Below are positions 1-61,697 of a DNA stretch of 61,697 bases, one piece after another. Origin of the DNA: a virus; the IMG/VR virus record IMGVR_UViG_3300047550_003451, positions 1 through 61,697 of that record; one strand, written 5' to 3'. The notes under the pieces were generated by a model. The model was not told the DNA's origin. It did not search any database and saw nothing but the letters and a program-made list of their open reading frames with translations. The number at the start of each line of letters is the position of its first letter. The first letter of the stretch is position 1. The translations under genes and the position numbers were made by a program.

Positions 1-2
1 GC

Positions 3-197
3 GACGCCTGCGGCACAACACAGCACAGAGACACGAATGCAGCAGTGAACATCCGCAATTGGGGACATCAACAATGGACAATAGATCATGCAGGGCAGGA
101 ACTGCCCCAAGCGCCTGTGGATGTGATCACAGATATTCTAACTCATTGGGGTCTGCTGTCAGCCAATACGATCAAGCAGCAAGCCACAGCCCTTTAG
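3..197 (+). CDS. tnpB: TnpB (IS200/IS605 OrfB) C-terminal end, left part outside window
   Basis: The reading frame enters from the left edge and stops at 195-197. It encodes the end of a TnpB zinc ribbon followed by the RuvC-III signature read as H-R-D-T-N-A-A-V-N-I, then a tail ending in ITDILTHWGLLSANTIKQ. The same tail recurs in the remnants near 8.6, 15.6, 30.3 and 38.8 kb. TnpB proteins are RNA-guided nucleases of IS200/IS605 elements. The Asp before T-N-A-A is present here, unlike two other copies. Whether the N-terminal part exists left of the window cannot be told. Confidence 0.8.
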   Translation, partial: DACGTTQHRDTNAAVNIRNWGHQQWTIDHAGQELPQAPVDVITDILTHWGLLSANTIKQQATAL

Positions 198-212
198 GGC
201 GTGGTAGTTCAC
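184..212 (+). repeat. IS605-type right-end hairpin (type A)
   Basis: CCACAGCCC-TTTA-GGGCGTGG forms a hairpin followed by TAGTTCAC. It lies directly after the TnpB stop, where IS200/IS605 elements carry the subterminal hairpin of their right end. The same sequence recurs many times in the window. The first 16-20 nt outside GTTCAC would be the guide of an omega RNA made from this copy. Confidence 0.75.
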
Positions 213-228
213 TAATAAACAAACTAGC

Positions 229-1002
229 TTGACGTTCTCAGTAGTCAGCAGTTGGAGCCAAGATCCCACAACAGCCCGTCAATTTGCTGTCACCCAACCT
301 ACCTACCAACTCAATCCTCAGGTTATGGCAGCTCATGGGATCCAACAATCAAGGAAAGAAGCACTCAGCGGTTACAGAGGCGTGATTTTGAAAATGCACC
401 TTGACGCAAATCAAGCAATAGATGTGGATGCAAGCGGTGTAGGACATGAAAGCGAAATTGTTGTGCCACCGGGGACATATGTCATTGAAATTGATCAAAT
501 AATCAAGAAATATGAACACCAGTTACAGGACAAGGACACTGACATCAATCAAGTGGTGTTGAATACAAACAGAGAAGATTTGAAAAAATCTAATACTGAG
601 CATAGGTTCTTTGATTATGTGATTCATCATCATGTGAAAGAATTATCACCCAAGGCACAAGAGCACTTGTATAATTTGTATGCTCCTCTCCCAGGTGGTC
701 CATCCTTTGTATATGATGTGGATACATCACAAGATTATTTCACCAAAAAAGATCGAATCAGAGTAGAGTATCATGTGCCCAGTTGGAAATTGTTTGAATT
801 GGCCCATCAGGGTGCATTCAATTCACAAAAAATCAAAAAGATTCAAAATCTAGGCAAACAAATTATCAATCAAGCGTTGCCTGTGGTCAAGGAATATGCT
901 GCCACAGCAACGGAGTTCAATCCTCAATTACTCAAATTTATTGGACGAATGTCTCAAGACAATCGTATAGATAAAACTATCCAACAAGTATTCAGGAATT
1001 GA
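229..1002 (+). pseudogene. ADP-ribosyltransferase-fold protein, N-terminally truncated by an IS end
   Basis: The frame opens at a TTG just after a transposon end. An in-frame TAG lies in that end's hairpin (205-207). Residues 7-20 (SSWSQDPTTARQFA) match the Ser-x-Ser beta strand of ADP-ribosyltransferases, and E74-S75-E76 followed by VVPPGTY matches the catalytic ExE loop. The upstream NAD-binding Arg strand is missing, so the enzyme looks decapitated by the element. The remaining roughly 150 residues are unrecognised. T4-like phages use such enzymes (Alt, ModA) to modify host RNA polymerase; that role is only analogy here. No ribosome-binding site is visible at the TTG. A full-length upstream part could lie beyond the window edge. 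Confidence 0.6.
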
Positions 1003-1112
1003 ACAACCAGGTAAGAGATATCAACAAGATCAAAGATCCCAAAGAACAATCTCACGCAATTGAAGATTACAAAAATGAATTGACTAGATTGTTACAAAGA
1101 GTTGGTGGTTAG
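999..1112 (+). CDS. 37-aa ORF overlapping the ART-like gene end
   Basis: A TTG overlaps the TGA of the preceding frame and opens 37 charged, coiled-coil-like residues (INKIKDPKEQ, then NELTRLLQRVGG). It may be a small coupled gene. It may equally be the original C-terminus of the ART-like protein moved to another frame by a one-base slip, which the continuous helical character suggests. Confidence 0.35.
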   Translation: MNNQVRDINKIKDPKEQSHAIEDYKNELTRLLQRVGG

Positions 1113-1113
1113 A

Positions 1114-1932
1114 TCATAACAATTTCTTATCATAATCATCTACCAATCTTACAAGATCCTCATATTTTATACTGCTTGCGGTGTGCTTTTTGGCATTTTC
1201 AGAGAATAACATTAGCTCACAATTCATTACATGAGTAATATAATATGGATCATAATTTTTGCGAATAGATTCATTGACACTAACTTTATGATCACGAGTA
1301 TATCCGTTTGGGTTCTTTTTTGATCGAAAGCCAATCTTTTTTAGAGAGTTTAAATCAAATAGTGACGGATAATCAAAAACATTAAACGTAAACCAAAAAA
1401 CAGCTCTTCCATTATGGCTATATCTGTCTCTACAATTGTCGCAATATTTTCGGCGACGCATAGTAAGAAATTCTTGGTTACAATGATGGCAAGTGGAACA
1501 ATTTTGTGATTGTTGTAATTTTTTGCTTACTAGTTTGGGACGATTGACAGCACATGTTTGTGAACAATATTTTGCAGATCTACGTTTACACAGGGCCCCA
1601 CAGATAGCACAACTTGGTAAGTCTGGTTGATAATCATTTTTAGGATTGTAGCCATTTGTTTTGACAACCGAATTCCTGATGCGCATCTTTGTATCTAATG
1701 AATGTTGTCTCCTTGTATTACTATATGATGCAGAGCAAGATTGACTGCAAAATCTGAACTGCCCTTTTTTTAGGGCTGTTTGGCATGATCGACATTCATT
1801 TTCAGCAAAATGTTTTTGTCTTGATTTGGTTGAACACTGAGGGGAACAAAAAGTTTTACCATAACTTGCACCTTTGACCAAAAATGGGGAGGTGCAGAAT
1901 TTACAGATTTCTTGATATGGGTATTTGGCCAT
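1114..1932 (-). CDS. HNH-type nuclease with four zinc knuckles (probable homing endonuclease)
   Basis: The 272-residue protein starts at the ATG preceded by GGAGA. It contains four repeats of the form CxxC...CxxxC or CxxC (CKFC/CSPQC, CRSC/CSQSC, CAIC/CSQTC, CHHC/CDNC), as in DNA-binding zinc ribbons. The C-terminal third has an HNH-like core: RDHKVSV, then ITHVMNCELM, then an N-x3-K pattern in SENAKK. This architecture is typical of free-standing phage homing endonucleases, which cut cognate intronless or endonuclease-less alleles. It lies convergent to the ART-like gene and divergent from the tRNA. Cleavage target unknown. Confidence 0.65.
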   Translation of the reverse strand: MAKYPYQEICKFCTSPFLVKGASYGKTFCSPQCSTKSRQKHFAENECRSCQTALKKGQFRFCSQSCSASYSNTRRQHSLDTKMRIRNSVVKTNGYNPKNDYQPDLPSCAICGALCKRRSAKYCSQTCAVNRPKLVSKKLQQSQNCSTCHHCNQEFLTMRRRKYCDNCRDRYSHNGRAVFWFTFNVFDYPSLFDLNSLKKIGFRSKKNPNGYTRDHKVSVNESIRKNYDPYYITHVMNCELMLFSENAKKHTASSIKYEDLVRLVDDYDKKLL

Positions 1933-2078
1933 TGCCTGATCTCCAAGTAAATAGGTGTATGGGACAGCCTGGGGCTCCAAGCCGGGTTTCCATTTGCTGT
2001 AACAAATGGATTACCATTCTTATTTATATCTAATGTGGTTGACGTTTGCTAGATTTCAGCCTATATTATTCATGGTAA

Positions 2079-2155
2079 GGGCCGTTATCATAATTGGTTA
2101 ATGACGTCTCCTCATAAGAGATTTTATGTTCGTTCGAGTCGAACACGGCCTACCA
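2079..2155 (+). tRNA. tRNA with anticodon CAU, probably tRNA-Ile2 (lysidine type)
   Basis: A complete cloverleaf can be folded by hand. The acceptor is GGGCCGT with ACGGCCT, the D stem TCAT/ATGA, the anticodon stem GTCTC/GAGAT around the loop CTCATAA (anticodon 2113-2115), and the T arm GTTCG-TTCGAGT-CGAAC. Discriminator A and an encoded CCA follow. CAU is used by initiator Met, elongator Met and the minor Ile2 tRNA, whose C34 is changed to lysidine by TilS. A tilS gene starts about 530 bp downstream, which favours Ile2 for AUA codons. Elongator Met remains possible; the paired 1-72 position (G-U) argues against an initiator. Confidence 0.88.
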
Positions 2156-2205
2156 ATCCTTTCCCACAATTTGACCTTATTCTCATCAATCTGTCATAAT
2201 TTGTT

Positions 2206-2445
2206 TATGACACAAAATAGACGCACAGCCCCTATCCTCATTACGATTTATCCTCCCAAACATCTATTCCTGGTGTAGGAACTCTTGTGGAAAATCATAT
2301 CCGAGAAAAAATTTCCTGGTGCAAACAGAATTTGGAAGAGGATGATTGGGATATAGATCCTCTCAATGGACGTCTATTATTTCGAACGCATGAATTGTTT
2401 GTGTGGTTTGTCATGAGCTGGGATCCCAATTACAAGATCAACTAA
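2206..2445 (+). pseudogene. Small gene, apparently frameshifted
   Basis: An ATG at 2206 opens a frame that stops after about 24 codons. A second frame running to TAA 2443-2445 encodes GTLVENHIREKISWCKQNLE and continues for about 40 residues. A GTG at 2287 could start an independent 52-aa product. The pattern KI-W-CK-x-(F/L) is shared with the next small gene, so the two look like paralogues. Whether this is decay or two tiny ORFs cannot be decided. Function unknown. Confidence 0.35.
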
Positions 2446-2459
2446 CATTTAAATAGAGT

Positions 2460-2672
2460 ATGGCTCGACACTGGCCCTACCATTCCGTGATTTCTCCTCT
2501 AACTGCGGATCAACAAAGGAAAATTATCCTCTGGTGCAAAACTCAATTTGGAGATTTGAGTTACCAACATTGGGCACATCACAACACAAACTCCAAACTA
2601 ACCGTGTATTTTTGTGACCAATTTCTCAAAACCCAATTTGATCTCACATGGTGCAACACATTGCAAATATAG
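2460..2672 (+). CDS. Hypothetical 70-aa protein
   Basis: The ATG opens 70 residues rich in His, Trp and Gln. The core KIILWCKTQFG resembles the preceding frameshifted ORF, suggesting tandem small paralogues. No known domain is recognised. The frame ends immediately before the sharp rise in GC content that marks the tilS island. Confidence 0.45.
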   Translation: MARHWPYHSVISPLTADQQRKIILWCKTQFGDLSYQHWAHHNTNSKLTVYFCDQFLKTQFDLTWCNTLQI

Positions 2673-2685
2673 TAAGAATGACCTC

Positions 2686-3642
2686 ATGGACGTCCAAAGC
2701 GTCTCCTCCCTCATGCACGGCAAGAAAGATTGCCTGATCGGAGCAAGCGGTGGAGTGGACAGCATGTCCATGCTGCACTGGATGGCCAGGAACCGAGGCA
2801 AGCTACCAGTACCTGTCCGTGTGATGCACGTCGATCACGGCATCCATCCGAGCAGCGGAGATTGGGCCCAGCATGTCATGGAGACCTGCAGGGAGCTGGA
2901 CATCCGGTGCGAGGTCAAGAGGGTCAGCCTGGAAGGTCTGGGAAACAATCTCGAATACGCAGCCCGCCGGGCAAGATACAAGGCCTTCTGCGAAAGTGGT
3001 GCCGACGCGTTGGTTCTCGCCCACCATGCGAACGCTCAGTGCGAAAGCTTCCTCCTGAAGCTGTTCAGGGGTAGCGGTGTTAAGGGGTTGAAGGTGATGG
3101 GTGCCAGCGTTCCGTGCTGGTACGACGAGACCGTTACGGTGTTGCGGCCGCTGCTGAACGTAACAAGGGGAAGGATCGAGACATGGGCCGAGGAACACGG
3201 AATCATCAGCGTCGAGGACCCATCCAACTCGGATGACAGGTATGATCGGAACTACATCCGCAACCGTATCTGGCCGGTGATCCAGGAGAGGTTCGACATC
3301 GCCGACATCAATACCATCCGCAGCATCCAGCACCTCGGCGAGGCGTGGGAGCTGACGGTGATCCTGGCGGACCAGGACATTGCCTCGGTCACCATGCCGG
3401 ATGGTAGCATGGAATGGTCCAAGGTCAAGGATCTGGGATACCTGCGGATCAAGAACATGATCCTGCGCATCCTCGACAGGGAAGGGATCTATGGGTTCAG
3501 CATCAACCACGTAGAACAGTTTTCCCGGGGAATCATGGAAGCCGACCTTGACAGCCGGAATGAGCTCAGCCTCCGTGGATTTTCCATCCAAAAGATCGGC
3601 AAGCGCATCCATGTCTCAAGCAAGCAGCAGCAGGCAGCCTGA
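2686..3642 (+). CDS. tilS: tRNA(Ile)-lysidine synthase
   Basis: TilS ligates lysine to C34 of tRNA-Ile2(CAU) using ATP, so that it reads AUA and is charged with Ile. The N-type ATP-pyrophosphatase loop SGGVDS is at residues 21-26. It is followed by HVDHGIHP, LEYAARRARY and AHHANAQCES...LFRGSGVKGL, all hallmarks of the TilS core. At about 318 residues it is shorter than bacterial TilS with full C-terminal domains. The start chosen (2686) lies where the GC-rich sequence begins; a GTG at 2614 is possible. Codon use and GC content (clearly above 50 percent) differ from every neighbour, which points to recent acquisition. A tRNA-CAU gene lies just upstream. Confidence 0.88.
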   Translation: MDVQSVSSLMHGKKDCLIGASGGVDSMSMLHWMARNRGKLPVPVRVMHVDHGIHPSSGDWAQHVMETCRELDIRCEVKRVSLEGLGNNLEYAARRARYKAFCESGADALVLAHHANAQCESFLLKLFRGSGVKGLKVMGASVPCWYDETVTVLRPLLNVTRGRIETWAEEHGIISVEDPSNSDDRYDRNYIRNRIWPVIQERFDIADINTIRSIQHLGEAWELTVILADQDIASVTMPDGSMEWSKVKDLGYLRIKNMILRILDREGIYGFSINHVEQFSRGIMEADLDSRNELSLRGFSIQKIGKRIHVSSKQQQAA

Positions 3643-3967
3643 CTGTAAATCGATCCGAAAGACCAGGGTCCATTCGGATGCCAAGGAAAGCCGTAACCGA
3701 CGGTTTGGTGAGAAGATATACGGAATCGTGCATGCCCCGGTGATCCCCAAGGACATCATCGGAGCCTGGGATCCTCCGACCTATCTGCAAAGCAGGCGGA
3801 CCAGCATGCACTCCGCCACGGTGCTCAACAACGGCATTGACCGCAAGCTGGACCTGAGGTGTTTCTACACCGGCGTGGTATGTGACCCGCCTCCGGCCAA
3901 GCCAGAGTCAGGGTGGAACATGGATCCGAAACTGATAGTTATTGAGATCATATATTTCTATAAATGA
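3611..3967 (+). CDS. Hypothetical protein in GC-rich island, probably 3'-truncated
   Basis: The frame starts at an ATG overlapping the end of tilS by 32 nt. It stays GC-rich to about 3940, then runs into AT-rich sequence and stops. The middle (EKIYGIVHAPVIPKDIIGAW) looks like genuine coding sequence. The C-terminal tail coincides with the edge of a TnpB remnant on the other strand, so the gene was probably cut when the island joined the phage. No family recognised. Confidence 0.4.
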   Translation: MSQASSSRQPDCKSIRKTRVHSDAKESRNRRFGEKIYGIVHAPVIPKDIIGAWDPPTYLQSRRTSMHSATVLNNGIDRKLDLRCFYTGVVCDPPPAKPESGWNMDPKLIVIEIIYFYK

Positions 3968-4268
3968 TCTTATATTTTTTAACAAAGGGACTATATGCTC
4001 CTCTGTTGCGGATATTGATAGCGCCATTCAAGTGGGCATCTATTTCATATCCACAACTCAAACACGAGAATCGTTCGCCTTGGCGCGATTGCTTGTGTTT
4101 GACCCCGCATGCACTGCAAGTTTGCGATGTGTATGCTGCATGTACGCGAGTTATCCGGACGCCGTTCTCTTCGCATGCATGTTCTATCCTTTGCTGGGCC
4201 AAGCCCACGCGCCAGAATTGATTCCGTCTACCCCAACGATTGGGAGAGAACTGAATTGTCTCCCACAC
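3948..4268 (-). pseudogene. TnpB remnant of a second, divergent type
   Basis: The 106-residue frame holds only the C-terminal TnpB zinc ribbon (TCSACGVKHKQS...FSCLSCGYEI) followed by D-A-H-L-N-G-A-I-N-I. The RuvC-I and RuvC-II parts are absent. The sequence differs from the ITDILTHWG-type remnants elsewhere, so it derives from another element. It marks the right boundary of the GC-rich tilS island. The residue two before N-G-A is His rather than the usual catalytic Asp. Confidence 0.75.
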
Positions 4269-4295
4269 CTTGAATTCTATAATAGAATTTATATA

Positions 4296-7200
4296 TCAAG
4301 CACTTGCAGCACCCAATTGTGCACTGATCCATGTCTGATCAGCAATGCAAATGAACTCACATCGCAGTGCATTGGTGAGTGTTACCCCAGTGCTCCCAGC
4401 TATACCATCGATAGTTTCAATACCTTGTGCATACACTTTAACAGCATTAGCCCCTGAATTGAAAATTACAATCCTAGCTCCAACATTACTGGATGGTAAA
4501 ATAACTCCAGTGCCAGATGCAACAGTAGTTAACCTATTATAGCTGGCTGTTAGTTGAAGCGCATCAGCACGCACAGTGCCTGCCGCAGTCAATGTATTGG
4601 CAGTGCTTTCCAACACATGTTTGGTTGTGGATACCAAACCATTCACTGTAGTGCTACCACCAATTTCCAAATCTCCTCCTTGTGATTGCAAACTTAGAAT
4701 ATTTTTTGGCTGCCAATGTCTATACAATGTTAATGGATTACTCTCCACGCCCGCCCTTACTCCTGGAAGAAATGTTGCACTGTCTCCCTCACCCATCTGC
4801 ACATTGCGTATTAAAACCGTATATGCTGGTGTTACACTTACTCTTATCCAAATGCTAACCCCACTAAGAGGTGTATCAAATTGAGCAGATACAGCTTTCC
4901 AAGCAGCAGAACCCTCAAATTCCTCTGTATAAATGTCAGAGCCGCCTCTAGTTGTGCCTATGCTCACTGTTAAAACAAGTTCTGTATATACGTCTACATT
5001 ACCACCCTTATATCCCACACGCCAGGTGCATTCTGTTGCATAGGGCAATTGTTGTCCAATACCAATAGTAACTTCTTGATCCAAACATGCTGGATTACTG
5101 CCGTCACCAGTGAGTGCAATACCGCCTTCTGGATCAACTACTACTGTGCCAGTACCCCCTGACACAGTCCAAATCCACCCATTCTGCAGTTGGTTTTCAT
5201 TAGGAGATATACTATCATTAAAGTTAAAGTTTTGTATTACTTGCGCACCTGCAGTGGGACTGGTAGGAAATGGTTGAGTAGTAAGTTCTCCAGTACTAGC
5301 ATTATATGCAGTTATCAATCTCTTCAAGCCTGCACATGGCCCACTATAGTAAGCAAGATATCTATCCTTATACCAATCATCTAAATTGGCTGTCAATGGC
5401 GTAGCATGTAAGGTAGTAGTACTAGAATCAAAAGTTACATATTCACTTCTACCTGTTTGCGTTTCTCTTACAATCAAATCAACAACACCCTGCGGTGGTT
5501 GATATTCGCAAACACTAGTATTAACTGTTTCTACAGTAGAATATTGATTTAATACTCTATCACTAGTAAAGCTTCTTAATCTAAATGTACCATTATATTT
5601 GTCGTCAGTTAATCCAGCTGGCACGACAGCAGTTGATGGATTGCTATTCACAAGGGCACTTTGTGGTGTAAAAGATCTCCATTCGACTGTACCATCAGTC
5701 TTATCTCCAGAACCACTAGGTCCAGTTCCAAGACTAGCACTATTACCACTTGTTGTGCACCACCAATATACGCTGTTAGCGTAAATTATATCTCCTTGAC
5801 TGTAACTTGTGCTAGCTAACCAGTAACGAATACTAGTGGCACTGTAGAAATTCCATAACAGGTATCCATCTTGAATTTGACTTCCTGTGCCACTAGGTTC
5901 TAGTTGACTAGTTTGATTACCAACTGGTGACTGAACACATATATAATATAGTCCAGCACTGTTTTGTACACAGTCTCCTAAATTGTATGTGGTACTAGCT
6001 GACCAATTAGAAGGCGGACTAATTTTAAGCCTCCAAGTGACACTGCCATCGACTATGCCAGTACCCAAACCAGTGGGGTGTGAATTGCTGCTGGTGCCTG
6101 CAACCACGCACAAGTAAACATTGTTTTCAGTAGTTTGAACTTGATCACCCAATTGATAACTGTGCCCTGGCTGCCACCAAGGTGATACAAATGTGGGAAC
6201 CCATGCCCATATACCATTATTATCACTAATATATCCACCATAACCTGATGGTTCTGTAACACTTCCCACAATAGCTTCCATACAAGTATAAACCATTCCA
6301 GATGGCACTTTTACCTGATGATTAGTACTACTATTAGCTGTGCTATAAGTTTGGAGTGGACCAGCTTGCCATGAATTAATCTTTCTCCACAAAAAATTGC
6401 CTTTGGGAATACCTTGATATCCTTTGACCTCTAAATTTGCACCCAAGCTAGTGCTTTCTAACCAAGCATTACGTAGTCGTATTCTACCTGTTTGAATATT
6501 AGCATGACTGCCTCCTTGGATACTACCCTGTGCCCAATTGATTGCATTCTGATTGAAATTTACATCTTTTAAATCTACTCCATAAGCGGCTGTGGGAAAA
6601 TTATAGACTTCAGTACCATGAAATGCTAATAGTGTTCCGTGTAAAGGATCAACACCACTGTATCCTTGTTCACTAGTACCATATGCAGTTTTCCAACCAA
6701 ATGATAGTAATGAATTGCCACGTTTAACGTTATATGCAGCACTTTCTTCTACTGGAGCCATGCCATCTACGCTAACAATTGTCAATGTCTGACCACTCAA
6801 TGTTCTAGTACTAGCGTTAACATCACTCCACCAACCCATTTCATTGAATCGTTGGTTGTTAAAATTTCTAGCACCCACTCGAATAAATGTCCAAACAGCT
6901 GACCCATCCTGGATATTAGTACTGTAAGGATTGTCTAAAAAGATGTCATAATAAGTCCATACTACTGAGCCATCTGGAATGCTCTCACTTATGCCAGTTG
7001 GGGCAGTCGTACCACTGGTTCCTCCAGTAGTGCATTTATAATTTTTGCCAGAGGCATAGACTATGGCACCCACACTATACGACGTAGTTGCAGTCCAATC
7101 AATGCTACTTTTGTAACTGGTTCCAGCTACTTTACAATAATAGGTTTGTTTTGTAAGAACACTCGTTACACGTTTACCTACTCTATAAACAGTGTTTGTT

Positions 7201-8459
7201 GACCAATTGTCACTACGATATATGTTGTTGACAATTGAATTGTAATATTGGAGATGACTGCCACTGGCATATCCCGCTTCGGGTGCAACTCCTCCTCTAG
7301 TAAACCTAATGCCGCTTCCAACCCAAAAAGGATTGGTTGCTGGTGTAGAACCAATCCATGGAGTCAAACTGTTCACACTAGCATTAGCCTCACCAAAATT
7401 TATACGAAAAGTTGCTGCTCGTTCACCACCCCAACTTTGTGTAACATCACCATCTTTCAATCCTAGTGTATGAGTGATCTCCCAATTACTTAATGCACCT
7501 TTTTGATTGAGTGAACCACCAGCTTGTACTTGATCACTTATGCTCCATACATTTACAGGAGTTCTACCTGTGCTATTAAGATTCAATCCTGATGTGCCAG
7601 CAGTAGTACATTTGTAAATCATACCACTGTTATTAACATATGTGTCTAATGAATAAGATGTTTTTGCTTGCCAATCAGGAATGAATTGCCATGTAACAGA
7701 TCCATCTGTAATTGAACCACTTTCTGTGAGTGGTCCACCACTGCTTGCACTTGTTCCAGCTTCTGTACAAATATAATACCTATATGTTATTCTTAGACTG
7801 CCATTGGTTACGATGGCTCCTATCTGATAGGCTGTAGATTTAGTCCATGGTCTTGGCATTTGAGCCAAATAATCCCAGCGAAGGGTGCCAACACCGTCTA
7901 CAATGTTTGTTCCTGTTGAGCTAGGTCCAGAACCTGTAGAATTACTTGTACCAGCAACACTACAAACATAATTATTTCCTTGATTAAAAACAACAGTGCC
8001 TAATGTATAGGCAGTGCTGGTTTTCCATCCTACGCTGGGATGGCTGACATTCCTCCAACGCAGTGTTCCTGTACCATCTTGAATGTTACTATTTTTATCT
8101 ACAGGACCACTGTCTAATTTGCTAAGCACTGTGCGAAAATATAATGGATTAGCAGCATCAATATAATCCCATACACACGTGCCATCAGTTTGTTGAGTAA
8201 GAGTGCCTTGTGGACCCAATCCACTAGCACTGCTTGTTCCTCCTTGAGTACAAAGATATGTTAGTCTTCCTGGCCTATCCACATTGACTACAATATCTCC
8301 CGCAACAAAACTAGTATTTGTGTTCCAAGTTTTATTTACATTATAGAGCTTGAAATCACTAGCAGTAACATTCAATTTGTCACTTACCAATTGATTGACG
8401 TCGCCCAATTGACTGTTTGGAAAATTCACTGATGTATTGTTTGTAAAAAGTGTGAACAT
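4296..8459 (-). CDS. 1387-aa tail fibre with about ten carbohydrate-binding repeats
   Basis: The protein contains roughly ten copies of a 50-60 residue unit of the form W-x3-T-x-Y-x2-G-x2-V...Y-x-C-x3-GTS...DG-x-V-x-W. This resembles the chitin/cellulose-binding CBM5/12 fold. The unit occurs in residues 45-320, 420-540 and 700-1000. Between and after them lie beta-rich segments and a C-terminal domain starting near residue 1280 (VRADALQLTASYNRL). Such modules bind polysaccharides, so it is likely a receptor-binding or side fibre. It is preceded by a late promoter 30 nt upstream of the start. The same unit recurs in the 18.8-22 kb protein. Confidence 0.75.
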   Translation of the reverse strand: MFTLFTNNTSVNFPNSQLGDVNQLVSDKLNVTASDFKLYNVNKTWNTNTSFVAGDIVVNVDRPGRLTYLCTQGGTSSASGLGPQGTLTQQTDGTCVWDYIDAANPLYFRTVLSKLDSGPVDKNSNIQDGTGTLRWRNVSHPSVGWKTSTAYTLGTVVFNQGNNYVCSVAGTSNSTGSGPSSTGTNIVDGVGTLRWDYLAQMPRPWTKSTAYQIGAIVTNGSLRITYRYYICTEAGTSASSGGPLTESGSITDGSVTWQFIPDWQAKTSYSLDTYVNNSGMIYKCTTAGTSGLNLNSTGRTPVNVWSISDQVQAGGSLNQKGALSNWEITHTLGLKDGDVTQSWGGERAATFRINFGEANASVNSLTPWIGSTPATNPFWVGSGIRFTRGGVAPEAGYASGSHLQYYNSIVNNIYRSDNWSTNTVYRVGKRVTSVLTKQTYYCKVAGTSYKSSIDWTATTSYSVGAIVYASGKNYKCTTGGTSGTTAPTGISESIPDGSVVWTYYDIFLDNPYSTNIQDGSAVWTFIRVGARNFNNQRFNEMGWWSDVNASTRTLSGQTLTIVSVDGMAPVEESAAYNVKRGNSLLSFGWKTAYGTSEQGYSGVDPLHGTLLAFHGTEVYNFPTAAYGVDLKDVNFNQNAINWAQGSIQGGSHANIQTGRIRLRNAWLESTSLGANLEVKGYQGIPKGNFLWRKINSWQAGPLQTYSTANSSTNHQVKVPSGMVYTCMEAIVGSVTEPSGYGGYISDNNGIWAWVPTFVSPWWQPGHSYQLGDQVQTTENNVYLCVVAGTSSNSHPTGLGTGIVDGSVTWRLKISPPSNWSASTTYNLGDCVQNSAGLYYICVQSPVGNQTSQLEPSGTGSQIQDGYLLWNFYSATSIRYWLASTSYSQGDIIYANSVYWWCTTSGNSASLGTGPSGSGDKTDGTVEWRSFTPQSALVNSNPSTAVVPAGLTDDKYNGTFRLRSFTSDRVLNQYSTVETVNTSVCEYQPPQGVVDLIVRETQTGRSEYVTFDSSTTTLHATPLTANLDDWYKDRYLAYYSGPCAGLKRLITAYNASTGELTTQPFPTSPTAGAQVIQNFNFNDSISPNENQLQNGWIWTVSGGTGTVVVDPEGGIALTGDGSNPACLDQEVTIGIGQQLPYATECTWRVGYKGGNVDVYTELVLTVSIGTTRGGSDIYTEEFEGSAAWKAVSAQFDTPLSGVSIWIRVSVTPAYTVLIRNVQMGEGDSATFLPGVRAGVESNPLTLYRHWQPKNILSLQSQGGDLEIGGSTTVNGLVSTTKHVLESTANTLTAAGTVRADALQLTASYNRLTTVASGTGVILPSSNVGARIVIFNSGANAVKVYAQGIETIDGIAGSTGVTLTNALRCEFICIADQTWISAQLGAASA

Positions 8460-8488
8460 ACATTGGTCCCTATTGATCTTAATATCTA

Positions 8489-8496
8489 TATTTATG
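8489..8496 (-). promoter_or_regulatory. Phage late promoter (CATAAATA)
   Basis: On the minus strand CATAAATA lies 30 nt before the ATG of the 1387-aa fibre gene. It matches the T4-type late promoter octamer at seven of eight positions. Confidence 0.6.
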
Positions 8497-8500
8497 TCTC

Positions 8501-8585
8501 GCCGCTATCCATCCAGGAAATCTAGCCCTTTGGCTTTCCTTGACAGATTGTGAACTACCACAGCCTAAAGGGCGTGGTAGTTCAC
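8501..8585. repeat. Type B hairpin next to a back-to-back type A end
   Basis: 8501-8540 is a degenerate type B motif (GCCGCTATCCATCCAGG...GGCTTTCC). At 8550-8585 GTGAACTACCAC and GTGGTAGTTCAC form a perfect 12-bp inverted repeat enclosing AGCCTAAAGGGC. The latter looks like the outer ends of a left-facing and a right-facing element fused together, with no body left. Confidence 0.6.
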
Positions 8586-8625
8586 AGCACACTGTCTGGG
8601 CTATTGAAAAGAGAGTGGTCAGGCC

Positions 8626-9061
8626 ATGATTGTTCCTGTGCAAAATTATATCAAAAACCATTGGCCCACAGCCAAGTGCATAGCTGATGCTGGCTGGGCT
8701 ATGCTGGCTGGTGCGTTGGCCTACAAGTGCCAAAGGCAGGGCCATCATCTTGTCAAGATCAATCAGTTGCTACCCAATAGCAAAAACCTGTATAGCATGT
8801 GGCACCCGCAAAAGTCACATGGATCTCAAGCAAAGAGAATACCATTGTGATCTTTGTGGAATCACTCAGCACAGACACACTAATGCAGCCATCAATATCC
8901 GCAACTGGGTACATCAACCGTGGACAATAGATCACGCAGGGCAGGACCTGCCCCCTGCGCCTGTGGATGTGATCACAGATATTCTCTACAATTGGGGTCT
9001 GCTGTCAGTGACTACGATCAAACAGCCAGCTGTTGGTGTTCACACCAACAGTAGTTCCTGG
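8626..9061 (+). pseudogene. TnpB C-terminal remnant, frameshifted
   Basis: The first frame reads IADAGWAMLAGALAYKCQRQ and so on to LLPNSK. The zinc ribbon then continues in another frame (TCIACGTRKSH...HCDLCGITQHRHTNAAINI) to the tail VITDILYNWGLLS. One indel near 8785 separates them. The N-terminal RuvC-I/II half is missing. The remnant ends in a different right-end hairpin, CTGTTGGTG-TTCA-CACCAACAG followed by TAGTTC. The region that would template an omega RNA is preserved although the protein is dead. Confidence 0.75.
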
Positions 9062-9199
9062 AATCCTATGCTTGGGCAAGCAAATACCTGGAAAACCCAT
9101 GAGAAAATTATTGGTTTTGTTGATCCTAAAAACTGGTTGACTGATTTCCGATTGGTGCTATATTGAATAGGTAAGCTGAAACAGAGGAGCAAAACAGCT

Positions 9200-9502
9200 A
9201 TGGCAAAGACTTTTACGCATATTGGTGCAGCAGTGTACAAGGGCAAGGACAAGTTTCGTTTTACGCATGGTCGTGCAGATGTTCGTGTGAAGACCATGAC
9301 CAAGGAGGGGTTCCAGGACATTGTGTTTGTGGAACTGCCCAATGAAATGACCAAGGAAATGGCTTTCCTCACAGAGCAGGCCCGCACACTGGCATCACAA
9401 CGGGGTCTGAAGATTCCTGTCACTTCCACACCCAATGCCCACAACACAGAGGATACCAATCTGGTCAGCGAGGAGTCAGTTCCCCAGCTGGCAGCAGCTT
9501 AG
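9200..9502 (+). CDS. Hypothetical 100-aa protein
   Basis: The ATG is preceded by AGAGGAG 11 nt upstream. The protein is soluble and has no signal or membrane segment. A basic N-terminal half (GKDKFRFTHGRADVRVKTMT) is followed by an acidic, disordered-looking C-terminal tail. No domain is recognised. It is the first of three small rightward genes between element remnants. Confidence 0.55.
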   Translation: MAKTFTHIGAAVYKGKDKFRFTHGRADVRVKTMTKEGFQDIVFVELPNEMTKEMAFLTEQARTLASQRGLKIPVTSTPNAHNTEDTNLVSEESVPQLAAA

Positions 9503-9547
9503 ATAGGCCAGGCCCCGGAACAGTGTGAAAAATTTTGGTGTGCTGCG

Positions 9548-9576
9548 TTGACTGATATCTATTGTGAGCATACACT
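9548..9576 (+). promoter_or_regulatory. Possible sigma-70-type promoter
   Basis: TTGACT, a 17-nt spacer and TACACT lie 43 nt before the favoured ATG (9619) of the next gene. The -35 fits well and the -10 moderately. Confidence 0.4.
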
Positions 9577-9618
9577 ACACATGAGCTAGAACACATGCTC
9601 ACAATAGGAAAACAGTTG

Positions 9619-9840
9619 ATGAATCAGAAAACCCAAATTGTAAAATATCTACGAGGTACTGGTCGCAGCCTGACCAATCAACAGGCCTTGCACAAGTTTG
9701 GAGTGCGCAATCTCAGTGCTCGTATGAGCGAAATTCGTCAGATGGGGTTGCGTGTTCGCACACACAAGACCAAATCTGGTGATATTTCCTATGCAGTCAG
9801 TGCTAGGGATCTTGATGGTAGCCGAAGGCTTTGTGTGTGA
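9619..9840 (+). CDS. Small winged-helix-like DNA-binding protein
   Basis: The ATG at 9619 is preferred over 9595 because AGGAAAA lies about 9 nt before it. The 73 residues read as a compact helix-turn-helix with wing: QIVKYLRGTGRSLTNQQAL, then KFGVRNLSARMSEIRQMG, then a beta-wing with VRTHKT...ISYAVS. This is the usual layout of small phage winged-helix regulators. Target unknown. A strong hairpin follows the stop codon. Confidence 0.55.
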   Translation: MNQKTQIVKYLRGTGRSLTNQQALHKFGVRNLSARMSEIRQMGLRVRTHKTKSGDISYAVSARDLDGSRRLCV

Positions 9841-9846
9841 AGTTTT

Positions 9847-9871
9847 CAGTCAACAATCTGATTGTTGACTG
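9847..9871 (+). terminator. Hairpin after the winged-helix gene
   Basis: CAGTCAACAAT-CTG-ATTGTTGACTG is an 11-bp perfect stem seven bases after the stop codon. Only a weak T run (CTTTTG) follows, so termination is likely but not certain. Confidence 0.5.
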
Positions 9872-9947
9872 CATGCTTTTGTGCCTAGTGTTGGTCAAAC
9901 ATCAGTCATTTTCTTAACTGATGGCCAATAAATTTCATTGATTCTCA

Positions 9948-9976
9948 GTCCATGCCCTGAGAGAAAGGGCATGGAC
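9948..9976 (+). other. Stable hairpin before the 10,006 gene
   Basis: GTCCATGCCCT-GAGAGAA-AGGGCATGGAC is an 11-bp perfect stem ending 14 nt before the Shine-Dalgarno AGGAGG. It may cap or protect the 5' end of the mRNA or end upstream transcription. Confidence 0.45.
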
Positions 9977-10005
9977 TTAGGATTTTGTCAAGGAGGAATT
10001 GGTCT

Positions 10006-10425
10006 ATGACCATGCACCTAATGGGACCTGCCTATAACAATATTGGCAGGCATCGCAAAAAACCCACCGCCAAACAAATTCGAGCACAACAGGAACATGA
10101 TAGGTTTCTCACCAAAATGGGAGTGCATCCGGATCAATTGAGTGCTCGACGAGCACCTGTTCGCAAATTACAACACACTGTGCATACAGTTTCACAGGGG
10201 CCTGAGTGCACCAATGGTTTTGGTGTGGCTGGATTCAAAAAAAGTGTTTTTGACAGCCAATGGCAAAACACCTACCAGAATGATCCAGAAATGGCAGCCC
10301 GAGAACAAGCCGCATTGCAAGCAGCACACGTCAAAGCCCTGAGAGTGGCACCTGCCTACAGCAAAGGTGCTTATCAATATATCACACCTGATTCGGACCT
10401 GAGTGACATTGGCAAGAAAAAATAG
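10006..10425 (+). CDS. Hypothetical 139-aa basic protein
   Basis: The ATG at 10006 has AGGAGG nine nt upstream. The N-terminal half is strongly basic (NIGRHRKKPTAKQIRAQQEH) and the rest is mixed. There is no membrane segment. I do not recognise the family. The stop lies five bases from the convergent tailspike gene, so the two transcripts face each other. Confidence 0.55.
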   Translation: MTMHLMGPAYNNIGRHRKKPTAKQIRAQQEHDRFLTKMGVHPDQLSARRAPVRKLQHTVHTVSQGPECTNGFGVAGFKKSVFDSQWQNTYQNDPEMAAREQAALQAAHVKALRVAPAYSKGAYQYITPDSDLSDIGKKK

Positions 10426-10430
10426 TGGTG

Positions 10431-11642
10431 TTAGGGAATGCTTGTAATATTATTGGCACTTATGGTGTTAGTTCCCATCGGAGTCACCAACAATGAGCAA
10501 GTGTTGCCAATGATTGTATTATAATCTGCACCCGTTTCTACAATACTGTCAGTTATTGCCGCTCCACTGCTACGGCAACTGTTGCCCACAATTGTACATC
10601 CTGTGGAATTATTAAGTGTAATATCTTCCGCTTGATTGCCTGACAGGCTGTTGCTACTGATAGTATGTTGAGACCCCTCCACAAGAATGCCTAAAAAGCT
10701 GTCATATATCGTATTGCCCACAAGATTGACTCTTGTACTCTGGCTGTCAACAACAATAGCAGTATCTAAGTTGGCTACAAGAGTGCCACTGCTGAATACA
10801 CTGGAATGTACATTTATATTGGTGCTATTCACTACCGTTAATGGATGGAGCCCACTTTGGGTTTGAATAAACGAACAATTGGTCAAGCTTACATTAGTGG
10901 TGTCAGAGATCAACAATCCCCCGCCTTGGTTATAGGTGGCACAATTGACCAACTTATGGTTGTCTCCTTGTGATAATGGTAGTGTAAGATTGTCAATCCA
11001 AAATCCATGTAAACTCCCCGCGCCGCCATTTAGAGCAGTGCAATTGTTCCAAGAAGTTTGTCCGCAAACAAATACAATGTAACCAAATTCACAGTCTTCT
11101 GCCAACAAGTTGTTCAAGCGTATATTTTGACAATATGTAGCAAAAATTGCTGCACTTAGGGCACCAAAGTAACAATCTGATATTTGTATGTTGTAGATCT
11201 GACTAGATTGATTTACCCCATTTAAAGATATAGCTGTTCCTGTATATGGGTGGGCCAAACCATCAAAAAAACTAAAACCACTAATGTTGATATTATAACT
11301 GGGTTGATTGATTGGGGTAGTATAGTCAAAGATAGGTTTAGTTGCATCCCGGCTAATTAATAGTGTATTACTAAAACCAGCACCTTGTATGTATAGACCA
11401 GGTATGAGACTAATAGTATCCAATAGATACTGTCCTGGGGGGAAATATACAGAACTAATATTTAAAATAAGAGCAGCATTAATAGCGGACTGCACACTAG
11501 TAGTATCGTCCACATTACCGTCGCCCACAGCGCCAAAGTCTTTGACATTCAAACTGTCTTCAAATCGTGTGCCAATAGTGCGTACTACACTGCCATCGGC
11601 ATTGATTTGCACAGGCAAAAGACTGGGGGTATAATAGGTCAT
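10431..11642 (-). CDS. Pectate-lyase-like beta-helix tailspike
   Basis: Residues about 30-70 read LNVKDFGAVGDGNVDDTTS followed by QSAINAA, the signature at the start of the Pectate_lyase_3 right-handed beta-helix in phage tailspikes. The rest is a regular run of Asn-rich coils (ISGFSFFDG, NISDCYF, NVSLTNCSFIQT, TIVGNSC) as expected for stacked rungs. Such proteins bind or cleave surface polysaccharide. No catalytic residues can be assigned. A late promoter lies 27 nt upstream, and a collagen-like fibre gene follows the same orientation just upstream. Confidence 0.8.
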   Translation of the reverse strand: MTYYTPSLLPVQINADGSVVRTIGTRFEDSLNVKDFGAVGDGNVDDTTSVQSAINAALILNISSVYFPPGQYLLDTISLIPGLYIQGAGFSNTLLISRDATKPIFDYTTPINQPSYNINISGFSFFDGLAHPYTGTAISLNGVNQSSQIYNIQISDCYFGALSAAIFATYCQNIRLNNLLAEDCEFGYIVFVCGQTSWNNCTALNGGAGSLHGFWIDNLTLPLSQGDNHKLVNCATYNQGGGLLISDTTNVSLTNCSFIQTQSGLHPLTVVNSTNINVHSSVFSSGTLVANLDTAIVVDSQSTRVNLVGNTIYDSFLGILVEGSQHTISSNSLSGNQAEDITLNNSTGCTIVGNSCRSSGAAITDSIVETGADYNTIIGNTCSLLVTPMGTNTISANNITSIP

Positions 11643-11668
11643 CTGGTTGATCCTTGTTCACATATATT

Positions 11669-11676
11669 ATATTTAG
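11669..11676 (-). promoter_or_regulatory. Late promoter (CTAAATAT)
   Basis: A late-type octamer variant, CTAAATAT on the minus strand, 27 nt before the tailspike ATG. Confidence 0.45.
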
Positions 11677-11702
11677 GATGTGCCTGACAGGTGATTTTTT
11701 TG

Positions 11703-12953
<1,251 letters not shown>

Positions 12954-12955
12954 TC

Positions 12956-13597
12956 ATGAATTTAAAATTGTTGTCATGTAATTTTGACCCACAGGCATAT
13001 TGGACAAATCCATTACCTGAAAACTATCCCATTGATCCTCAACAAATGGACTTGTTTGATCAAAATGGATATGACTTGAGTAGACTGGAAATAGCTTATA
13101 GTCAAGTGAATCATGGCCTTGCAACCGTGCATAGAAACGCCCAACATGTGGCACTCAAACAGCCATGGTTCACACAAATACCCCAAGTGCATGATGGAGC
13201 AATATTAAATCATGCTTTGATTTTTGAAAGAAAAGGATATCAGGGGCCAGCACTGCAACAATTGGAATCATGGGCCAAAACCCATCCTATAATTCACAAA
13301 CTAGTCAAATATAGACCCAAATGGGGGATAGATTTCAGCATGGATTGGGCAGACAGGCAAGGAAATGTTTTTGAACTACTGCATTATGAGTTTGACAGTT
13401 TTGATTTTGCAGAAATCCAACAGGTGAAGACAACCTTGGAATCTCTCTTGTTGGGCATAGACTGGCAACAAAAAGGTCAACAAATGCTTGCCTGTAAACA
13501 TGAATGGCATGGTCTGGATTTTTTTGCACAAAGTGATTACAAATGTGGATTTTTTGGATTACCCAGTGAGAGATTCAAAATGGTTGCCTGGCAATAG
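12956..13597 (+). CDS. Hypothetical 213-aa protein
   Basis: The ATG at 12956 starts MNLKLLSCNFDPQAYW. The protein is soluble, rich in Trp, His and Gln, with a conserved-looking block GIDFSMDWADRQGNVFELLH near residue 125. No domain is recognised. It is divergent from the collagen-like gene and ends before a clear intrinsic terminator. Confidence 0.55.
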   Translation: MNLKLLSCNFDPQAYWTNPLPENYPIDPQQMDLFDQNGYDLSRLEIAYSQVNHGLATVHRNAQHVALKQPWFTQIPQVHDGAILNHALIFERKGYQGPALQQLESWAKTHPIIHKLVKYRPKWGIDFSMDWADRQGNVFELLHYEFDSFDFAEIQQVKTTLESLLLGIDWQQKGQQMLACKHEWHGLDFFAQSDYKCGFFGLPSERFKMVAWQ

Positions 13598-13649
13598 AGG
13601 CGCAAGCATTCAAGCTAGTGCAAAATAGTGTTGACAAAAATTCCACAGC

Positions 13650-13674
13650 AACCAGAGGTGCACCACCTCTGGTT
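13650..13674 (+). other. Inverted repeat after the 213-aa gene
   Basis: AACCAGAGGTG-CAC-CACCTCTGGTT is a perfect 11-bp stem with a 3-nt loop, upstream of the T-tailed terminator. Confidence 0.5.
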
Positions 13675-13687
13675 GGTCAAGCAGATC

Positions 13688-13720
13688 CCTCAGGCCCACC
13701 CAACTGGGGCTGAGTTTTTT
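13688..13720 (+). terminator. Rho-independent terminator
   Basis: CTCAGGCCC pairs imperfectly with GGGGCTGAG and is followed by six T residues. It ends the rightward 213-aa gene and overlaps the stop of the leftward dps gene. Confidence 0.7.
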
Positions 13721-14166
13721 CAGCTGCGATTCTTTTTTCCCGTGGCTCTAAGCATCCAACCATGCTTACCATGTATCTCCAATCTTGCGCCCAAGTAATT
13801 GACCACACCTTCCTGATTGGCAATCTTGGCCTGCTCCAGTGATGCGTTCAAACTTTGGATCACTTGTGTGTTGGCATCCAGCAATTTTTCAATCATGCCA
13901 CTGGCAGTGGGAATCTTATTATCATCTTCCCAAGTGGCCAGTTCCATCAAGCGGCCAAAATTGAAGGGCACATATTCATCTTGCGCGCGGATGTGTTCTC
14001 CAGTGGTGTCCAAGCTGCTCCACAAATCATTGTAGATTTGTCCAAACATGTCGTGCAATTGAAAGAAGTCACTGCCTTCCACATTAAAATGATATTTGTG
14101 CGCCATCATATACATAACAAATGTATCTGCCAAAACTACTTTGAGGCTTGTACCTAATTCACTCAT
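13720..14166 (-). CDS. dps: Dps/ferritin-like protein
   Basis: Dps dodecamers oxidise and store iron and shield DNA from peroxide damage. The start (MSELGTSLK) has AAGGA and a late promoter upstream; the longer frame upstream overlaps dCMP deaminase sequence and is rejected. Ferroxidase ligands are present with family spacing: H26, H38, D53 and E57 (12, 15 and 4 residues apart, as in E. coli Dps). YHFNVEGSDFFQLHDMF matches the dinuclear-site helix. At 148 residues it is close to normal length. With SOD and the IscA-like gene nearby it suggests protection of phage or host DNA late in infection. Confidence 0.85.
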   Translation of the reverse strand: MSELGTSLKVVLADTFVMYMMAHKYHFNVEGSDFFQLHDMFGQIYNDLWSSLDTTGEHIRAQDEYVPFNFGRLMELATWEDDNKIPTASGMIEKLLDANTQVIQSLNASLEQAKIANQEGVVNYLGARLEIHGKHGWMLRATGKKNRS

Positions 14167-14198
14167 GATTGATCCTTGTGTTTGATTATCGTCTACCA

Positions 14199-14206
14199 TA
14201 TTTATT
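14199..14206 (-). promoter_or_regulatory. Late promoter (AATAAATA)
   Basis: On the minus strand AATAAATA lies 33 nt before the dps ATG, placing dps among late genes. It sits at the very end of the dCMP deaminase coding region. Confidence 0.55.
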
Positions 14207-14765
14207 ATTTTTCCTGGTTCAAATCTACCAACAGCCAGTTTACTTGCGCTTGCATCAACAGTTGTTGACTCAGTTGTATTTGAGGCTGCCATTTTTGGAA
14301 AAATGGCAGGCTGGGATCCATACATGCTTGATCCACCAACACATGGCTGATTCCGCTCTGGATGATAGCCCTGGAACAATCGCAACACGGCCAATGAGTC
14401 ACAGCAAGTGTACAACCATCACAGCTGATACCATTACGTGCGCAGCTGTAGATCACATTTCTTTCTGCATGTTCAAATGTCCAGGATTTGTAGGGTTGTT
14501 CTATATCCAAATATTTCTGATCATCCAATCCTCGTGGAATACCATTGTATCCAAACCCTCGAGGATTGCGGTTGTGATCAAAAATCACTGCACCCACTTT
14601 TGTTTGGTCCTTGCTCCATGTGGCCACTTGATGTGCCAACAATAACCATCTTTTGTTCCACTGGTGATCAAAAATCACTGTACCCACTTTTGTTTGGTCC
14701 TTGCTCCATGTGGCCACGGGATGTGCCAACAATAACCATCTTTTGTTCCACTTGTGAAGTACCAC
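14205..14765 (-). CDS. Deoxycytidylate (dCMP) deaminase with duplicated N-terminus
   Basis: The zinc-binding motifs HAE (H99, E101) and PCCDC (C127, C130) identify the cytidine/dCMP deaminase family, which turns dCMP into dUMP for dTMP synthesis. Residues 5-34 and 35-64 are an almost identical tandem duplication (WNKRWLLLAH...KVG), caused by a 90-bp DNA repeat. Family members have this first beta-alpha unit only once, so the extra copy is odd but in frame. The original start codon seems lost to the element that begins at 14,754; a GTG at 14765 or an internal start may serve. Confidence 0.8.
   Translation of the reverse strand: MVLHKWNKRWLLLAHPVATWSKDQTKVGTVIFDHQWNKRWLLLAHQVATWSKDQTKVGAVIFDHNRNPRGFGYNGIPRGLDDQKYLDIEQPYKSWTFEHAERNVIYSCARNGISCDGCTLAVTHWPCCDCSRAIIQSGISHVLVDQACMDPSLPFFQKWQPQIQLSQQLLMQAQVNWLLVDLNQEK
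14575..14754. repeat. 90-bp direct tandem duplication
   Basis: 14575-14664 and 14665-14754 are the same 90 bp apart from a few substitutions (such as CTT/CGG before GATGTGCC). The right copy ends exactly where the mobile element begins, so duplication and insertion may be linked. Confidence 0.85.
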
Positions 14766-15061
14766 GCCCTCTAGGGATGTGGCTTCCTGCTAGATTCCAG
14801 TTCACCTTTAGCCAATGGGCTTATTCATTGGTGTGTTCCGGTCCACAGGCGGTATTTTTTTACGGACTTGTGGCACTTCCTGCCCTAGTCCCTGCGGTAT
14901 TGCTACCGGGATATCCCAAGCCCCTTAGGGCTCTTGCTACATCACTAATATTGTTTATACATAGCGGTTAACACAAATGCAACCAGATTCAAAAAATATT
15001 TGCGTCACAAACCGCCATCCATCCCGGCTAAAGCGCCCTGGCTTTCCGCGGCGGGAGGTAA
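14754..15061 (-). mobile_element. Gene-less IS605-type element (MITE), copy 1
   Basis: Read on the minus strand, the roughly 308-bp unit begins with the type B hairpin (left end). It continues through a structured stretch containing GGTAGCAATACCGCAGGGAC and CACAAGTCCGTAAAAAAATA, and ends in the type A hairpin and GTACTTCAC. No transposase or TnpB frame is present. The interior resembles the 3' region of TnpB elements that yields omega RNA. Copies 2 and 3 lie near 25.9 and 51.4 kb. The right end abuts the 5' end of the dCMP deaminase frame. Confidence 0.7.
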
Positions 15062-15104
15062 CTCAACGATTTATCCTCCGTTGATTGAATATGCACAAGA
15101 ATAA

Positions 15105-15112
15105 TCTAAATA
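15105..15112 (+). promoter_or_regulatory. Probable late promoter (TCTAAATA)
   Basis: One or two mismatches from the consensus octamer, 27 nt before the ATG of the HAD-like gene. Confidence 0.4.
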
Positions 15113-15138
15113 GATACATATGTCAAAAGGACCAATGC

Positions 15139-15642
15139 ATGCTCAAGATAGTTTTTTTGGATTTTGATGGCGTTTTATTGCCTGACAGCCAAGCATTTGA
15201 TCAAAGTCAACAGGGATTGACTGTGCACAACTATTTGGAAACTGTGATTTTTGATCCCAAATGTGTGAGTCAAGTCAACCATATACTTGCACAAACCCAA
15301 GCACAAATTGTATTGAGCACCAGTTGGGCTAGGGGACACACCTTTAGTCAACTTTGTGCGTGTCTAACACGCAATCACATTGATTGCAGTCACATCTATG
15401 AATATGAAGATCCCAGTCTGGGGGATTGGCGTACTCCCCGAACCATGAGCTCTGACAGAGCTAGAGAAATCCTATTATGGTTGGAAGACCATCCATTTGT
15501 CAAGCAATGGTGTGCATTGGACGATCAACTCAACATTGCTAGATTGGGCAAAAGGGCCATTGTGATCGATCCACAAATGGGCATAGGAAGCAGCAATGCT
15601 GCACATGCAATAAATTTATTATTTAAATCGGAAGACCAATAG
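15139..15642 (+). CDS. HAD-like phosphatase/RNA-repair type domain protein
   Basis: The ATG at 15139 has AAAAGGA eight nt upstream. Motif I is FLDFDGVLL, motif II is the S/T of VLSTSW, and a late Asp pair is in ALDDQ. The TSW pattern after motif II resembles the small HAD domains (HAD_SAK type) found in phages beside nucleic-acid repair enzymes. Length (167 aa) suits a capless HAD fold. Substrate unknown. The stop overlaps the end of an inverted TnpB remnant. Confidence 0.65.
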   Translation: MLKIVFLDFDGVLLPDSQAFDQSQQGLTVHNYLETVIFDPKCVSQVNHILAQTQAQIVLSTSWARGHTFSQLCACLTRNHIDCSHIYEYEDPSLGDWRTPRTMSSDRAREILLWLEDHPFVKQWCALDDQLNIARLGKRAIVIDPQMGIGSSNAAHAINLLFKSEDQ

Positions 15643-16088
15643 CGAGTGGTATGAACTACTGTTGGTGTAAACACCAACAGCTGGCTGTTTGATCGTAGTC
15701 ACTGACAGCAGACCCCAATTGTCGAGAATATCTGTGATCACATCCACAGGTGCTTGGGGCAGTTCCTGCCCTGCATGATCTAGTGTCCACGGTTGATGTC
15801 CCCAGTTGCGGATATTGATGGCTGCATTAGTATGCCTGTGCTGAGTGATTCCACAAAGATCACAATGGTATTCTCGTTGCTTGAGATCCATGTGACTTTT
15901 GCATGTGCCACATGCACTGCAGGTTTTGCTGCTGGGTAGCCACTGATTGATCCGAATGAGATGATGCCCTTGCCTTTGGCACTTGTAGGCCAACGCACCA
16001 TCCAGCATTGCCCAACCTGCATCTGCTATGGCCTTGGCTATGGGCTTGCTCTTGCGCGTATCTGTTGGGCTCTAGCCACAACAGGCTT
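15619..16088 (-). pseudogene. TnpB C-terminal remnant (longest copy)
   Basis: About 140 residues remain in one open frame without a start codon, from KSKPIAKAIADAGWAM to the zinc ribbon TCSACGTCKSH...HCDLCG and the tail VITDILDNWGLLSVTTIKQ. An in-frame TAG lies just upstream of the retained part. The position of the RuvC-III Asp reads H-R-H-T-N-A-A. It ends in the CTGTTGGTG-TTTA-CACCAACAG hairpin. RuvC-I and -II are deleted, so it cannot be a nuclease. Confidence 0.78.
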
Positions 16089-16169
16089 GCGCAGGGAAAG
16101 ACTAATCCTAAATCTATATTGCAATCACATGCTTTTAATCTTATGCTAAGCGATCCAGAGGTGGCAACA

Positions 16170-16177
16170 TATAAATA
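16170..16177 (+). promoter_or_regulatory. Consensus late promoter TATAAATA
   Basis: A perfect octamer. The nearest rightward gene is speD, whose start lies 114 nt downstream. The leader between them contains a GAAGGC/GCCTTC inverted repeat. Confidence 0.55.
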
Positions 16178-16290
16178 ATTGATACACGGACAAGAAGGCT
16201 CTTCGTTCTAATGCTTGCCTTCCATGGGGTTGAAAGGCCTCTTCTGTTGACATTAGCATGATCAACGTTGGAACATGGAAGGGAAAACGA

Positions 16291-16656
16291 ATGGCGGGAT
16301 TTATACAAGAAGGGTCTCTTTGTTTTGCAGGCAAACATTTGCTATTGGATCTGCATGATTGTGAATACAATGCTCCCATGGAACAAATACAACAGGCCAT
16401 GATACAAGCATGTTTAGCCACAGGAGCTACAGTCTTGTTTGATTATGCACATCCTTTTGAAGGCAATGGTAGCAGCGGAGTAATTGTTCTAGCGGAAAGC
16501 CATGGATCATGGCATCAATGGCCAGAAAATAACTTTGTGGCAATTGATATTTTTGTATGCGGCACATGTGACCCACACCTAGCAGTGCCAGTACTTGTTT
16601 CTTTGTTCAAACCCAAACGTGTGAATGTAAAATTGGAAAAAAGAGGGCAGAGCTAA
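16291..16656 (+). CDS. speD: S-adenosylmethionine decarboxylase proenzyme
   Basis: SpeD makes decarboxylated AdoMet for spermidine synthesis, using a pyruvoyl group formed by self-cleavage. Here LAESH contains the cleavage Ser (S70), H75 is five residues later in WHQWPE, and C90 is 20 residues after S70. This is the spacing of S63, H68 and C83 in the bacterial class 1b enzyme. The 121-aa length fits that class. The ATG with GGAAGGG upstream is preferred over one at 16258. T4-like cyanophages are known to carry speD, possibly to supply polyamines for DNA packing. Confidence 0.88.
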   Translation: MAGFIQEGSLCFAGKHLLLDLHDCEYNAPMEQIQQAMIQACLATGATVLFDYAHPFEGNGSSGVIVLAESHGSWHQWPENNFVAIDIFVCGTCDPHLAVPVLVSLFKPKRVNVKLEKRGQS

Positions 16657-17120
16657 TCTTGACATGCCAGACCATTTGCTATATTTTCGCAGTTTATTGA
16701 AGGAGTCACAAACATGGTCTGGAAAGAAATAGCTCAGTGGTCAGTTTACGTCCCGCCGCAGAAAGCCAGGCGCCTTTAGGCCCTGGATGGATAACGGCGG
16801 GAGGCGATCCCAGTTTCACAACGCACAGTCAGAAATCATTCGTGTGAGGAAAATTAAACGCACTGGTGCAATCTAAAAAACGCAAGGGTTATCAACCAAT
16901 GTCTGGCATTCAAGAGCTACAGGAGCTAGATCGCAATTGGCGCAGCAATTTTGAATCTAGATTAACATGGTATTCACTACAAAATAGCTGATTATTCCCC
17001 GATGAATATGTTTCAGCCCATTCCCTTGACCAAGGAATATAAGACATCCAGGGTTGTCAACTGCGCAACAAACTTGTGCAACCATATTAAATAATCAAAA
17101 TTTTTGATAAGAGATGTTTG
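16657..17120. other. Non-coding stretch with a type B hairpin
   Basis: A type B hairpin in reverse orientation spans 16750-16802 (TCCCGCCGC...GGATGGATAACGGC). A 30-codon ORF from ATG 16899 to TGA 16991 (MSGIQELQELDRNWRSNF) could be a gene fragment. An ATTAAATA octamer at 17086-17093 precedes sod by 28 nt and may be its late promoter. Nothing else is recognised. Confidence 0.5.
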
Positions 17121-17681
17121 ATGTTGATACAACGTGCTAGGGACATAATTTGTGAAGCCATGCAATGGCAACCTTTGACTGTGACGCCTTTGCCTTATGG
17201 TTTGAATGCTCTTGAACCTTGTATGAGCAGACATTGTGTGGATGTTCACTACAACAAACTGACCAAAAGATATTTCACCAAATACAATAAGAGTGGTGAT
17301 TTGTTTCAAAAAGCAGGAGCACTGTTGCACGACCAATATTATTGGCCTCTCATGCAGCCCTACAGCAAAAACAATCTGCCCAGTGAAGATCTTGAGCAAT
17401 CTATCCACAATGTGCATGTGAGTGTGGACAATTTCAAGGAAAAAATTTTGCAGTCAGCTCTGAGTGTACAAGGAAATGGATGGGTTTTGATTATGAAAGA
17501 TTTACAGATTCAAACTGTGCAAAATCATGTGTTGCCTGCACAAATTGCTTGTGCCATTGACATATGGGAGCATGCCACAGTAGATTATGATTATGATAGA
17601 GAAAAATTCTTGGATCATTACTGGAATGTGATCAACTGGAGCAAATTGGAACAAGCACTCAATGAAAAAACAGGTTATTGA
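17121..17681 (+). CDS. sodB: Iron/manganese superoxide dismutase
   Basis: Converts superoxide to oxygen and hydrogen peroxide. All four metal ligands are seen: H43 in DVHYNKL, H70 in LLHDQYYW, D147 and H151 in DIWEH. LPYGLNALEP and the C-terminal WNVINW are family signatures. The helical hairpin between the first two His is about 20 residues shorter than in E. coli SodB. The ATG after AAGAGA was chosen; a TTG lies one codon earlier. The 3' end overlaps the IscA-like gene by 20 nt, so the two are probably cotranslated. Fe versus Mn use cannot be told. Confidence 0.85.
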   Translation: MLIQRARDIICEAMQWQPLTVTPLPYGLNALEPCMSRHCVDVHYNKLTKRYFTKYNKSGDLFQKAGALLHDQYYWPLMQPYSKNNLPSEDLEQSIHNVHVSVDNFKEKILQSALSVQGNGWVLIMKDLQIQTVQNHVLPAQIACAIDIWEHATVDYDYDREKFLDHYWNVINWSKLEQALNEKTGY

Positions 17682-18003
17682 AATCACTGAATCTGCTCAA
17701 CAGGCAATCAAATGTATTTTGAGCAACAGACCAGATCAAGCATTGCGTTTGGGTATCAACAACAAAGGATGTAGTGGACATAGTTATACATATGAAGTGA
17801 TTGATCGAAGTTCTATTGCTAGATTTGATGAACTTATAGATCTGGAACCTTCTGTTACAGTTGTGATTGCAGCTGAGTCCTTACTAAAACTTATAGGCAG
17901 CACCTTGGATTGGCAGAAAAATTTGTTTGAAGCGCAATTCCAATGGCACAATCCCCAGGTCAAGAACACATGTGGTTGTGGCATCAGTGTGGGATTTGTG
18001 TGA
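17662..18003 (+). CDS. A-type iron-sulphur carrier (IscA/HesB family)
   Basis: The family takes part in assembling or carrying Fe-S clusters through three Cys. They are present as C37 (NKGCSGH), C104 and C106 (TCGCG), with the spacing of IscA. The 113-aa length is typical. It overlaps sod upstream and the next gene downstream (TGATG), forming a three-gene operon. HesB-like genes are known in T4-like marine phages. The link with SOD suggests protection or rebuilding of Fe-S enzymes in infected cells. Confidence 0.85.
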   Translation: MKKQVIEITESAQQAIKCILSNRPDQALRLGINNKGCSGHSYTYEVIDRSSIARFDELIDLEPSVTVVIAAESLLKLIGSTLDWQKNLFEAQFQWHNPQVKNTCGCGISVGFV

Positions 18004-18629
18004 TGAAAATTGAATATACAAACAGACTGTATTTTGGCCAGTATCCCTACAAAGTGGTTCTTTATTTAAAACACGAAGGCAAGTTTCTCTGGAACCGATC
18101 CAGGATGTTACGAAACTCCAGTCTAATCAAGGGAATTTTTAGCTGGTGTAAAGATACTTTGGATCCACAAAATCACAAGATCAAGTCAAGGGTATGGCAA
18201 ACTGAAGAAAATTCCAGCTCCAAAAAATCAGGCAAACCACGCACGTGGGTCAATTGGCATGTGAACATTTATGTACAGGATCAACACACAATAGATCAAA
18301 TTGTACAACAATTTGGTGCCCATGTGGATGCCATACACAAACCCTTGGATGATAATCATCTACAACGGCTGCAAGTGAAAAATCTAGTCCAAGTTAGTAA
18401 CAAACTTTTATTTGGCAAATACAAGTATGGTGTTTATTTTTCCTATGATAATGAAGGTATAGTCATTGACTGGCTGCATGAATGTTACAAAGATGATCCT
18501 AATGTGAAAATTGGTCCAAACAGTTATTGGCCTAGAGTATATGTTTGCGACATTCTGGATTTGAACGCTATTCAGTTCACATGGCATGAAAAAATTAATT
18601 ATGTGAAAACCATTCTTTTGCAACCTTGA
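18003..18629 (+). CDS. Hypothetical 208-aa protein, third gene of the sod operon
   Basis: The ATG overlaps the stop of the IscA-like gene (TGATG). The protein starts MKIEYTNRLYFGQYPYKVVL and is rich in aromatic and basic residues, with a KSRVWQTEENSSSKKSGKPR segment near residue 60. It has no Cys clusters, membrane helices or signal. I do not recognise the family; the layout looks like a phage DNA- or RNA-binding protein, but that is a guess. Confidence 0.55.
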   Translation: MKIEYTNRLYFGQYPYKVVLYLKHEGKFLWNRSRMLRNSSLIKGIFSWCKDTLDPQNHKIKSRVWQTEENSSSKKSGKPRTWVNWHVNIYVQDQHTIDQIVQQFGAHVDAIHKPLDDNHLQRLQVKNLVQVSNKLLFGKYKYGVYFSYDNEGIVIDWLHECYKDDPNVKIGPNSYWPRVYVCDILDLNAIQFTWHEKINYVKTILLQP

Positions 18630-18728
18630 ACAACCAGTGTTTTGAGCTTTAGACCCCACATGCCAGTTATATCTGGTCACGGCTGACAGCAATTCACCTC
18701 TTGTAGGCTAGAGAATATCTCTATCTCA

Positions 18729-18766
18729 GTTTGTTGACGCATGTGTTTTCTCAAACGTCAACAAAC
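18729..18766. other. Inverted repeat between operons
   Basis: GTTTGTTGACG and CGTCAACAAAC are perfect 11-nt arms around a 16-nt spacer. It may end the sod operon. The sequence just before (18640-18700) resembles degraded transposon end material. Confidence 0.45.
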
Positions 18767-18779
18767 TTGGTCTGGAACG

Positions 18780-18816
18780 TTAAATATCCACAAACAGTAT
18801 TGTTTGTGGATATTTA
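18780..18816 (+). promoter_or_regulatory. 16-bp perfect hairpin containing a late promoter
   Basis: TAAATATCCACAAACA-GTAT-TGTTTGTGGATATTTA folds into a 16-bp stem ending one base before the ATG at 18818. TTAAATAT (18780-18787) in its left arm matches the late promoter variant used before two fibre genes. If transcription starts 10-13 nt downstream of the octamer, the RNA keeps only the right arm, so this is mainly a DNA palindrome. No Shine-Dalgarno is visible. Confidence 0.5.
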
Positions 18817-18817
18817 T

Positions 18818-21800
18818 ATGAGCTACCCCTTTTGGACGTCCAATCCCAGTCTGGGTCAATATACAGCAGGATTCAGTTTCACTGCCAATCCTCTTGTTTT
18901 GACATTTGGGGAAAGCAATCAGCCTCCACTTAGCTGTAGTGTGAGTTTGCTGAATGGCCAATTGCCTGAAAATTTGAGTTTTCAGCAAATAGGGTTCACT
19001 GTTCTAATCCAAGGATTGTTGGCAACAGTAGCACAAGATCAGGATTATGAATTTACGTTTAGAATAAGTAATGGAAATCAAATAGCTGACCAAACTTTCC
19101 AGTTACAAGTTTTGGGCACACCCACAGTGCCTGTTTTTGAATGGATTACTGACAATGTTAATACTCTGGGATATGTATATCCAGGTAGTGAAAATGTTTT
19201 TTTGATACAGGCAAAAGTGGATCCTGTGGAAATCATTTACTATGATTTCTTAAATCAAAATTTCAGCAAGGGTATCACTATCAACAATGTGACTGGCCAA
19301 ATCACAGCCAATCTTGATTGGCAAAGCAGCACTGCCTACTCAAGTGTCACACCAGATTATGTTTACAATGATAAGATATTATATAGATGTACTATCAGTG
19401 GAGTGAGTGCACCCAGCAATGGCCCGGTGGGCACAGGTGTAAACATAGTTGATACTATATATCCTGGCTGGCAACCCAACAGTTATTACACTCCCAACAG
19501 CATAGTCTACAATGACTTGGGTAAAATTTACAAATGTCAAGGATATGGTTTTAGTGCTACCAGTGGAGGGCCAACTGGCACTGGTAATGCTATTGTGGAT
19601 AATGATGTAACCTGGGATTTTGAATATCAATCTCCTGTATGGGCCAGTCAAATAGGAGCTAACATTCAACAACAACTGCTGTGTTATGCAGTTATTGGAG
19701 AACCTGTAACAGTAATCTACAAGCAATTTACAATCCGATTGTTGAGCGTGCCCACTGGTCCTCAGTGGATTACACCATCCGGATTGTTGGACAGTCTCGT
19801 TCCCCAAATAGAATTTGGCATTCAACTGGAGGCCGTAGATCCAGACCTGGGCCCATTAACCTGGTCACTGCTGCCCGGAGCTCCCAGTTGGTTGAACATA
19901 AGCAATATTGGATTGTTGTTTGGCACTTCTCCCAACCCTCTTGTTAGCACAACCTATAGCTTTAGTGTGCAAATTACTGATCCCAGCCTAGTCACCAACG
20001 TGCAAACTTTCAGTCTGCAAGTGATAGTAGAACAGACAAATTTAACTTGGATCACTCAAAGTGATTTAGGCATCAGTGTGGATGGCGCGTTCAGTGACAA
20101 ACGCATACAAGCAAAAACTCTGCAATCACAACAAATTGTAACATACGGATTGAGTGGTGGTATGTTACCTCCAGGCACAAAAGTCAACCATACCAGTGGT
20201 ATGCTGGAAGGATATGTGGATTTTCATGCTCAAAGCAAAACGTATTATTTTGAAATTACAGCCACTGATACAGTGGATACAATTGTTCAACAATTTAGAT
20301 GGACTGTACAAAGTCAAAATTTGGGGATCTACAGTGAATTTGCTATTCCTATAACTGGTGAGCAGAGATTACAGTTGATAACCTTGAATGATACAAGTGT
20401 GGTGGACGAGACCCAACTATTTCTATTGAATGAACCTGGCTGGGGAAGGCTGGATCGCCTGGCCATTCCCATCATATCAGGCATCAGGCACATCAACAGT
20501 GAGCTGACCAAATCAATTATAAGCTTTTGGTTACACAATTTCCGAGTCAGCTTGAATTACTTTAGCGTTACCAATTTCACCAACAGTGACTTTCAAATAG
20601 TAAGTTTGAATGTACAAGACGCAGACAGCTTGCATGTATGGCAGCCCCAACAAGCCATCGATTTGAATCAACGTGTGAGTAGCACCCAGGGATTGAGGTA
20701 CCAAAGCACCACTGCTGGAACAACTGCATCCTTGCCTCCTCAGGGGCAATCAAGCATGATCGTTGACGGAACTGTAGTGTGGACGTATGACAGCCAACCC
20801 TTGCCCTATGCTGGAGTAAGTTGGCCGCTGCCTTGGTATCCTTATCACTATTATGTGCCAGGTATCTCTGTAGTCAACGATGGTGGAATTTATGTGTGTA
20901 CACAAGCGGGGTATAGTGGTGGATATCAAGGTCCCCGGGGCACTCAGATGAACATCCTGGACAATCAAACAGAATGGGATTATGTGAGTAATGTGACTGG
21001 TGCTTATGGCAACGTGTTTTTTCCTGCCAATATTTTCAATTTGCGTAAACAATTGCGTGATACTTTTGGATTGAGCACTAGTTGGGGCACAGGAGCACAA
21101 TTCCAGGTGGTTGTTGACACTGTGAGCTCAGGTATACAGTCAATCACAATTATTAATCCTGGGCAAGGTTATTGGTGTGCTCCTCCATTGCGCATTATGG
21201 GCATGGGACAAGGGGCACAATTACAAGCCAAGCTGGGTCTTTTACAAGCAACAATCATCAACAGTACTGTGGGATTTGTTTTGAATGATATTTTGCTGGT
21301 GGATCTGGGACAAGATCAATCAGCACAATTAAAGGTCACCAGTGTGGACAATTTGGGCAATGCATTGGCACTCCAAGTTGTTGATGCAGGACTTTTTGAT
21401 AGAGTTCCCAGTACTGAATTACGTTTTTTCAAATCCCAAAACATATATGTTACAGCCAAATTGCTTGTGGGAATCCAACAAGTGCAAGTGCTGCAACCAG
21501 GTAGAGGTTATGTATATGATCAAACTTTTGTAGATGTGAGTGGTTATGAAATAGATAGCACTGCACAACGGTTGATCAACGATTTTTATTTCAATCTACC
21601 GTTGTGTTACATACAAAACAGTCAACAATCACAGGTTAGAGAATATTTACAAACAGCTGATAATGACTTTGGCGGAATTGCCATCACTGCCAACATGATC
21701 AGTCAAACAATAACTGGTGTCCAATGGCAGGGGCATGCTCGATTTGATACCAACGATTGCACCTTTGATGCTGATCAAACCCGATTTGTTGATTTCCAAC

Positions 21801-22030
21801 CAGCCAGTCAAACAATTTTTGATACCAATACAACCTATTGGGATGATAATAACCTCACATTTGATGGCGATTGGTTGGAACAATATCCCAATTGGAGTCA
21901 AACCATATTTGATCAAGCAACCACAATATTTGATTATTATCAAACACTGTTTGATGAGCAGCCTGTTCAAACCGGCAGCAGATATGCAAGAACAAGTTAT
22001 TGGTATTTTGGAAAACCTTTCAACCCATGA
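18818..22030 (+). CDS. 1070-aa virion structural protein with Ig-like and CBM-like domains
   Basis: The start at MSYPFWTSNPSLG follows the hairpin directly. Residues about 10-110 and 290-420 look like Ig/cadherin-like beta domains (LPENLSFQQIGF...FQLQVLG; PSWLNISNIG...). Between them, and near residues 620-720, are the W...Y...Y-x-C repeats shared with the 1387-aa fibre. GxGY-type repeats lie near 780-920. The C-terminus carries DTN, DQT and FD-rich imperfect repeats (TIFDTNTTYWDD, TIFDQATTIFDYYQ). It is probably a tail or baseplate-associated fibre. Confidence 0.65.
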   Translation: MSYPFWTSNPSLGQYTAGFSFTANPLVLTFGESNQPPLSCSVSLLNGQLPENLSFQQIGFTVLIQGLLATVAQDQDYEFTFRISNGNQIADQTFQLQVLGTPTVPVFEWITDNVNTLGYVYPGSENVFLIQAKVDPVEIIYYDFLNQNFSKGITINNVTGQITANLDWQSSTAYSSVTPDYVYNDKILYRCTISGVSAPSNGPVGTGVNIVDTIYPGWQPNSYYTPNSIVYNDLGKIYKCQGYGFSATSGGPTGTGNAIVDNDVTWDFEYQSPVWASQIGANIQQQLLCYAVIGEPVTVIYKQFTIRLLSVPTGPQWITPSGLLDSLVPQIEFGIQLEAVDPDLGPLTWSLLPGAPSWLNISNIGLLFGTSPNPLVSTTYSFSVQITDPSLVTNVQTFSLQVIVEQTNLTWITQSDLGISVDGAFSDKRIQAKTLQSQQIVTYGLSGGMLPPGTKVNHTSGMLEGYVDFHAQSKTYYFEITATDTVDTIVQQFRWTVQSQNLGIYSEFAIPITGEQRLQLITLNDTSVVDETQLFLLNEPGWGRLDRLAIPIISGIRHINSELTKSIISFWLHNFRVSLNYFSVTNFTNSDFQIVSLNVQDADSLHVWQPQQAIDLNQRVSSTQGLRYQSTTAGTTASLPPQGQSSMIVDGTVVWTYDSQPLPYAGVSWPLPWYPYHYYVPGISVVNDGGIYVCTQAGYSGGYQGPRGTQMNILDNQTEWDYVSNVTGAYGNVFFPANIFNLRKQLRDTFGLSTSWGTGAQFQVVVDTVSSGIQSITIINPGQGYWCAPPLRIMGMGQGAQLQAKLGLLQATIINSTVGFVLNDILLVDLGQDQSAQLKVTSVDNLGNALALQVVDAGLFDRVPSTELRFFKSQNIYVTAKLLVGIQQVQVLQPGRGYVYDQTFVDVSGYEIDSTAQRLINDFYFNLPLCYIQNSQQSQVREYLQTADNDFGGIAITANMISQTITGVQWQGHARFDTNDCTFDADQTRFVDFQPASQTIFDTNTTYWDDNNLTFDGDWLEQYPNWSQTIFDQATTIFDYYQTLFDEQPVQTGSRYARTSYWYFGKPFNP

Positions 22031-22031
22031 G

Positions 22032-22039
22032 CATAAATA
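22032..22039 (+). promoter_or_regulatory. Late promoter (CATAAATA)
   Basis: Lies 34 nt before the ATG of the collagen-like gene at 22073 and just after the stop of the preceding structural gene. Confidence 0.6.
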
Positions 22040-22072
22040 TATTCACAATGTGGCCACTCTTGACGAGGACAG

Positions 22073-23149
22073 ATGACCAGCAATATTAACCCTACAGGAA
22101 TCAATGCAAATTACCCTTTGATCAACTATAACAATCCCAGCCAAGGATTGAGAGATAATTTTGCAATAATCAAGAACAGTTTGGTCACAGGTGCCGCAGA
22201 GATCACAGCCCTGCAAAACATTTTGAGTGGCACCACTGGTATTACTGGACCCACTGGTAGCAATACAGGATATACAGGAGTCACCGGCTCAACTGGCCCC
22301 ACTGGTGCTCAAGGTATACCAGGGAGTGCCACACTCACAGGCGCAAGAGGAGCCACAGGTCCCAGAGGCTTTCCTGGTAGTGCAACCAACACAGGAGCAA
22401 CTGGACCCACTGGTTATACTGGGGCCCCAGGACCCATTGGCGCCCCCAGTGTGGTGACTGGCCCCACTGGTTATACTGGACCTGAAATTACAGGACCCAC
22501 TGGCGCAACAAGTGTTATCACAGGACCCACTGGTTTTACTGGACCGCTGGGCACAGGACCCACTGGTGCTACTGGTGCAACAAGTGTTATCACAGGACCC
22601 ACTGGTTTTACTGGACCACTGGGCACAGGACCCACTGGTTTTACTGGATATACGGGCGCCACTGGTCCAGCAGGAGGACCACCTGGTCCTCCTGGAGTGA
22701 CAGGTCCCACTGGCAACACAGGTTCATCAAGCACAGTCACAGGCCCCACTGGCTACACAGGCTACACAGGCGCCACTGGATCTCCTGGCTCAGCCAGCAA
22801 TACAGGTGCAACAGGCCCCACTGGTGCCACTGGTGCCCAAGGGATCGCTGGAGGTTCCAGTTTTCCTTCATCTAGAGTGGTTATCACAGGTAGTTTTGTA
22901 GCCACAACCAGTCACACCTACATTGGTGCTGCGACTGGAAATATTACAATCACACTTTCAAGCGGCACAACCAATCAAAAATTGATTGTAAAAGATGAGG
23001 TTGGTGCTGCAACTGGTGCAGCCCCCATCACAATAAACACTGTGGCAGGCCAAACTATTGATGGACAGGCATCATATACTATTGCCACCAACTATGGATT
23101 TGTGTGGTTATATTATAATAATAATTGGTTTGTGATAGGCAAGGATTAA
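22073..23149 (+). CDS. Collagen-like fibre protein, 358 aa
   Basis: GAGGACAG precedes the ATG. The N-terminal 50 residues ([20 protein letters not shown]) are shared with the next gene and with the 2250-aa fibre and likely form a virion attachment domain. Residues 60-260 are Gly-x-Y repeats with [12 protein letters not shown] and [10 protein letters not shown] modules shared with the other collagen genes. The last 95 residues form a beta-rich tip ([19 protein letters not shown]...[14 protein letters not shown]) found at ends of many phage fibres. The stop overlaps the next start (TAATG). Confidence 0.75.
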
Positions 23150-23574
23150 TGGCAGTATTCAGCAATGTAAACCCAAATTTTCCCAGCCCTGGTATTGATC
23201 AGAGCAGCAAGGGCTTTAGAGACAATTTCACAATTATCAAAACAGAAATTGAACGACTACAGGGCAAAACCATCAGTTTGACTGGTGACGTATCTGGTGG
23301 ACCTGTGATGATAGACAGCGGCACGAATAATCTGATCATCAACACCACCAGCAAAGTTGTACGACAAACATTTACCAATGCCACTCTAATTGCAGGAATC
23401 TTGACAGTCACTCATAATTTGAACCAACAGTTGGTGATTGTTCAGGTCAGCAACAATTTAAACCAAGTGATTGTTGCTGATCTGATAACACTTACTAATA
23501 CCAATGTTACAACAATTGATCTATCCAGTTATGGAGTTATTGTGGGTACTTGGTCAGTAATAATCAGAGCATAG
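23149..23574 (+). CDS. Small structural protein with shared fibre N-terminus, 141 aa
   Basis: The ATG overlaps the preceding stop. Residues 3-40 (NVNPNFPSPGIDQSSKGFRDNF) match the attachment domain of the preceding collagen-like protein, but collagen repeats are absent. The C-terminal 70 residues look like a beta-sandwich tip (TFTNATLIAGILTVTHNLNQ). It could be a short head or tail fibre or a partner for the longer one. Confidence 0.6.
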   Translation: MAVFSNVNPNFPSPGIDQSSKGFRDNFTIIKTEIERLQGKTISLTGDVSGGPVMIDSGTNNLIINTTSKVVRQTFTNATLIAGILTVTHNLNQQLVIVQVSNNLNQVIVADLITLTNTNVTTIDLSSYGVIVGTWSVIIRA

Positions 23575-24157
23575 GATTAGACTTGATCAAATCCACCAGT
23601 TGTAGAAGATTCTTGATACGTATAACACATGTATGGCTGAAATTTTGGTTGTGCGCAGCATCTACAAGGAAGCATGCATGGTCAAAAGGTATGCCCATGG
23701 GGGCATTTTCACTTCTATCCTCTACCCAATAGCTGGGTGGAAATTCTGCCAAGTAGCGCATTTTGTCAGAACTGGTGGCTGTGCAAATAATTTTTGCAAA
23801 TACATTACCAAAAGCCTGCTCTAAATTTTTGGTTCGCAAACATCGCGTCCTAGGATCCACACCACAAGCGGTTATCACAGCCATGGGGAATTGTTCACTC
23901 AAACAGTCAATTGCAGCTTGTGCTCCAGGCAAAGGAGCCAAATGTTCATATTCCTCACTTGTGTGAAAGCTTTCTATCAATTCCAAGCTTTCTTGTTTGC
24001 TAATACCAAATCGATCCCATAAAAACCAATGTTGTTGATTGAATTGCAACTTGGCAGACAACTGCGGCATGTGTTTGTGAGCATGATTGACAATACCTTG
24101 ATCCCAGTCCAGCAGCACTCCATCACAATCTAGCAATATCCATGGTGGATTAGCCAT
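23564..24157 (-). CDS. HAD-family phosphatase-like protein
   Basis: Motif I is LLDCDGVLLDWD, motif II is the T of AVITACG, a Lys follows in SSDKMRYL, and motif III is WVEDR. This is the layout of haloacid-dehalogenase phosphatases such as 5'-nucleotidases. The 197 aa include a small helical cap (HKHMPQLSAKL...LAPLPGAQAAI). The start overlaps the end of the clamp-loader gene by 8 nt. A role in nucleotide recycling is plausible but unproven. Confidence 0.65.
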   Translation of the reverse strand: MANPPWILLDCDGVLLDWDQGIVNHAHKHMPQLSAKLQFNQQHWFLWDRFGISKQESLELIESFHTSEEYEHLAPLPGAQAAIDCLSEQFPMAVITACGVDPRTRCLRTKNLEQAFGNVFAKIICTATSSDKMRYLAEFPPSYWVEDRSENAPMGIPFDHACFLVDAAHNQNFSHTCVIRIKNLLQLVDLIKSNPML

Positions 24158-25091
24158 TGCGGATAAGCTCCAATTCTACTAGAGTGGCTGCCATGAGAAT
24201 TTCTGGATCAGCTGCAATAGAATGGTCCCGCAATCTGTTGGCTATCACCACAATAGCCTGATTTTGTTTTTGATCCGTGTTGCCCCACCAGTCCAGATTA
24301 CGATAGAGCAGTCTGTAGAATTCTTCGTATTCGTTGATTTGAATTTTGCTGCTCAATAATTTTCTAGCTTCAGTTATGCGACCTTGCTTGAACAAACTCA
24401 CAGCAGCCACCATATATTCACTGGTGCCACTCACAGTGTCCCCACTGGGTTTATTCAACTTGCCATTGATACAATTTTGTTGCAACATGTTAATACATTT
24501 TCGCAAATCTGGATAAGCTGTGTCAACATAATCGTCCAATATGGCAAGATTGCTTTCATTCAAGTCAACACCTTCTTTGACCAAAATTGTGGCAATCCGT
24601 TCAAAATACTGTGCGCGATCCAAACTTTGAATTTCAAATGTTTGACACCGACTTTTGATGGGAGGAATAATCTTGTGGCTGAGATTGGCTGTAAAGATAA
24701 ACCTAGCAACTCCGCTGTAGGTTTCCATCATGTTTTTTAGTCCAGCCTGTCCATTGGGAGAAAAATAGTCTGATTCATCAATCATCACATACCGGAAATT
24801 GCCCATGGCCATGGTACTAACAAAATTTTCCAAGTCGCGCACTACATCAATACCATTGTCTGTACATCCATTCACAAATTTCACATCACTACTGTGCACC
24901 CCCAATAGCTTGAGCAACATAAAGCACAAACTGGTTTTGCCAGTCCCTTGAACTCCTGTGATGCACAAATGGGGGATTCTACCTTCGGCTACCCAAGATT
25001 CCACTTGGTTTCTTTGATGGATACTACTCCACACATAATCATCTAAATTTTGAGGACGATACTTTTCTACCCATAGGTCACTGCTGATCAT
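24150..25091 (-). CDS. Sliding clamp loader ATPase (T4 gp44/RFC small subunit type)
   Basis: Loads the DNA polymerase clamp at primer ends. Walker A is GVQGTGKT at residues 46-53, Walker B is YVMIDESD, and the sensor and Arg-finger region reads FTANL...IKSRCQTF, with the SRC motif of RFC and gp44. The N-terminal EKYRPQNLDDYVW is the RFC box. Length (313 aa) matches T4 gp44 (319). In T4 the next gene is the small subunit gp62; here a HAD gene follows, so gp62 must be elsewhere or absent. Confidence 0.85.
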   Translation of the reverse strand: MISSDLWVEKYRPQNLDDYVWSSIHQRNQVESWVAEGRIPHLCITGVQGTGKTSLCFMLLKLLGVHSSDVKFVNGCTDNGIDVVRDLENFVSTMAMGNFRYVMIDESDYFSPNGQAGLKNMMETYSGVARFIFTANLSHKIIPPIKSRCQTFEIQSLDRAQYFERIATILVKEGVDLNESNLAILDDYVDTAYPDLRKCINMLQQNCINGKLNKPSGDTVSGTSEYMVAAVSLFKQGRITEARKLLSSKIQINEYEEFYRLLYRNLDWWGNTDQKQNQAIVVIANRLRDHSIAADPEILMAATLVELELIRNG

Positions 25092-25153
25092 TTGTCACTC
25101 CTTTAATCTATGATGGTGGGGTTCACAGCCTGTGTCAACTGCCAACTAGACAC

Positions 25154-25180
25154 AAAAAGGGAGAGCCAGTCTCCCTTTTT
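25154..25180 (-). terminator. Intrinsic terminator after the GroES-like gene
   Basis: AAAAAGGGAGA-GCCAG-TCTCCCTTTTT is a perfect 11-bp stem with T runs on both strands. It lies between the leftward groES-like gene and the clamp loader, so the loader has its own promoter or depends on read-through. Confidence 0.75.
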
Positions 25181-25207
25181 CCGTGGAATTGTTTTCCTCT
25201 TGTACAG

Positions 25208-25534
25208 TTATTCAAACACCAACAAAATATCCAGTGGGTCTACCATTCTTACAACCATGACTGGCTGATTGGCGATCTGTACTCTCACTCCTCTGCTCCA
25301 TCTACCATGAGCGACCAATATTTTGTCACCAGGTCTAATATAATCAATTTCTCTACCCACAGCATACACAGTGCAATATCGGGGTCTTATTCCACTGGGC
25401 TTGCCATCATCATCAGGTATTATTATGCCACCAGGGGTCTTGCTAGACCCGTGCTCCATGTTGGTTACCAAAACTTTGTTTTTGAGGGGCACAATTTCTG
25501 CCTGTACACTCCAATCATAAGGTTCACTGGTCAC
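25208..25534 (-). CDS. GroES-like co-chaperonin
   Basis: The 108-aa protein has the GroES layout. It opens with IVPLKNKVLVTNMEHGSSKTPGG, continues with the mobile-loop region and IIIPDD, then TVYAVG, and ends with IRPGDKILVAHG. GroES caps GroEL; T4 gp31 does so for capsid folding. Here the hydrophobic GGIII at the end of the loop, which contacts GroEL, is present. The gene overlaps the upstream 124-aa gene by 11 nt. Confidence 0.75.
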   Translation of the reverse strand: MTSEPYDWSVQAEIVPLKNKVLVTNMEHGSSKTPGGIIIPDDDGKPSGIRPRYCTVYAVGREIDYIRPGDKILVAHGRWSRGVRVQIANQPVMVVRMVDPLDILLVFE

Positions 25535-25898
25535 TGTCTACTATCTTTCTTGAGCTCTTGGTAACAATCACACCTTGTTCCACCAGGTCACTTACTGTGG
25601 GAAAATCTTGATCATGTACTTTTTTAGTAGGGGTAGTGGCAATAGGATCAGGTTCAAGTGTTTGTTTGATACTGGCTGTTTGTTGCACTTGTTGTTGTAA
25701 TGCTCGTTTGCGAGCCCATTCAGCCTCCACTTGTTCTTGCGTTTTGAGGATTGTGCCATTGTCTCCCAATAGATCTCCTCGCACATTTGTACGAGTATTA
25801 CCCAGTGTGGGTTGATAGGGGTTCCTATCTGCAAGAGCAGAGAAATCCACAGGTTCTCCTCTCATGCTCAAATGTTGACGTCTCATTACTCTGGCCAT
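25524..25898 (-). CDS. Hypothetical 124-aa protein upstream of groES
   Basis: The ATG at 25898 is preceded by AAAGGA. An extended frame upstream runs through a mobile element and is rejected. The N-terminus MARVMRRQHLSMRGEPVDFS is basic, the middle (TQEQVEAEWARKRALQQQ) is likely coiled coil, and the C-terminus is acidic and polar. The layout suggests a small virion or scaffold protein; no family is recognised. The start sits only 15 nt from the right end of MITE copy 2. Confidence 0.55.
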   Translation of the reverse strand: MARVMRRQHLSMRGEPVDFSALADRNPYQPTLGNTRTNVRGDLLGDNGTILKTQEQVEAEWARKRALQQQVQQTASIKQTLEPDPIATTPTKKVHDQDFPTVSDLVEQGVIVTKSSRKIVDSDQ

Positions 25899-25912
25899 TT
25901 TGTGTCCTTTTG

Positions 25913-26222
25913 GTGAACTACCACGCCCTCTAGGGCTGTGGCTTCCTGCTAGATTCCAGTTCACCTTTAGTCAATGAGTTTAGGCATTGGTGTGTGTTCT
26001 GGTCCACAGGTGATATTTTTTACGGACTTGTGGCACTTCCTGCCCTAGTCCCTGCGGTATTGCTACCGGGATATCCCAAGCCCGTTAGGGCTCTTGCTAC
26101 ATCACTAATATTATTTATACATAGAGGTTAACACAAATGCAACCAGATTCAAAAAAATAGTTGTGTTACAAGCCGCTATCCATCCAGGGGCTCTAGGCGC
26201 CTGGCTTTCAGAGGCGGGAGGT
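25913..26222 (-). mobile_element. Gene-less IS605-type element (MITE), copy 2
   Basis: Nearly the same sequence as copy 1, from the type A hairpin (GTGAACTACCACGCCCTCTAG) to the type B hairpin at 26172-26222. It contains an octamer TATAAATA on the minus strand near 26112-26119 that copies 1 and 3 lack. The right end faces the 5' leader of the 124-aa gene: the first bases outside it (CAAAAGGACACAAAATGGCC) include that gene's Shine-Dalgarno and start codon. Confidence 0.72.
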
Positions 26223-26227
26223 AATAT

Positions 26228-26746
26228 TTAGGGGTTTGTAGTCATGCTTGTTTTGAAAAATTCACTGGGATCCAAATCATAATCCAATGGATTGATTTTG
26301 TTCAAGCCAATCACATAAAGCACAAAACAACTCACACTGCTGCCTCGGCCCACACCCCAAACTAGGTTTTCTTTGGTCCATGTGTCTACCAAATAGATCA
26401 AATGCTTGAAAATGTGTTCCACATCCAGCTGTTGAATGATGTCCAATTCTATTTTTGCCCTGGCTTGTTCCTCTGGTGTTTGGCAAAGGGCTAACACATG
26501 AGAATGCAAATCTATACTAGCATAATCTTCAGGAGTAAACCATTCATTGAGATTGAATGATGGCTGCTGCCATGTGAAAGGCCATGTGTCCAAATATTCA
26601 CTCATTTGTAGATATTGATCTTTGGCACCAGAATCTTGCCATTCAAATTGAGCGTTTGCTAAATTGTTTGTATATGCCAATTCTATAATACCCTGATTGT
26701 TCACATGGCTCACACCATGCTCATCAAAAAATTGAAAATCGTTCAC
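26228..26746 (-). CDS. Fragment-like relative of DNA polymerase III alpha (DnaE) core
   Basis: The C-terminal third reads VWGVGRGSSVSCFVLYVIGLNKINPLDYDL, which matches the GxGRGSxxGSLVAY...I-x-PL-x-(F/Y)DL palm segment of DnaE. In DnaE that is followed by the PDFDxD catalytic aspartates; here the protein ends within about 20 residues without them. Residues 1-110 are unlike the PHP domain. At 172 aa it cannot be a polymerase, and may be a nucleotide- or primer-binding derivative. Its start overlaps the stop of the upstream gene. Confidence 0.6.
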   Translation of the reverse strand: MNDFQFFDEHGVSHVNNQGIIELAYTNNLANAQFEWQDSGAKDQYLQMSEYLDTWPFTWQQPSFNLNEWFTPEDYASIDLHSHVLALCQTPEEQARAKIELDIIQQLDVEHIFKHLIYLVDTWTKENLVWGVGRGSSVSCFVLYVIGLNKINPLDYDLDPSEFFKTSMTTNP

Positions 26747-27048
26747 GATATGGGATTGAAACCTTTGCTTGTGGATATCACACCAGTATCATTTGGTTGA
26801 TCATCATCCAGTGGATCTGTGTTGATCACAACTCCACTTTGCATATTTTTCACAAGTGTATTCAACTTGCCGGCCCTCTCTTGTTTTTCTTGATTGATTT
26901 CCTCCAAATAGGCCTGTAACTGTTGCCATACCAATGGATTATGTTGTCCCGATCTGTGAATCATTTGCATGCGTTTGTGGATTTCGGCACTGCGTTTTTC
27001 AAGATCTTCATAGCTCATGGCTTGAATATTTGTAGGTAGAGAATTCAT
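26743..27048 (-). CDS. Hypothetical 101-aa helical protein
   Basis: AAAGGG lies before the ATG at 27048. The protein is mostly charged alpha helix (MSYEDLEKRSAEIHKRMQMI, then YLEEINQEKQER), probably coiled coil, with a disordered C-terminus (DPLDDDQPNDTG). It is translationally coupled to the DnaE-like gene by a 4-nt overlap (ATGA), which suggests the two products act together. Confidence 0.55.
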   Translation of the reverse strand: MNSLPTNIQAMSYEDLEKRSAEIHKRMQMIHRSGQHNPLVWQQLQAYLEEINQEKQERAGKLNTLVKNMQSGVVINTDPLDDDQPNDTGVISTSKGFNPIS

Positions 27049-27312
27049 GCTAGCAACCCTTTTGCTTGATTCTAGTACAATCATTCCCCCATGTCAACAA
27101 ATTCAAGGATGGCTCAATTTGTGAACTCTATACCAGTGAGTGTGAAACTACAATGTCCCAAGACACTGCCCACAGCCCTTTAGGGCGTGGTAGTTCACAA
27201 ACAAAAAGTGTAATTTGTCCTTTAGAACCTGATATTATACCTCATTTTCCTGGGAGGATGATCCTGGCTGGATCTGACCAAATATACGAGGGGTAGTAGC
27301 CATATGTGTCTC
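27049..27312. other. Intergenic region with a solitary right-end hairpin
   Basis: 27170-27198 is a type A hairpin (CCACAGCCC-TTTA-GGGCGTGGTAGTTCAC) without any TnpB sequence. A stretch downstream (27235-27296) can be read as a 20-odd residue tail (DIIPHFPGRMILAG) that might be the end of a lost gene. Nothing else is recognised. Confidence 0.5.
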
Positions 27313-30165
<2,853 letters not shown>

Positions 30166-30188
30166 GCCAATTCACTCTTGATGTTGCC

Positions 30189-30196
30189 ATATTTAA
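30189..30196 (-). promoter_or_regulatory. Late promoter (TTAAATAT)
   Basis: 24 nt before the ATG of the 950-aa fibre gene, minus strand. Confidence 0.45.
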
Positions 30197-30307
30197 ACAA
30201 TTTGTCAAAATAATTTTCAATAACTTGCACTGTTGACCCAAGAGATTGTTACTTCTCAAGTGCAATAGTCTATTGCACTTGTGGACTCTATTAAAACGTG
30301 TTTATTA

Positions 30308-30619
30308 CCTCCCGCCGCGGAAAGTCTAAGCGCGGCCTACAGTTAAACCTGTGTGATATGTGGTACACGCAAAAGTCACATGGATCCCCAACCAACAATA
30401 CCATTGTGATGATTGTGGAATCTCCCAGCAAATGGACACAAATGCAGCCATCAATATCAAGAACTGGGAACAACAACAGATCATGCAGGGCAGGACCTGC
30501 CCCTACGCCTGTCTTGTGGTCACAGATATTCTCACTCATGGGGGTCTGATGTCAGCCACTACGATCAAGCAGGCAGCCACATCCCTAGAGGGCATGGTAG
30601 TCTACAGCCGTGGTAGTTC
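30308..30619 (+). pseudogene. Heavily decayed TnpB remnant with both terminal motifs
   Basis: A broken type B motif (CCCGCCGCGGAAAG) leads straight into TCVICGTRKSHMDPQ, the zinc-ribbon start. A frame change then gives QQYHCDDCGISQQMDTNAAINI. The tail ITDILTHGGLM and two half hairpins (CATCCCTAGAGGGCATGGTAG, CCGTGGTAGTTCA) follow. The whole TnpB N-terminal half is deleted between the left end and the ribbon, so this is an internal-deletion derivative rather than a simple fragment. Confidence 0.7.
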
Positions 30620-30620
30620 A

Positions 30621-30959
30621 TTATGTATTGGCAGTTTCAACCAAACTCAATGTTATTTTCAATCCAGTATCTGCATCAGCTTGTCCAACTAACCTGTCGC
30701 CTTCTTCTAAAACCAATCTACCTGTGAGCATGGTTTTGGCGTCTTCAATAGGTATAGGACTGTTGGCAAGTAATTCAGTTTCTGTTCTTGCCCTCACATG
30801 TTTGAATGTAACTTTGCGTGTATTCAATGGATCCACATTTGCAACCTGTGCTAACAAGATGATCACAGTAACTCCAGTTGGACAAATATATAATGTTTGT
30901 GCAGTGGTCGTTAATTGTTTTGTGACGGTTTTAAACGTGTTCAAAGGCAAAACAGCCAT
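30621..30959 (-). CDS. Conserved phage protein, 112 aa
   Basis: AGGAAA precedes the ATG. The sequence alternates strands (YICPTGVTVIILLAQVANV, TRKVTFKHVRAR, LVLEEGDRLVGQA), indicating a small beta protein. Similar proteins, as far as I recall, sit beside tail-fibre genes in T4-like aquatic phages. It lies between the 2250-aa fibre and the 950-aa fibre and has its own late promoter, so it is probably a minor virion component. Confidence 0.55.
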   Translation of the reverse strand: MAVLPLNTFKTVTKQLTTTAQTLYICPTGVTVIILLAQVANVDPLNTRKVTFKHVRARTETELLANSPIPIEDAKTMLTGRLVLEEGDRLVGQADADTGLKITLSLVETANT

Positions 30960-30983
30960 TTTTATTTCCTATAATATATGTGC

Positions 30984-30991
30984 ATATTTAA
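30984..30991 (-). promoter_or_regulatory. Late promoter (TTAAATAT)
   Basis: 25 nt before the ATG of the 112-aa gene, minus strand. Confidence 0.45.
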
Positions 30992-31044
30992 ATCAAAAAC
31001 ACCAAACAATGGCTTTGATATAGTTTGGTTCATGAATCCAAACA

Positions 31045-34000
31045 TTAGGTTGTTTCAATACTCAAAACAAAGGGTGTTATTATACCCAATACACTTTTGT
31101 TGAAAACACGACCAGTCAAAGTACCACTGTTTTGATTGATTACTAATCCGTTACCAATACGAAAATCCCCCTTGTGATCAGTGCTAGTGTAATATACCTT
31201 TCCGCCCTTACGCATAACTACCTCATTGGATTGAACAGGAACACCTCCCAGTTTTGGTAAACACGTGTTGATGTCTGTGCCTGAGCCAACATATTCAAAG
31301 GTATGACTGCTGGCACTGGCCATACTTACCTGATAAAAGTTAACCGTTTCATAATCCAAGGGACAAAATTCCAATGATTCTTCCAAAGTTACAATAGTCT
31401 CTTTGTCCACAATGTAGCCCAAGGCATAAGCTCCACTACCTACCAGGTCACCTGCTACAGCATCCACAACTTGTGCTATTTTTTGTGTAAATGATTGCAG
31501 TTCAGCGGAACTAAATGTACCAGAATAGGTAGTGATTATATATTGTGTGAGCTCGGCTTGCAAGAATGCTTTGTTTAATCTTATCAGTTGGCTGGCACTG
31601 TTGAATCCTGAAAGTTCCGGTCCATTGGCAATGATAGCATTGATAATATCCACAACTAATGTAAGGGCATTGTTGATTAAAGGAATGCGAGTGGGAGATT
31701 GAGCCAGGATGGTTGTGTCTCGCATGAGAGTTTCAAGCTGATCAAAAGCAAGTTGAGTGGGCTGGGATTGAGCAACAGGAAGTTTGCTGACCATGCCATT
31801 CCAATATGCTCTGCCAGCTTTCAAACTATGTGCTATGCCTCCATGCTGTAAATCATAACTGATAGCATCAATCACATACCCTATATCACGGCTGCATTTG
31901 GTTTGGTCATAGGTCAACGAGGGATAGTTTGAATTAATCCAGCTTATCACACTACTTCTAAGACTGGTTCTGTTTGTTTGTAACCTTGTGTTCACATCAT
32001 CATATAGTGCTTGTTGAGCACTATTATTAGATGCTGCAATATATGTAGTTATATTATCAAAGAATGTAGTCACAGCAAGCGCGGCTGATATACCGTTAGT
32101 GAGGCTGGCATCGCTTTGAGGAGATACATTGGTTTGAAATGGTGAGCCTGGGTAACCTGCAGGAGCGTTGGTATTATTTTGAATTAAATTCAAACACCAA
32201 TCCCGCGCGTAATTGATGGCTGCAATTGTGGCTGTTTTTTGCGGAGAGTTAAGAGCCAGCTGCGTATATGATTTGCCTATGTCAAAGCCAAGACTCTCAT
32301 TACTAGTCATGCCAGGTGTGTGTGCCAGGCCAGTGGCAATCAAAGGACTACTAGATTCAACAGTGTAATATCTAGGATATAAAATAGCTTGTGCAATGGC
32401 AGGGCTGCCACCATTACCAATCACATCCCCGGCTATAGAATCAATCATTGTGCCTGCCAGTCTAGCTATATCTAACAAATCTATTGTCAGTCCAACCTGA
32501 ACAGAAGCCCAATTTACAGCCAGGGCCTGTAATAATTGTTTATTTTCTCTTATAATTTGGCTGCCATTTTGTAGATCCTGAATACTCAATCCAGTGTCAA
32601 TAGTATAATTCACAATATCCCATGCAGTGTTTGAATTTTCTAGAGCTCTAATACCGCCAGTATATCCTAGAGGAATAACTTGCACAACAAGGGTTTGTAA
32701 GGGGATCACAGCCTGCTTTTGAATAACCTGTGCCGCAAGTGATTTCAAGAAGGAAATGACATTTTTGACTTGTGTTTGTTGGCCTGGAATTAATGTTGTA
32801 CCATCATTCCAAAAAACATGACACGCCTGAATAGTCTTGACGTATCCAGCTACGCTTAGATCTATTGCAACAGCATCCACAAGTATTCCTATGTTCTGTA
32901 TCAATTCTATCAACTGTTGTGAGCTAAAAACTCCAGGATAAGTATTAGTCACATATTGTCTAATTTCTGCTTGCAAAAACGCTTTGTTGACCTGTAATAA
33001 TGATCTAGCATTGTCATAGGGTGCTAAAGTTGCACCATTGTAAGGAGCATAGTAAGGCGCAGTTGTAAAGTTATAGAAACTGGCAATGGTATTCCACAAA
33101 CAGTTGGTAATATTATTTGACAATGTTTGATAGATGGGATTTACAATAGGTGTAGTAATTTGTGTGGGATATCCCACTGGAATAGTCAAAGCTGTACCTG
33201 CTGTTATACTTGTAGTCCATGTACGAAGTTGAATAACCATGTTTCGCAGTATTGTTTGCTGGCTGTCAGCCAAAACAGTTAATGGACTGGATCCAGGCAA
33301 AACGCATGTGACACCATTCCAAAATGATCTGCCTGTGGACACAACCAAACTTTGTGCACCACCACCAGCAAATCTCACTTGAGGACCTGATATGTAACCG
33401 CTGCCTCCATCAGCAACACTTATGCTGTCTAGTCCCAAACTCAAATCAATTGTGCATCCACTTCCTCCTGCTGGATTGACTGTGGTGGGAGCTGCTGTAA
33501 TGCTGGGGATAACACTATAACGACCTGGTTGTAAAATTGCAACTTGTAAAACAGTGCCATTTACACCTGTAGCTGTAACACGCAATTTGATGGGTTGGCC
33601 TGTGCCTCCCACAATAGTAAGAATATCATTCACTTGGTAACCTATGCCACCGTTTGTGTATGTGTCAGTCACTAATGGACTGTCAGAAATCACTACATCT
33701 ACAGAATTAACTGTTGCATACACGGCTTTAAAATATACTATACTCACTGATGCACCACCCCCACTACTTCCGGAAAAAGTTATACTAGGAGTAAAACTAT
33801 AATTTTCGCCTGGATTGGTTATTCGTATGCTTGACACTGCGCCATTAACAACTTCACTAACAGCTGATGCACCCAGTCCCCCACCACCCTGTATGTTAAC
33901 AATAGGTTGAGATTTGTAACCATTGCCTTGACTGATCATAGAAACGGAAGAAATCGACCCTGATTCCATGTGAAAGTCTACTCTGGCTTTGGCTGTGCTT

Positions 34001-37000
34001 GCTCCTCCTCCACTTACAGTGAATATAGGACTGTAATATCCTTGGCCACCATCAGCAAGACTTACCTCCTTGATACCAAAATTGAGCGAGCAGGTAAATC
34101 CGTTTCCTGTACCAGTGGTGGTTGTAGGAGCACCACTCACAATAGGTAGTATATCGTATTCTCCCCTGCTGGATCCTTGAGTTCCATCCAGTAAAACACC
34201 AGTTACTGATCCATTCACATCCACAGTTAATACTGTGAGGATTACTGGAGTTTCTAAGTTTATGTCTGCAAATACGCCCCCTTCAACTGTAATCAAATCA
34301 TTCACACTATAACCTGCACCTCCTTCTAAAATTTCTACTGGATCTACTGCATTCACAGTGTATACCAATTGTTCAATTACAGCATTCTCCCCACTTACAT
34401 CGCGAATAGTCACACTAGCACCACCGGTATAATACTGACCTGAATTGTTGATTTGCAATGGGGAAGCAATTGTTCCAGTGGGAGCACTTATTGAGCTTGC
34501 ACTTACCTGTGCTTGTTGGCCAGCATATCCTATTGGAGGATCCACTATCACTGATGGTTCAGCTACATACCCATGTCCTTGATCCACAACAATAATCCTG
34601 TCTACATAACAGAATTCATCCGCAATACTAGCTACTAACCCCACATATGGACGATTGTTGATGCCGTCAACAACCATGTTGTTGACTCTATTTCTAGCAG
34701 TTCCTGCTTTGACATTGCCACCAAATAACCAAGGACTGGTGCCATCAGCCACAATACCCAAATCTCCAAAACTAGTGTTGCTATTGCTAATACTACAGTT
34801 GCCGCCTGTTTCTACCCAAGTTCCAATGCTACAGCATATTGTAAAGATACTAACCAATTGTGCGTATCCTTGATTTGTGATATGAATGCCTGGGCCGCCT
34901 TGGTTGAATTGTGTATATGAATCCAGCACCATGCTTTTTAAGCCGTGAGCAAGGTTGCCATCAACTTTCATTCCACCACCAGTTGTGTTGAAACAAGTGC
35001 AATTTTGCACATAGGGGGATGTGGTTATGGTGCCTGCTCCTCCCTCAATGCCTGGTGGCAAATCAGGATCACTTAGAGGTGGGAAAGCAATGGCATAACT
35101 AGGGGATTTGCCTCCTCTGAAACTGACACCGGCAATATAAACAGCATTGTTGACCCAAAAGAAGTCTTTTTCTGGATTGTTGTAGTAGAGATTCACACGT
35201 CTTAGATTGTCACCAATCACACCCACTCTTTCAGGCAAATAGATGGGATTGTTTTCATAATAATTTCCAGCCCTTATGAATATGGTTGTGAATGGTTTGG
35301 CAATTGCTGCTGCTGCTTTGACTGTTCTCTTGGCTCGATCTTCACTCAACCCATCATTGGCATCATTGCCATCTTGCGTAACATAGATAACATTTGTCAC
35401 CACAGGTGCTGTGCCCACAGCTGATCCGGTCACTAATAAATCGCCAATGCTCACTTTGGCTCCAGTCATCTCAGCTTGTAGACGAGCATTATTACGGCTG
35501 GGACTGGCTGTCACAGTCACCTGGGGAGTTTGTTCATACAGACTGCCTGGGTTGATCAATTCACAACCCACAATTCCATAACTGAGATTTACACTAGCAC
35601 CAGTGCCTCCTGGACTGCCTGTCTTGATAACAGGATTTTCTGTAGTTGTTGGTACAATAGAATAATATCCAGTGTCAGCTATGGCCAAACTATCAATTTC
35701 ACTGGTTAAATTGAACAATGCTAGAGTACCACTACCATTCTTGACTGGGTTTTCTATCATTTGAGGCAATATTTGATAAGGACCTTGGCGTTGTATAGTT
35801 GTTTGAGAAATTTCAGTATCAAATCGTACAATCAAACCATTGCCTGTACCACCCATCAGTGTATTAGCTTGCAAGCTGGGTGGTTGAGTATAGCTACCAT
35901 TACGAGTAGGTCTCCACGAAACATTTACTCTGGCATTGTTGCCACTACCGCCGTTCAAACTCAAGTTAACTGTATTACTACCTGTGGCAACTTTTGTGGG
36001 CAGTGCAGAGTATATTCCAGCCATGTTTATGGGTTCAAAGTCTACTATTGCACCGCTGCTGACTGTTTTTACTATCAATTGTGCTTGCATGCCAGCTAGG
36101 AATGTTCCTGCTGTAGTGTCACCAATGACTGCTCCCCCGCCAATGGTCAGCACGTCGCCAACTGTATAGCCTCCTCCTGCATTGTTTATGCTAATGCTAG
36201 CAAGTTCTTGATATTCAACAATCTTGGTGACCGCTCCTCCTAGCACGATTCTAACAGTTTGTGGAAGCTGAGCAGTAAAAAATACAACATGTGTTATGCT
36301 GCTAATTACAGTAAAAGTATAGTCTGATACATAATTTTGTTTACTACCAGCCACAGTCACAACCAAATTGTTCAGCTGATCAAATCTCAAAAGTAGTCCT
36401 GTGCTATACTGGGTTGTTGCAACACCAGCTCCAAAGGACAAATTTAAAATGATTGGATCAGCTTTGAGCGTGTATGTGGCAATTTCTGTGCCATTACCAC
36501 CAAATACCTCTACTACTTGATCGTCCTGATAACCCCATCCACCTTGGATAATTTCTGGCAAGATCAAACCTACTTCTGTAACAATGATAGTGGCAGGTGC
36601 AGGACCCAAACTAGAGTCTCCTGCAACTGTCAACACATCATTGGGTTTGTATCCTATGCCTTTGTTGTCCGGATCCACAAGGGCTGATCCTATTCTCACA
36701 GTGTCCACTCTCAAATAAGTGGGGGCAACAGCCATGCCACCTTGCACTTGTAAAATATCCCCCACATCATAACCTGTGCCACGATTGTAGGGGAATGCCA
36801 TCACAGCGCCCATTCTAGCTTCAGCTTGCGCTTGCACTCCAGCTCCTGAGGGGGGATCAATTGTGATGGCCGGCACACTGGTGTAACCTCCACCACTGTT
36901 GCGAATACTGATGCTGTTGACTTGTCCTTTTGCGTTGAGATTGAGCACACCTTGGTTGAGTATGTTGGTCACAGTATCATTGTTAATTTCAACTTGATCT

Positions 37001-37797
37001 ATCAAAATTTTGTCTGCAATCAGTTTTGTGCCATCAAATCTCACAGCACTGTTGCCAGCTAGTGTGCCAGCGTTGTTGTATTGCACACTTTGATCAGGTC
37101 CAGCTGGTTTGGTTGTGCCTGTGGGACCTGCTGGACCAGTGGGTCCGCCCGCTGGCCCTGCTGGCCCTTGCGCACCAGTTGCTCCTGTGGCACCTGTATT
37201 GGTGGCTGAGCCAGGCACACCAGTAGGTCCTTGTATGCCTGTTGCACCAGTTGCACCTGTGTTGGTAGCTGAGCCTGGTGCTCCAGTATGTCCAGTTGGA
37301 CCAGTTGGTCCTACACCACTGGCTCCTGTGGGTCCAGGATTGCCCATGCCTGGACCAGTGGCACCAGTAATACCTTGCAAGCTTACCCATTTGGTGCCCT
37401 GATAAAACTCAATGGTTTCCAAATCTGTATTGTAGCGAATCATACCACGACTGGAACCCACAGGAGCATTGCTGGGACGTTGAGCTGTACGGCCAACTGG
37501 CAATTTGAGTGCACTTGTACCAGGCACATCAAATGTATAGGCTAAATCTGTGGGTCTGAATCGCGTGACCACAAGTGTGCCACTGGGATCGCTTGTGAGA
37601 GTGACAGCATCACTCTGCACAGGACCAGTTCCTCCCAGCCTTAGAGTCAAATTTTGAGCAGAATTCAATTCAGTACGTGCAATTTCCAACTGCGTTCTGA
37701 TTTGAGCAAAGTTATCTCTCAGTTCTTGACTGGGATTGTCGCTGTTGGCTACGGGCACGTTGGGGTTGATGGCATCAGGATCTATGTTGCTGGTCAT
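31045..37797 (-). CDS. Giant 2250-aa virion fibre
   Basis: The N-terminus ([20 protein letters not shown]) is the attachment domain shared with the 22-23.6 kb genes. It is followed by the [16 protein letters not shown] peptide and a short collagen stretch (residues 145-235). Many GGGYxxxPxVxI beta repeats occur at about 290-800 and 1080-1500. A pectin-lyase-like helix opens with [20 protein letters not shown] near residue 820. Residues 1500-2100 are mostly helical repeats ([20 protein letters not shown], seen twice). The end ([19 protein letters not shown]) is a common fibre C-terminus in T4-like aquatic phages. Confidence 0.78.
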
Positions 37798-37823
37798 TTG
37801 TTCACAATCTCAAAGATTTGCAA

Positions 37824-37831
37824 TATTTATT
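37824..37831 (-). promoter_or_regulatory. Late promoter (AATAAATA)
   Basis: 27 nt before the ATG of the giant fibre gene, abutting the type B hairpin on its upstream side. Confidence 0.55.
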
Positions 37832-37833
37832 GT

Positions 37834-37941
37834 CTGCCGCGGAAAGCCTGGGCAATAGATCCCCTGGATGGATAGCGGATTGTGATGCAAATATTTTTTT
37901 TGAATTAGGGTGAACTACTGTTGGTCCAACAGTAGTTCAAC
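37834..37941. repeat. Type B hairpin plus palindromic type A' end
   Basis: 37834-37880 is a type B motif in reverse orientation. At 37913-37941 TGAACTACTGTTGG and CCAACAGTAGTTCA form a perfect 14-bp inverted repeat around one base. This looks like a right-end hairpin whose two flanks have been made symmetrical, or the fusion of two ends. Confidence 0.6.
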
Positions 37942-37993
37942 CAACGGAATACCGCTCACTGGCTTAGAAACCAGTAACGGGATAGCCAATAAC

Positions 37994-38001
37994 TATAAAT
38001 A
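37994..38001 (+). promoter_or_regulatory. phoH: Consensus late promoter TATAAATA
   Basis: A perfect octamer 36 nt before the phoH start codon. Confidence 0.65.
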
Positions 38002-38036
38002 TGTGTGGTGCCCAACTCTCATAAGGAGAACGCCAG

Positions 38037-38792
38037 TTGAATAGAAGATTGAAACGCTCTACTAGAGCCAATCCTCGCGAAGATCGTATGGTTATGCACA
38101 AACATGCACATACCCATAATATCATTGAACTGTCTCAGTTCAACCAATCACTTGAGAAAGTTTGTTTGGTTCCCAAAAACGTGAATCAGGAAGCATACAT
38201 CGACAAACTGGAAGACCCACACGTGAACATTGTGTTTGCTGTGGGACCAGCTGGTTGCGGTAAAACAATGTTGGCCAGCCTGGTTGGCATACAGGAACTG
38301 CGAGCTGGTAGGGTGAAAAAAATCATCATAACAAGGCCAGCAGTAAGTGTGGATGAACAACATGGATTTTTGCCAGGTACGTTGGTAGACAAAATGCAGC
38401 CCTGGGTGCTGCCCATTTTGGACTACTTTTATCAATACTACAGCAAAAAACAAGTGTTGAGCATGTTGGAAAACGACATTATAGAAATAGTGCCATTGGC
38501 CTACATGCGTGGTAGGACATTTCATCACTGTTGGATTATTGGTGATGAATTTCAAAACAGCACCCCCAATCAAATGAAAATGTTGCTTACTCGAATCGGA
38601 ATGGGCAGCAAGATTGTGGTTACTGGTGACATACAACAACATGATAGAGGTTTTGAATTGAATGGATTGAAGGATATTGTGGGCCGTATAGATAATCAAC
38701 AAGCATTGAGTGTGTGTACATTTGACAATAGAGATATTGAACGTCATCCTGTGATTGACATTGTATTGAACATATATCAACAACCAGCTTGA
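38037..38792 (+). CDS. phoH: PhoH-like ATPase
   Basis: Walker A GPAGCGKT is at residues 70-77, followed by IITRPAVSVDE, HGFLPGTLVDKM and the Walker B region WIIGDEFQNSTPNQMKM, with VVTGDIQQHD further on. All are diagnostic of PhoH, a RecD-like NTPase of uncertain role common in aquatic phages. The start is a TTG with AAGGAG eight nt upstream; an ATG inside at residue 18 is possible. The perfect late promoter is unusual if phoH were only an early phosphate-stress gene. Confidence 0.88.
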   Translation: MNRRLKRSTRANPREDRMVMHKHAHTHNIIELSQFNQSLEKVCLVPKNVNQEAYIDKLEDPHVNIVFAVGPAGCGKTMLASLVGIQELRAGRVKKIIITRPAVSVDEQHGFLPGTLVDKMQPWVLPILDYFYQYYSKKQVLSMLENDIIEIVPLAYMRGRTFHHCWIIGDEFQNSTPNQMKMLLTRIGMGSKIVVTGDIQQHDRGFELNGLKDIVGRIDNQQALSVCTFDNRDIERHPVIDIVLNIYQQPA

Positions 38793-38800
38793 TCTACAGG

Positions 38801-38845
38801 AGACAGCAGCAACATATAACTTTGGGCACATTGTTGCTGCTGTCT
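38801..38845 (+). terminator. 14-bp hairpin after phoH
   Basis: AGACAGCAGCAACA pairs perfectly with TGTTGCTGCTGTCT across a 17-nt loop, starting eight bases after the phoH stop. It lacks a T run, so it may be a terminator or a mRNA 3' stabiliser. Confidence 0.5.
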
Positions 38846-38848
38846 TGC

Positions 38849-39040
38849 GTGAACTACTGTTGGTCTAAACACCAACAGCTTCCTGCTTGATCGTAGTGGC
38901 TGACAGCAGACCCCAATGAGTGACAATATCTGTGACCACATCCACAGGCGCTGGGGGCAGTTCCTGCCCTGCATGATCTAGTGTGCACGGTTGATATCCC
39001 CAATTGCGAATATTCACTGCTGCATTTGTTCGTGATCTTC
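38849..39040 (-). pseudogene. TnpB C-terminal tail remnant
   Basis: About 55 codons remain on the minus strand: TNAAVNIRNWGYQPCTLDHA through VVTDIVTHWGLLSATTIKQ, ending in the CTGTTGGTG-TTTA-GACCAACAG type hairpin. The zinc ribbon is gone. The 5' junction falls right next to the AATAAATA late promoter of the following gene. Confidence 0.7.
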
Positions 39041-39050
39041 CGCTCTAAAT

Positions 39051-39058
39051 AATAAATA
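39051..39058 (+). promoter_or_regulatory. Late promoter (AATAAATA)
   Basis: 26 nt before the chosen ATG of the 39,084 gene and immediately next to the end of a TnpB remnant. Confidence 0.55.
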
Positions 39059-39083
39059 GTCCAAATTGTCAGAGTCAAGATTT

Positions 39084-39584
39084 ATGATGGATACAACCAA
39101 CAGTGCTTCAGAAGTTGTGAAAAACTTGTCTGCCAAGGATGACTTGTTGAACATTCTCATGGATGTGGAAAGTTATTTGGATGAAAGCAATTTGTATGTG
39201 TTTGATAATTGGATTGCTGGTGTGATCGTGAGTGGACCCATAATTAAAAAATATTGGATAGACATTATTCTCAAGTATGATCACAAACAAATGCCTGATC
39301 CTGATGGCGCTCTCAGACTCATACCTCATGGAACCAAAGTCAGATATCAAAAGGCTCATGAACAAGTGCCAGTTGAGGTCAAAACTCCGGATGATTATCA
39401 ACCTGGTACCAAAAAACCACGCATGAAAAAAATACCCATATGGTTGGTTCACATGCGCATTCCTAGACGGTTTGTGGATGCTATCCATCAAGATATACTG
39501 AACCAATATGAAGATCAAGTGGACGCGCCAGAGGATCTGCAAAATGCTCAAGATCAATTCATGCAAGGAGGCTCCACACGATGA
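39084..39584 (+). CDS. Conserved phage protein, 166 aa
   Basis: Two consecutive ATG codons follow the late promoter; the first is used here. The protein reads LNILMDVESYLDESNLYVFDNWIAG, then MPDPDGALRLIPHG and TPDDYQPGTKKPRMKK, then IWLVHMRIPRRFVD. I believe relatives occur next to head or tail genes of T4-like aquatic phages, but no function is established. The 4-nt overlap with the next gene implies coupled translation. Confidence 0.6.
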   Translation: MMDTTNSASEVVKNLSAKDDLLNILMDVESYLDESNLYVFDNWIAGVIVSGPIIKKYWIDIILKYDHKQMPDPDGALRLIPHGTKVRYQKAHEQVPVEVKTPDDYQPGTKKPRMKKIPIWLVHMRIPRRFVDAIHQDILNQYEDQVDAPEDLQNAQDQFMQGGSTR

Positions 39585-40297
39585 AAGCTCTGTTGGAAGG
39601 TTTGCGCGAAGGCGATTTGGAAAATATGGTATTGCCCATGCTAAGCATTGATGAATTTGACAGCAAGATTGACAATAACCAAATCATAGTAGTGGCATTT
39701 TTTTGCATGGAAGAAAATGCTGCACATGATCTCAGCAATTTTATTGAACGCAGTCCAACCAATGTGATTGACACAGACGTAAGTCCTGCACCAAATAGAG
39801 AAGGTTACTATTTGACTTTTGTGGAAATGCGCAGAAACAAATTGTTTGTACAATTATTATTACAGCTTTTACAAGAAGTCTCCAAACTCACACGTGTGTC
39901 AGATTGGCAATTTACTAGTTTTGCATTGCCCAAAGGCAAAATTGTAGAACTCAACCTGCACAATCTGCAAAAGCATGTGAAACTCAAAGCAGATCCCACC
40001 AATATGAAAGAAAAATTGCAAGAGTTTTTTGCTGCCAGCAGCTTGCATGATTTCCAATTGCAAGAAAACCACTTGATACTCTCTAGAGCAGGCATAGTTC
40101 ATGAATATGAGCTGGGTGATTTGATTGTTGATCGATTGCCAGAAATCACCATGTGCATGGAAAGCAATGCTGCCAGTGCTGCATTGCGATTGAGTAGGCT
40201 GTTGGATGGCACCTACAACGTACATGCAGTCATGGATGGACTGTTGGTTGAGAACACACAACTTGATCATTTTTTGCATCTAAAAATTGCCTCCTAG
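39581..40297 (+). CDS. Conserved phage protein, 238 aa
   Basis: The ATG overlaps the previous stop (ATGA) and has AAGGAGG upstream. Motifs of interest are MLSIDEFDSKI, a hydrophobic strand IIVVAFFCMEENAAHDL, and FIERSPTNVIDTDVSPAPNR. The C-terminal half is helix rich. No known domain is identified. Paired with the 166-aa protein it is probably part of the virion assembly block. Confidence 0.6.
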   Translation: MKALLEGLREGDLENMVLPMLSIDEFDSKIDNNQIIVVAFFCMEENAAHDLSNFIERSPTNVIDTDVSPAPNREGYYLTFVEMRRNKLFVQLLLQLLQEVSKLTRVSDWQFTSFALPKGKIVELNLHNLQKHVKLKADPTNMKEKLQEFFAASSLHDFQLQENHLILSRAGIVHEYELGDLIVDRLPEITMCMESNAASAALRLSRLLDGTYNVHAVMDGLLVENTQLDHFLHLKIAS

Positions 40298-40863
40298 CTT
40301 GATCTAGCATGCTCATCCGTCTACACTTGTTTGACAAACACAGTTTAGACATGATGGCTAGTGGCAGCCATTGGCGGAAGGGATGCTGATCGCATCAGGA
40401 ACGCAACCCAAACAAACCTTCCTGTGAGGTTTGACCGGGAAGCACCTTTGTCCCAATGACATATAACTCTCCAGAGCGAGCCCGGAATATGATCAACCAG
40501 CGGGATCAGTTGATCTTCAAATTATCTTCTCATGTTAGGCATGAGCACAAGGATCGCACTGAAGTGTCATGGTCAACGATCAGGAATCAATGTTGGGTTG
40601 GCTGATTTTCCCACTTGATTTTGCCGCTGCTGAATCTTTATGGTTCGAGATAGGCAACAGAGAAATTTCTCACCAGTACCGAGCAACCTGCTGGAGACTC
40701 TCTAGAGTCATGTTGTAACAATCACTGCTCAAGGAGGCGCCTCGTCAAGAGCACAACCCTACTATCTCCCTGCTATATAGCAGGGAGAGTATGTTCAATC
40801 CGCACCTGTCAAGGATATCCAAGGAATTGGTCATTAACACTCATAACTCATGGAATTGATCGC
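40298..40863 (+). ncRNA. 566-nt gene-free region, possibly structured RNA
   Basis: No credible ORF or tRNA is present. Several inverted repeats suggest folding: GTCTACACTTGTTT/AAACACAGTTTAGAC at the left, GATCAAC/GTTGATC near 40,500, and the 24-nt perfect palindrome at 40765-40788. It does not match the conserved cores of tmRNA, RNase P RNA or SRP RNA that I can recall. It could be a phage ncRNA, a packaging or replication site, or decayed sequence. Confidence 0.3.
40765..40788. other. 24-nt perfect palindrome
   Basis: TCTCCCTGCTAT followed by ATAGCAGGGAGA, with no loop. It could be a protein-binding operator, a terminator stem or a site in DNA replication. Confidence 0.55.
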
Positions 40864-41043
40864 ATGTGGAAAGCCATTATTATTATTATCATCCTGTTTA
40901 CATTTAATTCATGGCCAGCACTAATGCTCCATTTGATTGAACTGGCATCAGCCTTGGGTTGGGCTATTAGCTCACTGATGGGTTTGCTGTTGCTGGGAAT
41001 AATTATAGCAGTGGTTTGGTTCAAAATTAATCGATTGACGTGA
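40864..41043 (+). CDS. Small two-helix membrane protein, 59 aa
   Basis: The ATG starts MWKAIIIIIILFTF. Two hydrophobic segments (residues 3-24 and 36-54, the second ISSLMGLLLLGIIIAVVWF) are separated by a short HLIELASALG loop, and the end is basic (KINRLT). This hairpin layout resembles small phage membrane proteins such as lysis or superinfection-exclusion factors; that is inference from shape only. It is directly upstream of the 119-aa gene. Confidence 0.5.
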   Translation: MWKAIIIIIILFTFNSWPALMLHLIELASALGWAISSLMGLLLLGIIIAVVWFKINRLT

Positions 41044-41088
41044 GATCAATTGCTGTTATATTGGGTTATCAATCAAGGGATTGAACTG

Positions 41089-41448
41089 ATGGAAGACGTT
41101 TGGAGCAAGCTGGCTCGCAATGCTTATACCAACCCGGAACCCTATCCTGCATTGCCTTACAAGCCTGTTCTGGCTATTGAGGCTAATTCTACTCAAATCC
41201 ACGATTATGCACACAAGCTAGAAGCACATGAGCAGGCTCTTGTGATCTTTGGGGCTCAGCAAACACAGTGGCATTTGCGAACGGTGGCACTGGAAGCTGA
41301 ATTTCGCCATGACCTGGAAAAGATCTACAACATGGTCAGCCACGCCAAGGCAGATCTGCTCTACAACAAGAGCTGGGATTACTGTCGCAGTGGTGACCTG
41401 CGTGACATGGCAGCAATATATGTTGATCTGATGGATCTGGTGCTGTGA
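41089..41448 (+). CDS. Hypothetical 119-aa protein
   Basis: AAGGG lies nine nt before the ATG at 41089. The protein is mostly helical (YAHKLEAHEQALVIFGAQQT, then LEAEFRHDLEKIYNMVSHAK) and cytoplasmic. No family is recognised. Its stop overlaps the GTG start of the methyltransferase gene, so the two are coupled. Confidence 0.55.
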   Translation: MEDVWSKLARNAYTNPEPYPALPYKPVLAIEANSTQIHDYAHKLEAHEQALVIFGAQQTQWHLRTVALEAEFRHDLEKIYNMVSHAKADLLYNKSWDYCRSGDLRDMAAIYVDLMDLVL

Positions 41449-42086
41449 CTCACCGGCTGGCAAACATAAAGCAATTGAGAAAACCCAGCATTGAGGTTTT
41501 CTACAGTGAACGCAATGTGCATGATCATCTCAAGCATCTCACAGTGCCTGAACTACAAGAAATCACTGCCAACAGCACACTACCTTTTTGGGTAATGACC
41601 TTGAATGTTTTGGGCGACCTCAATACTGCCACTGTGATTAGAAGCGCCCATCTGTTGGGCGCTGAACGAGTGGTAGTTTTTGGTCGTAGGAAAATTGACA
41701 ATCGTGGATTGGTGGGAGCTGCCCATTATACACCCGTGGACAAAGTGTGGGCTGTGAACGACGATCTCTCCATTAATGTGAATGCGTTTGTGCAATTTTG
41801 CAAGGACAACCAGGTGGTTCCTGTGTTTATTGAACAGGGTGGTGAGAATTGTTTTCTCATGGATTGGTGTTCCACATTTGCCAAATATACACAGCAGCGC
41901 ATGAAACCCATGCTGGTTTTGGGCACTGAAAAGGATGGCATTCCCCAGGATATTCTGAACTGTGGGATTGATCTGGGCGGTACAATTGTGAGCATTCCTC
42001 AAAAAGGTGTCGTAAGGTCACACAACCTGAGCATGGCTTTTGCTATTGTCACTAGTCAGATGGTTGGTCAGTTAGGTTGGTATTAA
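41445..42086 (+). CDS. SpoU/TrmH-family RNA 2'-O-methyltransferase
   Basis: SPOUT trefoil-knot motifs are clear: motif 1 NVLGDLNTATVIRSAHLLGA, motif 2 MLVLGTEKDGIP, and motif 3 VSIPQKGVVRSHNLSMAFAI. These enzymes methylate ribose 2'-OH in tRNA (TrmH, TrmL) or rRNA (RlmB) using AdoMet. At 213 aa it is a catalytic domain with a short N-terminal extension. The start is GTG in the GTGA overlap. With tilS, the tRNA and IF-1 it adds to a translation-related set; the RNA target is unknown. Confidence 0.8.
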   Translation: MTHRLANIKQLRKPSIEVFYSERNVHDHLKHLTVPELQEITANSTLPFWVMTLNVLGDLNTATVIRSAHLLGAERVVVFGRRKIDNRGLVGAAHYTPVDKVWAVNDDLSINVNAFVQFCKDNQVVPVFIEQGGENCFLMDWCSTFAKYTQQRMKPMLVLGTEKDGIPQDILNCGIDLGGTIVSIPQKGVVRSHNLSMAFAIVTSQMVGQLGWY

Positions 42087-42087
42087 A

Positions 42088-42426
42088 GTGAAGTCTGGAG
42101 CACTTGCATTGATTGGCTGTTTGATGTGTCAGCCTTGTGTGGCTGACAGCCTCATGTGGATCAATGGCCAAACAGTGGTTATTGACAATCTGGTGGAACC
42201 TGATCCACACAGTCAATGTGAGCTGGAACGCAAGGTTGTCTATGAGTTCAACCAAACGTTGAATATCATGCTCAGCAGCGATGTGAGTGTTCGAAAGATT
42301 GGAACCGATGCATTGGGCCGCTCTGTTGTCAAATTGGTGAATGAGATCGATGGTGGGGACGCAGTACAACTGTTGGTGAATGCCAATCTAGCTCGCACCA
42401 ATCAAAATCCCGTCTGGTGCAAATGA
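42088..42426 (+). CDS. Secreted thermonuclease-fold protein, 112 aa
   Basis: A GTG start opens a signal peptide (SGALALIGCLMCQPCVA, cut near ADS). The mature part follows the staphylococcal-nuclease (SNc) pattern: NGQTVVIDNLVEPDP...C-x-LE, GRSVVKLV, and VNANLART. The usual catalytic Asp of DGDT is replaced (NGQT) and the catalytic Arg is not evident, so it is probably an inactive relative or a binding protein in the periplasm. The start codon lies one base after the stop of the methyltransferase. Confidence 0.55.
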   Translation: MKSGALALIGCLMCQPCVADSLMWINGQTVVIDNLVEPDPHSQCELERKVVYEFNQTLNIMLSSDVSVRKIGTDALGRSVVKLVNEIDGGDAVQLLVNANLARTNQNPVWCK

Positions 42427-42440
42427 AAATTGTGAAATGC

Positions 42441-42469
42441 TTGACACACACAGCATTTCACAATAATAT
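42441..42469 (+). promoter_or_regulatory. Strong sigma-70-type promoter
   Basis: TTGACA, exactly 17 nt, then TAATAT. The -35 is flanked by GAAATGC/GCATTTC arms and the leader holds ATTGAGC/GCTCAAT and CACAGTGTG/CACACTGTG inverted repeats. It would drive the 64-aa gene at 42556 as an early gene transcribed by unmodified host polymerase. Confidence 0.75.
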
Positions 42470-42555
42470 GAATTGAGCGTGGTGCTCAATCACAGTGTGG
42501 AATGGTTTCACACTGTGCTAACTCCCCAAGTGCGCAGAGCACAGGAGAAAATCTA

Positions 42556-42750
42556 ATGGCACGTAACATGGAAATCAAACAGCGTGAATTCGATCAGAAA
42601 TTTGTAGTCTGGGCTGAAATTGATCATCCAGATGCTGATCGAGACTGGTATGTGAAAAATGGACTGCCAGTACCCAATCAGTGGGTGGCTGTGGCAGTAA
42701 CCCACACTAGGGAAGCTGCTATTCGAGCAATGCGTCAGACTAAAATTTGA
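42556..42750 (+). CDS. Hypothetical 64-aa protein with its own strong promoter
   Basis: AGGAGA precedes the ATG at 42556. The sequence MARNMEIKQREFDQKFVVWA...VTHTREAAIRAMRQ is a small alpha/beta protein of unknown family. Being the only gene here with a near-consensus host promoter, and closed by a strong terminator, it is a candidate immediate-early host-takeover factor. That role is inference. Confidence 0.6.
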   Translation: MARNMEIKQREFDQKFVVWAEIDHPDADRDWYVKNGLPVPNQWVAVAVTHTREAAIRAMRQTKI

Positions 42751-42759
42751 TCAGTGTAT

Positions 42760-42794
42760 GAACAGTCAGACGCGCAAATCGCGTCTGACTGTTC
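42760..42794. terminator. Bidirectional hairpin terminator
   Basis: GAACAGTCAGACGCG-CAAAT-CGCGTCTGACTGTTC is a perfect 15-bp stem between convergent genes, followed by TTTCT on the plus strand. It also encodes the last residues of the leftward 161-aa gene. Confidence 0.75.
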
Positions 42795-43251
42795 TTTCTA
42801 TCAGTTTCAAGATTTCCTGTTGCTGATGGGGAGTGACAGGCGTTGTTTGTAGAATCTGTGCATCGTCAAACAATCCTTGGATCTGATCAATTGCTTGTTG
42901 CTGATTGGGTGCAATTACAAATGTCATCAAGTGGATGTCAGCAATAAAATTATTTTGGATATGTTCCAGCAACTGAGAGTTTTGCGATATCCACGCCTGC
43001 TCCAATGTTTGCTGCGTGACATTCATGGTGCTGACGCTGTGTGTACGTGGATGGTAGTCCGTGCCCTCTTTCAATATCCAAAAATCCCATGGAGTTTGGA
43101 TCTCTTTTTCACTCCATGTGCGCCATTTAATATAATATATTTGTTCCATCATTGCTGTATCCAAGTCACTTATGCTAGGTTGTAGCACTTGACTGTAGGT
43201 ATCTGATAACCACAGGTTGTGCTTCTTCAATTCAGTCAGTTGTTTGCACAT
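42766..43251 (-). CDS. Hypothetical 161-aa protein
   Basis: The ATG starts MCKQLTELKKHNLWLS. The middle (MEQIYYIKWRTWSEKE, then TPWDFWILKEG) is Trp rich and the C-terminal half helical. No family is recognised. A 40-nt piece covering its start codon and leader is duplicated at 55,434-55,473 beside an IS end. Confidence 0.5.
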   Translation of the reverse strand: MCKQLTELKKHNLWLSDTYSQVLQPSISDLDTAMMEQIYYIKWRTWSEKEIQTPWDFWILKEGTDYHPRTHSVSTMNVTQQTLEQAWISQNSQLLEHIQNNFIADIHLMTFVIAPNQQQAIDQIQGLFDDAQILQTTPVTPHQQQEILKLIERTVRRDLRV

Positions 43252-43516
43252 GTCAAACTGCCAAACAAACTTTTTGGTATTGGCATATTCATCAATGTTG
43301 ATCTTGAGTTAATAATTGTATAGATATCACACTGCTCCAACCACAGAACGCATTTGTTGCTGCTGTTGTGGGGTTGGATAAATCCTGTATCGATAAATCT
43401 ATTTATATAATTCAATCACAAGCCTCTATCCATCATAAATAGAGTAAAAGCTGCTATCCATGCACGGTGTATAATTATTTGGCTGGTGACAGCAGAATTA
43501 AATTTATGGGGTACTC
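43252..43516. other. Leader region of the prkA operon
   Basis: No ORF. It contains a CATAAATA late-type octamer at 43434-43441, 76 nt before prkA, set inside two partial copies of the type B motif (GCCTCTATCCATC and GCTGCTATCCATG). The left part holds AT-rich sequence with CGATAAATC. The leader seems to have been remodelled by element insertion. Confidence 0.45.
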
Positions 43517-45460
43517 ATGAATCTGTTACAGGAATACCAAAATAATTTTCGTCAAGTGCAACAACAGGAATATTCCCTGCTGGAATATTTGGAATTATGC
43601 AAACAAGACCCATTGGCTTATGCAACTGCGGCTGAACGAGTGTTGAATGCCATTGGTGAACCCACTGTGATTGACACCAGCAAAGAAGACAGATTGAGTC
43701 GCATATTCATGAATAGAACAATTCAAGTATGGCCTGAGTTTGCTGAATTTTACGGCATGGAAGAAACTATAGAACGAGTGGTGGGTTATTTCAAACATGC
43801 AGCACAAGGCCTGGAAGAAAAGAAGCAAATCTTGTATTTGTTGGGGCCTGTGGGCGCAGCCAAAAGCAGTTTGGCTGAAAAAATCAAAAGCTTGGTAGAA
43901 CGGCACCCCATTTATGTTCTCAAGGCGCAATCCATGATCAGCCCAGTTTTTGAAAGCCCATTGGGATTGTTTGATCCTCATTCAAATATTACACAAAAAA
44001 TACAACAGACCTATGAAATTCCTGCGAGATATTTTACTGGACTGCCCAGTCCATGGGCACTCAAGAGGTTGCAGGAAATGCAGGGAGATATCAATCAATT
44101 CTCTGTGGTTAAAATTTGGCCCAGCAAACTCAATCAGGTGGCTGTGGCAAAAACTGAACCTGGTGATGAAAACAATCAGGACATCAGTTGTTTGGTTGGT
44201 AAAGTGGATATCCGTCAATTGGAACACTACAGTCAAAATGATCCTGACGCCTACAGTTACAGTGGGGCGTTGTGCAGAGGCAATCAGGGTGTGACTGAGA
44301 TGGTGGAAATCTGGAAAGCCCCCATCAAGGTTTTGCATCCTTTGTTGACTGCTACTCAGGAGGGCAACTATGTGGGCACGGAAGCCATAGGAGGAATACC
44401 CTTTCAAGGTATAGTGTTTGCTCACAGCAATGAGAGTGAATGGCAAACTTTCCGTAATAATAAAACCAATGAAGCCTTTCTGGATCGCATTTGTGTGATC
44501 AAAGTACCCTATTGTTTGCGTACAACTGAGGAACAAAAGATCTACGAAAAATTGTTGCGTAACAGCAGTTTGGGTCATGCCCCATGTGCACCCAAAACCT
44601 TGGAAATTCTCAGTCAATTTTGTGTGCTCACCAGGCTGCGTGATCATGAAAACAGCACACTGTGGAGCAAAATGCGAGTTTACAATGGTGAAAATATACG
44701 GGACACTGATCCACGCGCCAAAACCATCGTAGAATACAAAGAAACTGCTGGTGTGGATGAAGGCATGGAAGGCATCAGCACCAGGTTTGCATTCAAAATA
44801 CTCAGTCAAACTTTCAATTTTGACACACATGAAGTGGCTGCAGATCCAGTGCACCTCATGTATGTTTTGGAGCAAGCAATCAAAAGAGAACAATATCCAG
44901 AAGAACAACAAAACAAATATTTGGAATTTATCAAATCCCATATTACTCCCAAATACATGGAATTTTTGGAAAAAGAATTACAAAAAACGTATTTGGAAAG
45001 TTATGATGAATATGGTCAAAATATCTTTGATAGATACACAGCCTATGCAGATGCGTGGATCAGCGACGCTGATTACAAGGACCCTGACACAGGACAAATG
45101 CTCAATCGAGATCATCTAAACCGGGAATTGGAAAAAATTGAAAAGCCGTCAGGTATTGCCAATCCTCGTGATTTTCGCCATGAGTTTGTTAATTACGTGC
45201 TGAGAGCCAGAGGACGTGTGGAGAATGCAGGCAACAATCCCAAATGGACTGATTATGAAAAATTCCGCCAAGTGATTGAGAAAAAGATTTTCAGCAGCAC
45301 AGAAGAATTACTGCCAATCATCAGTTTTGGTAGCAAAAAAAGCAGTGAAGACATGGCAAAACATGAGGGGTTTGTGCAACGCATGGTATCTCAAGGTTAT
45401 ACTGCCACTCAGTGCAGAAGACTTGTGGAATACTATATTAGGCAAAGCAAAAGCAGCTGA
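43517..45460 (+). CDS. prkA: PrkA-type serine protein kinase (YeaG family)
   Basis: The 647-aa length matches bacterial PrkA/YeaG. The AAA domain has a P-loop at residues 110-118, GPVGAAKSS, where bacterial proteins have GPVGGGKSS; the change to Ala keeps the key Lys. QGIVFAHSNESEW, FLDRICVIKVPYCLR and VDEGMEGISTRFAFKILSQTFNFD are family signatures, and the C-terminal kinase-like domain is complete. In Enterobacteria it works with YeaH and YcgB in starvation responses; in Bacillus it affects sporulation and protease activity has been proposed. GGGG lies nine nt before the ATG. It heads an overlapping five-gene operon. Confidence 0.88.
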   Translation: MNLLQEYQNNFRQVQQQEYSLLEYLELCKQDPLAYATAAERVLNAIGEPTVIDTSKEDRLSRIFMNRTIQVWPEFAEFYGMEETIERVVGYFKHAAQGLEEKKQILYLLGPVGAAKSSLAEKIKSLVERHPIYVLKAQSMISPVFESPLGLFDPHSNITQKIQQTYEIPARYFTGLPSPWALKRLQEMQGDINQFSVVKIWPSKLNQVAVAKTEPGDENNQDISCLVGKVDIRQLEHYSQNDPDAYSYSGALCRGNQGVTEMVEIWKAPIKVLHPLLTATQEGNYVGTEAIGGIPFQGIVFAHSNESEWQTFRNNKTNEAFLDRICVIKVPYCLRTTEEQKIYEKLLRNSSLGHAPCAPKTLEILSQFCVLTRLRDHENSTLWSKMRVYNGENIRDTDPRAKTIVEYKETAGVDEGMEGISTRFAFKILSQTFNFDTHEVAADPVHLMYVLEQAIKREQYPEEQQNKYLEFIKSHITPKYMEFLEKELQKTYLESYDEYGQNIFDRYTAYADAWISDADYKDPDTGQMLNRDHLNRELEKIEKPSGIANPRDFRHEFVNYVLRARGRVENAGNNPKWTDYEKFRQVIEKKIFSSTEELLPIISFGSKKSSEDMAKHEGFVQRMVSQGYTATQCRRLVEYYIRQSKSS

Positions 45461-46749
45461 TGAGTACTATAATTGACCGGCGTCTCAATCAGGGGCAAAA
45501 AAATCTAAGCAACAGGCAAAGATTTATCAAACGCAGCCGGGAGCATATACAAAAAAGCATACGTGAAAATTTACAAAATCGCAGCATACAGGATGTACAC
45601 AGTGGTGAAAAGGTCAAAGTTCCCACTGACAGTATTAGAGAACCCACTTTTGGGCATGATTGGCAGTCAGGTACAAAAAAACGTGTGTTACCAGGCAACA
45701 AGGATTATGTGCCCAGTGATCGGATCAGTCGTCCAGAGGGACAAGGATCCGGATCAGGCACTGGAAACCAGGCCAGCAACGATGATCAAACATTTGAGGA
45801 TGATTTTGCCTTTACGTTGACCAAAGAGGAATTTTATGATCTGTTTTTTGAAGATTTAGAATTGCCTGATCTTGTCAAAAAACAACTCAAACAAACCAGC
45901 AAATGGGAAGTCAGACGCGAAGGCATCAGCACTGTGGGCAACCCCAGCAACTTGAATGTCATACGCACAATGAAAAGCAGTTTGGGTCGTAGATTGGTTT
46001 TGCGTAAACCACATGAAAAACAGTTGCAAGATCTCATGGATCAACTGGATCAACTGGATGAGCTTGACCCACTTCGTCCGCAGTTGGAACAACAAATACA
46101 AGCACTCACAAGCAAAGTGCGCAGTGTGTCTTATGTGGATCCCATTGATTTGCGATACAATGTTTTCAACAAACGTAGAGTACCCAGCACCAGTGCAGTG
46201 ATGATTTGCATCATGGATGTGAGTGGCAGCATGGATGAACACAAAAAAGATTTGGCCAAAAGATTTTTCATGCTGCTGTATTTGTTTTTACAAAAAAAAT
46301 ATGAAAATGTGCATGTGGAATTTGTAAGACATCATACTGAAGCCAGTAGAGTGGATGAACATACATTTTTTTACGATAAATTAACAGGTGGTACAATTGT
46401 AAGCAGTGCTCTAGAACTCACCAAAGAACAAATTTTACCAGAATATGATTCTCATACACACAACATTTATATATGTCAGGTGAGTGATGGAGACAATTGG
46501 GAAGATGATAATCCCAAATGTAGACAAATATTACTGGATGATTTGTTGCCCGCTGTACAATATATGGCATATATAGAAATTACTGACAGTAAATTCGCAG
46601 AAGAATATCCATTGCTAAACTACTACAATAGCAGATTGTTTAATACCTACCAAACTGTGCATCATAACAATCCCAAACTACAAATAGCCAAAGTGGCCAC
46701 TGCCAACGACATCTACAAAGTTTTTAGGAACTTGTTCGAGAAAAAATAA
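45460..46749 (+). CDS. yeaH: YeaH/YhbH-family protein (DUF444) with VWA-like domain
   Basis: The 429 aa match the length of E. coli YeaH (427). The N-terminal IIDRRLNQGQKNLSNRQRF is the family start. A Gly/Ser-rich linker is near residue 95, and the C-terminal VWA domain has the metal site D253-x-S255-x-S257 in IMDVSGSMDE, plus FFYDKLTGGTIVSSAL with the conserved Thr. In bacteria it is encoded between prkA and spoVR, as it is here apart from the added clpP. The start overlaps the prkA stop (TGATG). Probable scaffold or adaptor for PrkA. Confidence 0.88.
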   Translation: MSTIIDRRLNQGQKNLSNRQRFIKRSREHIQKSIRENLQNRSIQDVHSGEKVKVPTDSIREPTFGHDWQSGTKKRVLPGNKDYVPSDRISRPEGQGSGSGTGNQASNDDQTFEDDFAFTLTKEEFYDLFFEDLELPDLVKKQLKQTSKWEVRREGISTVGNPSNLNVIRTMKSSLGRRLVLRKPHEKQLQDLMDQLDQLDELDPLRPQLEQQIQALTSKVRSVSYVDPIDLRYNVFNKRRVPSTSAVMICIMDVSGSMDEHKKDLAKRFFMLLYLFLQKKYENVHVEFVRHHTEASRVDEHTFFYDKLTGGTIVSSALELTKEQILPEYDSHTHNIYICQVSDGDNWEDDNPKCRQILLDDLLPAVQYMAYIEITDSKFAEEYPLLNYYNSRLFNTYQTVHHNNPKLQIAKVATANDIYKVFRNLFEKK

Positions 46750-47282
46750 TGGACAGTACAATTGATCAATCATTGTGGGACAAGGGTATTTGTATGGTGT
46801 TTGGAGAAATTGACGATTGTACCAGTCGCCAAGTGGCTGAATTTATTTTACACCATAACCTACAATCAAAGTGTGACCATCTACAGTTGGTGATCAACAG
46901 TCCTGGTGGATGTTTGGTCAACAGTTGGTGTATTGTGGATCTAATAAATATCAGCACATTGCCAGTATATACCTTGGGCATGGGACAGGTCAGCAGTGGT
47001 GCACTGTTGATTCTCATGGCCGGCAAACAGGGACATAGATATGTTAGCAAACATTGCACAATAATGACACATCAATTTATGGGTGAATGCGAAGGCAAAG
47101 TTCATGAATTGCAAGTGGTAATGCAAAATTTCCAAAAATCACATGAACAAATGATTGAATTTTATCAGCAATGCACTCTCTTGTCGCGTGAACAAATTTT
47201 AGAAAAATTGTTGCCTGCACACGATGTTTATTTAGAACCAGAACAAGCCCTGCAAATGGGCATGGTTGATAGGATAGTATAG
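46749..47282 (+). CDS. clpP: ClpP-like serine protease
   Basis: ClpP forms barrel-shaped tetradecamers that degrade proteins fed by ClpA or ClpX. The triad is intact: S83 in QVSSGALL, H108 in MTHQ, and D159 in AHDVYLEPEQAL, which aligns with D171 of E. coli. VINSPGG is the oxyanion loop region. Length (177 aa) corresponds to mature ClpP without a propeptide. The start overlaps the YeaH stop (TAATG). Bacterial prkA operons do not normally contain clpP, so its place here suggests a regulated-proteolysis role. A ClpA homologue is encoded at 59 kb. Confidence 0.88.
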   Translation: MDSTIDQSLWDKGICMVFGEIDDCTSRQVAEFILHHNLQSKCDHLQLVINSPGGCLVNSWCIVDLINISTLPVYTLGMGQVSSGALLILMAGKQGHRYVSKHCTIMTHQFMGECEGKVHELQVVMQNFQKSHEQMIEFYQQCTLLSREQILEKLLPAHDVYLEPEQALQMGMVDRIV

Positions 47283-47283
47283 C

Positions 47284-48774
47284 ATGAGCGATCTTTTATT
47301 TGACAGTGATGATTGGACTTTTCCCATGTTGGAAAAATTTATCCTTCATGTGGAAAAAATAGGACGGGAGGATTTGGGCTTTAGCTTGTATCCAAACCAA
47401 ATAGAAGTGATCAGCAGCAGTCAAATGCTGGATGCTTACAGCAGTATTGGTATGCCTGTTATGTACAACCATTGGAGTTTTGGCAAGAAACTCATCCAAG
47501 ACACGAAAAAATATCAAAAAGGTCACATGGGCCTGGCGCTAGAAATAGTGGTCAACACCAATCCTTGTATTGCCTATCTCATGGAAGAGAACAGTAGTAT
47601 GATGCAACTGTTGGTGTTGGCACATGCTAGTGTGGGACACAATTTTTGTTTTGCAAACAATTATATGTTCAAAACATGGACTGATGCAGACAGCATCATT
47701 GACTATCTCAATTTTGCCAAAAATTATATTGCTGAGTGTGAACAAAAATATGGCATGGCTGAAGTTGAGAAAATCTTGGACAGTTGTCATGCGCTCATGC
47801 ACAATGGTGTGGATAAATATACACGTGCACGCAAATTGAATGCCAAACAGGAAGAACAACGGCAACAGGCAAGATTGGCCCACTATGCGCAAACACAAAC
47901 TGAGTTGTGGTATGTGCTGGATCCGCGAAAACAACCAGAAACCACTATGGATACAAACATTCTCACTGAGCCAGAAGAAAACATCTTGTATTTTATTGAA
48001 AAAAATAGTCCCATTCTAAAACCTTGGCAAAGAGAACTGGTGAGAATTGTACGCAAAATCAGTCAATATTGGTATCCACAAATGTTTACCAAAGTTCTCA
48101 ATGAAGGGATAGCCACATTCACACATTATTGGATTCTCAACACAATGTATGATAGAGGCCAACTGTCTGATGGACACATGATGGAGTGGCTAAGCAGTCA
48201 TGCTAATGTTGTGTTTCAACCCAGCTATGATGATCCTAGATTTCAAGGAATCAATCCCTATGCCCTGGGATTTGCAATTTTCAGAGACATACAACGCATG
48301 TGCCTTGATCCTACTCCTGAAGATATACAGTGGTTTCCCAAGTTAAAAAATGCGGATTGGAAAAGTGTTGTTCGTCAAGCTGCCACTGAATATAGAGATG
48401 ACAGTTTTGTTCAACAATGGCTCAGTCCCAAAGTGGCCAGAGACCTCAAATTATTTGGTATTAGAGACAGCCAAGACGAAAATCATATTTGGGTAGACGC
48501 TATCCACAATGAACAAACTTTTGTAAACCTGCGTTTGATGCTATCAGAACAATATGATGTGAATGCACACATGCCCACTATACTGGTCACCAAAGCTGAT
48601 CTAAAAGGAGATCGCACTTTACATTTGGAACATTTGAGACATATGAATCGCGATTTGGACAACAATACTACAACCATCCTTGCCCATGTTCACAGATTGT
48701 GGGGTTATCCGGTCAAACTAAACAGTGTGACTGCCCAAAAACATATCATGCAAACATTCAACTATAGTGGATAA
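47284..48774 (+). CDS. spoVR: SpoVR/YcgB-family protein
   Basis: 496 aa against 510 in E. coli YcgB. Signatures are EENILYFIEKNSPILKPWQR, VRKISQYWYPQ, KVLNEGIATFTHYWIL and INPYALGFAIFRDIQRMC. SpoVR was named for a spore-cortex role in Bacillus; its biochemical activity is unknown, but it is genetically tied to PrkA and YeaH. The start is one base after the clpP stop. Having all three partners contiguous argues for a working complex rather than stray acquisition. Confidence 0.88.
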   Translation: MSDLLFDSDDWTFPMLEKFILHVEKIGREDLGFSLYPNQIEVISSSQMLDAYSSIGMPVMYNHWSFGKKLIQDTKKYQKGHMGLALEIVVNTNPCIAYLMEENSSMMQLLVLAHASVGHNFCFANNYMFKTWTDADSIIDYLNFAKNYIAECEQKYGMAEVEKILDSCHALMHNGVDKYTRARKLNAKQEEQRQQARLAHYAQTQTELWYVLDPRKQPETTMDTNILTEPEENILYFIEKNSPILKPWQRELVRIVRKISQYWYPQMFTKVLNEGIATFTHYWILNTMYDRGQLSDGHMMEWLSSHANVVFQPSYDDPRFQGINPYALGFAIFRDIQRMCLDPTPEDIQWFPKLKNADWKSVVRQAATEYRDDSFVQQWLSPKVARDLKLFGIRDSQDENHIWVDAIHNEQTFVNLRLMLSEQYDVNAHMPTILVTKADLKGDRTLHLEHLRHMNRDLDNNTTTILAHVHRLWGYPVKLNSVTAQKHIMQTFNYSG

Positions 48775-48783
48775 ACATACACA

Positions 48784-49014
48784 ATGAGCAAGGAAGATCA
48801 GATACAAGTGCAGGGCACTGTGGTGGAAGTTTGCCCCAATGCCCTGTTTAGAGTCAAGTTAGAAAATCAAGTTGTAATTTTGGCACATATAAGTGGCAAA
48901 CTTAGAATTCATAATATCAACATTCATTTAAATGACGTTGTGACTGTGGAAATGAGTCCTTATGATTGGCAAAAAGGACGCATCATTTTCCGTCAACGCA
49001 GACACAAAACATGA
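48784..49014 (+). CDS. infA: Translation initiation factor IF-1
   Basis: IF-1 is an OB-fold protein that binds the ribosomal A site with IF-2 and IF-3. The 76-aa protein aligns end to end with bacterial IF-1: [28 protein letters not shown] and [14 protein letters not shown] correspond to its RNA-binding face. A short basic tail (RQRRHKT) is extra. It is the last gene of the operon, nine nt after spoVR, with no strong Shine-Dalgarno, so translation may be coupled. A phage IF-1 could bias initiation toward phage mRNAs. Confidence 0.9.
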
Positions 49015-49033
49015 TGGGGATTGTTGATGTTTG

Positions 49034-49073
49034 GTGAACTACTGTTGCGTCTTTAGACGCAACAGGCTTGCGC
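49034..49073 (-). repeat. IS605-type right-end hairpin, variant stem
   Basis: After GTGAACTA comes CTGTTGCGTC-TTTA-GACGCAACAG, a 10-bp stem with the same frame as other type A ends but different stem sequence. GGCTTGCGC follows, as beside the remnant at 16,080. No TnpB sequence remains. Confidence 0.6.
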
Positions 49074-49112
49074 TGCCAAGGACTAAAGCCTTGCCAACCT
49101 ATGCGTGGTCCA

Positions 49113-50171
49113 TCACAGTTTATTATCTTCAAACCATTGCTGAATAATCTTGAGATTGTTTTGTAAACGACTGTCTTGTGGGGCCTTTTGGACTGCATCT
49201 TGGGCGTGTTTGAGAGATTCATGCCTCAAGCTTAGATTCCAAGCAGCAATGGCTGCTAGATCATGGGGTAACCATCCCCATGCTTCTTCGGTACAACTGT
49301 AGTCCATGGGATGGTGTGTGATAGCCAGTGCCCTACACGCATATTTGTAACTTTCACTCCAATTGTTCTCGTGATAATAATGTCTGCTCAGTTCTACCAA
49401 TGGTTCTCTGTGCAGAGGAGTTTCCAAGCATGCGTTTTTCAACCAATAAAGCTTGTTGGCATCGTCCACCTGTGCCAAATGTTGCATGGCCAAACCACGT
49501 TCAACATTCCAACAGGGCATGGTCAAAAATTCTTTGTAAGTTTCCACACTTTTGTCTTTTTGACCTTGATACATGTACTCTCTGCCCAGATATGCGCGTA
49601 TTCTAGCATCACTGGGATTTTCCCTAACAGCTTCTTCCAACAATGCCAGATCACCACTTTTGTTTTTGGCCTCGGGATAATGCAAAATACGCAATTTCTC
49701 ACACGTGGTTTGTGTTTCAGGCAATCGACTGCACAAGCCTTCATGAGTTGCGCCTATCCAGCGGAATCCCTTGCGTGCATGAATTCTATCACCCAGCCAA
49801 GTACGGCCAGGTGTGCCATCTGAATTCCAATTCCAAACATATGTATAGCGCAACCGAGTAGTTTCTGGACTCCAATGGCTTTCAATAAGCTGTCGCCAAC
49901 CCGCTTCCAGTCTTTCGTCCATGTGCAAGCAAATTAGTACATCAGCATCTTCAGGAACCAAGCTCATGGCTATATTATATGCATCATCAAATCGCCAGGG
50001 AATGATTCTTGCGTCATAAACAGTCACGCCTCGTTGCTGCAAAATATCCTTGGTATCATCCTGGCTGCCTGTGTCTATGACTACTCTGTAATCTGCTTCC
50101 ACACAACTGTCAGCCCAGCTAGCTGCGTTTTTTTCCTCATTTTTGCTGGGGGCATAAATTGCTATTTTCAT
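49113..50171 (-). CDS. Family 2 glycosyltransferase with TPR-like C-terminus
   Basis: Residues 1-110 form a GT-A domain: IAIYAPSKNEEKNAASWADS, IDTGSQDDT and the metal-binding LHMDERL. Residues 170-340 are helical TPR-like repeats (ARIRAYLGREYMYQGQKDKS, ESYKYACRALAI). A paralogue with the same plan is the next gene upstream. Such enzymes transfer sugars from nucleotide donors to surface glycans or proteins. It may modify host lipopolysaccharide or the virion. Confidence 0.8.
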   Translation of the reverse strand: MKIAIYAPSKNEEKNAASWADSCVEADYRVVIDTGSQDDTKDILQQRGVTVYDARIIPWRFDDAYNIAMSLVPEDADVLICLHMDERLEAGWRQLIESHWSPETTRLRYTYVWNWNSDGTPGRTWLGDRIHARKGFRWIGATHEGLCSRLPETQTTCEKLRILHYPEAKNKSGDLALLEEAVRENPSDARIRAYLGREYMYQGQKDKSVETYKEFLTMPCWNVERGLAMQHLAQVDDANKLYWLKNACLETPLHREPLVELSRHYYHENNWSESYKYACRALAITHHPMDYSCTEEAWGWLPHDLAAIAAWNLSLRHESLKHAQDAVQKAPQDSRLQNNLKIIQQWFEDNKL

Positions 50172-50286
50172 AATGGTTCCTCAAAGGATGTAGTTTTTTC
50201 TGCAAGATTTTCGATTGCCATTTCAAAATGTGGATACAGCACATAATTTGCACACCTGGATTTGTGTGGTGGACTTCTAATCACAA

Positions 50287-50336
50287 GCCGCTATCCATCC
50301 AGGGTTTAAAGGCGCCTGGCTTTTCCGCGGCGGGAG
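50287..50336. repeat. Type B hairpin, well-preserved copy
   Basis: GCCGC-TATCCAT-CCAGG...CCTGG-CTTTTCC-GCGGC-GGGAG. Nested arms GCCGC/GCGGC and CCAGG/CCTGG enclose a small inner loop (TTTAAAGGCG). It overlaps nothing coding and separates the two paralogous glycosyltransferase genes. Confidence 0.75.
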
Positions 50337-50371
50337 AGAACAATCCACAAACTGACCTTGTGCTTCATATG

Positions 50372-51427
50372 TCAATTGACCTTGCTTTGGGCTATGGACA
50401 GATTGTTCTGTAAGCGTTGGTCCTCTGGATTCAAGGCACATGCCTGTGTAAAATATTCCACGCTTTTGTCCCACAAACACAAATTCCAACAACTTATTCC
50501 TGCCAGATCCCATAATTTGGCCCCCCATGCTTCCACACTATCCAAGTAACTGCCTGTTTTGTGAGTGATTTTCAATGCCTCAGCACTGGCGGCCCAACAG
50601 TTCAACCAATCACATGAATGATAATAGTGCTCTGCCAACTCCAGCCAAGGTTCTCTACGATAGGGTGCTGTGTTACAAGCTGTTCGTAACCAATATATTT
50701 TTTCATTAACCAGGAATCTGCTCAACCATCTTTCTGCCTCGCTTTTTTCAGTAGCCCAAGCATGAGGCATGGCAATAAATTTTTTGAACAAGTCAACAGC
50801 TTGATCTCGATTATTTTGATAAGCATGTTCTCTAGCCAACCAAAACAATGTTTGACTGCAATCGGGATTTTCCAAGTGGCTGAGTTCCAACAAGGGCAAA
50901 TATTGCGACCTACTGGTTTTTTGTGTGTCTTGCTTTTGCCACATGGTCACATTCATATTGGTGACTGTGGTCTCATCCTGTGCGCTAAAAACAGTTTCAT
51001 GCACAGGACGCTTCCATCTATAGCCCCATCTGGCATGGCATTTGTCAGCACTGTAAACATTCAAAGGTTGATCCAGATGGTCAAAACTGTGCACATAGGT
51101 ATATCTCAAACGAGTGGCTCCTGGGATCCAGGATTTTTCCAGCTCATTGCGCCAACCAGGGGCCATCAATTCATCCATGTCCATGCTCAGACAGACATCA
51201 CAATCAGAGGGGAGCAAGCTGAGGGCAATATTTCTTGCATCATCAAATCTCCAAGGACGCACTCCAATTGTGTGCACTTTGACACCGAGATTGGTCAGTA
51301 TTTGAGGCGTATTGTCAGTACTGCCAGTATCTGCAACAACCAGATAATCAGCGTCTCTAACACTATCTGCCCACCTTTGTGCAAACTTGGCTTCATCCAA
51401 TGCAATGGTATAAACTGCGATACGCAC
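50372..51427 (-). CDS. Family 2 glycosyltransferase, paralogue
   Basis: 351 aa with ALDEAKFAQRWADSVRDADY, VADTGSTDNTPQI and LSMDMDELMAPGW (metal site). The helical C-terminal half is as in the 352-aa neighbour, and the two are clearly duplicated. It starts with GTG five bases after AAGGAG. That Shine-Dalgarno lies directly outside the right end of MITE copy 3, so the element may influence its expression. Confidence 0.8.
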   Translation of the reverse strand: MRIAVYTIALDEAKFAQRWADSVRDADYLVVADTGSTDNTPQILTNLGVKVHTIGVRPWRFDDARNIALSLLPSDCDVCLSMDMDELMAPGWRNELEKSWIPGATRLRYTYVHSFDHLDQPLNVYSADKCHARWGYRWKRPVHETVFSAQDETTVTNMNVTMWQKQDTQKTSRSQYLPLLELSHLENPDCSQTLFWLAREHAYQNNRDQAVDLFKKFIAMPHAWATEKSEAERWLSRFLVNEKIYWLRTACNTAPYRREPWLELAEHYYHSCDWLNCWAASAEALKITHKTGSYLDSVEAWGAKLWDLAGISCWNLCLWDKSVEYFTQACALNPEDQRLQNNLSIAQSKVN

Positions 51428-51440
51428 ACTAACTCCTTGT

Positions 51441-51744
51441 GTGAAGTACCACGCCCTAAGGGCTGTGGCTTCCTGCTAGATTCCAGTTCACCTTTAGCCA
51501 ATGAGTTTAGGCATTGGTGTGTTCCGGTCCACAGGTGAAATTTTTTTACGGACTCAGGGCACTTCCTGCCCTAGTCCCTGCGATATTGCTACCGGTATAT
51601 TCCAAGCCCGCGAGGGCTCTTGCTACATCACTAATACTAATTATACATAGAGGTTAACACAAATGCAATATGTATCAAAAAAATATTTCAATCACAAGCC
51701 ACTATCCATCCATGGCCCAAAGGCGCCCTGGCTTTCCGCGGCAT
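51441..51744 (-). mobile_element. Gene-less IS605-type element (MITE), copy 3
   Basis: Same plan as copies 1 and 2, from GTGAAGTACCACGCCC to a slightly shortened type B hairpin (51698-51743, ending GCGGC without GGGAGG). The interior keeps GATATTGCTACCGGTATAT and CCCTAGTCCCTGC with a few changes. The first bases outside its right end, ACAAGGAGTTAGTGTGCG, are the ribosome-binding site and start of the glycosyltransferase gene. Confidence 0.72.
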
Positions 51745-51753
51745 AAAACAAAA

Positions 51754-52275
51754 TTAATTTTTGAACAACCCCACATGATCACTACAAATACCCACACATG
51801 GTTTGTCAGCTATCCAGGATACCAATTTCTTAGGATCAATCACATGTTCAGGCATAACAGCAATGCTCCAGGTGGTAAGCTGAGCCTGTGGATGTGTCCA
51901 CCAATAACCCCAGCTTGTGAGAACACGAGAATCATCTTGATGCCAAAAGTAATTCAATCTAGCACTAGTCATGTACATCTGATTGAGATAATTACATGCT
52001 TCTAGATCTTTGGCATGAATCCACAAACGTGGATTGAGCAAAAAACTGTTGTCAATTTTGTAATCACATGAATCATGTCCCAAATACAACTGATGGTCCT
52101 TCATTCGAAGATCAATTTCTACATTAAATCCCAAATCTAATGCTACTAGCACCTGTTGTGGATGGTTTTCTCTATCTTTGTTGGGACCTTCCCATAAACC
52201 TCTATGAGCTATTAACAACATGTGGAATTGTTGGCAATTTATTGCTGCAAGGTCAATATTTCCTCTAAAAGTCAA
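51754..52275 (-). CDS. Glycerophosphodiester phosphodiesterase-like protein
   Basis: LLIAHRGLWEGP...RENH, FNVEIDLRM and LYLGHD match the GDPD TIM-barrel start (HRG, E-x-D and H motifs), with later strands LWIHAKDLEAC and a conserved-looking TSWGYWWTH. At about 170 aa it is shorter than bacterial GDPD (230-250). The annotated start is a TTG overlapping the upstream stop; an ATG at 52221 just before LLIAHRG is also possible. Likely substrate is a phosphodiester in a glycan or lipid. Confidence 0.65.
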   Translation of the reverse strand: MTFRGNIDLAAINCQQFHMLLIAHRGLWEGPNKDRENHPQQVLVALDLGFNVEIDLRMKDHQLYLGHDSCDYKIDNSFLLNPRLWIHAKDLEACNYLNQMYMTSARLNYFWHQDDSRVLTSWGYWWTHPQAQLTTWSIAVMPEHVIDPKKLVSWIADKPCVGICSDHVGLFKN

Positions 52276-52961
52276 GGCATAATATGTGTTTCTCTAACTA
52301 TCCCATTATGCCACGTGTGTTCTTTAATTGGCAAGTTATGATATGCCAAATGTGCTCTCACGAACAATTCGCTACAAAAATCAATCTTGTGATAGTTGTA
52401 TAAAAAAGGAATGTTGTCCACCAAATCGCCATATAATGTCATATTGTCACTGTTGCCATAGGCAAATTGATCATTAACTCCCACCAAGTCCCACCCCATT
52501 CCGTGAAAATGGAATTTGTGTCCTGCTAGTGTGGGGGTGTATGCCAAATTTATGGCATCATTAATTTCCAGATCCACACTAGCCAAAAACCAGTCAAATC
52601 TAGCCCTAATGCACACATCATATTTGAATCCCTGCTGTATTTCCCACTGCCTTCGCAAGTGCTGACTGCGTTGAACACTGGTGAATTGACTGATCACTGA
52701 TTGTGGACTAGTACGGTGAGGCCAAATACGTTCGGTGTAACCACTCACATTAAAGTCAGGCATAGAATCCATGGTCAATATGATTGGGTTGTATGCTCTT
52801 TGGATAATTTGTTGGGTTTTCCAGTTTATTTGATAATTTTGCGTTTGCCAACAATGTACAAAAACGTCAGCACAATAGGGATCCAGTATACTGTTTTTCC
52901 AAAAACTGACAGTTCTTTCCAAATATCTAGGAAAACCACTAAAACACAAGGCAACTTTCAT
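52272..52961 (-). CDS. Glycan-biosynthesis-like protein, 230 aa
   Basis: The start MKVALCFSGFPRYLERT has GGGAG about nine nt upstream, supplied by a fragment of the type B hairpin. FSGFPR, DVFVHCW and YDVCIRARFDWFLA resemble conserved segments of uncharacterised glycosyltransferase-like proteins in capsule clusters. No DxD motif is certain. It is coupled to the GDPD-like gene downstream. Confidence 0.5.
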   Translation of the reverse strand: MKVALCFSGFPRYLERTVSFWKNSILDPYCADVFVHCWQTQNYQINWKTQQIIQRAYNPIILTMDSMPDFNVSGYTERIWPHRTSPQSVISQFTSVQRSQHLRRQWEIQQGFKYDVCIRARFDWFLASVDLEINDAINLAYTPTLAGHKFHFHGMGWDLVGVNDQFAYGNSDNMTLYGDLVDNIPFLYNYHKIDFCSELFVRAHLAYHNLPIKEHTWHNGIVRETHIMP

Positions 52962-53000
52962 TTTCTTATCTCCCTGGCTTTCCGCGGCAGACAGCAATTT

Positions 53001-54161
53001 CTAAAAATTGCCAGGGACAAAATTGGTTATTTTGTCCACAGATTGTCTTATTTGTCTGGCCCCTGCAACAGTACCTAGAGGATGGCTATGAATACCACCA
53101 CCACTATTAGCTAGCCAATCTACACCAAATTTTTCAACTATGGGTGGGATTAAATCTGCTGTCAAGCCACAGCTTAAAGCTGGAGTTACATTTCCATCAG
53201 TGAGTATCTTCATTGTCATACGCAGTTCTGTTTCTGGATCTGACAGGTAACCACCCCACATGCCAGCATGTATAGTATCAACTCCACACCACGCTGCCAG
53301 TTGACAACAAAGCTGCCAAGATATGGAAAAATAGTTTTGTTGATGAGTAAACACTTTGTCACCGCTCTTTTGATAATGAATATAAAGAGGTAAATCAAGA
53401 TCACGTATGCTCTTATAAGAACCCAATCCACTCCAAACGTTGATATGCACACCACGACCTCCGTTTTGTGCAACAAATTTGGCCCTCGGCACTATATATG
53501 CAGGATCAGCATTTATACAAAAGCAGTAAACTACCTTGGTGTTATGAATGTATTTGCTGATAAGCTCCACCCTATCCTCCAATCTACAAATTGCTGGATT
53601 ACTCATGATTTCATCTTCTTTGATGAAATCAACACCACCATCCACCAGCTGTTTGGTTATGTCCAACAACTGTTGTGGAGTAATACCAGTCTTGGGCTTG
53701 ACAATGCCACCAAAAAGTGGTTTATTGTATTGCCCTGTAAGTTGACGAAACCCGCTAAGACCGTATTTGGGTTTTTGGAAATTTGCAGCAACATATGCTG
53801 GGCTGAACTCTAGACTGAGAGCACGACAGCGGCGTATGCGATCAATATCAGTGTTTCCTCCCATGATCATACAAACCAACTGGGCCACACCATCAGTGGC
53901 CCAGTCAATGTTAGCTAGGGGGAAACCAATTTCAACTAATCCTGTTGGTTTGTCAAGATCTGGCCCCTGCAAGATTTTGCAGCAATAATCTTCTATCATT
54001 TGTGGAGTTTCCCACACACTTCTCATGGATGGATTTCCCACAGACTGGCCTACTGCTAAATCGTATGCAGCTTCTCGCACAGTTGTTGAACTGGTAATTT
54101 GATATAATACATAATAGTAGTTGTCTAGATCTTTGTAATCTTGGTAAATATCCATGGTCAT
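53001..54161 (-). CDS. RuBisCO-like protein (form IV type)
   Basis: The 386-aa protein has the large-subunit barrel. GGIVKPKTGI holds K155 (catalytic Lys), and GGVDFIKEDE holds the carbamylated K181 and metal ligands D183 and E184. DTIHAG gives H298, and SGGGIHSHPLGT is the phosphate loop. Two residues needed for carboxylation are replaced: the Arg after H262 is Tyr (Y263), and the loop-6 Lys is Tyr in MWGGYLSD. It therefore most likely performs an enolase or isomerase-type reaction like RuBisCO-like proteins of sulphur salvage. GAGGA precedes the ATG. Neighbours are a cupin and a nucleotidyltransferase, suggesting a sugar substrate. Confidence 0.85.
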   Translation of the reverse strand: MTMDIYQDYKDLDNYYYVLYQITSSTTVREAAYDLAVGQSVGNPSMRSVWETPQMIEDYCCKILQGPDLDKPTGLVEIGFPLANIDWATDGVAQLVCMIMGGNTDIDRIRRCRALSLEFSPAYVAANFQKPKYGLSGFRQLTGQYNKPLFGGIVKPKTGITPQQLLDITKQLVDGGVDFIKEDEIMSNPAICRLEDRVELISKYIHNTKVVYCFCINADPAYIVPRAKFVAQNGGRGVHINVWSGLGSYKSIRDLDLPLYIHYQKSGDKVFTHQQNYFSISWQLCCQLAAWCGVDTIHAGMWGGYLSDPETELRMTMKILTDGNVTPALSCGLTADLIPPIVEKFGVDWLANSGGGIHSHPLGTVAGARQIRQSVDKITNFVPGNF

Positions 54162-54204
54162 TTGATGTTCCTCGGAATAGGATAAATGGATCAGTTTAAC
54201 TTAG

Positions 54205-54531
54205 TTAATTGGTGACTTCATATTTGTCGTTGGGTACACTGGGTAGTTTAACTACAATCAATTGTACGTCTGTGAGGAAAATTGGCGTGCTAATTTCGCC
54301 CTGGGCAATAACAAAAACAACTGGTGCTTGCAGTCTCTGCCCTCCTATTTCCATGACCCCACTAATCAAATAATTTATTTCGTCAGCTATTTTATGATAA
54401 TGTGCTGGCCATTTTTCACCAGCATAGTGAGTTTTGTAACTCACTTCACATACTTGTGTTTTGTAGGCTGTGGGTTCAAAATTTCCCACAAACCATCCTC
54501 CAATAAATTTACGTGTGTCAAAAATTTTCAT
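54205..54531 (-). CDS. Small cupin-fold protein
   Basis: The 108-aa protein has AHYHKIADEINYLISG, giving metal-type ligands H44, H46 and E51, and a second motif near PVVFVIAQGEISTPIFLTD. Single-domain cupins act as sugar epimerases, isomerases or dioxygenases. It lies between the RuBisCO-like and nucleotidyltransferase genes in the same direction, so a shared pathway is likely. Confidence 0.65.
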   Translation of the reverse strand: MKIFDTRKFIGGWFVGNFEPTAYKTQVCEVSYKTHYAGEKWPAHYHKIADEINYLISGVMEIGGQRLQAPVVFVIAQGEISTPIFLTDVQLIVVKLPSVPNDKYEVTN

Positions 54532-54562
54532 GACTGATGAGTTCTAACTATTTGAGTTTCTG

Positions 54563-55300
54563 TTAACGTGGTTGGGAATCATGACTGTGTTGATCCAAAT
54601 ATATACACAAATCTTCAGGAGTACCAATCGGCCAATGACACCCATCATTTAGTTTATAGATACCAATTTTATGACCCTGGGCAATATTCCAATTGAATGT
54701 AGGACAAACATAATATTCATTGTTTTCTCTCATATCCAAATCAATCATTTGTTGGGCTGCTGAAAAAAAATCTTGTGCTTGTTTCCAAACATAAATTCCA
54801 TTGCTAGCATGTTCACTAATCACTTGTTTTTCTACAGTTTTGACTACCAGTCCTTGGGAATTTACCTTGGCATAGCTGTTTTTGGGATGCTGACTAAAGT
54901 AGGTGACAATCACACCATCCAACGGACTGTTGAGAAACCAGTTATGAAAATGTAGTGGGTTCCAAATCATTATCTGATCGCAGTTGGCAATCATCAGGGG
55001 CTGATGTTGTTCCACACTAGACTTGGCAATCAAACAGCTTTCAGCCGCACCATTGGTCAATTGATCCAATAGCACAACCTCAAGAGATTCCACCATCGTT
55101 TTAATCTGGTCAAAAACATGATGGTATTGAACATAGTGCTCACGCTGAACTACCAAAGTAAATTTATTTTGAACACCCAAGTTAGCTACAACATGTTCAA
55201 TCATGGTTCTCTGGTGAAATTCAATAAATGGTTTGGGACGACTGTAACCTGCTTGAACAAATCTACGGCCAGCTCCTCCCATTGGTATAACTATTTGCAT
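54563..55300 (-). CDS. Sugar-phosphate nucleotidyltransferase
   Basis: The N-terminal signature IPMGGAGRRFVQAGYSRPKP is the nucleotide-binding loop of GT-A-fold pyrophosphorylases. NGAAES...LIAKS and IANCDQIMIWN provide the base-binding and metal-binding Asp regions, and YVWKQAQDFF and YYVCPTFN follow. It makes an NDP-sugar or NDP-polyol for the transferases nearby. Length 245 aa is typical. Exact sugar unknown. Confidence 0.75.
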   Translation of the reverse strand: MQIVIPMGGAGRRFVQAGYSRPKPFIEFHQRTMIEHVVANLGVQNKFTLVVQREHYVQYHHVFDQIKTMVESLEVVLLDQLTNGAAESCLIAKSSVEQHQPLMIANCDQIMIWNPLHFHNWFLNSPLDGVIVTYFSQHPKNSYAKVNSQGLVVKTVEKQVISEHASNGIYVWKQAQDFFSAAQQMIDLDMRENNEYYVCPTFNWNIAQGHKIGIYKLNDGCHWPIGTPEDLCIYLDQHSHDSQPR

Positions 55301-55644
55301 TTGTCCCCCGTCAACTTAATTTTAATTTTGCTGTAATTGTGTTAGAATTGCAATTAAGGGGAAATTATTCAGGACATATGTGAACTCCCACGCCCTAAAG
55401 GGCTGTGGCTTTCTGCTTGATCGTAGTAGCTGACAGTTGTTTGCACATGTCAAACTGCCAAACAAATTTTTTGTTTATCTCTTGGAGCGGAAGGTCACTG
55501 GCTTTCAAGCCAGTGGATGGATAGCGAGTGGTATAACTAGGGATATCGTAGTTTCATCAATCTATTTATATAATCTATTCAAACAGCCGCTATCCATCCA
55601 GGGCCTAAAGGCGCCTGGCTTTCCGCGGCGGGAGGTAGGTGACA
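55301..55644. other. Composite transposon debris
   Basis: From left to right: a type A end in reverse (55380-55412), the arm TTCTGCTTGATCGTAGTAGCTGA, and a 40-nt piece (55434-55473) copied from the start of the 43.25-kb gene. A stem CACTGGCTT/AAGCCAGTG with GGATGGATAGCG and an AT-rich stretch with TATTTATAT follow. A perfect type B hairpin (55585-55636) closes it, and its GGGAGG is the ribosome-binding site of the next gene. Confidence 0.65.
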
Positions 55645-56460
55645 ATGACATATGTAATTGACAAATTTGATTTAGATTGTTTGAAGCTTGATCAATCAGT
55701 GATCATTTGGTGTAGACAGGGGTTGGGTGATCATATCATAGCAGCAGGTGCAATCAATCAAATCAGTCAAAGAGTGGATAAAGCATATGTTTTGTGTAGA
55801 ACTTCTCATTATACTAGTATTTGTCATATGTTCAAACACTGTCCCAACATTATAGTGTTGGATCATCAAAAATTCACAAACACTGCTGGATCAGATCCCA
55901 ACCGACAGCAATTGGAACACATACAACAGGCTCTGGGAGCCAGTTATATTTTGCCTATCATGCAAGAGTGGTATTTTGTCAGCAGTGCTTGGATGCAAGG
56001 AGCATACGAACAGTATGGATTGGATTATCAATCACGCTGGCAGTGCTGGCCTTATATAGAAGCCACTCCTCGTGGCAGTGAAATTTTACAATACTTGCAG
56101 AATTTGCATCAAAATTATATTTTGTTACATGATTACAGTAGTGAATGTGAAAAATATGATATTGATTTATCTGTAAGCCAACAAGGAAACTGTATGCCCT
56201 GGGTACGCATAATGCCCGATTGTGTACCACATTTACACAGTGACAATATTTTTGATTGGGTGCCCACTTTATTGCATGCTCAAGAAATACATGTTGTAAC
56301 CAGCAGTCCCATGCACTTGTTGGAACAACTCCAGCATCAAATCAATGGTCCAGTGTATTTCCATCACAAACGAGACCATACACGTATAGATCTAGCTCGG
56401 GATTTGAGTACACATCATAAATGGATATTGATAGATTATGAACAAAAACAATTTAGATGA
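55645..56460 (+). CDS. Glycosyltransferase family 9-like (heptosyltransferase-like) protein
   Basis: IIWCRQGLGDHIIAAGAINQI matches the N-terminal GxGDxxxxxxxxxxL motif of GT-B heptosyltransferases, and HVVTSSPMHLLEQL the C-terminal donor-site helix (usually TxxSGPxH). 271 aa is somewhat short. ATG at 55645 was chosen over GTG 55639 because GGGAGG lies nine nt upstream. It is the only rightward gene in the glycan block. Confidence 0.6.
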   Translation: MTYVIDKFDLDCLKLDQSVIIWCRQGLGDHIIAAGAINQISQRVDKAYVLCRTSHYTSICHMFKHCPNIIVLDHQKFTNTAGSDPNRQQLEHIQQALGASYILPIMQEWYFVSSAWMQGAYEQYGLDYQSRWQCWPYIEATPRGSEILQYLQNLHQNYILLHDYSSECEKYDIDLSVSQQGNCMPWVRIMPDCVPHLHSDNIFDWVPTLLHAQEIHVVTSSPMHLLEQLQHQINGPVYFHHKRDHTRIDLARDLSTHHKWILIDYEQKQFR

Positions 56461-56461
56461 A

Positions 56462-57097
56462 TTAGGGTTGTCTTGGGTAGTGAGCAAGTGCATTCAATCC
56501 GTGGAATCCAAAGCTTTTTGTGAACCATGAATTGTTCCAACACTGCTCAATACTAAATTGGTGTGCTAGGTTTTCTGGTGCAAAAACTATTCCTTGGGTT
56601 TGCAAGACATGTCGTTGATGGATGCAGATGGTGTTATCTTCAGGATAATTATAGTCTATTTGTAGATTTTTTAAACAATTTAACAATCTTTTGCTACGCA
56701 AGCTAAATCCACCATTGCCCACAGAGGAGTGGACTGGCGCTAGTGAGGATGGCCAAACAGCTCCTATATAATCATAACACAAAAACTCTTGTGTCCAAGC
56801 CTGCGAATTCACAGCGTAGCCGTCCCATTGCACTACTAAAACATGATCCTCTTGAATCAACCATGGTAATGTGTGTAAGCAATGATAATTGTACTCATAG
56901 GGGAAATTCTCTATTTTGGATATTGGGTGATGAATAATGGGCAAGCGGCCAGCCATACTGAACATTTGATCACTCAACCAATACACGCACTGCACTGGTT
57001 GTTGTGTATGGTTCAAACATTCCCAAGTTTGGAGAACTGCTTGTTCAGCCCTCTCATGGTGGATTGTATCTATACAAACAATGCTTAAAGTTGACAT
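56462..57097 (-). CDS. DUF5672-type glycosyltransferase-like protein
   Basis: VLVVQWDGYAVNSQAW, YDYIGAVWP and VGNGGFSLRSKRLLN are the conserved blocks of this uncharacterised family, usually found in glycan clusters. The Asp in QWDGY may bind the donor metal. 211 aa from the ATG (a TTG two codons upstream is possible). It converges on the heptosyltransferase-like gene with one base between stops. Confidence 0.65.
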   Translation of the reverse strand: MSTLSIVCIDTIHHERAEQAVLQTWECLNHTQQPVQCVYWLSDQMFSMAGRLPIIHHPISKIENFPYEYNYHCLHTLPWLIQEDHVLVVQWDGYAVNSQAWTQEFLCYDYIGAVWPSSLAPVHSSVGNGGFSLRSKRLLNCLKNLQIDYNYPEDNTICIHQRHVLQTQGIVFAPENLAHQFSIEQCWNNSWFTKSFGFHGLNALAHYPRQP

Positions 57098-57221
57098 TGA
57101 CAATTTTATGAGCTAACACATATGGTTGTCTATTTGGCTGATTGGTTGAATTCAAAGAAATCAAGTTAGACCACCTGATTCAGTTGTGAACTACTACATA
57201 GTGGGCTAGTTTGTAGGTTGG

Positions 57222-57890
57222 TCAATTTTTTTCAAATGCTCTTGCAATGTTTACACTACTATTTTTGATCACGATTTCTTGTTGTAATAAATTGGAGGGC
57301 TCTATCAACCAGTCTGCACCTACAAATCCCAGAATATCTCCACGTGTGGTAAACAGTGGGCATCTAATCATGCTTTTGGCCTGCCTGGTTTCATAATACC
57401 AATGTCCCCAACTGTTTTGGGTGTTATCCAAATTTTTGTACACCACACAAAGATTCTTGGCAAATTGGGAGTGACTGGTACCATTCAAACTACTGGGTAT
57501 GCGTTGATGAAACAAAATTACTCTGCTCACCCCGGCGCGAATAATTTCATGTGTGTTGGTGTGAAACATGAATGGTATGCCAACCACACTGGGCACACCA
57601 TTATGATATCTAAACACATAGGTACGATCAGCTTGAATTGAAGTCAACAACTGTTGTAGTTCTTGATTGATGTGGGAATCTATAGCAACAGTTGTGCTCA
57701 ACTCTTGTTTGAAGTGCTCTATACTTTGACTTTTTTGCCAAGCTGTGTATACAGCTGGAAAATGAAAAGTCACAATATAAGTGACACTGCATACAATCAA
57801 CACACAACACAGCCACACAAGATGCAAAAACATCTTGAGTAAACCAGCTTGTTTGAAATATCTCAATAACATTTGCAACACTGGCTGCAT
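57222..57890 (-). CDS. Membrane-anchored GAF-like sensor domain protein
   Basis: A basic start is followed by one membrane helix (residues 20-45, MFLHLVWLCCVLIVCSVTY) and a short coiled segment. A GAF-like domain comes next: LLTSIQADRTYVFRYHNGVP, then FMFHTNTHEII and SMIRCPLFTTRGDILGFVGAD. The sensor half would lie in the cytoplasm or periplasm depending on topology. No output domain is attached. It might sense a small ligand or act as an exclusion factor. A CATAAATA octamer lies 20 nt before the ATG. Confidence 0.6.
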   Translation of the reverse strand: MQPVLQMLLRYFKQAGLLKMFLHLVWLCCVLIVCSVTYIVTFHFPAVYTAWQKSQSIEHFKQELSTTVAIDSHINQELQQLLTSIQADRTYVFRYHNGVPSVVGIPFMFHTNTHEIIRAGVSRVILFHQRIPSSLNGTSHSQFAKNLCVVYKNLDNTQNSWGHWYYETRQAKSMIRCPLFTTRGDILGFVGADWLIEPSNLLQQEIVIKNSSVNIARAFEKN

Positions 57891-57909
57891 GCAGAATTCT
57901 CCCTTATGC

Positions 57910-57917
57910 TATTTATG
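57910..57917 (-). promoter_or_regulatory. Late promoter (CATAAATA)
   Basis: 20 nt before the ATG of the GAF-like gene and one base from the edge of a type B hairpin. Confidence 0.5.
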
Positions 57918-58113
57918 TCCCGCCGCGGAAAGCCAGGGCGCTAGAGTCCCTGGATGGATAACGGCATTTGACTCTATTATGTGTACTACCACGCCCTAAA
58001 GGGCTGTGGCTTCCTGCTTGATCGTGCTGGCTGATATCTCACTCAGGGGGGAAATGTCAGCCACTAGGATCAAGCAGCCTGCTGTTGGTCTAATAAACCA
58101 ACAGCAGTTCACC
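57918..58113. mobile_element. Palindromic fusion of two element ends
   Basis: A reversed type B hairpin (57918-57965) precedes a 130-bp unit at 57981-58113. The unit reads type A hairpin, CTGCTTGATC, GGCTGA...TCAGCC, GATCAAGCAG, then CTGCTGTTGGT-CTAATAA-ACCAACAGCAG and TTCAC. The two halves are right ends of the two hairpin types joined head to head, so the unit can fold back on itself. No coding sequence remains. Confidence 0.65.
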
Positions 58114-58177
58114 TGAGCAATCTTGTGGCACTGTCTAGGGGCTTGATTTGTGGAGCACAATTTATTAGACTTTGTCC

Positions 58178-59044
58178 ATGCAGGACCTTTATAAAATACT
58201 TGGAGTGGATGAATCAGCCACTCAGGAACAAATCAAAAAAGCTTTTCGCCAACTGGCCAAACAATATCATCCGGATAATCAACAACAGGGCAATGATCAA
58301 AAATTCAAAGAAATCAATCAAGCCTACGAAATTTTGAGTGATAGTGTCAAAAGGCAACAATATGATCAACAGAGAACATTTGGCAGCGGATTTCAACAAT
58401 GGCATCATGCTGGTGGGTCAGCTCCTTTTGAATTTCATGCTAATTTTGGTGGCAATATCAATGACATTTTTGAAAATTTGTTTGCTAGGGGAGGATTCAA
58501 TCCATTTGCCCAGTCTAGACCCATGCGCAATGCTGATCAGGTAGTTCAGTTAACCATCACTTTGGAAGATGCTTTTGTTGGCACAAGCATGCCAGTGCAA
58601 TGGACCAACAGCAACCAACAAACCACCCAATTGAACATTAACATTCCTTCTGGCATAGAACACGGCACACGGCTGCGTTATCCAGGCAATGGATCTCGTA
58701 ATAATGCCAATCTTCCTCCTGGAGATCTGATCATCATAGTGCACATACAACCTCACCCCAAATTTGAACGACAAGCAGCTAATTTGATCACCACTCTAGA
58801 ATTGACTATTTGGGAAAGTTTAGTGGGCACTGAAAAAATAATCCAAACCATTTGTAATCAACAAGTGAAAGTTACCATTCCAGCATTGTGTAATCCCAAC
58901 ACAGTGTTGAGAGTGAGCAACAAAGGTATGCCCTTGACCTCAGGATCAAACAGCCGTGGTGACCTTTTGATCAGACTCAACATACCCATGCCCAAAAGTC
59001 TCACACCACAGCAAATTAGCACGATCCAAAGCTGGATCAAATAG
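58178..59044 (+). CDS. dnaJ: DnaJ-type co-chaperone (class B, CbpA-like)
   Basis: The J domain covers residues 1-65 with the HPD tripeptide at 31-33, which stimulates DnaK ATPase. A Gly/Phe-poor linker follows ([20 protein letters not shown]). Two C-terminal beta domains ([16 protein letters not shown]...; [12 protein letters not shown]...) and a final [12 protein letters not shown] complete it. The Cys-rich zinc domain of class A is absent, so it resembles CbpA. The ATG is preferred over a TTG two codons upstream. The gene precedes clpA by 26 nt, probably in one transcript. Confidence 0.85.
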
Positions 59045-59070
59045 ACCCCATCTTTATAGGAGCTAAGCAT

Positions 59071-61362
59071 ATGAGCAGCACCAATCCCACTAGTATTGAA
59101 AAAATACTCAATCGAAGTTTTGATTTGGCTGTAGAATACCAACATGAGTATGTTACCCTTGAACATGTGCTCATGAGCTGTTTGGAACAACCACAATTGG
59201 CATCAGTGCTCAAGGGCATGGGCAAGAATGTAAATAAAATCACACAAGATTTGCATGATTTTTTGCAAGATACCCACAAGCATGCACTCATGGGTGAAAT
59301 CAGATATCAGCCCAAATATACTGGCACTGTCAAAACATTGGTCAAACAAGCCAAAACTCAAAGCATGTTCATGAACAAACAAGAATTGGATGAAGTTGAT
59401 CTTGTGGTGGCCATGTTCAACACTCAAAACAGCTGGGCAGTGTATGTACTCAATGTGCATGGTATAAACAAAGCCAACTTCATGGAAACTATAACAACCA
59501 ACAGTCAGGATCAAGACCAGCAGATCACTCCTGATCAAGCCAAAATTATACTTGCCCAATTTGCAATCAATCTCAACAGACGTGCGCAGCAAAACAAAAT
59601 AGACCCCCTGATTGGCAGAGTTCAAGATGTAAAACAGATTGTTCACACGCTGGCGCGCAAAAACAAGAACAATGTGTTGTTGGTGGGACACCCTGGTACT
59701 GGCAAAACTCAGATTGTGGAAGGTCTCGCACAATTGATTGAACAAAAACAAGTGTCGCCTCTGCTTTGGCACAATGAGATTTGGAGTTTGGATGTGAGCA
59801 GCATAGTGGCTGGCACCAAATTTAGGGGTGATTTTGAAGATAGGATGAAGCAACTGCTGGTTGCGTTACGACAACTGCCTAACGTGATTTTGTTTATTGA
59901 TGAAATTCACATGATCATGGGCGCAGGCAGTGGTGGCAGCAACAACAGCATGGATGTGGCCAATATTCTCAAACCTGCACTGGGTAGAGGAGAAATTTGT
60001 GTGATTGGCAGCACCACACATGAAGAATATCGCAAGTATTTTGAGAAAGATAGAGCTCTTGCCAGACGGTTTGTCAAGCAAGACGTTCAAGAGCCCAATC
60101 CGCAAGACGCACAAAAAATACTGGAAGCTCTAGTGCCCATTTATGAAAAGTTCCACAATGTAAACTATCATCCACAATGTGCGCAAGCATGTGTGGACTT
60201 GAGTGTGAAATACATAACCAACAAATATTTGCCAGACAAAGCATTGGATTTGCTGGATGCTGCTGGTGCTGCTGTCAAGCTGAGCGAAACAGCTTGTGTG
60301 ACAGTGGAAAATGTGCAACAGCAATTGAGCAAGATCACAGGCATCAATCCAGAAACCATCACACAACAAAAATCATCAGCTACAGAAAATCTTTTGCAAA
60401 ATCTACAAAGCAGACTGTTTGGCCAAGACAAGGCAGTAATTCAAGTGGTTGAAAGTGTATGGATGGCACAAAGTGGTTTGCGTGACAGTCACAAAACCAT
60501 GTGCAGTTTTTTGTTTAGTGGGCCCAGTGGTGTGGGTAAAACCGAATTAGCCCGTTTGCTAGCAGAAAATTTAGATTATGCTTTTGTGCGATTTGACATG
60601 AGCGAGTTCCAAGAAAAACACAGCCTGAGCAGGTTGATTGGAAGCCCACCAGGTTATGTGGGCTATGCTGATGGACAAACTGGTAGTGGTGCATTGATCA
60701 ACGCTTTGGAACAAACACCTCAATGCGTGCTGTTGATTGATGAAGTAGAAAAAGCACATCCAGATGTGTGCAATGTGTTTTTGCAAGCCATGGATCATGG
60801 TGTGATCACCAGCAGCAATCAACAGTCTGTGAGTGTAAAAAACACGATTTTGATTTTTACCAGCAATTTGGGAGCTGACCTAATGGAACGCAATGCACTG
60901 GGCTTTGGCCGTAGTCAGCCAATTACAGATGCCACACAGGCTGTGAATAGGTTTTTTGCTCCTGAATTCCGCAATCGGTTGGATGGTTTGATCACATTTG
61001 GCAAGTTGGAACCTGGCACAATGCAACATATACTAGACAAGTTCATTTTAGAGCTGAATGATTTGTGTAAACCCAAAAACATTCATGTGGTTGTGGACCA
61101 TTTGGCGCAGGAATGGTTGATCAAAAATGGATTTGATTCTGCCTTGGGAGCTAGACCGTTGCAACGTTGTTTGGATCAACATATTAAAAAGCCCATGAGC
61201 AAAGAGATTTTGTTTGGTAAACTGCAAGAAGGTGGAAGGGTTTTGGCTAGTGTTTGCAAAGACACCAACCAAATCAAGTTGGATTTTTTAAGTTTGGCCC
61301 ACGCTGAATCTCACCAGCAAGTGTTGTGGGACTGTCTCTTGGATGTGGAGACTGTGAGTTGA
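59071..61362 (+). CDS. clpA: ClpA-type AAA+ unfoldase
   Basis: 763 aa, as in E. coli ClpA (758). An N-domain (residues 1-145) precedes two AAA modules. Walker A1 is GHPGTGKT (206-213), Walker B1 VILFIDEIH, Walker A2 GPSGVGKT (484-491), Walker B2 VLLIDEVE. The aromatic pore motifs GYVG are seen at 528-531. L610-G611-F612 stands in the place of the IGL/IGF loop that docks onto ClpP, so ClpP partnership is likely. Middle-domain insertions of ClpB are absent. TAGGAG precedes the ATG. Partner candidates are the phage ClpP at 46.7 kb or host ClpP. Confidence 0.9.
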   Translation: MSSTNPTSIEKILNRSFDLAVEYQHEYVTLEHVLMSCLEQPQLASVLKGMGKNVNKITQDLHDFLQDTHKHALMGEIRYQPKYTGTVKTLVKQAKTQSMFMNKQELDEVDLVVAMFNTQNSWAVYVLNVHGINKANFMETITTNSQDQDQQITPDQAKIILAQFAINLNRRAQQNKIDPLIGRVQDVKQIVHTLARKNKNNVLLVGHPGTGKTQIVEGLAQLIEQKQVSPLLWHNEIWSLDVSSIVAGTKFRGDFEDRMKQLLVALRQLPNVILFIDEIHMIMGAGSGGSNNSMDVANILKPALGRGEICVIGSTTHEEYRKYFEKDRALARRFVKQDVQEPNPQDAQKILEALVPIYEKFHNVNYHPQCAQACVDLSVKYITNKYLPDKALDLLDAAGAAVKLSETACVTVENVQQQLSKITGINPETITQQKSSATENLLQNLQSRLFGQDKAVIQVVESVWMAQSGLRDSHKTMCSFLFSGPSGVGKTELARLLAENLDYAFVRFDMSEFQEKHSLSRLIGSPPGYVGYADGQTGSGALINALEQTPQCVLLIDEVEKAHPDVCNVFLQAMDHGVITSSNQQSVSVKNTILIFTSNLGADLMERNALGFGRSQPITDATQAVNRFFAPEFRNRLDGLITFGKLEPGTMQHILDKFILELNDLCKPKNIHVVVDHLAQEWLIKNGFDSALGARPLQRCLDQHIKKPMSKEILFGKLQEGGRVLASVCKDTNQIKLDFLSLAHAESHQQVLWDCLLDVETVS

Positions 61363-61655
61363 TTTTGCTTAATTTGGTTTCCCAGAATCTTGTGGGCAAA
61401 GGTACCTGGGTGGGAGTTCAAACAAATGAACACAAAATATTGCGTAGGCTAGTAGTCGAGCGGATCACTGCCCAGGGCCAAATAACAGCCCTGGATGTGA
61501 ATACCAATCAAAAATTTACATTTGCACATACATGTGTGGTAGAAATAGAAGGTATGTCACTGCCTAGGTTTTTACAACAGGCTGATTTGGACTCTAATGG
61601 CATCAAAATCACCAACATCATACGTAGAGGTAGAAAACCCAAATTGCGATCCTAA
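61359..61655 (+). CDS. Hypothetical 98-aa protein coupled to clpA
   Basis: A TTG overlaps the clpA stop (TTGA). The protein reads LVGKGTWVGVQTNEHKILRR, then ITALDVNTNQKFTFAHTCVVEIEG, a small beta-barrel-like pattern, ending in a basic RRGRKPKLRS tail. No family is recognised. Its position suggests an adaptor, but nothing in the sequence proves it. Confidence 0.5.
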   Translation: MILLNLVSQNLVGKGTWVGVQTNEHKILRRLVVERITAQGQITALDVNTNQKFTFAHTCVVEIEGMSLPRFLQQADLDSNGIKITNIIRRGRKPKLRS

Positions 61656-61669
61656 GTTGACTGTGCTAG

Positions 61670-61697
61670 GTGAACTGCCACGCCCTCTAGGACTGTG
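61670..61697 (-). repeat. IS605-type right end, running off the window
   Basis: GTGAACTGCCACGCCCTCTAG matches the outer end of the three MITE copies and of the leftward remnants, so another element probably continues to the right. Confidence 0.65.

Follow-up and report, generated by a model that had tools for sequence, protein, structure and literature searches.

Architecture of the Five-Gene Operon

The window analysed here is a linear viral fragment of 61.7 kb (IMG/VR record IMGVR_UViG_3300047550_003451, positions 1–61,697) that carries, consecutively on the plus strand, genes for a PrkA/YeaG-type AAA+ protein (43517..45460, 647 aa), for YeaH, a DUF444 protein with a von Willebrand A (VWA) domain (45460..46749, 429 aa), for a ClpP of a phage-specific clade (46749..47282, 177 aa), for SpoVR with its SpoVR_C domain (47284..48774, 496 aa) and for translation initiation factor IF-1 (48784..49014, 76 aa). 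PrkA, YeaH and SpoVR are the first, second and third genes of what is called the cassette below. An initial reading of the letters alone (the sequence-only reading) had described five full-length genes with gaps or overlaps of at most nine nucleotides, and this is confirmed: PrkA and YeaH share 1 nt in TGATG (−1), YeaH and ClpP share 1 nt in TAATG (−1), ClpP and SpoVR are spaced by 1 nt (+1) and SpoVR and IF-1 by 9 nt (+9), while all five proteins cover their Pfam models essentially fully and keep their key motifs intact. Terminator pattern matches within the operon occur at the level of shuffled sequence, so that no intrinsic terminator is conspicuous there, and an Rfam search of the window returned no RNA family. 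Matches to sigma-70 promoters were set aside, their frequency being that of shuffled sequence. The packing of the five genes as a single operon is supported, and the 1-nt start-stop overlaps flanking YeaH suggest a translational coupling that is kept.

The Encoded Proteins

The whole bacterial PrkA-YeaH-SpoVR set is present, as had been proposed. PrkA matches the Pfam models AAA_PrkA (6.5e-168, residues 20–380) and PrkA C-terminal (8.6e-67, residues 384–639) and aligns with other phage PrkAs at 54–66% identity. Its Walker A motif reads GPVGAAKS as compared to the usual GPVGGGKS, with the lysine and serine kept; the alanine that replaces glycine before the Walker A lysine has a counterpart in the PrkA of locus L015 (GPVGSAKS). 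YeaH covers DUF444 over model positions 2–418 of 418 (7.5e-151), and its metal-binding MIDAS is intact in the alignment, with DxSxS, T and SDGD invariant (D253, S255, S257, T312 and D343). SpoVR, assigned by Pfam and alignment, matches SpoVR (2.3e-144) and SpoVR_C (1.1e-18); a sequence-profile search for solved structures returned no SpoVR relative. In trees, all three proteins form long branches of unsettled placement, and PrkA stands as a separate long branch to which bacteria are no nearer than phages. Protein kinase activity is disputed even for bacterial PrkA, as both kinase and protease activity of the purified Bacillus anthracis protein were negligible (PMC13001217), and the phage protein is considered here a family member by sequence.

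ClpP matches CLP_protease (4.7e-33) with the catalytic triad S83, H108 and D159 present. It groups in a phage clade (support 99/95) that is separate from every bacterial ClpP tested, and thus lies outside the bacterial housekeeping ClpP clade. Scanning the viral contigs with the single ClpP protein gave no matches, and relatives were recovered only when an alignment of the phage clade served as the query. IF-1 contains an S1-type eIF-1a/IF-1 domain (1e-23, residues 7–70, model positions 1–64 of 64).

A Conserved Phage Island with Variable Slots

The operon lies in an island that begins with PhoH (38037..38792, plus strand), followed by two conserved genes of virion-structural type, A (39066..39584, plus), whose Atu_ph07 homologue is annotated as a virion structural protein, and B (39581..40297, plus). 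The right part of the island comprises a DnaJ co-chaperone with DnaJ and DnaJ_C domains (58172..59044, plus) and a ClpA-type unfoldase (59071..61362, plus). An unfoldase with a putative ClpP-docking loop is thereby encoded in the same phage DNA as ClpP: the ClpA-type protein has an LGF loop at the position of the ClpP-docking IGL of E. coli ClpA and is likely the partner of a ClpP, and its gene is kept in ten cassette-bearing contigs. The order in this lineage is PhoH, A, B, a variable slot, IF-1, a second variable slot, DnaJ and ClpA, and it is kept in L375, L376 and L377, which hold nothing in the slot upstream of IF-1. In the window, this first slot is occupied by the cassette interleaved with the phage-type ClpP. 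On both flanks, the genes correspond in sequence and order to the backbone of Sinorhizobium phage Phosso, Agrobacterium phage Atu_ph07 and independent IMG/VR contigs, the synteny with jumbo phages related to these two extending over clamp loader, GroES, PhoH, A, B, DnaJ and ClpA. On these grounds the window is a genuine phage contig, and by synteny this 61.7-kb linear fragment probably derives from a jumbo phage (genome above 200 kb) akin to Phosso and Atu_ph07.

The close relative L285, from another metagenome, has the same flanks and IF-1 while PrkA, YeaH, ClpP and SpoVR are absent, and no PrkA or ClpP relative was found on the rest of that contig. A gene conserved in L285 and L286 (42502..42750, plus) delimits the cassette-free site on the left. 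Next to it in the window lies a small divergent gene (42766..43251, minus), a weakly similar homologue of which directly adjoins IF-1 in L285, which defines the four genes between it and IF-1 as a block. The cassette is missing at the corresponding site in Phosso, L285 and L286 and is therefore not essential to the lineage. In Sinorhizobium phage Phosso and in IMG/VR contig L426, which share the island, PrkA, YeaH and SpoVR are not near; in both of these and in L429 a ClpP lies directly upstream of IF-1 (at 38 nt in L426), the Phosso protein falling in the same clade as the window ClpP and the L426 protein being a close match to that clade.

These arrangements bear on the earlier proposal of a complete module wired to ClpP and IF-1. 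The three-gene set is complete, but neither ClpP nor IF-1 belongs to it, each having a phage origin of its own: the same type of ClpP lies upstream of IF-1 in cassette-free phages, and IF-1, found in the same place in cassette-free L285, is by its gene neighbourhood a resident of the phage backbone and no part of the cassette.

Distribution of the Cassette

A search of viral neighbourhoods, as the sequence-only reading had suggested, found PrkA, YeaH and SpoVR in the same order at 143 viral loci (about 70 distinct lineages after clustering) and at 69 of 80 bacterial loci. Viral cassettes almost always keep the bacterial gene order, and SpoVR nearly always accompanies PrkA and YeaH. Cassette-bearing viral contigs include ones above 300 kb with a terminase, which is present in 14 of the 37 contigs tested. 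The LAU1 match and isolate contigs with YeaH at the contig end (many 7.3-kb loci) were excluded, since they probably represent host DNA that borders a prophage. Across phages the distances of the three genes co-vary (Mantel r 0.82, 0.86 and 0.87, with none of 2000 permutations as high); the set is a portable cassette that is co-inherited in phages.

A ClpP between YeaH and SpoVR was encountered in the window and in none of the other cassette loci compared, about 150 viral and 80 bacterial, while in several other viral loci a ClpP is found some 10 kb or less from the cassette. SpoVR adjoins IF-1 in three divergent phages, the window and two others. IMG/VR contigs 3300037313_002210 (L166/L366) and 3300024239_000011 (L168/L370) have the window's island with the cassette directly upstream of IF-1, in the order PrkA-YeaH-SpoVR-IF-1; at the position of the window's ClpP there is an 86-aa ORF in the former and nothing of note in the latter. 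A common cassette origin of the window and these two contigs is not rejected for PrkA (p-AU 0.61) and is borderline for SpoVR (p-AU 0.068), values that are compatible with one or several insertions before IF-1. Hence the three-gene set is common in large phages and the interleaved five-gene version was seen only in the window: the genes of the cassette do not have the unrelated origins that would have spoken against a module, though the exact five-gene order comes from a single assembly.

Relation to Known Systems

In E. coli, yeaG and yeaH lie together and ycgB is found elsewhere. The operon of R. etli (CH02817-CH02815) resembles the window in families, order, full-length domains and location on one strand; the window differs in that ClpP breaks the three-gene unit, IF-1 stands at the 3' end and the genome is that of a phage. 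In bacteria the three genes have been confirmed as one operon, responsive to stationary phase and (p)ppGpp, and no gene of R. etli is induced more strongly by (p)ppGpp than prkA (PMC3188799); counterparts of the operon are tied to nitrogen starvation (PMC4664914), in line with the co-regulation under starvation stated in the sequence-only reading.

Among phages, Ralstonia jumbo phage RsoM2USA has an annotated PrkA (648 aa, ORF30) and SpoVR (ORF28), separated by a gap of one YeaH-sized gene; the text of its description names neither ClpP nor IF-1 and does not discuss the proteins as a module (PMC8504454), and its genome is absent from the tblastn matches obtained for the window. The Thermus phages phiYS40, TMA, MN1 and phiLo encode a PrkA-like kinase and, close to it, SpoVR and a VWA protein, but at about 27% identity, in the order VWA-SpoVR-PrkA and in a stretch without ClpP or IF-1. 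In the huge phages LR745206, LR756502 and LR756504 (PrkA identity 57–58%), PrkA and YeaH are close together and SpoVR is adjacent or at another place in the same genome; their cassettes lack ClpP and IF-1, other ClpPs being encoded elsewhere on the genome.

Proposed Role and Alternative Explanations

In the explanation favoured here, which taken as a whole is considered moderately probable, PrkA to IF-1 would be co-transcribed as a single jumbo-phage operon. The infecting phage would make its own copy of a bacterial growth-arrest module (the AAA+ protein PrkA, the VWA protein YeaH and SpoVR) that puts or holds the host in a stress-adapted state that tolerates prolonged infection when the cell is slow or starved, while ClpP from the shared transcript would be expected to pair with the phage ClpA for selective protein turnover and IF-1 would support initiation on phage mRNA. 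The likely function of the cassette is auxiliary: it would tune host physiology where cells are starved or grow slowly, from a transcript common with phage proteolysis and translation genes. We infer its timing and physiological role, and its use in starved hosts would follow by analogy with bacterial genes that themselves lack a settled biochemistry.

It is possible, though on the unlikely side, that the slot upstream of IF-1 merely gathers accessory genes and that the five-gene order is a recombination accident, kept because genes in the slot get transcribed, with the cassette functionally unlinked to ClpP and IF-1. The varying slot content fits this, as there are phages with the cassette without ClpP (L366, L370), with ClpP without the cassette (L426, L429, Phosso), with neither (L285) or with an empty slot (L375–L377), and so does the fact that a single assembly has ClpP inside the cassette. 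However, the SpoVR-IF-1 adjacency repeated in divergent phages, the apparent coupling on both sides of YeaH and the other loci with a nearby ClpP argue against a mere accident. An origin of the operon as bacterial DNA joined to phage sequence during assembly has a next to negligible probability: some IMG/VR and GenBank records do hold yeaG/yeaH as the host flank of a prophage (LAU1, the 7.3-kb loci), but here the operon is flanked left and right by phage genes arranged as in L285, Phosso and L366, IF-1 and the flanks match L285 from a different metagenome, and PrkA is no nearer to bacteria than to phages, so that the chimera considered in the sequence-only reading is not what the contig represents.

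Two further readings assign the cassette another function. The AAA+/VWA pair could be a chaperone and cochaperone of virion assembly, as a comparative study proposed for MoxR-vWA of group 2.2 jumbo phages (PMC7824862), and not a host stress module; two structural-type genes adjoin the cassette and DnaJ and ClpA lie in the same island. This is unlikely, since the significant profiles are AAA_PrkA and DUF444 rather than MoxR, SpoVR nearly always co-travels, the cassette has no fixed position with respect to structural genes (L033 versus L036) and close relatives do without it. Less probable still is a role in countering a growth-arrest defence of the host, in which a phage copy of YeaG could blunt abortive infection by toxin-antitoxin systems: E. 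coli YeaG lowers mqsRA and dinJ-yafQ transcription under nitrogen starvation (PMC4664914), but this effect, probably indirect, is known for one host and one condition, and no gene for defence or counter-defence was noticed close to the operon.

The findings matter for a highly conserved bacterial stress operon of unsettled biochemical role. The recurring, co-inherited phage cassette shows that the three genes enter foreign genomes together, and it supplies dozens of natural versions for testing. Viral spoVR, until now taken as a sporulation gene (PMC8940887), may be reinterpreted as belonging to a general starvation module like that found in Proteobacteria, and the ClpP/IF-1/DnaJ/ClpA island would link this module, at least transcriptionally, to phage protein turnover and translation.

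A common transcript need not imply a joint complex of PrkA and ClpP. It is very unlikely that the interleaving is functional in the sense that the PrkA AAA+ ring, assisted by YeaH as an adaptor, serves the phage-type ClpP as its unfoldase; if true, such a phage-encoded PrkA-ClpP protease would supply the biochemical role that has long been sought for the PrkA-YeaH-SpoVR set.

A five-gene operon on a phage genome

The sequence-only reading had placed five genes in one operon, and plus-strand ORF calls together with a strong full-length family match for each bear this out: PrkA (43517-45460), YeaH (45460-46749), ClpP (46749-47282), SpoVR (47284-48774) and IF-1 (48784-49014). Stop and start overlap by one base between PrkA and YeaH (TGATG) and between YeaH and ClpP (TAATG), and gaps of 1 nt and 9 nt separate ClpP from SpoVR and SpoVR from IF-1, respectively. 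PrkA keeps its Walker A lysine (GPVGAAKS), preceded by Ala rather than Gly as also in the compared locus L015, the VWA domain of YeaH retains its metal-site residues, and the ClpP catalytic triad is present (Ser83-His108-Asp159). A 40-nt direct repeat whose copies are 98% identical lies directly upstream of the PrkA operon (43237-43276) and upstream of the gene at 55639 (55434-55473), possibly as a shared regulatory site.

That the window is phage DNA was likewise confirmed. This 61.7-kb IMG/VR record encodes large tail-fibre proteins, a T4-type clamp loader, a GroES-like head morphogenesis protein and the island genes PhoH (38037-38792), DnaJ (58172-59044) and ClpA (59071-61362), and it shares backbone synteny with two isolates, Agrobacterium phage Atu_ph07 and Sinorhizobium phage Phosso. 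The matches of the gene at 39581 are virion structural proteins from many jumbo phages. Several tail-fibre genes carry collagen-like 9-nt tandem repeats (10434-12953, 22073-23146, 27316-30165, 31048-37797).

The PrkA-YeaH-SpoVR cassette in phages

The PrkA-YeaH-SpoVR cassette is common in phages. Scans of viral contigs returned 255 stretches with PrkA relatives and 253 with SpoVR relatives, counts that include duplicates of the same phage and some fragments of bacterial origin. Among the loci examined, this gene order was found at 143 viral and 69 of 80 bacterial loci, some contigs being counted repeatedly across scans; all three genes occur together in about 70 distinct viral lineages once the sequences are clustered. 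A terminase is encoded on 14 of 37 tested contigs, and two others have a tail-sheath match. In the trees most viral sequences form several old phage clades, separate from those of bacteria; four nominally viral rows (L012, L013, L127, L128) are nested within bacterial branches and could be host DNA. PrkA, YeaH and SpoVR co-vary strongly (Mantel r 0.82-0.87), and those of the window each form a long branch whose placement the trees do not resolve.

In one contig pair (L109, L110) YeaH and SpoVR are both broken into two overlapping frames, presumably through decay or sequencing errors. Many small phage records end in yeaH or yeaG-yeaH (IMG/VR L504-L546, GenBank MN688132); these ends are probably host DNA beside prophages, in which case viral yeaH counts would be inflated.

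Composition of the locus

IF-1 is a resident of the phage island. Three contigs (L375, L376, L377) have the contiguous order PhoH, structural A, structural B, IF-1, DnaJ, ClpA and carry the cassette elsewhere. IF-1 beside DnaJ-ClpA is a conserved order in L374-L377 and other jumbo phage contigs, resembling the closeness of clpA and infA in E. coli. L285 is a close cassette-free relative, with 79% identity to the window in the RuBisCO-like protein. It has in window order the structural genes A (39066-39584) and B (39581-40297), a homologue of the 42502 gene (42502-42750, +), a small divergent gene with a weak yet colinear match to 42766-43251 (-), IF-1, glycan genes, DnaJ and ClpA. PrkA, YeaH, ClpP and SpoVR are all absent at the corresponding place, and neither PrkA nor a window-type ClpP was found on the rest of this fragmentary contig. 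Since flanks and IF-1 are shared, the two differ here by the four-gene block, which was either gained in the window lineage or lost in that of L285.

Tree placement indicates that ClpP has a history separate from the cassette. The jumbo phages compared carry more than one kind. A bacterial-like ClpP occurs in Atu_ph07, L083 and L196 and as the second copy in Phosso, and a phage clade (support 99/95) unites the window ClpP with L183, L141, six further sequences and the copy that precedes IF-1 in Phosso. This last copy lies upstream of IF-1 with a MutT gene between and without the cassette, and searching with an alignment of this clade found cassette-free ClpP genes directly upstream of IF-1 in L426 (38 nt) and L429. 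SpoVR neighbours IF-1 in 3300037313_002210 (L166/L366) and 3300024239_000011 (L168/L370), the matches being 28 nt and 97 nt apart. As each pairing occurs separately elsewhere, the window unites two neighbours of IF-1. Among the loci examined, only the window has ClpP between YeaH and SpoVR, a position occupied in L166 by an 86-aa ORF.

PrkA and SpoVR have been annotated in phages previously (RsoM2USA, Thermus phages), and among the sporulation-type auxiliary genes of an oxygen-minimum-zone virome spoVR was reported to be the most abundant (PMC8940887). In the open-access literature searched, we found no paper on PrkA-YeaH-SpoVR as a phage module or on ClpP inside it. What is new is that an operon known from bacteria recurs as a cassette in phages, merged in the window with a phage ClpP-IF-1 locus.

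Proposed function

The biochemistry of PrkA-YeaH-SpoVR is unsettled. In R. etli, prkA is the first gene of a confirmed three-gene operon (PMC3188799). PrkA from B. anthracis shows AAA+ behaviour, and its kinase and protease activities are negligible, in contrast to an earlier report of PrkA protease in B. subtilis (PMC13001217). Most likely, a phage-supplied cassette would put the host into, or keep it in, a stress-adapted state while slow or starved cells are infected. The phage ClpP would partner the phage ClpA, which has an LGF loop where the ClpP-docking loop sits, and IF-1 would help translation.

Other genes and repeats

The RuBisCO-like protein (53001-54161, -; RuBisCO_large, E 2.8e-32) keeps the KPK and KEDE motifs but seems altered at the HGHR position and at the loop-6 Lys. 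IMG/VR holds 153 stretches encoding relatives, and in most of the 80 examined the neighbours are those of the window, a nucleotidyltransferase (54563) and two small genes (51754, 54205); the GenBank phage set gave no match. The protein belongs to a barely described viral RuBisCO-like family; one landfill viral RbcL-like protein has been reported (PMC12607003).

A CAU-anticodon tRNA (2079-2155, +) is closely followed by a TilS-type PP-loop protein (ATP_bind_3; 2614-3642, +), a pair that could provide tRNA-Ile carrying lysidine for the reading of AUA codons. Partial zinc-ribbon domains of TnpB/Cas12f-like type (3951-4268, 8687-9163, 15622-16008, 30360-30689) and many dispersed TTTAGGGCGTGG-type ends in intergenic repeats (e.g. 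9-236, 14751-14996, 25910-26156, 51459-51682, 55377-55433, 57978-58034) occur in the window, where no intact transposase was seen with them; they look like what is left of IS605-like elements or of the guide RNAs of these. An S-adenosylmethionine decarboxylase (16258-16656, +; AdoMet_dc, 2.3e-27) and an IscA-type Fe-S protein (17662-18003, +) are also encoded in the window, and their homologues lie close to the cassette at a few further viral loci.
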